NCBI GenBank assembly: GCA_030765185.1
Contig: JAVCDE010000022.1
Coordinates: 1 to 43,844, forward strand
Length of the DNA: 43,844 nt
Source of the DNA: Candidatus Aceula meridiana
GTDB lineage: Bacteria > Omnitrophota > Gorgyraeia > Zapsychrales > Aceulaceae
Reading direction: 5' to 3'
Shown here: in pieces, positions 1 through 43,844 of the stretch
How the letters are laid out: every line of letters starts with the position of its first letter
How positions within the stretch are numbered: position 1 is the stretch's first letter
The notes under the pieces: model-generated
The model's input: the letters and a program-made list of their open reading frames with translations, nothing else
Databases searched by the model: none
Told to the model about the DNA's origin: nothing
Made by a program: the position numbers and the translations under genes

Positions 1-51
1 ATGTTCACATACCAATAGAGGATAATCTGCCAAGCACTCTTGTGCTTAACG

Positions 52-86
52 AAAAACACCGCACCTTAAATCAAGATGCGGTGTTA
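52..86 (-). terminator. Rho-independent terminator after tRNA-Asn
   Basis: Read on the minus strand, an 8-bp GC-rich stem (ACACCGCA pairing with TGCGGTGT, loop about 13 nt) is followed directly by a run of T. It lies about 37 nt past the 3' end of the tRNA-Asn gene, so it would end the dnaX-recR-tRNA transcript. A second small hairpin (AAGCAC/GTGCTT) lies at 32-47. Nothing else is visible between 1 and 122. Confidence 0.8.
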
Positions 87-163
87 ACCGATAACGACCC
101 CGTTTTGTTGAGTCGTCAACATTGGCTCCCCCGCGTGGACTCGAACCACGGACCTATTGGTTA

Positions 164-750
164 CACTTAACCCGCTATTACTAACGGAAGTGGACTTTTT
201 CTTCTCCATGACTGACGTTTGTCCCTCGTCTTACTCGGGATAAACTTTGCTTCGTTCAGTTTTAGGAGGCAGGTGTATAGTCTCTGCACTTGCCCTCCGC
301 CAAAAATTTGACGGATGCTAGCTCAAGATTACCCTTCAAAGATGATTAGGGCTTCCTTGACTTAGCCTGCTTTTTCAATCCCGATTTCTCGAGAAAGCTG
401 CGTTTCGAACATGAACTTCGCGATGACAATTAGCGCAAAGAAGAACACATTTATCAAGCTCTTCAACAACCCTCTTCCAGCTTCTTGTGTATCCCTTTTG
501 AGATATGCTGAAATCTTTAGTCGAAGAAACTTTGTGATGAAGCTCTAAGGCCTCAACACACCGACTATAACCACATCGTTGGCATTTCCCACCCTTATGA
601 TCAACAGCCATTTGACGAATCTTCTTTCGTCGCTTGCGAACCGCATTTATAAGGTATTGCCGTCTGTCGTTATATGTGCGTTTATCCTTCTTTACCATCT
701 TGCCCTCTAGTTAATTCAATATTTCGCTGCGTTTTAAAAACGCAGTTTTC
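164..750 (-). ncRNA. Group I self-splicing intron in tRNA-Asn
   Basis: The 587-nt insert obeys the group I rules. The 5' exon ends in U (751) and the intron ends in G (164). An internal guide GCAGC near 722-726 can pair with the exon end GCUGU, placing a U.G wobble at the splice site. Core motifs resemble those of cyanobacterial tRNA-Leu introns: GGTAATCTTGAGC (about 321-333, P3-P5 region) and GTGCAGAGACTATAC (about 274-288, the P7 region). The HNH reading frame sits between P1 and the core. A perfect inverted repeat (CTGCGTTTT/AAAACGCAG) just after the splice site may extend P1 or form P2. The subgroup (IC3-like) is inferred from motif similarity only. Confidence 0.88.
375..698 (-). CDS. HNH homing-type endonuclease encoded in the intron
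   Basis: This 107-residue protein has a very basic N-terminus (residues 1-33) followed by an HNH fold. Its signatures are a Cys pair (KCQRCG, about 38-43), the LELHHK segment (about 51-56) and CVLLCANCHREVH near 84-96, which supplies the second zinc Cys pair and the catalytic His. ATG at 698 follows the purine-rich AGAGGGCAAG. The frame lies wholly within the group I intron, between P1 and the catalytic core, the usual place for a homing endonuclease. It probably cleaves intronless tRNA-Asn genes and so spreads the intron; that target is inferred. The length is short but complete for free-standing intron HNH proteins, and all metal and catalytic positions I can see are kept. Confidence 0.85.
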   Translation of the reverse strand: MVKKDKRTYNDRRQYLINAVRKRRKKIRQMAVDHKGGKCQRCGYSRCVEALELHHKVSSTKDFSISQKGYTRSWKRVVEELDKCVLLCANCHREVHVRNAAFSRNRD

Positions 751-786
751 ACAGCCAACCGCTCTACCAGCTGAGCTACAGGGGAA

Positions 787-946
787 TGATTCTTAACAAA
801 GAACAGTAGAAATTCCCACGCGCAAGCTTCCTTAGCTCTTTACAGGAAAGCTGTGCAGGGGAATGTTTTCTATATTTTAAAGAACAGTAGAAATTCCCAC
901 GCGCAAGCTTCCTTAAATCTTTGCTAGGAAAGCTATGGAGTGGAAT
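787..946 (-). repeat. Tandem structured repeat at the 5' flank of tRNA-Asn (2 copies)
   Basis: Two copies with a period of about 77-81 bp lie directly upstream of tRNA-Asn. Each holds a long imperfect stem-loop (AGCTTTCCT against AGGAAGCTT with GCGC/GTGC below). Each begins, on the tRNA strand, with a copy of the tRNA 5' end (ATTCCCC at 858-864; degenerate at 941-946) and ends with its inverse complement GGGAAT (812-817 and 893-898). The inverse copy next to the tRNA can pair either with the mimic or with the true tRNA 5' end. The same architecture with different sequence is found at 11914-12105 and 12682-12765. Confidence 0.8.
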
Positions 947-990
947 AATTTTTTATCAAAAAACAATAACCAAATTATACTGAAAAGTTC

Positions 991-1599
991 TCAATTGTCA
1001 ACTAGGATTTCTCGGCGTGAATTCATCGACGCGCCCAGCGTTGAAATGTCTGAATATTCTAATGCGCTTCCTAAAGGAATTCCTACGCCAATACGACTCA
1101 CCTTAACGCCTAAGGGCCTCAATTCCTGCGTAAGATACATTGATGTGGTTTCTCCTTCAGTATCAGCATCTGTCGCGATAATCACTTCATCAATGCTTTG
1201 ATTCTTAATACGATTAATCAATTGGCTAATCCGTAAAGTCTCTGGGCCTCTTCCCTCCGAAGGATTAATCGCCCCAAGCAAAACATGATAACTACCATGA
1301 TACTGCCCAGTTTTTTCAATAGCCAAAACATCCTTAGGATTCTCAACAATACAAATAGTATGATCATCACGGTTTGTTGCCGAACAAATCATGCAAATTT
1401 CGGTTTCACTTAAATTGTTACAAATGCGGCAGAAACTTAAATTATCTTTAATTTTTAGAATGTCCTCAGAAAGCCCGTGAGCCTCTTCTCTCGAATTATC
1501 TAAAAGCCAAAAAACAATGCGCTCCGCGCTTCTTCGGCCAATGCCGGGAAGTTTGGTGAGTCTTTCAATAAGATTTTCAACAATTCTTGGATATGCCAT
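991..1599 (-). CDS. recR: Recombination mediator protein RecR
   Basis: RecR forms a ring clamp that works with RecO/RecF to load RecA on gapped DNA. The 202-residue protein is full length. The N-terminal helix-hairpin-helix has the LPGIGRRSAERI motif (about 17-28). A four-cysteine zinc finger follows (C57, C60, C69, C72), then a Toprim domain with the IVENPKDVLAIE and DADTEGE segments. It starts 9 bp after the dnaX stop, the common dnaX-recR arrangement, but the small ybaB gene often found between them is absent. The tRNA-Asn repeats begin about 45 bp downstream, so recR and the tRNA may share a transcript. Confidence 0.97.
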   Translation of the reverse strand: MAYPRIVENLIERLTKLPGIGRRSAERIVFWLLDNSREEAHGLSEDILKIKDNLSFCRICNNLSETEICMICSATNRDDHTICIVENPKDVLAIEKTGQYHGSYHVLLGAINPSEGRGPETLRISQLINRIKNQSIDEVIIATDADTEGETTSMYLTQELRPLGVKVSRIGVGIPLGSALEYSDISTLGASMNSRREILVDN

Positions 1600-1608
1600 T
1601 AAATTCCT

Positions 1609-3225
1609 TTAAGCTTTGTGGCGATGCCAACGATGAGTAACTTTTCCCTGAAATTTCTCTAAAGTTGATTTTAAGTGCGGCTCATCTTCTTTTTTACCTT
1701 GATCCGCAACAATACAAAATTCAAGACGAATTTTGCAACGAAGCCGTTCGGCCAAAATTGATTCAATCAAATCTTTATTTTGCTTTTCATCTAAAGTCTC
1801 TTTGTGAAAAACAGCCTCCTCAGGAAAACTAACCGTTAGCTTATTTTCACTCACTTCAAATGGGTCTCCCTCTTGCAAATAGGTCGCCAATGACATTCTT
1901 TTTCGACTCACCGCAGATGTCAGAGAATCCCATAATTTTCGAATATTTTCTATATTCATTTTTTCAGGCAAAATAGCAGGATCTATTTTCTGAGCCTCTT
2001 TTTTTTCATTCTTTTCTTTTGGCTTAGCATCTGAAGAAAAATCAAGATGCCCTTTTTTATTGGCAATCATCTCAAGGGCAGATATTTTTGATGATGTCTT
2101 TGCATCTTCCGCAACATCTTTAGGCAAAATATCCTTATCCTGACACGTTAATTTTGCAAGCGCAACTTCAAGACAAATACGCAAAGAATCCATGATGCGG
2201 GCATCATCTTGCGCTTTAAGTAAAGTGTCAATGGCAAACAAGATTTCTTGAATAGTAAAGCTCTCTGTCTGCTTAAGCAGCATTTCTTTAAGAGCCACAG
2301 GATAATCGACCAGCCGGCCTAAAGACTTGCCTCCAACTTTAATCACCATTAAATGACGAAAATGCTCAACCAAGTTTCGGAAAAGCTGCTTAACATCTTT
2401 TCCCTGATCTAAAATTTTATCCAAAATCTGCAAACCTAAAGCGCAATCCTTTACGGCAATGCTGTCTGTTAAGTCAAACAGCCATTGCGTTTCAACAAGC
2501 CCTAGCATACTGGTAACATCGCTTGTCTTAATGGTTTGCTGGCTTAAGGCACTTAGCTGATCTAGGACGCTTAATGCATCTCTTAGGCTTCCCATTGAGG
2601 CCTTGGCAATCGCGTGCAAGGCATCAGGCTCAATTTTAAATTTTTCTTGCTTGCAGACACTTGAAAGACTTTCGATCGTTGTTTTAACTGAAATCCGCTT
2701 AAAATCAAAACGCTGGCAGCGCGATAAAATTGTTGCTGGAACCTTATTAGGTTCTGTTGTCGCAAAAATAAATTTTACATGCTCAGGCGGCTCCTCGAGC
2801 GTTTTTAAAAGCGCATTAAAAGCCTCAGTTGTGAGCATATGGACCTCATCGACAATATAAACTTTATAGCGGCCATAGGTTGGAGCAAACTTTACATTCT
2901 CTCGAAGCGTACGAATTTCATCAATCCCGCGATTCGAGGCGCCATCGACTTCAATAACATCAAAACTTGTTCCCTTAGCAACATCCGCACACGAAGAACA
3001 TTTTCCGCAAGGTGTTGCGGTTGGCCCATCCTGACAATTAAGAGATTTTGCAAAAATACGCGCGCATGATGTTTTTCCAATCCCTCGCGGCCCGCAAAAT
3101 AAATAGGCATGCGCTAACCGTTTTAATTGAATAGATTTCTTAAGAAGATCCGTGATATGGTTCTGACCAGCAACCTCATCAAATGTTTGAGGACGGTATT
3201 TTCTCGCTAAAACAACATAAGACAT
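1609..3225 (-). CDS. dnaX: DNA polymerase III subunit gamma/tau
   Basis: This is the clamp-loader ATPase of the replicative polymerase. The 538-residue protein carries the typical N-terminus, Walker A GPRGIGKT (45-52), a zinc module (C64, C73, C76, C79), a Walker B VDEVHML segment and the SRCQRFDFKR sensor region, followed by the domain III collar. A charged, lysine-rich linker (about 375-425) leads to a C-terminal tau-like domain. I see no obvious A-rich slippery run that would force a gamma form, but this was not tested. It begins a short operon with recR and follows the MscS gene on the same strand with a 16-bp gap. Confidence 0.96.
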   Translation of the reverse strand: MSYVVLARKYRPQTFDEVAGQNHITDLLKKSIQLKRLAHAYLFCGPRGIGKTSCARIFAKSLNCQDGPTATPCGKCSSCADVAKGTSFDVIEVDGASNRGIDEIRTLRENVKFAPTYGRYKVYIVDEVHMLTTEAFNALLKTLEEPPEHVKFIFATTEPNKVPATILSRCQRFDFKRISVKTTIESLSSVCKQEKFKIEPDALHAIAKASMGSLRDALSVLDQLSALSQQTIKTSDVTSMLGLVETQWLFDLTDSIAVKDCALGLQILDKILDQGKDVKQLFRNLVEHFRHLMVIKVGGKSLGRLVDYPVALKEMLLKQTESFTIQEILFAIDTLLKAQDDARIMDSLRICLEVALAKLTCQDKDILPKDVAEDAKTSSKISALEMIANKKGHLDFSSDAKPKEKNEKKEAQKIDPAILPEKMNIENIRKLWDSLTSAVSRKRMSLATYLQEGDPFEVSENKLTVSFPEEAVFHKETLDEKQNKDLIESILAERLRCKIRLEFCIVADQGKKEDEPHLKSTLEKFQGKVTHRWHRHKA

Positions 3226-3241
3226 TTATATTCTCTTTGAT

Positions 3242-4258
3242 TTAAGTTTTAATAATCCGGTATGTTGGGTACGCAAAATTCACTTTTGATTCTTTTTCAA
3301 AATCTTCTAAAATTAAACGGCAGAGCTCGTCTTCTGTTGAGCGCCGACGCTTGGCCTCGGTTAAATAACGCAACGTCAACTCTACCCCGCTATCTTTAAT
3401 ATTAACATAAACAATCGGGCTAAACTTCTGATAATAAATCATATAGTGGTGCGCCATACGATCGATTGCATTTTTAACGATGTTTTCCATGCCTTCGGCT
3501 TGTTTTTGTGCATGGGTGAGTATAATTTCTTTTCCCCGCATCCAATCGCTTTCAAATGTTAAAAGAAGTGGAATTTCATTCCAAATAAACTCAAAGCCAC
3601 GATTGTAGTTATAGAGTTCTCTCTTGAAAACAAAACTATTAGGAACATTAACAATACGCCCTGTGCTTTGATCGGCATCAACCCAGTTGCCGATCTCTAG
3701 CAAGGATGTCTGAAATAAACGGATGTCGATAACGTCCCCTTTAACCCCACCGAGTTCAATGCGGTCTCCAACCTCAAACGGCCTTCGTATGAGAATTAAA
3801 AACCAGCCAGCCATAGACAAAATAACTTCCTGGAGAGCAAGGGCGATTCCCGCAGAAGCAACCCCTAAAAAAATTGTTATTGATCCAATGTTCTTAATCC
3901 AAATCAGAATGATAAAAAGAATAAGAAAAATATTCACAATATAAATAATATTTTTACGAAGAATATGGCGAGCTTTAATATTCTTAACACGTCGGTTGGA
4001 AATACGTACCAAAATAAAAATAAGAAAATAACAAAGTACCATGACCAGAACTGTCTGAATAAACTTTTGCTGCATCTCTTCCCACCCTTCTCCAATAACC
4101 GAAGAGAATACCGGAGAAAGTTTTTCAAGAAAACCCTGAGGCGCTAAAGGATTTGAGGATACAGTATCAACCCCTTGGGCAAAAACCGCTGAGGAAAGAC
4201 AAAAAATCAAAGAAAAAACAATCGCAAAAAGAAAACACTTTATTCCCGCCTTAATCAC
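3242..4258 (-). CDS. mscS: MscS-family small-conductance mechanosensitive channel
   Basis: This is a membrane channel that releases solutes on osmotic downshock. I place the start at GTG 4258 because it follows an AAAGGAG ribosome-binding site; an upstream in-frame GTG at 4303 would lie upstream of the promoter -10 box. The protein then has 338 residues. It opens with a signal-peptide-like segment ending AVFAQ. A periplasmic stretch and transmembrane helices come next, then the pore helix (GVASAGIALALQE), the beta domain (RRPFEVGDRIELGGVKGDV) and the NVPNS segment. The C-terminal alpha/beta domain ends near LPTYRII-like sequence. The N-terminal signal and periplasmic segment make it longer than E. 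coli MscS. Confidence 0.9.
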   Translation of the reverse strand: MIKAGIKCFLFAIVFSLIFCLSSAVFAQGVDTVSSNPLAPQGFLEKLSPVFSSVIGEGWEEMQQKFIQTVLVMVLCYFLIFILVRISNRRVKNIKARHILRKNIIYIVNIFLILFIILIWIKNIGSITIFLGVASAGIALALQEVILSMAGWFLILIRRPFEVGDRIELGGVKGDVIDIRLFQTSLLEIGNWVDADQSTGRIVNVPNSFVFKRELYNYNRGFEFIWNEIPLLLTFESDWMRGKEIILTHAQKQAEGMENIVKNAIDRMAHHYMIYYQKFSPIVYVNIKDSGVELTLRYLTEAKRRRSTEDELCRLILEDFEKESKVNFAYPTYRIIKT

Positions 4259-4294
4259 AGTACCACTCCTTTTTAAAATATTACTTATAAAAAC

Positions 4295-4322
4295 ATTATA
4301 CACAATTTTAGAAATTTGTCCC
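4295..4322 (-). promoter_or_regulatory. Sigma-70-type promoter for mscS-dnaX-recR
   Basis: The -10 box is a perfect TATAAT (4295-4300) and the -35 box is GGGACA (4317-4322, 4 of 6 matches), with a 16-bp spacer. The box sits about 35 bp upstream of the GTG at 4258 and rules out the longer mscS start at 4303. Confidence 0.6.
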
Positions 4323-4388
4323 TTAAATTCTCATGAAAAAACCGCTATTTTAACAGCAGATTAGAACATTCTTGAGTTATTCAAAAAA

Positions 4389-4685
4389 TTATCCTGAAAA
4401 CTGAAACCCAATTTTCCCCAAAGCTCGGGCTAATGCGTACATTACCGCAACACCAAAGATAAGTAGCCCGATCCCAACGATAACAATAGTTGTTGTTTGT
4501 TTCTTTTTGTGAATTCGCCGTTGGATTACATCGTAAATCAACACCGCAAGCCGATTTTCGCTAATATCACCGTTTTCATCTTTAACTTTTGTAGGATTGA
4601 TATCAAGCGATCGTGCATATTCCATCAAAGCTTTTTGACGTTGTTTTTCATCAGGGATAGCGAGTATCGTGCCTATTTTATCCAC
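4389..4685 (-). CDS. Small single-pass membrane protein, unknown function
   Basis: I do not recognise this 98-residue protein. Residues 1-60 are soluble and charged, with a KALMEYARSLDINPTKVKD stretch that looks helical. Residues about 65-88 form one hydrophobic membrane helix with glycine and alanine, and the tail is short. A GTG start at 4685 lies 8 bp after the stop of the two-receiver response regulator, so the two are probably cotranscribed and translationally linked. No Shine-Dalgarno motif is evident. It may anchor or report to the response regulator, but that is only context. Confidence 0.6.
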   Translation of the reverse strand: MDKIGTILAIPDEKQRQKALMEYARSLDINPTKVKDENGDISENRLAVLIYDVIQRRIHKKKQTTTIVIVGIGLLIFGVAVMYALARALGKIGFQFSG

Positions 4686-4693
4686 GTGTTTGC

Positions 4694-5506
4694 CTAAGGG
4701 GTTGAAGGGATTTCAAGATATTTAGTAATACTTTCAATAAAAGTAAATTCATTAAATCTTCCAAGATTGGCGGTTGCTCCGGCCTCCATAGCAGCAGTTT
4801 TGGCATCATCGATCAGCATAGCTTTTTGGCGAACAGTTGTGCTTCCTAGATCCTCTGTGCTAAAAAAATTAAAAATCAAAATGGGCCGATTTTTAAACTG
4901 TGCCATTTGGCGTAAGATTTTGATTACCTCATCTCCGGTCATTCCATACAAAGGTACCTCAAGAATAAGCACGTCGGGTGCAAATTGCACAACCTTAGTA
5001 ATGATCTCCGCGCCATCTTTTGCCAATTCGACTTCACAGCCTGCTTTTTTTAATTGAAATACCATTGTTTCTAAAATATTGCGATCCGCGCCACCCAAGA
5101 CAACCTTCTTGTCATGATGAACAACTTTAAAGCTGGCCCGTGAAAGAAGTGCCTCTACCTTTCCAAGTAGTTGAACCGGCTCAAAAGGTTTTCTTAGAAA
5201 TTCATCGACTCCCATAACGCGGAAGGAATCTTCCATCTGACCGCGCGCAGTTAAAATAAGTACAGGAATATCAACGGTTGCAGGATTTTCTTTTAACTTT
5301 TTATAAAAAGTAAAGCCATCCATAACCGGCATAACAACATCGCTGATAATTAAATCAGGACAATCCCGAAAAACACGCTCAACCCCCTCTTGGCCATTGC
5401 CGGCACTGATAACATCATACCCAGCGGCCGTAAGGCGCATGCAAATTACCTTGAGGATGTCTTCTTCGTCCTCGAGCACAAGTATTTTCTTTTTTATCTC
5501 TTCCAT
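4694..5506 (-). CDS. Response regulator with two receiver domains (second degenerate)
   Basis: The 270-residue protein has two CheY-like domains and no output domain. The first (about 5-120) keeps the acidic pair in LVLEDEED, the phospho-acceptor Asp in DLIISDVVMP, the Thr in LTARG and the Lys in RKPFEP. The second (about 133-265) has Glu in place of the acceptor Asp (LILEVPL), no acidic pair (LGGADRN) and no clear conserved Lys, so it probably is not phosphorylated. I chose ATG 5506 (MEEIKKKILVLE); ATG at 5542 would overlap the upstream gene by 23 bp. No kinase gene is adjacent. It overlaps or abuts the 177-residue secreted protein gene, so the two are likely cotranscribed. Confidence 0.88.
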   Translation of the reverse strand: MEEIKKKILVLEDEEDILKVICMRLTAAGYDVISAGNGQEGVERVFRDCPDLIISDVVMPVMDGFTFYKKLKENPATVDIPVLILTARGQMEDSFRVMGVDEFLRKPFEPVQLLGKVEALLSRASFKVVHHDKKVVLGGADRNILETMVFQLKKAGCEVELAKDGAEIITKVVQFAPDVLILEVPLYGMTGDEVIKILRQMAQFKNRPILIFNFFSTEDLGSTTVRQKAMLIDDAKTAAMEAGATANLGRFNEFTFIESITKYLEIPSTP

Positions 5507-5519
5507 ATATTTTTTTAAG

Positions 5520-6053
5520 CTACATCCGTTTATATTCATCAATCATCTTTTCAACTTTAGCATCTATCTTCTCTAGCTCTTCTTCAGCCATCTTATCGCC
5601 AATTTCTTGCATGTCAATTTTCTTCTTTTCTATTTTCTCCAAATTCGGCTTCTGGCTCATCATTATATAGGATTTGATCTCATTTATTTTTAAAACTATT
5701 TCTTGAATTTTTTCCTGAATTACCATTTTTATTTTTTTTTGATTTTCCTTTGAAAAAAAACCTTTCACGCTCGCTTCAATCTCCTCTGATCCAGGAAAAG
5801 AATTGTTCTTTTGTGATTGCGAAAAAAACAAATTATCCGTCACTTCGTCTTCTCTAATACGAATTTTCTGAATCTCGCTGGCGTAATACGTCACTGAGAA
5901 CCCAACTCCGGAATCAACCTTAATATACCTATCTGTTTTTTCAACAATATTGCCTTCGATGATCTTTCCAGATTTTAATTCAATAACGGCAGACTCTGCG
6001 GTTGAGCAGAATACGCTAAGGAGCAAAATAATAAAAAAAGAAAAAATTCGCAT
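5520..6053 (-). CDS. Secreted or periplasmic protein, unknown function
   Basis: Residues 1-21 form a signal peptide (hydrophobic core FFIILLLSVFC, cleavage near STAESA). A cysteine at 16 leaves open a lipoprotein-like signal, but no proper lipobox context follows. Residues 22-70 look like a small beta barrel (VIELKSGKIIEGNIVEKTDRYIKV). This pattern is frequent in hypothetical exported proteins of this kind of genome. Residues 90-177 are lysine- and glutamate-rich and probably coiled coil. It lies 72 bp downstream of the riboswitch-controlled gene on the same strand and may belong to its transcript. I cannot assign a function. Confidence 0.7.
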   Translation of the reverse strand: MRIFSFFIILLLSVFCSTAESAVIELKSGKIIEGNIVEKTDRYIKVDSGVGFSVTYYASEIQKIRIREDEVTDNLFFSQSQKNNSFPGSEEIEASVKGFFSKENQKKIKMVIQEKIQEIVLKINEIKSYIMMSQKPNLEKIEKKKIDMQEIGDKMAEEELEKIDAKVEKMIDEYKRM

Positions 6054-6125
6054 GATTTCCTTCTAATGAAAAAATTGTTTAATAATTTAATTCATTATAG
6101 CATTAAAAGCTTAGACGCTATATTT

Positions 6126-7736
6126 TTATTTCTCAGAAATTTGCGAAAATTCGACTCCGAGCATCTTGCTTTTTTCAAAGGACTTTTGAAGCTCAAATGG
6201 GTTAATGCCTGCGTCCATTAAGACAACCCAGGCTGTCGACGCTAAACTTAAAACTTGCGGATTGTGAGAAAACCAACCAAAAGGAATCCATCCGCGCTTC
6301 GAGGAATAGGCATATGCAGCCTTTTTGTCAGGGAGCTCCTGGCGCAAAAGCTCAATGCCATCTCGCATCTGCTGCGCATCAGATAGAGCGCGATCAGACC
6401 ACAGAGGATTGGAGATCTCATAATATTTTGCAATATTACGAGCCGCACAAATAGCTCCAGCCGTCCATTCTACTGAAACACGATCATGCTCTGCTGTAAA
6501 TCCAACTCCTAAAAACTCACCAAAATCATCCTTTGCGCCCGCAAGCTTGCACACAGTTTCCCACATCTGATAACTGGTCCCTTCGCCGAACCATGAATCA
6601 ATTTTTTTACAACCTAAAGCAAGAATGCCCCACGTTTGAACATCCGTTGCAAAATGATCTTGCGAAGGCATCCATTGACCATTTACAAAATGCATCCCCT
6701 GATCAAAACATTTTAACTCTTCATTCCAAACACTTTGAAAATAGATTTCTATCTTTTTAAGTGCTTGGAGATAAGTTTCTTTTTGTGTTACCTGATAAAG
6801 CATGCGAAATGCTGCATACCAAGAAAGATTATTTTCGGTTGAAATAAGATTATACCAACCTTTCCCATCATCGCCCTCTTTGAAATATGTGCCGATAGGC
6901 GCCATGCGGATCCCACCATTTTCGGTTTGTAAAAAAATTGCCGCTCTGGCCAACTCCTCGGCTAAGCAAAGCTCGATCGTACCCTTAGGAGGAAAATACT
7001 TTTTCGATTTTTTATCAAAATATTTCTTATGAAACAGATGTACAGACGCCATTGCAACCCAGGCATTCTCCCCGGCTACTGGCTTCCAGTCCTCCCAATG
7101 GACAGTGGGCCAAGTCGGAAACCCGGAAAAATGTGTTTTTCCATCAAGAGGGTCCTGTGTATTATATTTTCCATTGGCATTAATAATGCGAAAAATAAAA
7201 CCTCTCTGACCAAAATTATCAAGGTTAGAAGAAACTGCATCCGGATTATTTTCATCATAGACAAATTGGTTAATCGGAAACCCTGCCCTTATATTACTTA
7301 ATTCGCCAACTGACCCTTGCCAGTACATATTAAGAGGTAAAAGCGCCGCTTCAAGATCCTGTGGCGTTCCTAAAAGCGTACGGACAATTTGGCTAACGGC
7401 ACCATCATAAACAACCAATCCCTCTTCGACAATCATGCGCTCAATAATTCCATCGATAGAATCAGTTTCTGATATCTCGGCATAAACTTCTTTTTTATCC
7501 TCAATCTGAATATCAAAGCTTAGAGGAAGCTGCGTTTCCGCACTAATATTTTCTCTTATCCATTTAATTAGTTTCGGGTCTGAATCACGCATTAAGGCCT
7601 CCGTTTTATTTTCTAAATTGAGATCCTTTTGATATCGGTTTCTCTCAAAGTCAAAAGCAAGGGGATTTGCAAAGGCAAAATTTGCAGAAAAAATAAGCAC
7701 TAGGGTTACAACAAACACAAAAAAACTTTTGGTCAT
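6126..7736 (-). CDS. Secreted alpha/alpha-toroid-like protein under a c-di-GMP riboswitch
   Basis: The 536-residue protein begins at ATG 7736 behind a strong GGAGG. Residues 1-24 are a signal peptide ending FANFAFA. The rest is helix-rich with regularly spaced Trp, Tyr, His and Gly clusters (FPTWPTVHWEDW, ENAWVAMAS, TENNLSWYAAFRML, ATDVQTWGILAL, VEWTAGAICAARN). That pattern resembles six-hairpin glycosidase-type toroids that bind or cut polysaccharide. I cannot name a family or a catalytic pair, so activity is unproven. Control by c-di-GMP suggests a role in exopolysaccharide or surface-attachment behaviour. Confidence 0.65.
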   Translation of the reverse strand: MTKSFFVFVVTLVLIFSANFAFANPLAFDFERNRYQKDLNLENKTEALMRDSDPKLIKWIRENISAETQLPLSFDIQIEDKKEVYAEISETDSIDGIIERMIVEEGLVVYDGAVSQIVRTLLGTPQDLEAALLPLNMYWQGSVGELSNIRAGFPINQFVYDENNPDAVSSNLDNFGQRGFIFRIINANGKYNTQDPLDGKTHFSGFPTWPTVHWEDWKPVAGENAWVAMASVHLFHKKYFDKKSKKYFPPKGTIELCLAEELARAAIFLQTENGGIRMAPIGTYFKEGDDGKGWYNLISTENNLSWYAAFRMLYQVTQKETYLQALKKIEIYFQSVWNEELKCFDQGMHFVNGQWMPSQDHFATDVQTWGILALGCKKIDSWFGEGTSYQMWETVCKLAGAKDDFGEFLGVGFTAEHDRVSVEWTAGAICAARNIAKYYEISNPLWSDRALSDAQQMRDGIELLRQELPDKKAAYAYSSKRGWIPFGWFSHNPQVLSLASTAWVVLMDAGINPFELQKSFEKSKMLGVEFSQISEK

Positions 7737-7752
7737 AATTCCTCCAGACAAA

Positions 7753-7786
7753 TAAAAAACCCTTTAAAAAAAGGATTTAAAGGGTC
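7753..7786 (-). terminator. Expression-platform terminator of the c-di-GMP riboswitch
   Basis: On the minus strand a stem ACCCTTTAAA / TTTAAAGGGT is followed by six T, ending 8 nt before the GGAGG of the secreted-protein gene. Its position between aptamer and start codon is what a transcription-attenuating riboswitch needs. Confidence 0.8.
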
Positions 7787-7814
7787 ACTGTAATTACGGC
7801 ATAACATATTTTAT

Positions 7815-7908
7815 ATGTTACGGCAGTCAGACAACCATTTGCTTAAAACTTTAAGCATTTAGGCTCACGACTTTGTGCCCCACCCTTTCGAGCAGTTTAC
7901 CTTTCCAA
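7815..7908 (-). promoter_or_regulatory. GEMM-I cyclic di-GMP riboswitch aptamer
   Basis: Read on the minus strand, the order of conserved blocks matches the GEMM-I class. GGTAAACTG comes first. A P2 hairpin CTGCTC-GAAA-GGGTGG with the GNRA tetraloop follows, then GGCACAAAG, then GAGCCTAA (the tetraloop-receptor side). A variable hairpin and ATGGTTGTCTGACTGCCG close the structure. The G run before TAAAC keeps G at the position that contacts the ligand in c-di-GMP (rather than cGAMP) members; this assignment is from memory of the Vc2 structure. An AT-rich hairpin (TAACATAT/ATATGTTA) and the terminator follow. Confidence 0.87.
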
Positions 7909-7938
7909 AAATTTAAAGAACGCTTTTCTTTCAGCTAA

Positions 7939-7966
7939 AGTATAACACACAAAAGCCTATTTTCAA
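7939..7966 (-). promoter_or_regulatory. Promoter of the riboswitch transcript
   Basis: The -35 box is TTGAAA (7961-7966) and the -10 box is TATACT (7939-7944), 16 bp apart. This places transcription start about 25 nt before the aptamer. Confidence 0.75.
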
Positions 7967-7969
7967 CCC

Positions 7970-7993
7970 GGATTTTGCTCATTAGCAAAATCC
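7970..7993. other. Perfect 10-bp inverted repeat upstream of the riboswitch promoter
   Basis: GGATTTTGCT and AGCAAAATCC are separated by CATT. The repeat sits 3 bp upstream of the -35 box. It may be an operator or a weak terminator for the GGDEF/EAL gene that ends at 8141; no T run follows on the minus strand. The remaining 7994-8140 shows only small palindromes (GGGGTTAACCCC near 8035-8046) and no gene. Confidence 0.5.
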
Positions 7994-8140
7994 ATCCGAA
8001 AGATCACAGCGTCGCAACTTGTTGCGAATTAAGGGGTTAACCCCGCCAAAGGCGTTTTGCATTTTGATATTTTTAACAGTATAAAAACAAAATTTCGAAT
8101 ACAAAGCTCGGGGTCAAGGAAGCGCTTGCAAAAATCCCAC

Positions 8141-11100
8141 CTATCGCTCAAGGTGCTTTCCGTCTTTAAAATACTGGGTAATCTGGTCAGCTGGAACCGG
8201 CCGGCTAAACAAAAAACCTTGAATTTCATCACACCCGCGCTCTTGCAAAAACGCAAACTGCTTTATTGTTTCCACGCCTTCTGCGATAACATTAATCCCT
8301 AAAACATGCGCCATCGCAATAATAGCCTCTGTAATCGCCATGTCGTTAAGATTGTCAGGAATTTCTCTAATAAAAGACATATCGATTTTTATCTTGCTAA
8401 CAGGAAACTGTTTTAAATAAAGTAATGGAGAATATCCAACGCCAAAATCATCAATAGATATGTGTGTCCCTATTGATTTTAATCGACGAAGTGTTGACAA
8501 GGCCAGGTCAAATTCTTTCATGGCGGCTGTCTCTGTAATTTCAAGCTCAATAGTGTCAGGGTCAATTTGACTCTGTGCTAGCGTCTTTTCGATGACTCCT
8601 GCGAGATTCTTTTGCGTTAGATTAAGAGCCGAGAGGTTAACTGAAAAGCGGACGCGGTATCCAAAGTCAAGCCATTGGCGAACTTGCTTGGCAGCAGTCT
8701 CTAGAACCCACGCCGTAATTGGAATAATTAATCCTGTTTCTTCTGCAAGAGGAATAAATTCATTCGGGCCAATCATCCCCTTTTCGGGATGTACCCATCG
8801 AAGCAGCGCCTCAACACAGGTAATTCTCCCAGTCTTCACCGAAACAATTGGTTGATAAAAGACTTGAAATTCGTTTTTTTGAATTGCTTTTCGCAGATCA
8901 TTTTCCAATTGGATACGACGGACGGCGGATGTGTGCATTTTTTCATCAAAAATCGCATAACGGGCGCGCCCGGCAACCTTTGCCTTATACATAGCTGTAT
9001 CAGCGTCTCGAAGAATTTCTTCAGGAAAATTATATTCAGGAGAATTTAATAAAATTCCAATACTTCCTGTCATGAAAAATTCACGTCCTTCCAGCACAAA
9101 AGGATTCGAGAGCGTAATCTGGATACGATTCGCGGCATCAATCGCGTCATCCAGCCCTTCGATATTATCAAGAAGAATGGCAAACTCGTCTCCCCCAAAG
9201 CGAGACACAGTATCATTAGCTCGGACACATTTTTTTAATTTTCGACTAATCTCTAAAATAATTTTATCACCAATAAGATGCCCAAGTCCGTCATTAATGT
9301 CCTTAAAGTGATCAAGGTCTAAGAATAAAATGGCAAATCGGTAACCTTCATTTCTTCTCGCCCGTTGCATCGCCTGCATAAGATTTTGCATAAAAAGACG
9401 CCGATTTGGAATATTAGTCAAGCTATCATGGAGGGCGTTTCGCTGAAACTCTCTTTCCATTTCTTTTCTTTTTGTGATATCCAGCATAAACCCAACGATA
9501 CCACCGACTTCTTTGTCGACCTTAAGGCTTGCAGCTTTAAAAAACATGATGTCGTGACAGGTCCCATCACCAAAAAGAACCTTCGACTCATAAACCTGTC
9601 GACCTTTTTTCTCCATAAGCTCTCGATCAGCCTTATCGTATGATTCGGCAGCCGCTTTAGGGGCAAGGTCAAAAATAGTTTTTCCTAAAATTTCCCCTTC
9701 TTTTCTTCCGAGGCAATCGGCAAAAGCTCGATTGCACGCACGGTAAACTCCATGACTATCTTTGAAAAATATCGGATTGGGGCTTGTGTCAAATAACACT
9801 TTCAAGAAATTAAAATTCTCCTCGAGACATTTTTCCGCATTAAGCCTAACTAGGACACCGCCAATCCTTGAGGCAATAGCTTCAATCTTAGCTCGAGAGG
9901 ACAAGAGGATCTCTTGGCAAGTATGAGAACCGAGATTTAGAGAGGCAACGACCTCTCCATCATAAAAAACAGGAACAACGGCAAGGCTCAAGAGACCTTC
10001 TTTCACTTTGACAAAATCAGACTCTTGCATTATCTTAGGATAAGAACCATAAAAAGGCTTACCGGCTTTAACCATCTTTGACTCAGGATGATGTTCATTA
10101 AAATGAGACACAGAACGTGTAAAAGCATATTTTAGTCCCCTGTGAGCCAACAAATCCACACTTTGACCATTTCGGCTTACAAGATAAATTCCTCCGCAAT
10201 CAATCCCTTCAACCTGAAGAGCTGTGTCCAAAATATGGTTAAAGGCTTCTACTTGGCTATGCGCAGAACTTAAAGATGTCCCTAAGTCACGCTGCATCTC
10301 CATAGCCTTTCGGCTCTGCTCGCGCTCCGTAACGTCACGCTGAACACTGCAGTAGCAATACACCTCTCCATCTTGATTGCAAATAGGAGAAATTTTAAAC
10401 TCGCAGGTAAACACGCTTTCATCTTTTCGACGATTAAGATGCTGCCCAGACCAAGAATCACCGCGTCGAACTGTTTTATAAATCTGACATTCAATTTTTC
10501 TACGCAACGGCTCCGCATTTAGAAATTCAGGCGACCTGCCAACAAGCTCCCTCTTCGTGTATCCATACAAATTTTCTGTTGCTTTGTTTACAAAAATAAT
10601 ACGAAATTTTAAATCCGTCACAATAATAGAATCAGAAATTTGCTGCGTTATGGTACTTAAAAATTCTAATTCATTCTCCATTTTTTTGCGCTGTGTAATG
10701 TCACGAATACTCGATCGAAACCCGATAAAATTTCCACACCCGTCTTTAACGGGTTGCACCGATATTGAGACATACGCGGTCTTCTTATTGCGCCGTAGAA
10801 TACGGAATTCAGCATCATTAAAAGATTCCCCATCCTTTGCCTTCTTGAAATATTGTTTTATTTTTTCTAAATCCTCTCCAAAAAACAAATTCTCAAAATT
10901 AATTTTTCCGGTCATGTAGTCTTCTGGCTTATATCCTGTAACACGCTCAATCCCGGGGCTTACATATAAAATTTCTCCGTTTTTATCACGGAAAATTTCC
11001 CAATCGTAGGAATAATCAACGATTGTTTTAAAAAGGCCCGAGTCTTTGCTTAAGAATTTTTGGGGATCAACAGGAGAATTATTTTTCAATAAAGAGTTTT

Positions 11101-11173
11101 GGAAAGAATCTGGTGCGTTGGACAACGCATAGTTTGAAGGATCGTGGCGAATACGATTAACGCGTTTGGTCAT
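8141..11173 (-). CDS. Bifunctional-type c-di-GMP enzyme: PAS-PAS-GAF-PAS-GGDEF-EAL
   Basis: This 1010-residue cytosolic sensor has no membrane segment. Domains in order are PAS (about 45-155), PAS (165-285), GAF (300-450), PAS (460-575), GGDEF (590-750) and EAL (760-1005). The cyclase site SRFGGDEFAILL is intact, and an RAND motif five residues before GGDEF is a canonical RxxD inhibitory site. The EAL domain keeps VEALLRW, NLSALNL, LEITET, IDDFGVGYS, KIDMSF and IAEGVE, so the phosphodiesterase should also work. Which activity dominates cannot be told. A good GGGAGG ribosome-binding site precedes ATG 11173. The 170 bp upstream hold a small palindrome (CTCCTTTTTAGGAG) and AT-rich promoter-like DNA. 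Confidence 0.95.
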   Translation of the reverse strand: MTKRVNRIRHDPSNYALSNAPDSFQNSLLKNNSPVDPQKFLSKDSGLFKTIVDYSYDWEIFRDKNGEILYVSPGIERVTGYKPEDYMTGKINFENLFFGEDLEKIKQYFKKAKDGESFNDAEFRILRRNKKTAYVSISVQPVKDGCGNFIGFRSSIRDITQRKKMENELEFLSTITQQISDSIIVTDLKFRIIFVNKATENLYGYTKRELVGRSPEFLNAEPLRRKIECQIYKTVRRGDSWSGQHLNRRKDESVFTCEFKISPICNQDGEVYCYCSVQRDVTEREQSRKAMEMQRDLGTSLSSAHSQVEAFNHILDTALQVEGIDCGGIYLVSRNGQSVDLLAHRGLKYAFTRSVSHFNEHHPESKMVKAGKPFYGSYPKIMQESDFVKVKEGLLSLAVVPVFYDGEVVASLNLGSHTCQEILLSSRAKIEAIASRIGGVLVRLNAEKCLEENFNFLKVLFDTSPNPIFFKDSHGVYRACNRAFADCLGRKEGEILGKTIFDLAPKAAAESYDKADRELMEKKGRQVYESKVLFGDGTCHDIMFFKAASLKVDKEVGGIVGFMLDITKRKEMEREFQRNALHDSLTNIPNRRLFMQNLMQAMQRARRNEGYRFAILFLDLDHFKDINDGLGHLIGDKIILEISRKLKKCVRANDTVSRFGGDEFAILLDNIEGLDDAIDAANRIQITLSNPFVLEGREFFMTGSIGILLNSPEYNFPEEILRDADTAMYKAKVAGRARYAIFDEKMHTSAVRRIQLENDLRKAIQKNEFQVFYQPIVSVKTGRITCVEALLRWVHPEKGMIGPNEFIPLAEETGLIIPITAWVLETAAKQVRQWLDFGYRVRFSVNLSALNLTQKNLAGVIEKTLAQSQIDPDTIELEITETAAMKEFDLALSTLRRLKSIGTHISIDDFGVGYSPLLYLKQFPVSKIKIDMSFIREIPDNLNDMAITEAIIAMAHVLGINVIAEGVETIKQFAFLQERGCDEIQGFLFSRPVPADQITQYFKDGKHLER

Positions 11174-11344
11174 GTGCCGCCTCCCTTCGCAAGAAAAACA
11201 ATGTAGTAGACGTTACATTTATATCTTACTCCTTTTTAGGAGATACGCAAATTCTTGTCTTTTTTGGATTTTATTCTCGACGCTATTGGAACGAATAGGG
11301 ATTTCTTGAAGAGCTGGGAAGAAAGGCAATAAAATTTTAAAGAC

Positions 11345-11704
11345 TTATTTCTTTTTGAAGATTTGAATAAATTTCTCAGAAAAGAATTTTAAAAATTGCG
11401 CTTCATCGCAATCCATTGTATCAATAATTTTAAGCCCTGCAGCATACTCAGTTGAGGACATAATTTCCATTTCCTTTACCCAGGCAACTTTTGTCTTTAC
11501 GGTAATGCTTTGGTCCGGGGAAATGCTTACCTGAAGAGAAATCTCCTGACCTAAGACAATCTTTTCTTTCGTTGTTATGCGCAGGCCTAGTCCACTCACA
11601 TCCATTACGGTTACAAGGGTAAGATCTTCCTTCCCCCCTGAAAGACTAAGCGATGCAGGAAGGTCAAGATTCAATCGATGACATCGTCTTTTATCAATGC
11701 TCAT
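11345..11704 (-). CDS. PilZ-domain protein (c-di-GMP receptor)
   Basis: The 119-residue protein is a single PilZ domain. The N-terminal arginine motif RRCHR (RxxxR) lies within the first 12 residues, and the second signature MDVSGLGLRI (DxSxxG) lies at about 35-44. The core beta barrel ends with a GLKIID strand and a short C-terminal helix that is lysine-rich. Both ligand-contact motifs are intact, so it should bind c-di-GMP. It lies directly upstream of the GGDEF/EAL gene on the same strand (171 bp gap), which suggests a local signalling pair. Confidence 0.88.
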   Translation of the reverse strand: MSIDKRRCHRLNLDLPASLSLSGGKEDLTLVTVMDVSGLGLRITTKEKIVLGQEISLQVSISPDQSITVKTKVAWVKEMEIMSSTEYAAGLKIIDTMDCDEAQFLKFFSEKFIQIFKKK

Positions 11705-11834
11705 AATTTTATCTTAGCCTTTTTATTCTTATCTGCAAGAATATTTTAAAAAATGATGAAATCACACCCGCCATTCTTCTCTTAATCCTATGATAACCTT
11801 CCCCTTTAGGTTTGAAGATTATCGCTTAAAAAAC

Positions 11835-11926
11835 TGGCGGAGAGGGAGAGATTCGAACTCTCGGACCCGCCTAAACAGGTCAACTGATTAGCAGTCAGCT
11901 CCATTCAACCACTCTGGCACCTCTCC
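11835..11926 (-). tRNA. tRNA-Ser(GCT)
   Basis: Class II tRNA of 92 nt including encoded CCA. The acceptor is GGAGAGG/CCTCTCC, the anticodon stem-loop is CTGA-CTGCTAA-TCAG with anticodon GCT, there is a long variable arm, and the T arm is GAGAG TTCGAAT CTCTC. Two 88-bp structured repeats that carry copies of its 5' end lie directly upstream. Confidence 0.96.
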
Positions 11927-12105
11927 TTAATATCTCAAATAGCAGAAGGTGCACGTGCAAATTCCTCTTAAAGATTAAATTCTTCGAAGAGAAATTTTTG
12001 CCTGGCACCTCTCCTTAATATCTCAAATAGCAGAAGGTGCACGTGCAAATTCCTCTTAAAGATTAAATTCTTCGAAGAGAAATTTTTGCCTGGCACCTCT
12101 CCATA
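11914..12105 (-). repeat. Tandem 88-bp structured repeat at the 5' end of tRNA-Ser(GCT)
   Basis: Two near-identical units (11914-12001 and 12002-12089) plus a partial third (12090-12105) overlap the first 13 nt of tRNA-Ser. Each unit starts, on the tRNA strand, with the tRNA 5' end GGAGAGGTGCCAG. A stem-loop GCAAAAATTTCTCTT / AAGAGGAATTTGC follows, then ACGT and the inverse copy GCACCT, then about 24 nt leading into the next tRNA-like start. GCACCT can pair with AGGTGC of either the mimic or the true tRNA (nt 5-10). Confidence 0.85.
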
Positions 12106-12112
12106 ATGTCTA

Positions 12113-12595
12113 TTAATTATTCCCAAACGAAATACTTGCTGAAAACCTTTTCTGCTTAAAAAAACGTGTCATAATCGCTGAGCACTCTTCTTGACAAATA
12201 CCATCTATAACTTCAATACGATGATTCAAGTTTGGATGCGTAACAATATTTAAAACTGAACCACAAGCCCCTGTTTTTGGATCTTTTGCGCCATAACAAA
12301 TTGTTTTTAAGCGGGACAAAACCAACGCCCCGGCGCACATGCTGCAAGGCTCGATTGTAGCATACAGGATGCAATCATTCAACCATTTGACACCTAGCGT
12401 GCTGGTAGCCTGCGTAACCGCAATCATCTCAGCATGAGCAGTTGGGTCCCTTAACATCTCAATTTGATTATGCGCCTTAGCAATAATGCGACCTTTGTGG
12501 ACAATGACAGCACCGACAGGAACTTCATCAGCTTCAAAAGCCATCTGCGCTTGCTTTAGCGCTACCTGCATATATTCTTGATGATTATTGGTCAT
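12113..12595 (-). CDS. tadA: tRNA adenosine(34) deaminase
   Basis: TadA converts A34 to inosine in tRNA-Arg(ACG). The 160-residue protein is the usual length. The catalytic zinc site is complete: HAE (H54, E56) and PCSMC (C84, C87), with the proton-shuttle Glu in HAE. The substrate tRNA-Arg(ACG) lies 11 bp upstream on the same strand, so enzyme and substrate are probably cotranscribed. Downstream is the tRNA-Ser(GCT) repeat cluster. Confidence 0.96.
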   Translation of the reverse strand: MTNNHQEYMQVALKQAQMAFEADEVPVGAVIVHKGRIIAKAHNQIEMLRDPTAHAEMIAVTQATSTLGVKWLNDCILYATIEPCSMCAGALVLSRLKTICYGAKDPKTGACGSVLNIVTHPNLNHRIEVIDGICQEECSAIMTRFFKQKRFSASISFGNN

Positions 12596-12605
12596 GCGTA
12601 AAAAA

Positions 12606-12681
12606 TGGCGCGCCTGAGAGGACTCGAACCTCTAACCCCTTGCTCCGTAGGCAAGTGCTCTATCCATTGAGCTACAGGCGC
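12606..12681 (-). tRNA. tRNA-Arg(ACG)
   Basis: 76 nt with encoded CCA. The acceptor is GCGCCTG/CAGGCGC, the anticodon arm is CTTGC-CTACGGA-GCAAG giving anticodon ACG, and the T arm is AGAGG TTCGAGT CCTCT. A34 is the target of TadA, encoded just downstream. Confidence 0.97.
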
Positions 12682-12765
12682 ACTTCCTTAAATTCGTAAA
12701 TCTCGGTAGTGCGCGCGTGCCGATTACCTCTATTCGAACATTTAGGAAAATTGGCCAGGCGCATT
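12682..12765 (-). repeat. Structured repeat at the 5' flank of tRNA-Arg(ACG), single copy
   Basis: On the tRNA strand this element starts with AATGCGCCTGG, a mimic of the tRNA 5' end. A stem CCAATTTTCCT / AGGTAATCGG and the inverse copy GCGCACT follow, with about 24 nt of spacer before the true tRNA start. GCGCACT is perfectly complementary to AGTGCGC spanning the real tRNA 5' end, and pairs slightly less well with the mimic. The layout is the same as at tRNA-Asn and tRNA-Ser(GCT). It fills the gap between the CpaF stop and the tRNA. Confidence 0.75.
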
Positions 12766-12767
12766 AA

Positions 12768-14126
12768 TTATCCAATGATCCGCTTGCGTTCTAAGCCTAA
12801 ACTTTTCAATGCTTTTTCCGAATCCTCGTTATATGCATGACAAAACATTGTTATTTCGTTAATTGCCTTAACTCCTTTATCCGCAAGAGCCTTTAACGTC
12901 ACTGCACGCACGTAAACTTCATCCATAATTTCTTTTGGTGACAGACCACTAGTCTTTGAAAGCTTGTCGCGATAAATCGTTGATGGTGAAATAGTTTCAA
13001 AACTACGCTTTTCATAGTCAAATTTAAATATTGTCGATAGAAGAACAGTCTTTTGTTCCATCCCCCCGGTTTCACTTACCTCATCAACAATACGATAAAT
13101 TTTATCTTTAACATGAAATCTTTTCAAAACAACAAAAACATCGATCAGATTAACCAAAATCTCTGGGACATTCATCGGCTCATTCTCAAGACGCAAAATA
13201 GCTTCGCGGGCTGTTAGGGCATGGATTGTTCCCATGCAATACTTTCCAACGTTAGCTGCCGTTACTAAATCAGCTGCCTCTGCCCCTCTGACCTCACCAA
13301 CAATAATACGCTCAGGGCGCATGCGTAATGTATTTTTAACCAAATCCGAAAGACTTGTATCCTCATCGCTTTCTAAGCGCGAACAACTATCTTCATGGAA
13401 TGTATTTAATTCGAGAGTATCCTCAATGACAACCAATCGTTCCTTTTTCGGGATAAAACTAAAAAGGGCATTTAAAAGCGTTGTCTTTCCGGTTCCTGGC
13501 CCACCGGCAAGAATAATGTTAGCCGGTTTGATTGACATCCCTTCAATATAAAGCCAAAGCTGGGCAGCGATCTCATACGTTAAGCTCCCCCTGTTAATCA
13601 AGTCGAGAATGCTTAGCGGATCAACTTTTGTCTTTGTAATTGTAATCTGAGGACCGAATGGGGACTCTGCAATATTAACGCGTCCTTCAAGATTGGCTAA
13701 CTCCAAATTCGCGATTTTCTTTTTTTCAACACGGCCAGAAAATAAAAGCAACTTTCTGATAAATAAATCAAGCTCCGTTAAATCCGAAAATCGTTTTGGC
13801 GTTGCAATAAGCCCTTTTTCTGCATGATGCACAAAAATTGTATTCGTCGCATTGATAATAATATCTTCAACCAGGACGTCGCATAAAAAATCTTCAATAA
13901 TCCCATAAGAAAGAAATTTGGCAATAAATTCTCTCCGCAGACTCTCATCGCTCAATTCATCAAAAGCCTCCTTTAAATTCCTTCCTTGTTCACTGTCGCG
14001 AATTTTTTCAAAAGCAATGTCGATAAACTCCTCTTTTTCATTAAGAGGCTGCATTAAGGAAATCCTTCCCCAAAGTTGATCAACAAGAAGGTTTTCTAAC
14101 AAAATCATTTTGGATCGATTTATCAT
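12768..14126 (-). CDS. cpaF: CpaF/TadA-type secretion ATPase
   Basis: The 452-residue protein is a hexameric ATPase of the Tad pilus/type IV secretion VirB11-like class. It shows an N-terminal domain, GLIATPKRF-type segments, Walker A GGPGTGKTT, the Asp box VVIEDTLEL, Walker B with RIIVGEVRGAEAADL and the conserved His in GTIHALTAREA. No TadB, TadC, pilin or CpaE-type gene sits beside it, so its partner apparatus is not visible. About the last 120 residues are a C-terminal extension beyond the ATPase core. It follows the 178-residue protein with an 83-bp gap and may share its operon. Confidence 0.87.
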   Translation of the reverse strand: MINRSKMILLENLLVDQLWGRISLMQPLNEKEEFIDIAFEKIRDSEQGRNLKEAFDELSDESLRREFIAKFLSYGIIEDFLCDVLVEDIIINATNTIFVHHAEKGLIATPKRFSDLTELDLFIRKLLLFSGRVEKKKIANLELANLEGRVNIAESPFGPQITITKTKVDPLSILDLINRGSLTYEIAAQLWLYIEGMSIKPANIILAGGPGTGKTTLLNALFSFIPKKERLVVIEDTLELNTFHEDSCSRLESDEDTSLSDLVKNTLRMRPERIIVGEVRGAEAADLVTAANVGKYCMGTIHALTAREAILRLENEPMNVPEILVNLIDVFVVLKRFHVKDKIYRIVDEVSETGGMEQKTVLLSTIFKFDYEKRSFETISPSTIYRDKLSKTSGLSPKEIMDEVYVRAVTLKALADKGVKAINEITMFCHAYNEDSEKALKSLGLERKRIIG

Positions 14127-14209
14127 TGTTCTATCCTATTCTCACTTATTTACAGAAGCGTATCATAGCATATTTCCAGAATTCCACCTAAAATTTTATC
14201 CCCTTTATG

Positions 14210-14746
14210 CTAGGAGGATTCCTCATTGTGATATTTTTCTAAAAGACGTCGCATATCTGATTCTGTATTCTTGGCAACCTGAGTACAAATATAGACTAAA
14301 AGCGAAAACTGCCAGCAATCTTCAGGTCCGACTAAAAGCCCTGTCTGGACGTCTTCTTTTCGCTGCAATTCATCTTGATAGGAGCTAACAGCCTTACCAA
14401 GATTATCCTCAAAAATATCAACCGAATAAACTTGATTATTATACTTCATCGAGGGCATCGTAATTCCTCTAACCATAAGAAAGTTTGTCAGAGTATTCTC
14501 GTTAAAAACCCCTTCTTTATCAAATTCAAACCCATAAAACTTTGGAATATTTGGTGGCAAAAGAATTGCAGGTTTGCTAACGTTTACATTTCCCTTGCGG
14601 ACAACCGTATCGCCTAAGTTAATAGACGATGCCGACAAAAGAACATACGGAACCTGTGTGTCTGAAAAAGTCATCAGCTCTTTTATGCGGGAACGAATGA
14701 TTTCCGTATTTTTAAGTGCTTTTTCCCAATTTTGATGAATATCCAT
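14210..14746 (-). CDS. Hypothetical protein upstream of cpaF
   Basis: I do not recognise this 178-residue protein. It has no signal peptide or membrane helix. It begins with a helical segment (about 1-30), then a region with many short beta-type stretches (YVLLSASSINLGDTVVRKG, KPAILLPPN, FYGFEFDKEG), and ends in a helix-rich part with a CWQFSLLVYICTQ stretch. The acidic C-terminus reads EKYHNEESS. It precedes the CpaF-type ATPase gene on the same strand, so it may be an accessory factor. No Shine-Dalgarno motif is clear before ATG 14746. Confidence 0.6.
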   Translation of the reverse strand: MDIHQNWEKALKNTEIIRSRIKELMTFSDTQVPYVLLSASSINLGDTVVRKGNVNVSKPAILLPPNIPKFYGFEFDKEGVFNENTLTNFLMVRGITMPSMKYNNQVYSVDIFEDNLGKAVSSYQDELQRKEDVQTGLLVGPEDCWQFSLLVYICTQVAKNTESDMRRLLEKYHNEESS

Positions 14747-14984
14747 TTAAAAATTCCGCGGCGTGGCTGTGTGACACATATTAAAGTATCTCTATAAAAT
14801 CCTTCCGAATCAAAACATAATATATCATATTAATAGAATAACAGATATAAAAAAGTTTGAAAAATGCCTACAGAAAAATGCCTGCACTGCGAGACCCAAT
14901 ATGATTCTGGAGAAAAAAATGTACTATTTGTCCGGTATTTTTAAGGTCAAAATGATGTAACTGTTTAGGACATAAACGGTAACG

Positions 14985-15013
14985 AAATGTCCACCTCGTC
15001 GGGGTGGACATTT
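14985..15013. repeat. Perfect 11-bp inverted repeat in the 14747-15046 gap
   Basis: AAATGTCCACC and GGTGGACATTT flank a 7-nt loop. It lies 34 bp past the stop of the 1253-residue protein gene and could be its terminator, though the T run is only three long. The flanking text (AACTGTTTAGGACATAAACGG) repeats part of the arm (GGACAT). This looks like the decayed end of an insertion sequence, but I see no transposase. The rest of this 300-bp gap holds no gene. Confidence 0.45.
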
Positions 15014-15046
15014 GAGAAAATCTGACAATTCTTATCGGTTGCGCGC

Positions 15047-18000
15047 TTAACCATGACGCTCCTCCAACAAGGCTAGCGGTTGCAGCTCTTCATAAGATTT
15101 GCTTTGCCGTTGTTGATCTTTAGGCTTATTCTCTCGATTAAGCCCTAACAACCTATAAAAATCCGTGACAGGAATGATGCTGATAATCACCGGCACTAGT
15201 CCTTGGATATTTCGAAAGCCTTCAACTGTCATCCCTTCAGGCAGGTTAAATTGAACTGAGGAAGAACCTGTGGATTCAACGTTCATATTTTTAGCATTAA
15301 AGTCAATACCACCAACAACATCACTTTTAGAGTCTATATTTGATGATGAAATCTGAGTATCACCGATACCATTAGAAAAGTCATTATTTATTAAATTTTT
15401 CATTGCTTTGTCACTTGGATTAATCGTAAAAAATAAAAAACCATTTTTATCATAATTCGTAACAGAAAACCCTTCTACGGTAGAAGAAAATGCGATCTTT
15501 GGCTTGGCTGCTTCTGTTTGAATTATTCTAAAATGATAACCGTCTATTACTTTCGCATTTTTTTCATCTCTTACAACCAACCTTCCAGCACTATTCTTTT
15601 CAATAAAATAACGGGTAATTTTAAAAACTTCTTCTGAATCGGCTATTTGTGCAAAAACCAATTCCCTGACTTCATTCTCTTCTAAATTAAGATCCTCTCT
15701 AAATCCAGACTCCTTAAACCTTAAGGACTGCAAGCTTCTAAGCATTTCATAAAAATTAGGATCATCTGAAAAATCAGAGGCCACGTTAATAGTATTCACA
15801 GCAAACCCTTCTTTCCTCTGAGCAGAGATCTCTAAAATCTTTTTTGCTTTCCACTGAAGATCTTCAGAAAAATCTTTTTTAAAGATCTCCCTAAACAAAT
15901 CACGTCTGTCAGCTAATAATGCTGCAATAAAATTAAAAGCGGCATTACTCATATCATTTCTACCAAGCCGAGAAAGTATTTGGCAATAATTATCAAAATT
16001 TGAAGAAAGAAAGGCTATCGGACTTTCTTCTAATATCTCCCTATCTGTCTTAAATATTTTTTCCTTCAGGATAACCTTAAGCCAAAATGAACCTGGCTTA
16101 GAACTATCTTGTGCGCTTATATGGATATCACCAGAACTATCCATAGAAAAAGAAAAATTTGCATCGCCAATAGTGAGATTCTTATCTACATAAAGTTCAA
16201 CATTGTCTATGCGCGATTCTTCACTGTCATTTTTTGTACTACGAAGAATTACTGCCCCATTAGCAAAGAAATCTTTTCGAAGAAAAGCATCTCTTTTTAA
16301 AAATACTTCATCTTGACCCTGTTGAGGATCACTCCTTAAAATTATAGAATTGGCTCCACTGTCTATAATTTTAATAAAATTTATCTCCAGCGATCCACTT
16401 TGAGGAATCTTGTGAATTTTACCATCAAAAAGAACATTTACTAAATCTTTTTCATCTCTCCATAGCGACAAAACAGACGACTTCTTATCAATTTTAAGCT
16501 GCAACATGACACCTAATGGTCCCCTCTCAAAACTGCAAGATGTTGGTCGAAATTCATCTAGCTGTAAATAACTCTGGTCAATTTTCGTAGCAACGGTTGT
16601 CTGCGAACCAGCGACTTTTTTTGCGATCCTATTAGCTTCCAGTTGAAGCTCTTTAAGACCTTTACTGTAAATCTCTATCTTTGAAAACATCTCATCTATC
16701 CTCTCTGGCGAAAAATCAGAAGTCGAATCAAAGGAAGGCAGCGTATCAGAAAGTTTATTAACAACTTTCAATACTTGCAAATCGGTAAAATCCCCCATGG
16801 CAAAACTTGAATATTGCTCTTGAAAAAAAGGTAACCCTTCAGAAATCTCCTTAATAATCTTAATTATTCCATCAATATCAGCAACTTTAGCCATAACAGC
16901 ATTTATCCTTTTTTCACTATCGACACTCTTAACACCTTGAATCTCATCAATAAGCAACATAAATGTTTTTAACTTTTCTTTTACTTGTTCTATAGTGATG
17001 CTCTGAAAGAGTTGTGGCATCTCAACCTCGTTCAAACTTTCAATATAAGGATATGGGAGATCAAGACCTTTTTTATTAGGTTTTTTATAGTGAGGCAGGC
17101 TATTAATCGCACTTGGGTTATCAATCTCATAGATGATATTATAATTCTCTGTTAGAGGATCGGTGGATTCCTCCCTCCTAATCATCTTTTCAACATTCTC
17201 CTGTAACTCTGTTAGCTTTTTACTACAATCCTGCATCTTTAAAAATATATTATCCCATTCGCCTGGTTTAAGCTCATGAAAAAGCTCTTGATCAAAAGGA
17301 ATTTCGGGCAAATTACCAATAGCTTTAACAATAAACCTTAATATGTTTTCATCACCGTTGGTCCTGGTTAGCATAATCTTCATATACGCTTCCATCGTTG
17401 GAGGAAATTCTCGAAAAATTTGCTCAATGGTTGCAACCATACCTTTGAAGTCCGTTTTTGTAGCCAAAACATTTTCTATCAAAATCAATCTATCGGGATC
17501 ATTCTTATTGCCTCGAAACTCGTCAACAAGAAGCATAAACTCTTTTAGTTCTTTTTTTGCCTGACCTACAGTAAGTGTCGAAGAAGCTGATGCACTCATG
17601 GCATTATCAAAAACCGGAATTTCGGTCACATCTTGAGCATATTCTGGACTTTCAACCTTAAATGCAACAACATAGGTTGTTGCATTTTTTTTCGAACTAT
17701 TTGCATATTCATATACTAATTGGGTAGGTTTCGCCATATTATTAAAAACATTGCCTAGATCCATCACGGTCACTCCTCCCGCAAAATACTTTCTAGGAAC
17801 AGTTACCTTTGTGTAAGGATCATACTCAACCTTGATCATATCGAAAACGCCTTTTTTAAAGGTTTTCAGATACTGAGCATAAATCTTTTCAGTAGCATCT
17901 TTATTTGAAAGATCAATGCCTTTGACTTTCTTTTGATCACTGTAGACTTTATTGAGAATGGAATCTTTTAAATTAGTCTTATACCAGTAGCTTAGAATAA

Positions 18001-18808
18001 TAGAGTTATAAATCTGCCTGAGTTGGGCAAAGTTCTTACCTTCATTAACTTCTTTTTTAAGAGCAGGAATAATGATTTCACGAACAATTTGAGAAGCAAA
18101 GCTATTAGGTTTTTCGGAGTTCGGCTTTTGGAATTCGTTATTTTTTGGATCCCGCGAATGCGTTAGCGCAACATAATCTTCTTCTAGCATAACTTTTAAT
18201 TTACTTTCCACCACAAACGCCCTATCATCCTTAACATAAACCTCTGCCTTATCCGGCATAATCCAAACCTTATTAAAGGTATCAACAGGAATATCTGTTG
18301 TCCCATATTTTTCATAGGCTTTCTTATAAATCTTAGACCAGAATTCTTTTCCAAGATCCGAGTCGGGATTAGTTAAAGAAGCTGTTATTTGCTTTAGAAG
18401 ATAGTCCTGAGCAAGCATATCGCGACCCATCTCTGTAGAACCAAGGGCATCGGGAACGATACGGTCTCTTTCGTAAGGAGATAAGTTGACCCAAAGGTCA
18501 TTTTCGGGAAGAGTCAGGCTGGCTAAAAAATAGCGGATAAGTTTTTCAGATTCTTTCTTTAAATCATCCCCTTGAAGGCCTGTGTCACCACTATCTACAA
18601 TAAAATCAAACTGAAAAGGATTATCCGGATAAACGCGAATACCGCGGACTAAAGTTGGGGTAAATGCAGGGCTTAAAGAGACTGATGACCCAGCAGTAGG
18701 TAAACCCAAAAGGCCCACGCCTTGAGCAAAAACTTGGATTGGCAAGACTGTTTGGGTTAAAAAACACCCAAGAAGCAAAAAAACTATAAAACACCGCGCT
18801 CTTTTCAT
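15047..18808 (-). CDS. Very large secreted protein, unknown function
   Basis: The 1253-residue protein starts with a signal peptide (1-29; MKRAR, hydrophobic core, cleavage after VFAQG). The first 350 residues include a striking conserved-looking block (VRGIRVYPDNPFQFDFIVDSGD, then DLWVNLSPYERDRIVPDALGSTEMGRDML), typical of a paralogous family I associate with Omnitrophota-type genomes. The middle has two weakly similar helical modules, each with a (V)K(E/K)KL-K-FMLL-DE pattern (about 415 and 635), followed by beta-rich sequence around 760-930. The C-terminus is GLNRENKPKDQQRQS-like and charged. No catalytic motif is recognised. It has its own promoter at 18847-18876. Confidence 0.8.
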   Translation of the reverse strand: MKRARCFIVFLLLGCFLTQTVLPIQVFAQGVGLLGLPTAGSSVSLSPAFTPTLVRGIRVYPDNPFQFDFIVDSGDTGLQGDDLKKESEKLIRYFLASLTLPENDLWVNLSPYERDRIVPDALGSTEMGRDMLAQDYLLKQITASLTNPDSDLGKEFWSKIYKKAYEKYGTTDIPVDTFNKVWIMPDKAEVYVKDDRAFVVESKLKVMLEEDYVALTHSRDPKNNEFQKPNSEKPNSFASQIVREIIIPALKKEVNEGKNFAQLRQIYNSIILSYWYKTNLKDSILNKVYSDQKKVKGIDLSNKDATEKIYAQYLKTFKKGVFDMIKVEYDPYTKVTVPRKYFAGGVTVMDLGNVFNNMAKPTQLVYEYANSSKKNATTYVVAFKVESPEYAQDVTEIPVFDNAMSASASSTLTVGQAKKELKEFMLLVDEFRGNKNDPDRLILIENVLATKTDFKGMVATIEQIFREFPPTMEAYMKIMLTRTNGDENILRFIVKAIGNLPEIPFDQELFHELKPGEWDNIFLKMQDCSKKLTELQENVEKMIRREESTDPLTENYNIIYEIDNPSAINSLPHYKKPNKKGLDLPYPYIESLNEVEMPQLFQSITIEQVKEKLKTFMLLIDEIQGVKSVDSEKRINAVMAKVADIDGIIKIIKEISEGLPFFQEQYSSFAMGDFTDLQVLKVVNKLSDTLPSFDSTSDFSPERIDEMFSKIEIYSKGLKELQLEANRIAKKVAGSQTTVATKIDQSYLQLDEFRPTSCSFERGPLGVMLQLKIDKKSSVLSLWRDEKDLVNVLFDGKIHKIPQSGSLEINFIKIIDSGANSIILRSDPQQGQDEVFLKRDAFLRKDFFANGAVILRSTKNDSEESRIDNVELYVDKNLTIGDANFSFSMDSSGDIHISAQDSSKPGSFWLKVILKEKIFKTDREILEESPIAFLSSNFDNYCQILSRLGRNDMSNAAFNFIAALLADRRDLFREIFKKDFSEDLQWKAKKILEISAQRKEGFAVNTINVASDFSDDPNFYEMLRSLQSLRFKESGFREDLNLEENEVRELVFAQIADSEEVFKITRYFIEKNSAGRLVVRDEKNAKVIDGYHFRIIQTEAAKPKIAFSSTVEGFSVTNYDKNGFLFFTINPSDKAMKNLINNDFSNGIGDTQISSSNIDSKSDVVGGIDFNAKNMNVESTGSSSVQFNLPEGMTVEGFRNIQGLVPVIISIIPVTDFYRLLGLNRENKPKDQQRQSKSYEELQPLALLEERHG

Positions 18809-18846
18809 GTTAGCCCGTTACCTTATAAAAGAATTAGTATTATTAA

Positions 18847-18876
18847 AAGTATACAATACAAATGGAAGTTTTGCCA
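18847..18876 (-). promoter_or_regulatory. Promoter of the 1253-residue protein gene
   Basis: The -35 box TTGGCA (18871-18876) and the -10 box TATACT (18847-18852) are 18 bp apart, with the -10 about 38 bp upstream of ATG 18808. The 18877-19033 stretch up to the DUF2924 gene shows no further gene. Confidence 0.65.
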
Positions 18877-19033
18877 AAAAACTGAGCACAGGGTCAAAGC
18901 ATCTAATCAACTTGACTTATCTCAAATCGTATGGCCATATGTGTAGTAACGAGTTCCGAACCCTTTGGTTTTCGGGACAAAGATTGGGATAAGGAAGTCT
19001 AATAAATCCCCAAACCTTAAAGGAGATCGCAAT

Positions 19034-19495
19034 ATGAGCGAAAGCACCATTGCTGAAATAATGAAATTAAAAAAAATGCCTTTAGACGAATTGCAGAAAA
19101 AATACAAAGAGGTTTTTGAGAGCAAAGAAATGCCTTCCAGCAACAAGGTCCTTCTCTGGCGAAAAATAGCCTACCGCCTACAAGAACTTGAATATGGCGG
19201 TCTGTCTAATGACACCAAAAATAGAATTAACGAACTTATTGAGCGATATGACCCGATCAATAACAAGATGCTCCGGCCTCAAAAAGCGCTAAATAAAGTT
19301 AAGGGCGCCGGACGGGATACGCGACTCCCCATTCCCGGGGCAATCATAAGGAAGGAATACAAAGGTCAGATTCTAGAAGTCAAGGTACTTGAAAAAGGCT
19401 TCGAATATCAGGGCCAAGCCTATCGCACTCTCTCCGCAGTCGCTACGGCAGTGACTGGGATTCATTGGAACGGATACCTATTCTTTAAGCCATGA
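19034..19495 (+). CDS. DUF2924 family protein, partner of the serine recombinase
   Basis: The 153-residue protein starts at ATG 19034, 6 nt after AAAGGAGATC. An N-terminal helical half (1-80, with ELQKKYKEVF and LLWRKIAYRLQELEYGGLS) is followed by a basic linker and a C-terminal small beta domain (PIPGAIIRKEYKGQILEVKVLEKGFEYQGQAYRTLSAVATAVTGIHWNGYLFF). This matches DUF2924, found next to large serine recombinases in phage-like islands. Its role is unclear; the C-terminal domain looks DNA-binding. It overlaps the recombinase by 4 bp (ATGA), so the two are translationally coupled. With the recombinase it is one of only two real genes on the plus strand. Confidence 0.88.
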   Translation: MSESTIAEIMKLKKMPLDELQKKYKEVFESKEMPSSNKVLLWRKIAYRLQELEYGGLSNDTKNRINELIERYDPINNKMLRPQKALNKVKGAGRDTRLPIPGAIIRKEYKGQILEVKVLEKGFEYQGQAYRTLSAVATAVTGIHWNGYLFFKP

Positions 19496-21144
19496 CAACC
19501 GAACCTGAACAGAAAAAGCACCTGGTATGCGCCATCTACACCCGCAAATCCTCCTCTGAAGGATTGGATCAAGAATTTAGTTCCCTCGATAACCAACGTG
19601 AATCTGCCGAAAACTACATCAAAAGCCAACAACATGAAGGCTGGACAGCTTCTCCAGAATTATATGATGATGGCGGATGCACAGGCGCTAACATTGAACG
19701 ACCCGGGCTTCAAAAACTACTGAATGATATAAAAGCAGGAAAGATAAACTGTGTCGTTGTCTATAAAGTTGATAGGCTTTCCCGCTCTCTTCTTGATTTC
19801 AGCCAACTGCTAGAATTCTTTGATAAACATAATGTAGTCTTTGTTTCAATTACCCAACATTTCAATACCAATACCTCCATGGGACGATTGACGCTCAACA
19901 TCCTGCTTTCATTCGCTCAATTCGAACGTGAAATCATCAGCGAGCGCACGAAAGACAAGCTTAGTGCCGCTCGTAAGCGCGGGCAATGGCTAGGTGGACA
20001 CCCGCCATTCGGCTATATGCGAAACCCTCTTGAGAAACGTAAAATTATTATCAATCCTGAAGAAGTCGACATGGTACGCAAGGTCTACTCTCTTTACCTT
20101 AAGAAAAACTCCGCGCTCGAAGTCACCCAAACAATCAATGCTACCGGCTATCGCACACCTTCTTGGCTAACAAAAACTGGCAGAACCTTTGGAAATAAAA
20201 AATTCAGCATTGTAACTGTTGTCCGTATACTCAAGAATCATACCTACGTCGGCAAGGTTAATTACCAAGGAAATATCTATGACGGGCTTCAGCCGGCCAT
20301 AGTCGATGAAGAAACATTCAACAAGGTCCAGGAACGGATTGCTCATCACCGTCGTGATCGAAAACCCTACAAAAATAAAGATTGTTCGGGGCTTTTATCC
20401 AAAATCCTTAAATGTAAGTCCTGCGGTAGCGCCATGGTCCATACCTATACCTTGAAGAAAAAGCGCCATAAGTACCGATATTACCTTTGCTCGAATGCCC
20501 AGAAACGCGGCTACTCAGAATGCCCCGTCCGCTATGTTAACGCACAGCAGATGGAGGATCGAATCATACAGATATTGCGCGGTGAGGTTAACAATTTTAA
20601 AAGTTCACCGCACAAAACAGAAGTCGAAGCCGTCCTCTCACCTATTTGGGATTCACTGTTCTTTGAGGAAAAAAGAAAAATCCTGCAAACGCTCATCAAA
20701 ATAGCTGACTATGATTCAACAACAAAAAGAATCGGCATGATTCTAAACGGGTCAACCGAACGAATGGAATTTGATTCAAACATCAAGAAAATCTACGCCC
20801 GAGAGCGTGACTCAAAAAAACGTCTTCTTAGCAAAGAACCTCCGATAAGAAGATTTCTGCTCCTTGCCCACCATTTAAACAACCATCTTGTTGAAGGAAA
20901 AATAAAAGACCTGAGGCAGGCAGCTGCTTGGTTAGGCTTCGATCAATCAAGACTTAGCCACATCCTTGGACTTTTGCACCTATCACCATCAATCCAAGCA
21001 GAGATAATGACAGATAATTCTCCGATCCTCGACTCTATCCCCGAATACAAGCTCCGCGATCTCTCTTCTGAGTCGGACTGGTCTAAACAGGCCATCCAAT
21101 GGCAAGAGATTAAAAGCTCTCTCCTCTTAAGCCTAAAAGCGTAA
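19492..21144 (+). CDS. Large serine recombinase
   Basis: This is a 550-residue site-specific recombinase or integrase. The catalytic resolvase domain (about 10-160) has YTRKSSSEG with the nucleophile Ser20, the KVDRLSRSLLDF motif and the FAQFEREIISERTKDKL helix. A recombinase domain follows (about 170-290), then a zinc ribbon with CKSCG ... YLCSN ... ECPVRY cysteines. A C-terminal region ends with a helix-turn-helix-like stretch (DLRQAAAWLGFDQSRLSHILGLL). It is full length with no frameshift. No cargo genes lie beside it, so the element is either minimal or a remnant. The opposite orientation to all neighbours supports acquisition by transfer. Confidence 0.95.
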   Translation: MTTEPEQKKHLVCAIYTRKSSSEGLDQEFSSLDNQRESAENYIKSQQHEGWTASPELYDDGGCTGANIERPGLQKLLNDIKAGKINCVVVYKVDRLSRSLLDFSQLLEFFDKHNVVFVSITQHFNTNTSMGRLTLNILLSFAQFEREIISERTKDKLSAARKRGQWLGGHPPFGYMRNPLEKRKIIINPEEVDMVRKVYSLYLKKNSALEVTQTINATGYRTPSWLTKTGRTFGNKKFSIVTVVRILKNHTYVGKVNYQGNIYDGLQPAIVDEETFNKVQERIAHHRRDRKPYKNKDCSGLLSKILKCKSCGSAMVHTYTLKKKRHKYRYYLCSNAQKRGYSECPVRYVNAQQMEDRIIQILRGEVNNFKSSPHKTEVEAVLSPIWDSLFFEEKRKILQTLIKIADYDSTTKRIGMILNGSTERMEFDSNIKKIYARERDSKKRLLSKEPPIRRFLLLAHHLNNHLVEGKIKDLRQAAAWLGFDQSRLSHILGLLHLSPSIQAEIMTDNSPILDSIPEYKLRDLSSESDWSKQAIQWQEIKSSLLLSLKA

Positions 21145-21145
21145 T

Positions 21146-21212
21146 TCCTAGTAAATGGTTTTTACAATCTTAGAAAATAGCGCTATATCGCCTTGATATT
21201 CATTTACTAGGA
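21146..21212. repeat. 12-bp inverted repeat just after the recombinase gene
   Basis: TCCTAGTAAATG (21146-21157) and CATTTACTAGGA (21201-21212) are perfectly complementary and start 2 bp past the recombinase stop, with a 43-bp loop. It could be a recombinase binding or crossover site, an element end or a terminator. A matching copy was not seen left of the DUF2924 gene. The remaining 21213-21432 shows no gene. Confidence 0.5.
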
Positions 21213-21432
21213 CTCCTTTACTAAGCCGCCATATAGAGATAAAGAGATACCTTCACGACGATTCCCGAGCAACTCGTTGATCTCTGCTAATCCGGGTTGA
21301 AATGATCTGGAACATCGAAAAAAAATAATGCGGTAAGTGTTTGACACATGCGGACATAAAGAAAACTCTGAACAATATCCTCGTCCAGAGCCAAAACATT
21401 CTCTCATCGCTACCCGACGAGAAAATACAAAA

Positions 21433-21521
21433 CGGAGAGGGAGAGATTCGAACTCTCGAGCCACCTTACAGTAGCCACACGCTTTCCAAGCGTGCGCTTT
21501 CAACCACTCAGCCACCTCTCC
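21433..21521 (-). tRNA. tRNA-Ser(GGA)
   Basis: Class II tRNA. The acceptor is GGAGAGG/CCTCTCC, the anticodon arm is CACGC-TTGGAAA-GCGTG with anticodon GGA, there is a long variable arm, and the T arm is GAGAG TTCGAAT CTCTC. After the discriminator G the gene reads TTT, so CCA is not encoded and must be added, unlike tRNA-Asn, tRNA-Ser(GCT) and tRNA-Arg here. Confidence 0.96.
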
Positions 21522-21536
21522 TTATTTCAGCTATCT

Positions 21537-21572
21537 AAAAATAAAGGTGTAGATATACTATTATCTACACCT
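21537..21572 (-). terminator. Terminator-like hairpin between the 97-residue gene and tRNA-Ser(GGA)
   Basis: On the minus strand AGGTGTAGATA / TATCTACACCT (11-bp perfect stem, 6-nt loop) is followed by TTATTTTTA. It would end the 97-residue protein transcript. Its base AGGTG equals nt 5-9 of the downstream tRNA-Ser, and its CACCT arm could pair with the tRNA itself, a reduced form of the repeat layout seen at three other tRNAs. Confidence 0.7.
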
Positions 21573-21598
21573 GGACAACATTATAAAAAGTCATATTC

Positions 21599-21892
21599 TT
21601 AATTCTTGAAAAGAATCAGGACAAAAGAAAATACTGCAATAAAAATTCCAGCCATAACACCGTGCTTGCGGTCTTTTGTTATAACTTTATCTAAAATATA
21701 AATTGCTTTAAGCTCAATCTTCGGCAGTAGGCGTGTTTTTAGTCCATACTCTTTGCTCAGTGATTTATTGAGCGCGTCAAAAGCCTCCGGTGAAACCATA
21801 AGTACAATTCCAACAAAAAAACCAAAACAAGAAAAAATATAAAAAATAATATCAAGGGCCTGCTTCACTTCTAAATCAAAGAATTCAAGCAT
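21599..21892 (-). CDS. Small two-pass membrane protein, unknown function
   Basis: I do not recognise a family. The 97-residue protein has two hydrophobic helices (about 12-34, IIFYIFSCFGFFVGIVLMV; and about 77-95, GVMAGIFIAVFSFVLILF). A soluble loop between them is rich in Lys and Leu (ALNKSLSKEYGLKTRLLPK). ATG 21892 has an excellent AAAGGAGGAG site. A strong hairpin terminator follows at 21537-21572. It lies downstream of purU by 113 bp on the same strand, and I see no functional link. Confidence 0.75.
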   Translation of the reverse strand: MLEFFDLEVKQALDIIFYIFSCFGFFVGIVLMVSPEAFDALNKSLSKEYGLKTRLLPKIELKAIYILDKVITKDRKHGVMAGIFIAVFSFVLILFKN

Positions 21893-22005
21893 TTTCTCCT
21901 CCTTTAATAACTCTTTTACCTAAAGAAAGTATAGCAAATAACATCATAAATATCAATCAATTCAAAATAATTTATCAACAATCCTAATCAAATGTGAAAA
22001 GCCGT

Positions 22006-22857
22006 CTATTCAAAAACAACGGTTTTATTATTGTAACATAAGATTTTCTGATGCAAATGCCAACGCACTGCGCGGCTTAAAACAATTTTCTCAAGATCCT
22101 GTCCTTTGCGGATAAGGTCCTCTAACGAGTCTCGATGGGTTACGCGAGTTGTGTCCTGTGCAATAATAGGTCCGGCATCAAGCTCTTCAATGACATAATG
22201 GCTTGTTGCCCCAATAATCTTAACGCCTTTCTGATAGGCTTGGCGGTAAGGATCTCCGCCAACAAAAGCCGGCAAAAAAGAATGATGAATGTTAATAATT
22301 TTGCTTGGAAATTGTTGAACAAAAGAATCTGTTAATATCTGGTGGTAACGTGCCAACACAATAAGATCGACATTTTCTTTTTTTAATGCTTCAATTTGTC
22401 TTAACTCCTGATCTTCCTTATTTTCTCTGGTAACATCAAATTGTAAAAATTTAATACCGAACTCTTTGGCAATGTTCTTTGCGTCCAGATGATTACTCAC
22501 AATCAATGAAATTCGACAATTCAACTGCCCTTCTTTATGGCGCAGTAACAAATCATACAAACAATGCAAATGTTTTGAAACAAAAATAGCAATATTAAAA
22601 AGTTTATCAGAAAAATGCAACGTCCATTGCATATTAAATTTTTCAGCTAAAACATTAAATTCCCCTTTGATCTCTCCTCTGGCAACATCAAAACCATCCA
22701 AGGACCATTCGATACGCATAAAAAACGTATTTGTCTGCTCGTCGATATGCTGATCAGCACTAACAATATTTCCATTATTATTAAAAATAAAAACTGTTAC
22801 CGCGGCCGTTATTCCCTTTTGATCCGGGCACGATATTAACAATGTTGCATGCGTCAT
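22006..22857 (-). CDS. purU: Formyltetrahydrofolate deformylase
   Basis: PurU hydrolyses 10-formyl-THF to formate and THF, balancing one-carbon pools and feeding formate to PurT. The 283-residue length is standard. An N-terminal ACT domain (1-80, LISCPDQKGITAAVTVFIF) precedes the formyltransferase-like domain. That domain has LIVLARYHQILT, the IINIHHSFLPAFVGGDPYRQAY block with the catalytic His, and the GATSHYVIEELDAGPIIAQD block with the catalytic Asp. ATG 22857 follows GGAGG. It starts 25 bp after tRNA-Ser(CGA), so it may be read through from the operon above. Confidence 0.96.
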   Translation of the reverse strand: MTHATLLISCPDQKGITAAVTVFIFNNNGNIVSADQHIDEQTNTFFMRIEWSLDGFDVARGEIKGEFNVLAEKFNMQWTLHFSDKLFNIAIFVSKHLHCLYDLLLRHKEGQLNCRISLIVSNHLDAKNIAKEFGIKFLQFDVTRENKEDQELRQIEALKKENVDLIVLARYHQILTDSFVQQFPSKIINIHHSFLPAFVGGDPYRQAYQKGVKIIGATSHYVIEELDAGPIIAQDTTRVTHRDSLEDLIRKGQDLEKIVLSRAVRWHLHQKILCYNNKTVVFE

Positions 22858-22882
22858 TTTTCCTCCATCATTTTAATTTCAG

Positions 22883-22971
22883 CGGAGAGACTGGGATTTG
22901 AACCCAGGATCCCACTCACGCAGGATACCGCTTTTCGAGAGCGGCGCCTTCAACCACTCAGCCATCTCTCC
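22883..22971 (-). tRNA. tRNA-Ser(CGA), embedded in an operon
   Basis: Class II tRNA with acceptor GGAGAGA/TCTCTCC, anticodon arm CCGCT-CTCGAAA-AGCGG giving anticodon CGA, and a long variable arm. No CCA is encoded (the sequence continues CTG). Its 5' end lies only 8 nt after the HD-GYP stop and its 3' end 25 nt before purU, so it is probably cut out of a protein-coding transcript. Confidence 0.95.
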
Positions 22972-22979
22972 TTAATACT

Positions 22980-24344
22980 TTAATAATTCAGCCAAAAAGG
23001 GTTGCCATGATTCTTCTTAATTAAGCCAAGGGCAATCTTAACAATTTTAGAATCATATTTTCTTCCAGAACCTTTTTTAAGCTCAGCGATCGCTTTCTTA
23101 ATTCCTAGAGCGGCTCGATAAGGACGATGACTTGTCATCGACTCAAGAACATCACTCATAGCTAAAATTCTTGCTTCAAGCATTATCTCCTTGCCTTTAA
23201 GCTTATTTGGATAACCCGACCCATCAAGGCGCTCGTGATGTTGATAAATAATGTCTGAAAGTTTGAAGGGAAACTTCATCTCGTCAATTAGGTCATGGCA
23301 TCTTTGAACATGCTCCTGAATCAAGCTATATTCAAGAGATGTAAGCTTCCCCGGCTTTATAAGAATATCAAGAGGAACACTAATTTTGCCAAGATCATGT
23401 AAATCTGCAGCAAGCTTCAGCTTGATTAAACGATCTTCATCGAATCCAAGTTCTTTTCCAATAATCTTAGCAATGCGCCCAACGTCTCGAGCATGAGAAA
23501 ATGTATACGGGTCGCGCAATTCAAGCGCTTTATTTAAGACTGTCAAAGCGTTCATTAGCATATTAAAACGCTCCTTCTCGAAATTTGCATGCTCTGTCAT
23601 GTCTCTTGTAATCCCCATAGTTCCGACAACCTCACCTTGCCGATCAAAGATAGGAACTTTTGTTGTAATGACCTGATTCCATGTTCCATTAGGAAGTAGC
23701 GTTCGTTCAATCTTACCAACGATGGGAATCTTGCTTCTAATAACCTTCTTATCATCATCTAGCATTTTTTTTGCTTGGGCTTTAGGAAAAAAATCAAAAT
23801 CTGTTTTTCCAATAATCTGACCAGGCTTTAATCGAAATCCTTTAGCATAAAATTTATTAACACGTGTGATATGACTCCGGCGATCTTTAAAATAAATCGC
23901 ATCCGGCATTTGATCGAGAAATGACTGCAAAAAATCCATCTCCTGGATAACGCGCTCCTGCTCTTTCTGCGATGCAGAAATATCCTGCATAACCCCGTGT
24001 AAATATTTTTCCTTTTTCCCATTTTGAACAACACATGCCGAAATAGCAACCCAAACAGCTTTTTTATTCTTTCCCTTAATCGCTATTTTAAATAACTTTA
24101 TCCGCTGTTGATCTTTAAGAAGTTGCGTCCAGCGTCGATAATCCTCGGGATTTGAAAAAAGCTGACGAATTTTTATTTTAAAAAGCTCTGTCTTTATTGC
24201 GCAACCAGCCAATCGAACACAAGACTGATTAGCCTTTAAAAATCGCTCTGCTGGCGATAGGCGATATTGAAAAATTCCGATACCAAGACAATCGGCAGTT
24301 TTACTATCTAAAGATGGCAATAATTGATGCAAATCTTTTGTCAC
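22980..24344 (-). CDS. PAS-PAS-HD-GYP c-di-GMP phosphodiesterase
   Basis: The 454-residue cytosolic protein has two PAS domains (about 10-125 and 135-250) followed by an HD-GYP domain (about 265-450). The HD motif reads LHDLGK and the second signature HHERLDGSGYP (369-379) is intact. Metal and GYP residues are kept, so it should hydrolyse c-di-GMP. The second PAS segment reads YFKDRRSHITRVNKFYAKGF. The GTG start at 24344 follows GAAGGA and lies 23 bp after the TPR gene, making this the last protein gene of the ATPase/T2SS run. It may tune the PilZ-bearing GspE encoded in the same run. Confidence 0.93.
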   Translation of the reverse strand: MTKDLHQLLPSLDSKTADCLGIGIFQYRLSPAERFLKANQSCVRLAGCAIKTELFKIKIRQLFSNPEDYRRWTQLLKDQQRIKLFKIAIKGKNKKAVWVAISACVVQNGKKEKYLHGVMQDISASQKEQERVIQEMDFLQSFLDQMPDAIYFKDRRSHITRVNKFYAKGFRLKPGQIIGKTDFDFFPKAQAKKMLDDDKKVIRSKIPIVGKIERTLLPNGTWNQVITTKVPIFDRQGEVVGTMGITRDMTEHANFEKERFNMLMNALTVLNKALELRDPYTFSHARDVGRIAKIIGKELGFDEDRLIKLKLAADLHDLGKISVPLDILIKPGKLTSLEYSLIQEHVQRCHDLIDEMKFPFKLSDIIYQHHERLDGSGYPNKLKGKEIMLEARILAMSDVLESMTSHRPYRAALGIKKAIAELKKGSGRKYDSKIVKIALGLIKKNHGNPFWLNY

Positions 24345-24367
24345 GTTTCCTTCTTTCTTTTTTTGGC

Positions 24368-25273
24368 CTATTCTGAAGTTAAAACTTTTGTCTGAGTATG
24401 ATCCGGTGGCTTTGGACTTGGGATGACCCCTCGAGGAACAGGATCGCCTAAAACAGTCTGTTGGTTAAAATCAAACTTACGATTCAAACGCACAGGCATT
24501 GTCCTCTGAACCGTTACGCGCATTGGGCCTGCTGGCCCCATAGACATCTGAGAACCAACCGGAGTAATTGTTAAAGGATCTGCTCTCGTTTGCGCCTCTG
24601 GAATCAAAGCTTGATCCTTTTGAGTTTGTGCAGCATACTCTTTTCCTCTAATAACAAGTTCAAGCTGTTCAGCAAGAGGATCCTGCTTCATCTCCCGTAA
24701 CCGCGTAATGCTCTCCAAAACACGAGGAGTATCTCCACTCATAAAATATGCCATTCCAAGGCCAAAATAAGCCGACGGATGTTTTACTCTTTCAAGAACC
24801 ATCTGAAAATATTGCACAGCATCATCAGGGCGCGACTTCCCCAAAAGATAAATCCACCCTAAAGACAACATCGCGTTAACAGATTCAGGATTAATTTCTA
24901 AAGCTCTTGCTGTATGTTTTTCCGCTAAATCAAAATGTCCTAATCCATAATACGCTTTACCCAAATTTATTAAAGCTAATTCGTAGGTTGGGTCAATATC
25001 TACAGCGGCCTTAAAGTACCAGGCAACCTCAATAGGATCAAGTCCCGCCTCCTGATAAGACATGCCTAAAAAATTATAGGCTGGAGCAAAATTTGGGTTC
25101 AGCTCAACAACCTTCTCAAGAAATTCGATGGCCTTTTCGTGCTCTCCCTTCTGGGCATACTGCACAGCCTGAGAAAAGATATCCTTATAGTTCTGTGCAC
25201 AAGCCTTCGAAGGAAAAAAAAGAACTACCCAGAGCAACGCTGCTAAAAAAAATCTTTTTTGCATCACTCTCAT
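24368..25273 (-). CDS. TPR lipoprotein/periplasmic protein of the T2SS cluster
   Basis: The 301-residue protein has a signal peptide (1-26, cleavage near ACAQ; the Cys at 25 also allows lipidation). About five tetratricopeptide repeats span residues 28-190 (GEHEKAIEFLEKVVELNPNF, and NPESVNAMLSLGWIYLL-type units). A Pro/Arg-rich unstructured tail follows (about 215-301). The start overlaps the gspM stop (ATGA). TPR proteins such as PilF/PilW assist secretin assembly in related systems, so a pilotin-like or scaffold role is plausible but inferred. Confidence 0.82.
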   Translation of the reverse strand: MRVMQKRFFLAALLWVVLFFPSKACAQNYKDIFSQAVQYAQKGEHEKAIEFLEKVVELNPNFAPAYNFLGMSYQEAGLDPIEVAWYFKAAVDIDPTYELALINLGKAYYGLGHFDLAEKHTARALEINPESVNAMLSLGWIYLLGKSRPDDAVQYFQMVLERVKHPSAYFGLGMAYFMSGDTPRVLESITRLREMKQDPLAEQLELVIRGKEYAAQTQKDQALIPEAQTRADPLTITPVGSQMSMGPAGPMRVTVQRTMPVRLNRKFDFNQQTVLGDPVPRGVIPSPKPPDHTQTKVLTSE

Positions 25274-26265
25274 TCTTTCTCTCCCCCTTCTGGCTGCACT
25301 ACCTTTTTCATAATATTTTCAAAAATACTTGGCTTCACTTCCGGACCCTTCTGCTCTTTATCTTGTGGGAGATTCTTTATTTTTTGCGCGCCCTTCATCG
25401 TGAAACGCTGTGATAATTCCGGAGTGCCGCCGTTTGCACCGCCTAATGCCTTTCCGTCAACCTCTCCGCTTACAGCAGAAGAGTTTGACTTCCCAGAGCC
25501 ACCTGCGCTAGAACTACCTGCCTTGCCTGATCCACCGCCTGAGCCAGAGCCACCTGCGCTAGAACTACCTGCCTTGCCTGATCCACCGCCTGAGCCAGAG
25601 CCACCACCTGAACCACCTTTAGAATCTTTTGATCTTCCCCTTGAACTCTCACTCCTAGAGTCTGCGCTGTCTAAATCCTTACCTTCTTCTCCATCAACAG
25701 AATCGAATTCATGTAAAGAATCAATAATGATCTTTGCTACGACCATCCCCACTAAAACCTCATCGCCACTGGCACGCTTTAAACTCATGTTAATCTTTAT
25801 AATCTTTAACAACTCCTCAGAAGTGTCAATCGCGTGCATAAAATTAGTAATATTTTCTAAAAGCCCTTCACACTCTAAATTGGCATAATATTCAGCATAT
25901 CCCTTTTTTTGTTCAGAATCCGAAGGGCTTACTTTTATCAAATTCACTTTTGATTGCGACGCCATTATTTCTAGCTTCTTTAAGAAATCTGCAATAATTT
26001 CTTCAACCGTTAACGACTCAGCCCCATAATACTTCTTTAGCTCTTCGTTATCTTTTAAAATTCGATCCTTATAAGAAAGAAAGCGAAGATCTCTTTGAAT
26101 TACATTCTTTTGATGTCGAATCTGTTCATCAAGAGATGACATTTTCGAAAAAACAGGCCCTAAAAATACACGGTCAAGCACCATCAATAAAACAATGGCA
26201 ACCGCAATATAGAAAATTTTCTTCTCTTTATCAGATAGTTTTGTGAAAAAATCTTGAAATGACAA
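25270..26265 (-). CDS. gspM: GspM/PilO-like T2SS inner-membrane protein with Gly-Ser linker
   Basis: The 331-residue protein has one N-terminal membrane helix (about 16-35, IFYIAVAIVLLMVLDRVF). A coiled coil (about 40-75) and a PilO/GspM-type ferredoxin-like periplasmic domain (to about 190) follow. After that comes a Gly/Ser linker (about 205-265) built partly from an exact 17-residue tandem repeat. It ends with a Lys/Pro-rich tail and a glutamate cluster. Position after gspL and start 1 bp before the gspL stop support the assignment. The linker and tail are not part of ordinary GspM. Confidence 0.72.
   Translation of the reverse strand: MSFQDFFTKLSDKEKKIFYIAVAIVLLMVLDRVFLGPVFSKMSSLDEQIRHQKNVIQRDLRFLSYKDRILKDNEELKKYYGAESLTVEEIIADFLKKLEIMASQSKVNLIKVSPSDSEQKKGYAEYYANLECEGLLENITNFMHAIDTSEELLKIIKINMSLKRASGDEVLVGMVVAKIIIDSLHEFDSVDGEEGKDLDSADSRSESSRGRSKDSKGGSGGGSGSGGGSGKAGSSSAGGSGSGGGSGKAGSSSAGGSGKSNSSAVSGEVDGKALGGANGGTPELSQRFTMKGAQKIKNLPQDKEQKGPEVKPSIFENIMKKVVQPEGGEKE
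25495..25596 (-). repeat. 51-bp tandem repeat encoding a Gly-Ser linker in gspM
   Basis: Two exact 51-bp units (25495-25545, 25546-25596) encode SGGGSGKAGSSSAGGSG-type residues in frame; a partial third unit follows. Exact DNA identity implies recent duplication. Confidence 0.9.
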
Positions 26266-27780
26266 TTATCCTCCCGCAGCAGCATCACCTACGACTGCTT
26301 CTGTTTCAACGGCTTCTACTTCCTCGTCCTCATTTTCATCTTGCGCGCTTTCCAAGCGAAAGACAATTTCAAAAGAGGCAACATCCTTGCCGCGTTCTTT
26401 TTTTGCAGTCGTTGATTTTGTTTTAACGCCTTTAAACAGCTCAGAATTTTCTAACGTTCCCACCAAAGCAAAAACTTGAGACATAGAATCTGAAGTCCCA
26501 TCAATTGTAATTCTTCCTTTTTCATCAATAATAAAAGATTTTAAATAAATTTCATCAGGAATGATAAAATAGAGTTCCCTCAAAGCTTCTAAAGGCACCA
26601 AACGGCTATTCAAGTACGACTTAACAATTCTTGTTTTTGTAGAAGTTCTTTCTAGTTCACGTGCCTGGCGCTCGGTAGCCCGATATTCACTTTTAATTTT
26701 CTCCAAAAGAGTGTTTTTAAAATAAACCTTGCTCATAAAAATCACTCCGATAATAATTAAAAAAATAATAGCCAATGCCCCCAATTTTATTCCTTCCCGT
26801 CCTTGCTCTTCAATAGAACGCTGCATGCTAATTTCTTCAGGAATAAAATCAATCTTCCCAGGTTCTTTTAAAAACCCCGGAGAAATGACGTCAAAAAAAC
26901 TTTCATCCTTATTTTGTTCAATAATTTTTTTCGCTTCCGGAGAAAAGTTTAAACGGTCAACATACGAAACAGTTTTAACTGGAACCTTAAGTTGTTCCGC
27001 AATAATAAACTCAAGGCCTTTGATGTCTTCTCCAACATCAAAAAGAATATACTCTTTGGGAAGTTGCTCAATATCTTCATTCTGGTACGAATCAATAGAT
27101 TGTTTTAACTCATCGCCAAGCTTCTTTTCTGCGGTTTCCTTATCTTCTGTGATCTGCGCAAGTCCAACAGGGATGCTGCGGCAGGCGATGGCAGTACCGT
27201 GCAGCATAACGGTAAAATCTGTATACTCTTTTCCAATATTAATAATCCCAACTGGGGCATCATCAAGGGCGGCACCAAAAATACTAGTATAAAATCCAAC
27301 TTTTGTCTCTGGCGTAAAAAGGACATGGTGGACGCTTAACCCTGTATCCTGTAGAATTTTAATTTGACGGAAGATAACATTGCAATTTACAATGACAAGG
27401 AGAATTTTACTATAATTCTTTTGATAAATACCAAAATTAATATACCCAATAATAATTTCTTCTCGAGAAAAAGGAGTATGCCGTCCGGCTTGCAGGTCAA
27501 TGATAGATTTTATTTCATGCGGATCAACAGAAGGAATTTCAATATTCTTTGTTGTCGTAGCATTGGGGGACAAAGCACAAACCGTTTCTGCCTTTACAAC
27601 ACCAAACTCACTTAAACTTGTCTTCACTTTTGAAGTGATGTCCTGATCAGAAAGCCCTTTGATGTCAATTATTGCTAGACGGCTAACCTGAGCGTTTTTC
27701 TGAAAAGGTTTTATCAAAGCAAGTTTAAGCGTCTGCTCTGTTAAGTGAGCGATAATTGATCCTGTAGCCTTTTTTAACAT
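26266..27780 (-). CDS. gspL: GspL-like (PilM+PilN fused) T2SS protein
   Basis: The 504-residue protein joins an actin-fold PilM-like cytoplasmic domain (about 1-330) to a PilN-like part. The first part contains ALDDAPVGIINIGKEYTDFTVM, the phosphate/hinge-type block, and GEDIKGLEFIIAEQLKV. A membrane helix at about 340-362 (GALAIIFLIIIGVIFM) is followed by a coiled coil and a ferredoxin-like periplasmic domain (to about 475). The C-terminal acidic tail (EDEEVEAVETEA) is unusual. GspL anchors GspE to the inner membrane. It overlaps gspK by one base (TAATG) and abuts gspM. Confidence 0.8.
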   Translation of the reverse strand: MLKKATGSIIAHLTEQTLKLALIKPFQKNAQVSRLAIIDIKGLSDQDITSKVKTSLSEFGVVKAETVCALSPNATTTKNIEIPSVDPHEIKSIIDLQAGRHTPFSREEIIIGYINFGIYQKNYSKILLVIVNCNVIFRQIKILQDTGLSVHHVLFTPETKVGFYTSIFGAALDDAPVGIINIGKEYTDFTVMLHGTAIACRSIPVGLAQITEDKETAEKKLGDELKQSIDSYQNEDIEQLPKEYILFDVGEDIKGLEFIIAEQLKVPVKTVSYVDRLNFSPEAKKIIEQNKDESFFDVISPGFLKEPGKIDFIPEEISMQRSIEEQGREGIKLGALAIIFLIIIGVIFMSKVYFKNTLLEKIKSEYRATERQARELERTSTKTRIVKSYLNSRLVPLEALRELYFIIPDEIYLKSFIIDEKGRITIDGTSDSMSQVFALVGTLENSELFKGVKTKSTTAKKERGKDVASFEIVFRLESAQDENEDEEVEAVETEAVVGDAAAGG

Positions 27781-28805
27781 TACAATCCTTCACTCCAATA
27801 AATTATTTTATGACTTGCGGCATCATAAACACATCGGATACTTTTTTTCTGCGGCAAAAAGCTTAGCTCTGAATTACTTTCAATCATATAATATCTTGAA
27901 TAGATGCCAATTTTTCCTTGATCAAGTAATAATGCGATGTGTCGCCCTTCGCTCTCGCTTAGTGAATCATCTTTCCCAATGCTTGTAAAAAACGATTCAA
28001 AAGACGAAAAAATGTTGTCATCTCCTGTGGCCTCTTTTCCATCCGGACCACGCCTTACAGATAAAATTTTATCAGCGACTCCTTCGTTTATCCCTAATGC
28101 AACAAAAACCTGCCAAGGTGCTGTATTAACATTGACCTTCCCCTCTCCGTATATTGTAATGAATGAGCGAAGGCGATCAAATGCAAATGGGGTCACTCCC
28201 TCGACGAGAAGCAATTCATCAAGCGTTTCAAATTTATCATTCTTCGGCTGATAAGGGTACTTTAAATTTTCATAATATTCATCACTAAAAAACCCGCTTA
28301 AGACACTCTCGCCAAGCTCACGCCAATCAACAACAGACAAAGCCAATCCTTCCGCTTTTTCTTGTTCCCAGCCGAGAACATATTGAAAAAGGCGAGCGAG
28401 TTCTTGCTGGCTTGCCATATTAATGTTTATTTTTCTTTCTTCATCCATCATACCATAATGAAATGTCGTTTTGGTGAAAGTTTTATCAAAATCCTTATAA
28501 CGAACATCAAATGTCGCGCGGTCTAATACAATATCTTTAAACTCTTTCTTATTGTTCATAAGGCTCTCTTTTAACGTCGCACTAAGCCCCCTAGAAACAT
28601 CTTGCATGTTTAAATATGTAACTGCCTTTTTAATTCCAGATTCCGCGGCAAAGGAAAGAATGTCTCGATTCTCCATTCTTGAAAGAAGAATGATTTTTTG
28701 TCGCGCGCCTGCCCCTAAATAAAGGGCAAAAACCGCAAGAAGCCCAAGCGCCCAAAGAGCAATCATTAAAATCATTCCGGATTCATTTCTTAAATAACGC
28801 CGCAT
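27780..28805 (-). CDS. gspK: T2SS minor pseudopilin GspK
   Basis: The 341-residue protein has an N-terminal prepilin-like helix (ESGMILMIALWALGLLAVFALYLGAGARQ; the mature start would be at S/G-M with Glu at position -1/5-like spacing). The large GspK domain contains repeated helix-hairpin motifs NINMASQQELARLF and VNVNTAPWQVFVALG, plus the DWRE segment. GspK caps the pseudopilus tip with GspI and GspJ. It follows gspJ by 3 bp and overlaps gspL by one base. Confidence 0.85.
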   Translation of the reverse strand: MRRYLRNESGMILMIALWALGLLAVFALYLGAGARQKIILLSRMENRDILSFAAESGIKKAVTYLNMQDVSRGLSATLKESLMNNKKEFKDIVLDRATFDVRYKDFDKTFTKTTFHYGMMDEERKININMASQQELARLFQYVLGWEQEKAEGLALSVVDWRELGESVLSGFFSDEYYENLKYPYQPKNDKFETLDELLLVEGVTPFAFDRLRSFITIYGEGKVNVNTAPWQVFVALGINEGVADKILSVRRGPDGKEATGDDNIFSSFESFFTSIGKDDSLSESEGRHIALLLDQGKIGIYSRYYMIESNSELSFLPQKKSIRCVYDAASHKIIYWSEGL

Positions 28806-28808
28806 AAA

Positions 28809-29408
28809 TTATAGCCCTATAGGAACATTGATTAACTTTACCATCTTACGAAGTTCGTCTCCTACAAAATACTCAACATCAACGGCCACCTGACAAGGGA
28901 TAATCGTCTCGGCTTCTTCCTCTTGAGTCAATCCTTGATCAGTTAGATAAAAATAGCTAAAACGCAACGTGCGAATATTTTTGGCTAAAACTTGCTTTTT
29001 TAAAAATTTTCCCTTTACCGCTAAACCATAATTAAAAACTTGTCTTTCGATTTGCTGCGTACGCTTATTTAAAGAATATCGGACTTTTCCAATCTGATTA
29101 ACATAAGGCGACCTAATGCCGCTTTCGGGGTCTGTCGGAACCACAACGCGTGTCGCGAATTCCAAAGCCTTGGCACTACCCTCAATCGGAATCAAAGAAT
29201 AGAAAAACGCATTGTGAAGGTCATCCTCAATCTTTTCTAAAAAAATGACAACATCCTCTTCGCCAAAGAATTTTTCTCCATAATCCCAAATTTTTAATCC
29301 ATTGGCAAACGCCTGATAAATTGCGATGCTTAAAGTCGCAAAAAGTGCCACAACAATCAACACTTCCGGCATCGTAAAAGCAGTTTGTTTTTTTCTAAAT
29401 TTTTGCAC
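28809..29408 (-). CDS. gspJ: T2SS minor pseudopilin GspJ
   Basis: The 199-residue prepilin-type protein has a short basic leader, then cleavage before FTMPE. The residue before the cut is Ala instead of the usual Gly, while Glu5 is kept. A hydrophobic helix (VLIVVALFATLSIAIYQAF) and a beta-rich GspJ-type globular domain follow. It lies between gspI and gspK with gaps of 3 bp on both sides. Confidence 0.8.
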   Translation of the reverse strand: MQKFRKKQTAFTMPEVLIVVALFATLSIAIYQAFANGLKIWDYGEKFFGEEDVVIFLEKIEDDLHNAFFYSLIPIEGSAKALEFATRVVVPTDPESGIRSPYVNQIGKVRYSLNKRTQQIERQVFNYGLAVKGKFLKKQVLAKNIRTLRFSYFYLTDQGLTQEEEAETIIPCQVAVDVEYFVGDELRKMVKLINVPIGL

Positions 29409-29411
29409 GAT

Positions 29412-29849
29412 TTAAGATCCTTGCAGAGGCGTGTCATTTAAAATATAAACCGATCGAGAAATTCGGATATCTCTTTTCCCTTCTCTCCATGAAACGGATA
29501 CATTTAATTTATAAATTCCATCAAGCGACCCAACATTCTCAACCGAGCTCTCATAATCAAAGTCAACTTTTCGATTATTAATCAAAACGGGATAAACATC
29601 TCTCCCGTCTTTTAAATTAGTTGTGTTGCTCATTTGAAAATTTCTTTGGATTAACTCAATTTTATTATGAAGAAAATTAGCAGCATGCAAGCGATAAGAA
29701 GCATGATTTAGGTAATCAAGGGAAGTGAAAAAGGCACGATAAATCCCAACCAAGCCAAAGGAAAGAACAACCACCGTCGTCATAACTTCGACAAAGGATA
29801 TTCCGCATCTTTTTTTTAATCGTTCTGGAAGTATTTTTTTTATTTCCAA
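29412..29849 (-). CDS. gspI: T2SS minor pseudopilin GspI
   Basis: The 145-residue prepilin-type protein has a basic leader KILPERLKKRCG, then ISFVEVMTTVVVLSFGLVGIYRAFF, with Gly at -1 and Glu5 kept. A GspI/PilV-type segment (LHAANFLHNKIELIQRN) follows the helix. The likely start is TTG at 29849, which overlaps the end of gspG by 10 bp; no ATG is available. Gene order G-I-J-K is standard, but gspH is missing here. Confidence 0.8.
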   Translation of the reverse strand: MEIKKILPERLKKRCGISFVEVMTTVVVLSFGLVGIYRAFFTSLDYLNHASYRLHAANFLHNKIELIQRNFQMSNTTNLKDGRDVYPVLINNRKVDFDYESSVENVGSLDGIYKLNVSVSWREGKRDIRISRSVYILNDTPLQGS

Positions 29850-30256
29850 TTTGCAATATCGTCTTCTGCAGAGTCTAGTTTTTTGCCCTTTGATGAAAGA
29901 TCATAATCCGGCCGTCGGCGTCCAGGAGCGACATATTCGTATGAATTCCCCCACGGGTCAATCGGATCGCGATCAATGTATGGCCCATTCCAATTTTGCG
30001 GAAGAGGGCTTGTTGTTGGTTTCTCAGAAAGCGCAGTTAAACCCTGAGTTGTTGGAGGAAAAAAACCATTATCAAGTTCATAAAGCTTTAATGCTGTTGC
30101 GATATGTGAATTAATGTCTGCCTGAGCTGCTACCACCTTGGCTTGCTCGGAACGCCCGGTCAATCGTGGAATAATCATCGCAGATAGTGCTCCAATAATA
30201 ACAACGACAAGTAAAATTTCAACAAGAGTAAATCCAGATTTTTTACCTCTCAACAT
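29840..30256 (-). CDS. gspG: T2SS major pseudopilin GspG
   Basis: The 138-residue major pseudopilin starts at ATG 30256 with GGAGG 6 nt upstream (an in-frame TTG further up is weaker). The leader is MLRGKKSG and the mature N-terminus FTLVEILLVVVIIGALSAMIIPRL. The GspG core has LYELDNGFFPPTTQGLTAL, NWNGPYIDRDPIDPWGNSYEY and the Ca-binding-type end LSSKGKKLDSAEDDIANW. All hallmark residues are present. It is encoded 48 bp after gspF. Confidence 0.96.
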   Translation of the reverse strand: MLRGKKSGFTLVEILLVVVIIGALSAMIIPRLTGRSEQAKVVAAQADINSHIATALKLYELDNGFFPPTTQGLTALSEKPTTSPLPQNWNGPYIDRDPIDPWGNSYEYVAPGRRRPDYDLSSKGKKLDSAEDDIANWK

Positions 30257-30304
30257 AAAAACCTCCAATTAGTTTTAGCTTATCTCCTGGAGTGCCCTTC
30301 AAAG

Positions 30305-31510
30305 CTATCGCGCAAGAACATCCATTTGAAATATTGGCAATAACATTGCCATGATCACAAGACCAACAACCCCTCCAACAATTAAAATCATTGCTGGCTC
30401 TAAAATTGTTGTTACTATTTTCATAACGTCATTGACTTCCTGTTCATACGTGTCTGCGACATCCTTAAGTGTGTCCTCTAAAAGGCCAGACTCCTCACCA
30501 ACTTTAACTAGCTGAACAACTATCGGCTCAATAAATCGACAACTCTGAAAGCTCGCAGCCAAAGATTCTCCGGCCTCAAGACTGTCTTTACATTTTGAAA
30601 AGTCCTCCCGCATAAATGCGTTGCCAATAATCGGTACCGCAACACGTAAAGACCGCAGCAAAGGAATGCCACTGCACAAAAGCAATTCGAGCGTCCGACA
30701 AAAACGTGCCAACTCAACTTTTTTTACTAAAGCACCAATCAAAGGAATGCGTAATTTTAGGTCATCTATAATACGCCGCCCAGCAGTAGATTGACCCCAA
30801 CGAATAATCGAAAAAACAATCAGCATAAGTACCGGCAAGACAATAAACCATCCTTTTCTCAAAATTTCACTAACTCCAATCAGAATTCTAGTCGGAAGCG
30901 GGAGGTCTTGACCAATATTAGCAAATAACGCTATAATCTGTGGCATAACAACAGTTAAAATGAAAACAACGGTAGCGAGTCCAATCACTGCCATAAAGAC
31001 AGGATAAACGAGTGCAGTTTTAACTTTTGAAGCAATCTCGTGCTGTGCCTTTTGATGCCGTTCAAGCGAGAGCAATATTTCCTGCAAGTTTCCACCTTCC
31101 TCACCAACGCGCACCATCGACACATAAAGCATAGAAAAAACTTTCGAATGACGGCTTAAGCCGTCTGAAAAGTTCCTCCCCTCCCTAATGTCTTGCTGCA
31201 AGGATTCTAAGAGATCCAAAAAAGAACTATTCGTTGTTTGTTCTCGAATGATTTCAATGGCACGCAAAAGCGGAATACCAGCTTTTAATAAATTTGCAAG
31301 CTGGCGTGTAAAAACATGTCGTTGTTTTGCGCTAATACGCCCAGTGCCCTTCTCTTTGCTTTTTCCCGACACTTCGCACTCTTCTATCGTAATCGGCAAA
31401 ATTCCCTGGCGGCCAAGCAACTCGATTGCCTCGTCCTTTGTTCTTGCCGGAACTTGCCCTGACAAGAGCTCTCCATTTATTTTTTTAGCATGATACTGAA
31501 AAAGTGGCAT
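30305..31510 (-). CDS. gspF: T2SS inner-membrane platform protein GspF
   Basis: The 401-residue platform protein contains two T2SSF domains (about 70-190 and 270-390), each with the E-x3-LL-AGIPLLRAIEII-type helix pairs and GEE-GNLQEIL / GEESGLLEDTL motifs. Three membrane helices are present: VYPVFMAVIGLATVVFIL, WFIVLPVLMLIVFSI and the C-terminal AMILIVGGVVGLVIMAMLL. It couples GspE to pseudopilus growth. Length and order after gspE are typical. Confidence 0.95.
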   Translation of the reverse strand: MPLFQYHAKKINGELLSGQVPARTKDEAIELLGRQGILPITIEECEVSGKSKEKGTGRISAKQRHVFTRQLANLLKAGIPLLRAIEIIREQTTNSSFLDLLESLQQDIREGRNFSDGLSRHSKVFSMLYVSMVRVGEEGGNLQEILLSLERHQKAQHEIASKVKTALVYPVFMAVIGLATVVFILTVVMPQIIALFANIGQDLPLPTRILIGVSEILRKGWFIVLPVLMLIVFSIIRWGQSTAGRRIIDDLKLRIPLIGALVKKVELARFCRTLELLLCSGIPLLRSLRVAVPIIGNAFMREDFSKCKDSLEAGESLAASFQSCRFIEPIVVQLVKVGEESGLLEDTLKDVADTYEQEVNDVMKIVTTILEPAMILIVGGVVGLVIMAMLLPIFQMDVLAR

Positions 31511-31527
31511 TGACTTTCCTTAAAATA

Positions 31528-33747
31528 TTATTTTGTTTCTTTGCTATCTCTTTCTTTAACCCAATTATCAATATGTGCACGGTCCGCGGAAGAAATATCC
31601 AAATAATAAGCAACAAGATTATAGTGTCTTTTGTCCTTATTTTTCTCAACTCTTGAAACCTTAGCCAGGCATTCTACGGCTTTCTGATTAGTCTCCTTTA
31701 AAAATATTTTAATTTCAATAATAGAGCCAATCGGTAATGGATAATCTGAAATCAAAAGAACACCCCCCGCGCCGATATTTTCGGTATGCGTTGAATATTC
31801 AAGGCTCTCTGCCTGAACGGCTAGGGCATCAGGATCGCTTTTAAAAATACGGAACCGAACATCAACCTGCTCGTCAATTCGTGTATACGTGCGCGCATCA
31901 AATTCTTTCTTTTCTGATAACGCATCCTTAGAAAGGACCTTGTATTCACGCCCCTTAGAATCATTTGCCTTATAGCTCATCGCCTCTGCTGGGATCTCAG
32001 GAATTGTTTTCAAAGATCCTTGAAGCTCCTCATCGTCTCTGGAAGTGACACTTAAAACCTCATACGGAGTCGTAATTCCTCTAAGGACCTTAAGCCAGCC
32101 GTCTTGTCGAAGCGTCAACATTCCATTTTTCCTAGCAATTTGCTTAATATAATCTGACCTTGGCTTCTCAAGAAGCGCCGTACGAACCTCATCGCTCATA
32201 AGTAAAACCTCATATATTGCCGTTCTTCCATAATAACCCGTTCCATTGCAACGGTCGCATCCACGCCCCTGATATACTTTAATGGTCTCACTCTCATTAA
32301 GATCAAGGCAGTGCAAGATTTCCTGTTTTATCTCAGGCAAACACTCGACTTCTTCTTTGCAATTCTTACAGATAATGCGAACTAATCGCTGTGCAACAAA
32401 GGCCTCAATACTCGACGACACCAGATATGGCTCAACCTTCATTTCAATCAAACGTGTTATGCCACTCGCGGCGTCATTGGTGTGAAGTGTTGAAAAAACA
32501 AGATGCCCGGTTAAAGCTGTCCGGATCGCAATCTCCGCAGTTTCCAAATCGCGTACCTCTCCCACCATGATGATGTCTGGGTCATGCCTTAAAACGCTGC
32601 GCAATCCAGCCGCGAAAGTTAATCCAATCTTTGGATTAACTTGAATCTGCGTAACATCTTCCATTTCGTATTCAACAGGATCCTCGATAGTAATAATCTT
32701 ACGCTCTGCGGAATTAACTTCATGAAGGCAAGAATAAAGCGTTGTTGTTTTTCCACTTCCGGTTGGCCCTGTTGCAAAAATAACACCATGAGGCTTTCCG
32801 ATAAGCTTGCGGAAGATCTTGATATTCTTCTCATCAAGGCCTAATTTTTCTAAACGAAAAGTCATGACCTTCGTTGGCAGAATACGGATAACCATGCTCT
32901 CGCCCTGCGGAGTCGGAATCGTAGAAACGCGTAAATCAAGAGTCTGATCCTGAACCTTAACCACGGCACTGCCATCCTGGGGAACACGCTTTTCAACAAT
33001 ACTCAAATTTGACATAATCTTAATGCGCGATAAAATCGGCAAAATAAAATGCTTAATGTCATTAGGAAGGTTCGCATCAACTAAAGCTCCGTCAATGCGA
33101 TAACGAAACCTTACTTTTTCACGATAAGGCTCGATATGAATATCCGTTGCCCTTTTCTTATAAGCTTCAAGAATAATCTGATTAACAAGTTTTGAAACCG
33201 ATGCATCATCAGACTTTTGCTCTAGGTCTTCAACCCACTTTGTATTCTCATCCCCAAAAGCCTCTTTGCGGACCGGCTCTTTTGTTAAAATGCGATCAAT
33301 CATATCCGCAGCCAAGCCATAATGCTTCTTTAAAGCATCCAAGACGTCAGTTTCCGACGACAAAACAACGCGCGGCTCATAACCTAAATGCAGGCGTATC
33401 TCATCTTGTATTTTTACACCCAAAGGAGCTGAAGCAGTCACCGTTAAAACTTTATTATCGATTCGAATCGGCATAAATTTGTAATACCAAGCAATTTTAA
33501 CGGGAATCTTTTTGATAACAGCAGGATCGATCTTTAAACGCTTTAAATCAACAGCCTCCATAGAAAAATGCTTTCCAAGTGCGTCAAGAATCTGCTGCTT
33601 TGTCAAAAACCCATTTCTTATCAAATATGAATCTAATGATTCGTCGGTTGCCTCAACAGCTTCAAGCGCGCTATCAATAGACTCTTTCGGCAAAACATCG
33701 CCTTGGGAAAGGGCCTCAAACAAAACTTTATTAGCTAGTTGCGTCAT
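31528..33747 (-). CDS. gspE: T2SS assembly ATPase GspE with fused C-terminal PilZ domain
   Basis: The 739-residue protein has an N-terminal T2SSE_N domain (about 1-150) and the ATPase (about 200-570). The ATPase contains GPTGSGKTTTLYS (Walker A), ITIEDPVEYE, LRHDPDIIMVGEVRD (Walker B) and TLHTNDA. A tetracysteine zinc loop (CKNC ... CDRC) follows. Unlike standard GspE (about 500-570 residues), it then carries a PilZ domain from about residue 615 to 735. That domain has RTYTR (RxxxR, residue 619) and NIGAGGVLLIS (an N-x-G-x-x-G form of the second motif). Pseudopilus assembly may therefore be gated by c-di-GMP. It starts 13 bp after atpD. Confidence 0.95.
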   Translation of the reverse strand: MTQLANKVLFEALSQGDVLPKESIDSALEAVEATDESLDSYLIRNGFLTKQQILDALGKHFSMEAVDLKRLKIDPAVIKKIPVKIAWYYKFMPIRIDNKVLTVTASAPLGVKIQDEIRLHLGYEPRVVLSSETDVLDALKKHYGLAADMIDRILTKEPVRKEAFGDENTKWVEDLEQKSDDASVSKLVNQIILEAYKKRATDIHIEPYREKVRFRYRIDGALVDANLPNDIKHFILPILSRIKIMSNLSIVEKRVPQDGSAVVKVQDQTLDLRVSTIPTPQGESMVIRILPTKVMTFRLEKLGLDEKNIKIFRKLIGKPHGVIFATGPTGSGKTTTLYSCLHEVNSAERKIITIEDPVEYEMEDVTQIQVNPKIGLTFAAGLRSVLRHDPDIIMVGEVRDLETAEIAIRTALTGHLVFSTLHTNDAASGITRLIEMKVEPYLVSSSIEAFVAQRLVRIICKNCKEEVECLPEIKQEILHCLDLNESETIKVYQGRGCDRCNGTGYYGRTAIYEVLLMSDEVRTALLEKPRSDYIKQIARKNGMLTLRQDGWLKVLRGITTPYEVLSVTSRDDEELQGSLKTIPEIPAEAMSYKANDSKGREYKVLSKDALSEKKEFDARTYTRIDEQVDVRFRIFKSDPDALAVQAESLEYSTHTENIGAGGVLLISDYPLPIGSIIEIKIFLKETNQKAVECLAKVSRVEKNKDKRHYNLVAYYLDISSADRAHIDNWVKERDSKETK

Positions 33748-33760
33748 AAATAAACTCCGC

Positions 33761-36242
<2,482 letters not shown>

Positions 36243-36248
36243 GCGTCC

Positions 36249-36992
36249 TTATCCTTTTTCAAGATCCTCTTTTAATTCAACTGTCTTTTCTGCAATGGCA
36301 TTATGCAAGCTTCCATCTAAAACAAGGCTTCCAAATTTTAACAATGCCCCACCCGTAATCTTTGGATCATTCTGATAATTAAATGTAATTTCACGATTCA
36401 GCTTATCCTTAATCAATTTTTCAATTTTAGTTCGGTTATCCGCTGACATCTCAGAAACCGTAACAACATCAACCACTTTAACCATATCAGAAATTTGAGA
36501 CGGATCAACATCCTTTAACTTTTCAAGAAATTCATCAATAAGTCTATCAGAAAATGCGCCACTTGAACGATCCCCTAAAACAGCTTTTAAAATTTCAGAA
36601 GCTTGGCCCACAAGTTTAATGCTAAGTTCTTTTTCAATTTCCTCTCGAACAGCATCTCGTGTACGATGAGCCTTGGTAATAATCTCCTCGGCCTCTTTTC
36701 TTGACTTCTCAATAACTTTCGAACGCTCCCCTTTTGCGGCTTCTTCGGCATCTTCCATCATTTTCTTAACAAGCTCTTCAGCCTCTTTCTTACGCTTCTC
36801 AAGCTCTTCATTAGCCTCTTTAATTTTTTGATTGAGGTCTGCCTGCTTAGCTCGCGCTCCCTCAGTTTCCGTATTCAATCTATTGACAGCGCCTTGCGTG
36901 CTCGATATCAAAAAACGATGAAGAAAAAAGATAATAACTCCTGAAACAACAAATGTTAAAATCAAAAATTGTAAAATTAGCATTCCACCCAT
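36249..36992 (-). CDS. atpF: F-type ATPase b/delta fusion (delta N-terminal domain missing)
   Basis: The 247-residue protein has one N-terminal membrane helix (about 4-26, LILQFLILTFVVSGVIIFFLHRFL). A long charged coiled coil of subunit b (about 30-165) follows, ending DRLIDEFLEKLKDV. The last 75 residues match only the C-terminal part of delta (ITGGALLKFGSLVLDGSLHNAI). The six-helix N-terminal domain of delta that normally grips the alpha N-terminus is absent. Alpha in this operon also lacks its N-terminal helix, so the stator connection at the top of F1 must differ. Confidence 0.85.
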   Translation of the reverse strand: MGGMLILQFLILTFVVSGVIIFFLHRFLISSTQGAVNRLNTETEGARAKQADLNQKIKEANEELEKRKKEAEELVKKMMEDAEEAAKGERSKVIEKSRKEAEEIITKAHRTRDAVREEIEKELSIKLVGQASEILKAVLGDRSSGAFSDRLIDEFLEKLKDVDPSQISDMVKVVDVVTVSEMSADNRTKIEKLIKDKLNREITFNYQNDPKITGGALLKFGSLVLDGSLHNAIAEKTVELKEDLEKG

Positions 36993-37004
36993 AATGTTCT
37001 CCTC

Positions 37005-37247
37005 TTATGCTCCCTGACCATAATCAGCCAAAATATGATAAAGAATTAATAATAAACTAAACGATATAATTTCCAATAAAGTAAGCTTTAAAAGAATGCT
37101 TAACTGTATCGCCGGTGTTTTGCTTGGGTAAAAAGCAATACGACGAGCAAGTTTCCATCCTAAAACACAGACACCAATACATGGCAGTGCAATAACAACA
37201 AAGAATGAAAGTACCAAAATTAACGATGCTATCCATAAATGTTCCAT
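37005..37247 (-). CDS. Second c-like F0 subunit
   Basis: The 80-residue protein has the two-helix hairpin of subunit c. Helix 1 is about 6-30, the polar loop about 33-45 and helix 2 about 47-73, with a central carboxylate Glu59 in LKLTLLEIISFSL. The loop reads ARRIAFYPSKTP, with no R-N/Q-P motif for rotor contact, and the usual Gly repeat of helix 1 is missing. It lies 6 bp after the first c gene with its own GGGAGG site. Two c paralogues in one operon suggest a mixed ring or a separate role for one of them. Confidence 0.75.
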   Translation of the reverse strand: MEHLWIASLILVLSFFVVIALPCIGVCVLGWKLARRIAFYPSKTPAIQLSILLKLTLLEIISFSLLLILYHILADYGQGA

Positions 37248-37253
37248 TGCCTT

Positions 37254-37475
37254 CTACCTCCCAAATAACTGAAAAATAACTAAAATAGCAATAATCGAAA
37301 TCGCTTCAACAAAAATTAGCATAACAATGATGCCCATAAAAATTTTCGATGCCGCTGATGGATTTCGCCCAAGCGCCTTTACAACAGCATATCCTAAGAC
37401 CGCAATAACAAGAGACGGACCCATAACCGCAATAAACATAATTGAAATAATAATAAAAGTTTCTCGCCATTGCAT
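37254..37475 (-). CDS. atpE: F-type ATPase c subunit
   Basis: The 73-residue hairpin has helix 1 at about 6-33, the polar loop GRNPSA (36-41) that contacts gamma and epsilon, and helix 2 with Glu57 in IFVEAISIIAIL. At the helix-1 position used for sodium ligation (P-x-x-x-Q) the residue is Ile24, so proton use is more likely than sodium. The usual GxGxGxG pattern of helix 1 is weakened (AVMGPSLVIAVLGYAV). It is followed by the second c-like gene with a 6-bp gap. Confidence 0.88.
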   Translation of the reverse strand: MQWRETFIIISIMFIAVMGPSLVIAVLGYAVVKALGRNPSAASKIFMGIIVMLIFVEAISIIAILVIFQLFGR

Positions 37476-37498
37476 GCTAGGCTTTCCTTTCCTTACTC

Positions 37499-37825
37499 TT
37501 ATTCACTGTCTTTCTCCGTATCCGTGCTAAAAGCGATTTCATCTTCTACTTTCTTCTTCTTCTTCTTCTCTCTTGGCATTGGTTCAACCAAGATAATACA
37601 ATCATTTGCAAAAAAACGAATCAATCCCGACTTGATGGAAATGCTTTCTTTCCAGTCGATAATAATGGCACCTTTTTTTAGAATTCCTATGACCGGATAA
37701 TGATACGGCAAAACTTCATACTCGCCTCGATCTCCGGTTAAAAAAATACTTTCGACCTCGTTTTCATAGACCAAGGCGTCAGGAGTCATGACCGTTAGTT
37801 TAAATGTGATTCGGTACCGCGCCAT
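37499..37825 (-). CDS. atpC: F-type ATPase epsilon subunit, N-terminal domain only
   Basis: The 108-residue protein carries the epsilon beta-sandwich (about 5-85, LTVMTPDALVYENEVESIFLTGDRGEYEVLPYHYPVIGIL). The C-terminal inhibitory helix pair is missing; instead there is a Lys-rich run then an acidic tail (PREKKKKKKVEDE...). This suggests loss of epsilon autoinhibition. A strong AAGGAGG site precedes ATG 37825. It is second in the operon, right after alpha, an unusual place. Confidence 0.85.
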   Translation of the reverse strand: MARYRITFKLTVMTPDALVYENEVESIFLTGDRGEYEVLPYHYPVIGILKKGAIIIDWKESISIKSGLIRFFANDCIILVEPMPREKKKKKKVEDEIAFSTDTEKDSE

Positions 37826-37843
37826 ACAACCTCCTTGGCCTCG

Positions 37844-39418
37844 CTATTCTTTTTTCTCAGACTCTGATCCCTTTTTTCCATCCTCCTTCTTAGAAGTCGT
37901 AGACTCAAGAGCGTCAACGCCAACGCCAAAATCTTCGTCATCTTCATCTTCATCCTTTGGTCGACGCTCTTCGATTTCTTTAACATACATTTGCATCACT
38001 TCTGTAATGCCCTTGTCAATCTCTTCATCAACCTCTCTTCGCTCACGAATAATTTTAGTAAGATTAGGATTTTTCTCATTCGCATAATCTAAAATTTTTA
38101 GCTGAAATTCTTTAACTTCTTCGATTGTTAATTCATGAAGAATTTTCTTTTTTACCGCAAAGAAAATAATAACCTGGGCCTCAAGAGCTACCGGGGAATC
38201 TTTATCTTGCTTTAAAATTTCGCTTAAAATCTCACCACCTTTTAGCTGCTGTTGAGCCTCGTCGGTTTGACCAGAAGTTTTTAACTTTGATATGCGCATC
38301 AATTCCTTATACTGAACATACTCCAAGCGCAAAGACCCGCTAAGCTTCTTAATCGCTTTCCACTGAACCTTACTTCCAACGCGGGAAACAGATAAACCAA
38401 GATCCACAGCTGGTTTTTGTCCTTCTCCGAAAAGAGGAGTACTTAAATAAATCTGGCCGTCTGTCATGGAAACTAAATTTGAAGGTACATAGCCTGTCAA
38501 ATCGCCCTCTAAAATCTCAACAATAGGGAAGAAAGTTATTGATCCGCGACCGTGCTCTTCTCTCATAAAAGCAGCACGCTCGATCATCTTTGAATGAAGA
38601 TAAAAAATATCTCCAGGATAAGAATCGCGCCCTGGTGGACGACCTAAAAGAAGCGAAATTTCCCGATATGCCCACGCATGTTTCGTAAAATCATCAAAAC
38701 CAATAAAGACATCTTTTCCTTGATGCATAAAATATTCAGCAATAGAGCAAGAAACATACGGCGCAAGATACTGTTGCCCCGGCGGAGCCGAAGCGTTTGC
38801 CGAAACAATAAGTGAATACTCAAATGTATTATTATCCTGAAAAAGCTGAACAACCTTTGCCAAGGCTGAACGCGCTTTTCCGATACCACAATAAATACAA
38901 ATAACACCAGTATTTTTTTGATTAAGAATCGTATCGGTGACGATTGTTGTTTTGCCGGTCATCTTATCCCCTAAAATAAGCTCTCGCTGTCCAAGGCCAC
39001 ATGGGATCATCGTATCAATAACTTTAATGCCGGTTTCTAACGTCTTGCATAAAGGATCACGGGTTAAAATCGCAGGAGCATCGATGAAAATTGGGTAGAC
39101 GGCATCGCTTTCAAGAGGACCTAGTCCATCCATAGTCTCGCACAAAGGATTCATAATGCGACCGATAAATTTATCACCAACAGGGGTATTAAAAGGTTCA
39201 AGAGAGGCAATAGCTTTATCTCCTGTCTTGAGCTTTTCCTCTTCCTTGACTAAAAGAATTTGTGCTTCCGTCTCGTCAAATCCAAGAATGATCCCTACAG
39301 TTCCATATCCAAATTGAATGAGCTGGCCAGCAATACAACTCTGAAACCCGTCAACAATGACAATACACCCTCGAATACAACGAACAACTCCTTCTTCGGT
39401 ATAGCGTAAAACTCCCAC
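37844..39418 (-). CDS. atpA: F-type ATPase alpha subunit, lacking the N-terminal delta-docking helix
   Basis: The 524-residue non-catalytic subunit keeps Walker A GDKMTGKT (150-157), the ETGIKVIDTM segment and the arginine finger in SVSRVGSKV. The crown begins almost at residue 8, so about 20-25 N-terminal residues of ordinary alpha are missing. A TGA codon directly precedes the GTG start at 39418, so no longer form is possible. The C-terminus adds a highly acidic then Lys/Glu-rich tail (about 490-524). A GGAGG site lies 7 nt before the GTG. Confidence 0.93.
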   Translation of the reverse strand: MGVLRYTEEGVVRCIRGCIVIVDGFQSCIAGQLIQFGYGTVGIILGFDETEAQILLVKEEEKLKTGDKAIASLEPFNTPVGDKFIGRIMNPLCETMDGLGPLESDAVYPIFIDAPAILTRDPLCKTLETGIKVIDTMIPCGLGQRELILGDKMTGKTTIVTDTILNQKNTGVICIYCGIGKARSALAKVVQLFQDNNTFEYSLIVSANASAPPGQQYLAPYVSCSIAEYFMHQGKDVFIGFDDFTKHAWAYREISLLLGRPPGRDSYPGDIFYLHSKMIERAAFMREEHGRGSITFFPIVEILEGDLTGYVPSNLVSMTDGQIYLSTPLFGEGQKPAVDLGLSVSRVGSKVQWKAIKKLSGSLRLEYVQYKELMRISKLKTSGQTDEAQQQLKGGEILSEILKQDKDSPVALEAQVIIFFAVKKKILHELTIEEVKEFQLKILDYANEKNPNLTKIIRERREVDEEIDKGITEVMQMYVKEIEERRPKDEDEDDEDFGVGVDALESTTSKKEDGKKGSESEKKE

Positions 39419-39503
39419 TCATCTTCCTCCTGTAAAATTTATACAACTCATTATAGCACATGCTCTTACCCAATCGATGCCAAACTCAAAAAATTTTATC
39501 CCT

Positions 39504-40916
39504 TTACGACTCTTGTTTCTCTTCTTCTTTCTCATCATCGTCAGACGCACCAACCTCTTTAATTTCTCCATGAGTTTCTTCAGCGTTCTCCTCTCCCATA
39601 AACTTAGAACGACTACGCCATGTAAAAAAGTGAATGCTTGTGAAGAGCGCAATAAAAGCCAATATTCCCCAAACAATACGCCAAGTCATTGTAACCGATA
39701 AACGCTTGCCGAAAAGAGCCTTAGAAATCGCATTAACACCTCGCAAAGCCTGAATATTCCTCAAAATATTTTTAACCTGGCCGCCCTCAAGCTTTTTTAG
39801 CTTTTGTAATTTCTCAGTCGCAACAAGCGCCAAGGCCCGTTCGAGTTGATGTAAAGATTGTTCAGCATTCTTAAAACGTTCTCGATTAATACGAAATGTT
39901 CCAATTTCTTCATCAATACTTTCAACAACATTTTGCGACTCACGAATTTTCTTAATTTCTTTAAAAACCTTTTCAGCTAAAAAATTTGCTGTCTCATCTG
40001 TTATGCTAGAAATTCCTTCCGCGTCCATAACTGCAGACAAACCTTGTTTAGCTCGATCTTCCATAGAATCCAATATTGGCTTTGGAATATGCCATGCGTC
40101 TTTAAGTATAACAACATATCGTTTTTTTTCACCAGGCTGAAATTCTTCAGTTTTAGTTAAATATGCCTGCTGACGCTTTTCATCAAATCGCACATCAAAA
40201 CCCTGGTCATCAACAATATCTCGAGCCCTAATCTCTTTTGGAAGATAATGCTTCTGTGTAACTTTCTTGACCTCTGTTTCTGACGGATTTTCTACCTCAA
40301 GAATAAGCCGGACATCATCGCCTTCGAGCTTAGGCTCAAGGGGATATGAGGATAGATAGTCCGCTGAGAATGCACTCCTCTTAAGCTCTGTAAACATGTC
40401 AAGGTTAGCACGATATTCCTCAATTCGCCTTTCAATGTTATCGCTAAATTTCGTTTGCCTTTCAAGAATATAGTCTAATTTCTTATGCAAAGCATCACGT
40501 AAAATCGATGCAGAAGAATAGTATTGTGTATTTTTGAGAGCGACTAAATTTTTATCAACTTGTCCCTTAATAATATTGACTTCTTTTGGGTCGATTTTCC
40601 AAACGTCTCTTACTTTAATCTTAAGAGTCTTCGATTCCTTAGCTGCTAAGGAAACATCGCCATGCGCGTAATATTGGCCTTTATCTTCATCATAGCTTAT
40701 CTTAAGAGGTCCGAGGTCAAGGACATCGTCGGGTGACAGCTCAGGAGGCAAGTAATATTTTACAGAGGTATCCTGGTCTTCTTCCGTTCCATTAACGGCA
40801 ACAAGATTAATGTTAAGGCTTTGCGCAAAAAGGTTGCTAACTAAGAGTAAAGATAAGATCACCCCTACCGTAAAAAATAAAATAATCTTTTTTTTAAAAA
40901 TCTGTTTTTTCTTCAC
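39504..40916 (-). CDS. Periplasmic membrane-anchored protein with duplicated domain, upstream of the ATPase
   Basis: The 470-residue protein has a signal peptide or anchor (1-32). It contains two copies of a beta-domain (about 35-130 and 202-300), each with K(Y/H)YLP-E ... D(I/V)-D ... DVW/DAWHIP blocks, and each followed by a helical coiled-coil stretch. One C-terminal membrane helix (410-432) leads to an acidic cytoplasmic tail (434-470). Most of the protein would sit in the periplasm. It is not an a subunit: only one clear internal membrane helix exists. It lies 85 bp upstream of atpA and 26 bp downstream of the INW-repeat gene. No family is recognised. Confidence 0.78.
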   Translation of the reverse strand: MKKKQIFKKKIILFFTVGVILSLLLVSNLFAQSLNINLVAVNGTEEDQDTSVKYYLPPELSPDDVLDLGPLKISYDEDKGQYYAHGDVSLAAKESKTLKIKVRDVWKIDPKEVNIIKGQVDKNLVALKNTQYYSSASILRDALHKKLDYILERQTKFSDNIERRIEEYRANLDMFTELKRSAFSADYLSSYPLEPKLEGDDVRLILEVENPSETEVKKVTQKHYLPKEIRARDIVDDQGFDVRFDEKRQQAYLTKTEEFQPGEKKRYVVILKDAWHIPKPILDSMEDRAKQGLSAVMDAEGISSITDETANFLAEKVFKEIKKIRESQNVVESIDEEIGTFRINRERFKNAEQSLHQLERALALVATEKLQKLKKLEGGQVKNILRNIQALRGVNAISKALFGKRLSVTMTWRIVWGILAFIALFTSIHFFTWRSRSKFMGEENAEETHGEIKEVGASDDDEKEEEKQES

Positions 40917-40942
40917 TTACTCCACTCTTTCATTTTTTGTGC

Positions 40943-43844
40943 TTATTCTGCACTTTCAAACCAACTCTTAACAACAACCTCTTGAGCGCCAACTGCCTCT
41001 GTAAGAGCAGCAAGTTTTGCGTTAATTTCCGCGAGCTTTGAATGAACCTTGTCGATATCCGTCCCTTCTCCTGCACCGCCAAGGTCTTCAGCTGATACAC
41101 CATCGACAGTTACACCATCAATCCCAAGTGATTTGGCAGATTCATCAACAAAATTTGATAATTTCGATAACATCTCTGCTGCAAGATTACCTGTTTCAAG
41201 TTGACTTTCAGAAATTGTTTCAGAAGCAATCTGCAACTCTTCTAAAGCCTCATTAAGTTTTTTCAGTTTTCCATAAACATTTGGCGTCATACCTTCTGCA
41301 CCAATTTCGCTACGGACACTTTGAACTTCTCCTAAAGCTGCTTCTGCACCGCTCTTTGCCTTATCTACGTTAGTCCTGATCGCTGTGAGCTTTGACAATT
41401 CAGCAAAGACAGTCTCAGCGGTTTCATCATCTCCTGAAACCCCTATCAAGCTTTCAACCGTGTCAACGTAGCCTTCTATTCCGTTAAGAGCACCAAACAC
41501 AGTTGTTGTACCCGCATCCGTTGAAGTCCCAACAGCAGTCTCAATGACTTCTACAGCTGCGCTTATGTCATTGATCTTTGAAAGGTCAAGGCTTGATAAC
41601 TCATCGACAACAGTTCCTAATTCCTCAAGCCCTTCGATTGAACCAACCGCATTGTAAATCAAGGCTAATTTCCCAAACAAAGTGTTATCCTCTAATGTGT
41701 CCGCAGAATCTCCAAGAGACGAATTTAGCGTGTTGACAACTGTTAAAATCGAATTAATATTGGTAACAATTGTTTGCGCATTATCTGCAAGATAGGCAAT
41801 ATCATTCCAATTAATATTGGCACTTGTCATCGATGCTAAATCGCTCCAATTAACTCCTGCATTGCTAGTAACGCCCATATCGTCCCAGTTAATGCCTGTT
41901 CCCGACATATAAGAAAGATCTGCCCAGTTAACTCCTCCTGTCGACATTGAAGCAATATCATCCCAATTAATACCGGCTTCGGTCATGACCTGAAAATCTA
42001 CCCAATTAATCCCGGATTCGGTTAATGCGCCGATGTCCTCCCAATTAATGCCGGATTCACTTAGTCGTCTTAAGTCTACCCAATTAATTTGTTCTGATGC
42101 CAAAAATCTAAGATCTGCCCAGTTAATGCCAGATTCGCTTAATGCACCAATATCTATCCAGTTGACGCCAACGTCTGCCAATTCGCTGATATCTTCCCAG
42201 TTAATTCCAGCTTCAGATAAAGTCCCGATGCCAGACCAATTAACACCGGCTGCGCTAAAATAGGCAATATCTGTCCAATTAACCCCGGAGTCGCTCAAAG
42301 ACGCAACATCAATCCAATTAATTCCACTTACGCTCATATCGTAAAGTTCTATCCAGTTAACACCAGCTTCTGTTAATGTGCCAATATCACTCCAGTTAAT
42401 TCCTCTAGAGCTTAAATCATAAAAAGCGGTCCAATTGATTCCTGTTTCGGCCATGCTGCCTATATCTGTCCAATTAATCCCACGTGAACCTAAATCATAA
42501 AATGCAGTCCAATTAACGCCCTTATCTGATAATGCTCCAATGTCATCCCAGTTAATGCCTGATTCGCTTAATGCTCTAACATCATTCCAATTAATACCCC
42601 GAGAGCTTAAATCATAAAAAGAAGCCCAATTGATGCCGGTATCAGATAAAGTTCCTATATCTGTCCAATTTATACCAACGCTAGATAAGGCTCCTATGTC
42701 AGTCCAATTGACACCTTGATCGCTTAAAGCGCCTATGTCTACCCAATTAATACCCTGGGTGCTTAAATCATAGATCGATGACCAATTGACACCTTGATCG
42801 CTTAAAACGCCTATGTCTACCCAATTAATACCCTGGGTGCTTAAATCGTAGATCGATGACCAATTGACACCTTGATCGCTTAAAGCGCCTATGTCTACCC
42901 AATTAATACCCTGGGTGCTTAAAGCCCTAAAGTCTGACCAGTTAACACCAGCAACACTTAAAGCTCCTATATCTGTCCAGTTAATTCCCTGTGAGGTTAG
43001 GTCGTAGAAAGCCATCCAATTAATACCGGATGCAGATAACGTTCCTAAATCAGTCCAATTAACTCCTGCACTTGACAACTCGCCAATGTCTATCCAATTA
43101 ATTCCGGTGGCGCTTAAAGCCGATATATCTGTCCAGTTGATTCCTCGTGAACTTAAATCATAAAAAGAAGTCCAATTAATTCCAGAATCAGACAAGCTTC
43201 CTATGTCTGTCCAGTTGATACCAGCTGCGCTTAAAACTCCGATGTCAGTCCAATTAATTCCCGTGGTGCTCAACGATCCTATATCGCTCCAGTTGATTCC
43301 TCGTGAACTCAAATCATAAAAAGAAGTCCAATTAATACCCGTCTCAGATAACGACCCTATATCGCTCCAGTTGATTCCTCGTGAACTCAAATCATAAAAA
43401 GAAGTCCAATTAATACCCGTCTCAGATAACGACCCTATATCGCTCCAATTAATACCGGCAAGACTTAAATTTTCTATATCAGTCCAATTAACACCAGAAT
43501 CGCTTAAAATACCGATGTCGACCCAATTAATACTGGCTGTTGTCATACCACTAAAGTCCGTCCAATTAATTCCGGAAGTTGTAAATACATTAAAATCGGC
43601 CCAATTAATTCCGGCTTTAGATAAAGCATTAATGTCATTCCAATTGACACCCTGGGCGCTCATATCATAAAGTGATAACCAGTTAATGCCCTGGTCGCTC
43701 ATGGAGTTGATGTCCGCCCAATCAATACCCTGGGCGCTCATATCATAGAGTGATAACCAGTTAATGCCCTGATCGCTCATGGAGTTGATGTCTGTCCAAT
43801 CAATACCCTGGGCGCTCATATCATAGAGTGATAACCAGTTAATG
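40943..43844 (-). CDS. Giant INW-repeat protein (5' end outside the window)
   Basis: The reading frame runs off the right edge (the bases 43820-43844 continue ...INWLSLYD in frame), so the start and any signal peptide are not visible. At least 52 full copies of a 13-residue unit, consensus GINWxDIxxLSxx, fill positions 41780-43844. The last 278 residues are different: low in aromatic residues, with five spaced units of the type TxFGKLxxI inside coiled-coil sequence, and an end reading VVVKSWFESAE. The repeats predict an extended solenoid and the C-terminus a stalk. It is the first gene seen in the ATPase/T2SS run. Function unknown; a surface or secreted substrate role is inferred. Confidence 0.85.
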   Translation of the reverse strand, partial: INWLSLYDMSAQGIDWTDINSMSDQGINWLSLYDMSAQGIDWADINSMSDQGINWLSLYDMSAQGVNWNDINALSKAGINWADFNVFTTSGINWTDFSGMTTASINWVDIGILSDSGVNWTDIENLSLAGINWSDIGSLSETGINWTSFYDLSSRGINWSDIGSLSETGINWTSFYDLSSRGINWSDIGSLSTTGINWTDIGVLSAAGINWTDIGSLSDSGINWTSFYDLSSRGINWTDISALSATGINWIDIGELSSAGVNWTDLGTLSASGINWMAFYDLTSQGINWTDIGALSVAGVNWSDFRALSTQGINWVDIGALSDQGVNWSSIYDLSTQGINWVDIGVLSDQGVNWSSIYDLSTQGINWVDIGALSDQGVNWTDIGALSSVGINWTDIGTLSDTGINWASFYDLSSRGINWNDVRALSESGINWDDIGALSDKGVNWTAFYDLGSRGINWTDIGSMAETGINWTAFYDLSSRGINWSDIGTLTEAGVNWIELYDMSVSGINWIDVASLSDSGVNWTDIAYFSAAGVNWSGIGTLSEAGINWEDISELADVGVNWIDIGALSESGINWADLRFLASEQINWVDLRRLSESGINWEDIGALTESGINWVDFQVMTEAGINWDDIASMSTGGVNWADLSYMSGTGINWDDMGVTSNAGVNWSDLASMTSANINWNDIAYLADNAQTIVTNINSILTVVNTLNSSLGDSADTLEDNTLFGKLALIYNAVGSIEGLEELGTVVDELSSLDLSKINDISAAVEVIETAVGTSTDAGTTTVFGALNGIEGYVDTVESLIGVSGDDETAETVFAELSKLTAIRTNVDKAKSGAEAALGEVQSVRSEIGAEGMTPNVYGKLKKLNEALEELQIASETISESQLETGNLAAEMLSKLSNFVDESAKSLGIDGVTVDGVSAEDLGGAGEGTDIDKVHSKLAEINAKLAALTEAVGAQEVVVKSWFESAE
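41780..43844 (-). repeat. 39-bp tandem coding repeat, 52 or more copies
   Basis: Each 39-bp unit encodes GINWxDIxxLSxx. Units alternate locally between a type with D after W (WTDIG) and a type with S/A-F/L/I-Y-D (WTSFYDLSSR), giving a 78-bp higher-order period in places. Exact copies (43307-43384 against 43385-43462, and near 42770-42930) show recent duplication. At least 52 whole units are in the window and the array continues off the right edge. Confidence 0.95.

Follow-up and report, generated by a model that had tools for sequence, protein, structure and literature searches.

Hairpin units with direct and inverted copies of tRNA 5' ends in the leaders of Omnitrophota tRNA genes: a putative family of repeat elements

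Many tRNA genes of Candidatus Aceula meridiana and other Omnitrophota are preceded by small hairpin-forming units whose arms repeat the 5' end of the adjacent tRNA in direct and in inverted orientation, and these units seem to form a hitherto undescribed family of repeat elements bound to tRNA genes. In the window, i.e. the whole stretch of 43,844 nucleotides analysed here, which belongs to a 1.9-Mb draft genome, two 88-bp units with 100% identity (repeat search, family D6; TRF) lie upstream of the 5' end of tRNA-Ser(GCT), and the array starts with a third, partial copy. On the tRNA strand, the unit is composed of GGAGAGGTGCCAG, corresponding to nucleotides 1-13 of the tRNA, a hairpin GCAAAAA...TTTGC, the tetranucleotide ACGT, GCACCTTCT, which is the reverse complement of the tRNA 5' segment, and a linker. 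In its general form, the unit runs T - hairpin B - ACG - T' - AT-rich linker - T, with T being the tRNA 5' end (7-19 nt plus flank) and T' the inverted copy of T. The fold of a single Ser(GCT) unit reaches -27.4 kcal/mol, compared with -16.4 +/- 2.8 for shuffled sequences (z = -3.9), and none of 200 shuffles was as good. The repeats, the sequence and this fold confirm the original prediction, made from the letters of the window, of two 88-bp units carrying a copy of the tRNA 5' sequence and its inverse. The complete identity of the two units indicates that this particular copy is recent. The coordinates of the features are collected in Table 1.

Table 1. Positions of the tRNA genes, unit components and associated signals in the window.
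Feature	Position	Strand	Evidence
tRNA-Ser(GCT)	11835..11926	-	ARAGORN; Rfam RF00005, 57 bits
Last T of the Ser(GCT) array (tRNA nt 1-13)	11926-11914	-	Sequence
tRNA-proximal 88-bp unit	11914..12001	-	100% repeat D6; TRF
R1 match in the proximal unit	11944-12014	-	81.3 bits, by construction (the unit is part of the model)
AT-rich linker, T' to tRNA 5' end	11927..11943	-	Sequence
T' GCACCTTCT, inverted copy of tRNA 5' segment	11944..11952	-	Sequence; fold; permutation test
ACGT junction, same on both strands	11953..11956	-	Sequence
Hairpin B, GCAAAAATTTCTC...AGGAATTTGC	11957..12001	-	Fold
Second identical 88-bp unit	12002..12089	-	Sequence; repeat search; R1 covariance model
Second unit, T	12002-12014	-	
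Second unit, T'	12032-12040	-	
Second unit, ACGT	12041-12044	-	
Second unit, B	12045-12089	-	
Farthest-upstream dead copy of tRNA 5' end + flank (22 nt)	12090..12111	-	Repeat family D10, 91% identical
Weak promoter-like site TTTTCA-18-AATAAT, upstream of Ser(GCT) array	12116..12145	-	9/12
tRNA-Arg(ACG)	12606..12681	-	ARAGORN
Lone unit at tRNA-Arg(ACG)	12682..12769 (about)	-	Sequence
Arg(ACG) unit, dead copy TGCGCCTG	~12756-12763	-	
Arg(ACG) unit, hairpin GCC..GGC	~12719-12755	-	
Arg(ACG) unit, ACGC		-	
Arg(ACG) unit, T' GCGCAC	~12709-12714	-	
tRNA-Asn array, about two units	779..968	-	TRF period 81; sense-strand folds
Promoter TTGACA-16-TATAAT, upstream of Asn array	974..1001	-	12/12, sequence
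tRNA-Asn(GTT), split by group I intron	123..785	-	Exons read from sequence
Group I intron RF00028 match	171-420	-	Rfam, 52.9 bits

The plan of the Ser(GCT) array has counterparts in the window at two unrelated tRNAs, tRNA-Asn and tRNA-Arg(ACG), and outside the window, in the same genome, at Ser(TGA), Lys(CTT), Ala(GGC) and Leu(CAG). At tRNA-Asn, TRF and the folds bear out the expectation of the same layout with another sequence. The single unit at tRNA-Arg(ACG), missing from the original prediction, folds as T, a 1-nt mismatch and B with a z-score that is weak on its own (-1.55). The ACG junction was found in most Ser, Arg, Ala and Asn units. The Ser(TGA) array (L002) reaches a contig end, so that such repeats may break assemblies. 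R1, a covariance model built from seven Ser units, matches the Asn array on the opposite strand (32.6 bits); an inverted insertion at this locus was considered and rejected, the GCACGTGC-like junctions being near-palindromic and the sense-strand folds good. The intron of tRNA-Asn(GTT) (~171-744) is located in the anticodon loop and contains an ORF (375-698, minus strand) coding for an HNH-like endonuclease; the orthologous tRNA-Asn of the congeneric genome G002 has neither intron nor array. tRNA-Arg(ACG), tadA and tRNA-Ser(GCT) are adjacent in the window (11835-12681), likewise in many other Omnitrophota; the ACG anticodon is the target of TadA.

The genome of the window (G000) was compared with those of two Candidatus Aceula (G001 and G002) and of a sister genus (G003); all genomes are drafts, the named relatives are metagenome-assembled, and mainly tRNA loci were examined. 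G001 has units at Ser(TGA), Ala and Lys among other tRNAs, G002 at Ser(GCT), Ser(TGA) and Lys among others, and those of G003 lie at Asn, Ala and Thr(CGT) as well as at four Arg tRNAs. In an unbiased scan with a threshold of at least 11 of 12 nucleotides matching the tRNA 5' end, upstream copies were detected at 5/39, 5/37, 5/38 and 6/41 tRNAs of the four genomes (13-15%) and at 19 of the 153 tRNAs (12%) in 76 other Omnitrophota loci, versus 0.3-2.8% when leaders were swapped between tRNAs. Hairpins of the TTTCC...GGAAA type reach 0.37 per kb in leaders versus 0.03 per kb far from tRNAs, in a count based on a hand-made motif and including overlapping matches. Strong matches to R1 were obtained only in the three Aceula genomes, because this model captures Ser-type sequence. 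At several of the wider Omnitrophota loci, the dead copy extends into the D-loop and hairpins split it (e.g. L081, L077, L075 and L111); in orders beyond the family of Aceula, both copies and hairpins follow the plan more loosely, and the set may be a mixture of element families. That the Ser(GCT) units result from a recent and simple duplication of one tRNA flank, with no wider meaning, would suit two identical 88-bp copies but is very improbable, since the plan recurs at unrelated tRNAs, in other species and in other orders. The original prediction would have fallen with a duplication lacking any counterpart, and counterparts were found within the genome itself, in the genus, in the sister genus and in other Omnitrophota.

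The segment T' follows the adjacent tRNA. Across ten tRNA groups, T' pairs with T of its own type at about -9.9 kcal/mol, compared with -5.25 when types are permuted, and none of 20,000 permutations was as good, in a set of hand-chosen and hand-delimited units from which the non-fitting Cys units of G001 and G003 and several Arg units of G003 were left out. An automated matching of T', with no hand delimitation, gave a Fisher p of 7e-7 over 29 loci, about a third of them individually below 0.05, in a set including two Val(CAC) genes whose 'copy' is the neighbouring tRNA-Met. A simple comparison of duplex energies between leaders and tRNA 5' ends gave no signal, the short stems being drowned out by A/U-rich flanks. 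The original prediction of a conserved plan whose arms track the adjacent tRNA is thus upheld by the permutations, whereas its further claim that the architecture alone is conserved is not, because the Ser(GCT) and Ser(TGA) units share sequence (68.5% over 200 nt, E = 1.5e-19; BLAST between leaders, clustered tRNAs masked). By the same comparison, the leaders of Arg(ACG), Arg(CCT) and Arg(TCG) in G003 are mutually similar (E down to 4e-10). Clear cross-locus similarity was observed only within the Ser and within the Arg loci, while the plan and the core recur at unrelated tRNAs; the similarity mostly links tRNAs whose 5' ends resemble each other, and ordinary recombination could account for it.

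The folds of units from separate loci resemble one another: a short break lies between the T/T' stem and the B stem, and ACGU often faces CUGA. Folds of single Ser, Lys, Asn and Arg units contain both the B hairpin and the T/T' stems, and the minimum free energy shape deviates in one of eight units tested (Lys of G002). Among the Lys orthologues of three Aceula species, both partners have been replaced in 3/5 B-stem pairs and a single partner in none, the T/T' stem hardly varies and 92.9% of cells are paired; with three sequences only, the covariation score of the alignment was reached by 6/500 shuffles. The promoter upstream of the Leu(CAG) array, on the tRNA strand, matches at 11/12 positions. 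The near-perfect promoters upstream of the Asn and Leu arrays suggest that the units at these loci are probably transcribed within the tRNA leader. Similar promoters precede the array-less orthologues (Asn in G002, Leu in G003), and in G001 and G002 tRNA-Leu(CAG) is lost and the promoter retained. At Ser(GCT), the promoter search found two sites versus 2.6 expected, not above chance.

One rival explanation is a functional leader switch, in which T' would pair either with the dead upstream T, which is transcribed first, or with the 5' end of the tRNA proper. We regard this as unlikely, and the same holds for its consequence, namely that the choice of pairing would govern the formation of the acceptor stem, maturation by RNase P and the supply of certain tRNAs. 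It is in agreement with the fixed order of the parts relative to the tRNA, the position of the Asn and Leu arrays downstream of promoters and the compensatory change at Lys. Moreover, where the upstream and downstream copies differ, T' fits the downstream T better in 16 units and the upstream T in none, with 8 ties (Wilcoxon p = 3.6e-4; two units have a doubtful upstream context and one is counted twice), and when scored by duplex energy the same comparison gives 13 to 3; T' is therefore shaped to match the T that follows, in many cases that of the real tRNA. Against it, the arrays are patchy between species, about 85% of tRNAs have no upstream copy, copy number goes from one to about four, and no codon or amino-acid logic is shared. 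An excess of G-T over A-C mismatches, as expected for pairing in the RNA strand, was observed in a hand-picked set (42:17) and is significant in all leaders too; an unbiased set restricted to array leaders and scored with a symmetric detector gives 7:3, which is not significant. The stronger proposal, that the arrays form a new class of cis-acting leader RNA across the Omnitrophota, in which T' toggles between decoy and real 5' end to control tRNA folding and RNase P maturation with copy number as a tuning knob, is rather doubtful.

The preference of T' for the downstream T would also be expected from fold-back synthesis, and the units could be a mutational by-product of replication stalled at tRNA genes, through fold-back template switching followed by tandem duplication, with neither mobile element nor function. 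This explanation, in which T' would be produced from T and dead T copies left behind, is also unlikely in our judgement; it agrees with the perfect tandem copies at Ser(GCT) and with sharing chiefly among tRNAs with similar 5' ends. The compensatory changes at Lys do not decide against it, because quasi-palindrome correction could mimic them. Nor is a mobility enzyme consistently found, which is a point against mobile elements: reverse transcriptase (RVT_1, PF00078) gave no match in the four genomes, G000 to G003, drafts that are about 95-98% complete, and a Y1 transposase (PF01797) is present once in each of G001 and G003 and was detected neither in G000 nor in G002. Alone, however, a by-product of this kind leaves unexplained the recurring ACG junctions and the similar hairpin cores at unrelated tRNAs.

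The reading that we favour, and to which we give about an even chance, is that of repetitive hairpin elements confined to Omnitrophota tRNA leaders, which multiply when the tRNA 5' end is duplicated and are maintained by a folding constraint. An event at a tRNA gene would duplicate the leader and the tRNA 5' end, the inverted copy of T would form by hairpin insertion or by fold-back synthesis, and the tRNA would remain intact with its displaced 5' end left upstream. Recombination between T copies in tandem may then enlarge or shrink the array, and units may move between tRNAs, most easily where the 5' ends resemble each other, as among Ser or among Arg tRNAs. An array transcribed with its tRNA would have to fold on itself, so that the structure would be kept while the sequence drifts. 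At orthologous tRNAs, the array is absent at Asn and Ala in G002 and at Leu(CAG) in G003, and the number of units varies between species. The favoured reading further draws on the tracking of the adjacent tRNA by the arms, on the better fit of T' to the downstream T, on the likeness of units at different tRNAs and on the compensatory changes in the Lys hairpin.

The nearest described systems are the repetitive hairpin-forming elements (RHE) of sponge mitochondria (PMC2800124) and the double-hairpin elements (DHE; Paquin et al. 2000, as cited in PMC4618339). Both are short non-coding hairpins, often two in tandem and often beside tRNA genes, whose function is not established (PMC2800124; PMC4618339), and with the Omnitrophota units they have in common a small size, a divergent sequence, an alike structure and variability between close relatives. 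Two adjacent hairpins or stems at least are present per unit in the single-unit folds, and presence or absence at orthologous sites was observed for Asn, Ala and Leu among G000-G003, as for RHE and DHE. Unlike them, the Omnitrophota units are bacterial, are concentrated in tRNA 5' leaders and have arms that reproduce the 5' end of the adjacent tRNA in both orientations; in the open-licence papers searched, neither target-derived arms nor a restriction to tRNA 5' ends is reported, and no bacterial description was found.

Other known systems resemble the units in part. REP/BIME repeats are small palindromic non-coding sequences mobilised by RAYT (Y1) transposases; the Omnitrophota units are likewise small, palindromic, non-coding and located between genes, but their stems vary with the host tRNA instead of being constant, and the genomes of the window and of G002 contain no cognate Y1. 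The absence of reverse transcriptase matches in G000-G003 also speaks against group II introns, retrons and other elements borne by a reverse transcriptase. Integron attC sites are folded imperfect palindromes in tandem whose structure is kept more than their sequence, as in the units; unlike attC, these show by eye neither cassette ORFs between them nor a conserved RYYYAAC/GTTRRRY pair, and are tied to tRNA 5' ends. Islands that target tRNA genes duplicate a tRNA fragment, usually of the 3' end, and restore the gene. Duplicated fragment and intact gene are found here too, but at the 5' end, in units of 60-130 bp without integrase and with an inverted copy T'. T-box and other leader RNAs are structured and complementary to tRNA, whereas the units precede tRNA genes and pair with the 5' strand of the acceptor and D-arm; an Rfam scan of the arrays found no family at gathering score (T-box, riboswitch or other). 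Finally, in place of the unique and unrelated spacers of CRISPR, the inserts repeat within the array and are complementary to the repeat.

Bacterial tRNA genes are usually regarded as compact and as integration targets at their 3' ends. In this candidate phylum, about one tRNA gene in eight bears structured repeats from its own 5' end, which turn over between species. If they are true elements, they would be a bacterial counterpart of the organelle hairpin elements with target-derived arms; if the arrays act, they would add a previously unrecognised level to the control of tRNAs. Annotation of tRNA genes can be misled by dead 5' copies and by split tRNAs, as at Leu(CAG). At the latter locus (L041, ~2420-2780), a whole tRNA-Leu(CAG) is nested in a split tRNA-Leu, with the 5' half upstream and the 3' half downstream, and the leader and trailer of the inner gene are inverted repeats. 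The outer 5' half matches the array-less G003 orthologue, so that the most upstream Leu(CAG) copy looks ancestral.

Downstream of tRNA-Thr(TGT) in G003 (L175), the tRNA-Thr 3' end is repeated with a TTTCC..GGAAA-type hairpin between the copies, and a second double-hairpin family, GGCGAATTTAC..CGCACGCGAAGCGTG, is common to the leaders of tRNA-Leu(TAA) and tRNA-Glu(TTC) in G001 (L144 and L158). In the window, a c-di-GMP-I riboswitch (63 bits, 7819-7911, minus strand) lies upstream of an ORF at 6126-7751, and the protein encoded at 40943-43819 (minus strand) is mostly a degenerate 13-residue repeat of the GINW type in many copies. Beside tRNA-Ser(GGA), a serine-recombinase-like ORF of 550 aa with a small companion ORF (18965-21144, plus strand) is perhaps an integrated element.

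Follow-up and report, generated by a model that had tools for sequence, protein, structure and literature searches.

A giant Omnitrophota protein built of 13-residue repeats, encoded between a secretion/pilus channel and a second F1-type ATPase

The window (the whole stretch of 43,844 nucleotides analysed here) is a complete contig, C29, of the 1.91-Mb genome of Candidatus Aceula meridiana, which is assembled in 33 contigs. It stops within an array of 13-residue repeats, and the open reading frame that bears the array (40943-43843, minus strand) has an open 5' end. The features considered below are these:

about 41780..43843, minus strand: array of 53 13-residue repeat units (G[IV]NWxDIxxLSxx), the C-terminal part of a larger array
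40943..41782, minus strand: C-terminal tail of the repeat protein, 279 aa, helix-rich
40946..40978, minus strand: extreme C-terminus VVVKSWFESAE (K[ST]W[FL]E motif), conserved among tails
39504..40916, minus strand: 470-aa protein with a signal peptide, two similar domains, one TM helix and an acidic tail
37844..39418, minus strand: F1 alpha, second non-respiratory copy, P-loop and SRVGS arginine finger kept
37499..37825, minus strand: F1 epsilon, beta-sandwich domain alone
37254..37475, minus strand: c-type subunit 1, two TM helices, RNP loop, Glu in TM2
37005..37247, minus strand: c-like subunit 2, two TM helices, Glu in TM2, no Pfam match
36249..36992, minus strand: fused b/delta stator subunit
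35391..36242, minus strand: F1 gamma
33761..35371, minus strand: F1 beta, P-loop GGAGCGKT and catalytic GERIREG kept
31528..33747, minus strand: GspE/PilB-type ATPase with MshEN and C-terminal PilZ (c-di-GMP-type) domains
30305..31510, minus strand: GspF/PilC
28809..29408, minus strand: minor pseudopilin with N-methylation motif
27780..28805, minus strand: T2SS K-type pseudopilin
26266..27780, minus strand: PilM-PilN fusion (GspL-like)
25270..26265, minus strand: GspM/PilO-position protein, no Pfam match, named by its operon place

The original prediction described a regular array of at least 52 copies of a 13-residue repeat, and this is what the minus strand encodes. The 53 motif matches give 52 spacings, every one of exactly 13 residues, and every one of the 53 tryptophans among the first 690 residues has the same phase of 13, while the best of 2,000 shuffles placed 13 tryptophans in one phase. 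The window consensus is G-[IV]-N-W-x-[DS]-[IFL]-x-x-[LM]-[ST]-x-x; the invariance of N and W is partly by construction where units were picked by [IV][ND]W, which leaves the tryptophan figure of the window unaffected. Units are most alike at a distance of two (59% of amino acids at lag 2 versus 48% at lag 1), five lag-2 pairs share at least 95% of their DNA, and the 78-bp copies at 42704-42923 and 43649-43844 are 96-97% identical. Since the lag-2 pairs are most alike and the 78-bp duplications are recent, the duplicating unit is often two repeats. The exact local duplications that had been noted are therefore mostly two-unit steps, and the rapid length change proposed from them is borne out in that the array alters its length by duplication. 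Its length also differs widely between genomes.

The array had been expected to extend beyond the window. Within this genome, DNA matches to it occur only in the window contig and at the start of contig C32, where the array resumes. The C32 open reading frame, of up to 1,709 aa, has a signal-peptide-like segment near residue 97, the feature for which upstream sequence had been sought as a check, followed by an N-terminal domain and 63-69 motif matches, depending on the strictness of counting (about 65 units), with partly irregular spacing. The ends of C29 and C32 do not overlap. The repeat is present in all four genomes of the family, each repeat-bearing contig beginning or ending within the array. 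In genome G144 the gene is unbroken (contig C70, JADFZK010000004.1): 10,972 codons from stop to stop contain 756 motif matches (about 750 units), 709 of the 755 spacings are 13, and the giant ORF is flanked on the one contig by secretin/TPR and by anchor/F1 genes. As for the idea of an adhesin or other interaction protein, a very large surface-type protein with a signal peptide fits it; the adhesive part gained nothing from the N-terminal domain, which has no Pfam match and no known adhesive domain. At L103:4832-19399 there are two consecutive repeat ORFs of 2,898 and 1,950 aa, 20 bases apart, which could be tandem genes, the product of an internal stop or an assembly error.

The repeat had not been recognised as a named family, and a profile search agreed: it has no significant family match in Pfam, NCBIfam or PDB sequences. 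The Lysostaphin N-terminal repeat (Lysostaphin_N, PF25533) matched the array weakly, at 26.8 bits against a curated cut-off of 60, and was rejected; flagellin and LDL receptor, met as PDB profile matches at E 0.003 and weaker, were likewise rejected as kin. The repeat occurs in 15 of 197 genomes of the class and in 41 of 285 sampled genomes of the phylum, with 24 of 36 in its own order and 13 genomes outside its own class. Scanning bacteria and archaea, one genome per species, gave 39 loci nearly all labelled Omnitrophota, by exact consensus-like peptide patterns with which divergent repeats outside the phylum could be missed. The viral contig set that we searched held no copy. One contig labelled Puniceicoccaceae (L124, 7,951 bp) contains 198 repeat motifs and is probably a misbinned Omnitrophota contig. 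That label apart, the repeat was found only in Omnitrophota among the genomes searched, and the 13-residue family appears new.

Structure prediction of 10-15 units had been suggested, and it gave no confident structure. With a 73-row alignment, AlphaFold2 folded 15 units into short helices at pLDDT 47; given the 15 units alone, it returned beta-solenoid-like strands at pLDDT 51. Because the two low-confidence runs contradict each other and AlphaFold2 is known for unrealistic beta-solenoid predictions on repeats (PMC11795689), we claim no fold. The hydrophobic periodicity of the repeat has its maximum at 120 degrees, intermediate between what helices and strands show. A short capped helix would suit the consensus N-W-x-D-[IL]-x-x-L followed by the G that opens the next unit.

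The tail that follows the array has helix-type hydrophobic periodicity above 95% of shuffles, by a general periodicity test rather than a coiled-coil predictor, and a coiled-coil stalk is a plausible reading of it. Just downstream lies the 470-aa protein, which we propose to be an inner-membrane anchor. Its relatives were found in sister lineages, where alpha similarity led us to 16 loci, 15 being in genomes that lack the repeat. The slot of the repeat gene is there filled by giants that are 2,000-4,100 aa long or longer, and both of the sister giants scanned (L134 and L138) have Ig-like Kre9_KNH domains by Pfam. In L134, L137, L138 and L148 the giant is fused at its C-terminus to an anchor domain and TM helix, while giant and anchor are separate genes in L142, L145 and L147. 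The profile of the window anchor aligned to these fused C-termini with hhalign probability 100 and E 7e-39. The stretch that immediately precedes the fused anchor domain gave a weak alignment with the repeat tail (probability 56, E 1e-4), in which KSWFE is in register with TWLEPGS. We infer that the repeat protein and anchor of the window may be the split form of the giant-anchor fusion.

Read in gene direction, the locus begins with a glycosyltransferase, an ExeA-like AAA protein, a GspC-position protein, a secretin and a TPR protein, which precede the repeat giant. The giant is followed by the anchor-type protein and then by F1 alpha, epsilon, c, c, b/delta, gamma and beta. After beta come GspE/PilB, GspF/PilC, pseudopilins, the T2SS K protein, PilM-PilN and the GspM-position protein. 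Secretin and TPR genes lie upstream of the repeat gene at all 18 readable 5' ends, each a distinct end; the anchor-type protein lies downstream at 20 of 22 readable 3' ends, and F1 alpha is on the same stretch in 15. That the repeat giant, the anchor protein, the secretin system and F1 form one conserved locus is well supported. Across the phylum, the giant gene nearly always has a secretion/pilus channel on one side and, on the other, a second rotary ATPase that is not the energy-making one.

In other families, at L132:4778-8049 (minus strand) and also in L095, L099, L106 and L123, one or two secreted FGE-sulfatase-like proteins are encoded between the TPR and repeat genes. Pfam matched the FGE-sulfatase-like domain in L132, and the Ca. 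Aceula meridiana locus has no such proteins. They are possibly fibre-tip or accessory proteins.

The secretin, GspE/PilB, GspF/PilC, K-type pseudopilin and PilM/N place the secretion apparatus among T2SS and type IV pilus systems. The PilZ domain on the window GspE/PilB, together with response regulator-GGDEF genes that adjoin the F1/c genes in sister loci (L133:8670-9563, L143:9806-10681, L145:14059-14952 and L148:9559-10467), suggests that the locus is likely under c-di-GMP control. The GspM-position gene contains, at 25493-25605, a 51-bp tandem repeat without mismatch, from which a linker rich in Gly and Ser is translated. Elsewhere in the window, a recombinase-like ORF and a small companion ORF adjoin a tRNA-Ser gene (18965-21521), which suggests an integrated element, and an 88-bp direct repeat, 98% identical, lies at a tRNA-Ser gene edge (11914-12111).

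The window alpha, a second, non-respiratory F-type copy distinct from respiratory alphas, has pilus genes within 10 kb, as in the 'symbiotic' F-ATPase/T4aP loci of Omnitrophota. Both alpha and beta exceed the cut-offs of ordinary F1Fo ATP synthases (TIGR00962, 521 bits; TIGR01039, 519 bits); gamma, epsilon and c score far under their curated cut-offs. The alpha profile match starts near profile position 25, so the subunit may lack the N-terminal part that usually contacts delta. Subunit a (PF00119) was not found in this genome. The genomes without it are G000, G001 and G157, which carry the giant-linked cluster, and G002, which carries the repeat. Five further genomes (G003, G103, G118, G144 and G170) have it on a contig other than the giant-linked one, where it adjoins the respiratory alpha in the four for which alpha is listed. 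In L133, L145 and L148 an ORF of about 300 aa adjoins the c subunit gene, and in L143 such an ORF lies near epsilon; considered as a candidate for subunit a, it proved to be a response regulator-GGDEF protein. The genome also has separate V-type A and B subunits that serve energy, which we count in favour of a different task for the F1-type enzyme.

In a tree of 30 alpha sequences, the repeat-linked alphas group in a single clade (99/99; none of 500 shuffles came as low) and the Ig-linked ones fall in another. As repeat rows were picked by repeat and the others by alpha, this clustering indicates co-inheritance of repeat type and ATPase rather than function.

To explain the locus as a whole, we consider it rather probable that it encodes a giant fibre on the cell surface, which would pass out through the secretin, keep an anchor in the inner membrane and be served by an F1-type ATPase of its own. 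A partnership of fibre and ATPase is well supported, and the protein is likely to be a surface fibre whose base lies in the inner membrane. The repeat array would form the shaft of the secreted fibre, with the signal peptide and N-terminal domain at its start and the N-terminal domain as its distal tip. We infer that export could proceed via the T2SS/type-IV-pilus-like secretin encoded just upstream, and that the conserved K[ST]W[FL]E C-terminus could dock on the single-TM protein encoded just downstream, which would keep the base of the fibre fixed in the inner membrane. ATP hydrolysis by the second F1-type ATPase (alpha, beta, gamma, epsilon, two c-like subunits and a fused b/delta, with no canonical a) would drive export, assembly or movement of the fibre. 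The purpose would probably be to attach to other cells, pull on them or move over them.

Several observations count against this explanation. Two 3' ends, L112 and L129, have the repeat gene without adjoining anchor or F1, so the ATPase is not always linked to the repeat gene. In L136 a histidine kinase gene, not a giant, accompanies anchor and F1, and L143 and L146 have no giant gene at the slot. The tail-stalk link is moderate, helix-rich sequence can mislead, and the two gene halves of this genome are on separate contigs. The c-type subunits keep the RNP-type loop and mostly the TM2 glutamate, a hint that ion binding by them may still matter.

A bolder version is a new rotary surface machine, in which an F1 motor with a c-type rotor and no ion channel subunit would turn or pull a giant fibre running from the inner membrane via the secretin outward, with 13-residue or Ig-repeat shafts being interchangeable. 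We hold this combined proposal to be decidedly unlikely, and ATP-driven turning or pulling of the fibre is speculative.

The strongest alternative, which we regard as doubtful yet credible, is a passive giant fibrillar adhesin exported by the T2SS/pilus, with the F1-type ATPase as an operon neighbour that powers the pilus or some other process. The two repeat loci without adjoining F1 speak for it, set beside secretin and TPR genes at every readable 5' end, and the N-terminal domain, long repeat stalk and anchored C-terminus fit fibrillar adhesins (PMC9210967). A mere neighbour sits less well with a repeat type that tracks the ATPase clade, and with an anchor gene that stands between the repeat gene and F1 alpha and follows the repeat gene at nearly all 3' ends. 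Like fibrillar adhesins (PMC9210967), the protein would have a long repetitive stalk projecting an end domain and changes length fast; it differs in that no known adhesive or stalk domain is present, the N-terminal domain has no Pfam match, and the anchor is a separate or fused inner-membrane protein beside a secretin.

Could the second F-type ATPase instead be an ordinary ion translocator whose divergent subunit a is encoded elsewhere, the giant gene adjoining the ATPase by chance of operon assembly? The kept loop and glutamate of the c-type subunits and the atpA/atpD-level scores of alpha and beta are in keeping with this. Set against them are the four numbered genomes lacking PF00119 and the five in which it is never on the giant-linked contig, the low scores of gamma, epsilon and c, and the recurrence of the arrangement across many families, and we find the proposal very improbable. 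That the array forms a cell-wall or S-layer-like coat rather than an extended fibre is barely credible: giant Omnitrophota ORFs are proposed as coat-forming in PMC10066038 and array length varies widely, but a conserved C-terminus with adjoining inner-membrane anchor and secretin genes is atypical of coats.

The preferred reading, a fibre served by its own ATPase, has a functional analogy in the Mycoplasma gliding machinery, where an extra F1-like (G1) ATPase without subunit a is tied genetically or functionally to very large surface proteins, among them a giant leg protein (PMC11864180, PMC3369863, PMC7052211). The analogy (PMC3369863, PMC11864180) is drawn on function rather than on homology with Gli proteins, and the Omnitrophota locus differs in having c-type and b/delta subunits and a T2SS/pilus apparatus. 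Membership of the Mycoplasma gliding and Type 2-3 F1-like ATPases was rejected for alpha (416.5 and 297.1 against NCBIfam cut-offs of 600 and 520) and for beta (417 and 383 against 850 and 570; glide_MMOB1660/1670 and MSC_0618/0619). The Mycoplasma gliding and Type 2-3 F1-like ATPases are marked by the lack of a b/delta homologue and by X0 membrane proteins of their own, a trait that the c-type and b/delta subunits do not match.

Closer to home, PMC10066038 presents three separate signatures of Omnitrophota: giant ORFs, type-4a pili and 'symbiotic' F-type ATPases. In 57 of 66 contigs, pilus and ATPase lie no more than 10 kb apart. The loci agree with ours in phylum, in a non-respiratory F-type ATPase beside pilus/T2SS genes and in giant ORFs within the same genomes. 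The consulted portion of the paper does not put the giant gene in this locus, nor does it describe the 13-residue repeat, the anchor, the giant fusion or the missing subunit a, and as judged from it, the joining of pili, ATPase and giant genes in one locus appears new.

Giant genes, pili and the 'symbiotic' ATPase had been three separate hints of Omnitrophota living on other cells, and they now come together in one conserved locus. The repeat family and the anchor protein are handles for its study, and it becomes a testable question whether surface fibres are worked by recruited rotary F-type ATPases in organisms other than Mycoplasma as well.
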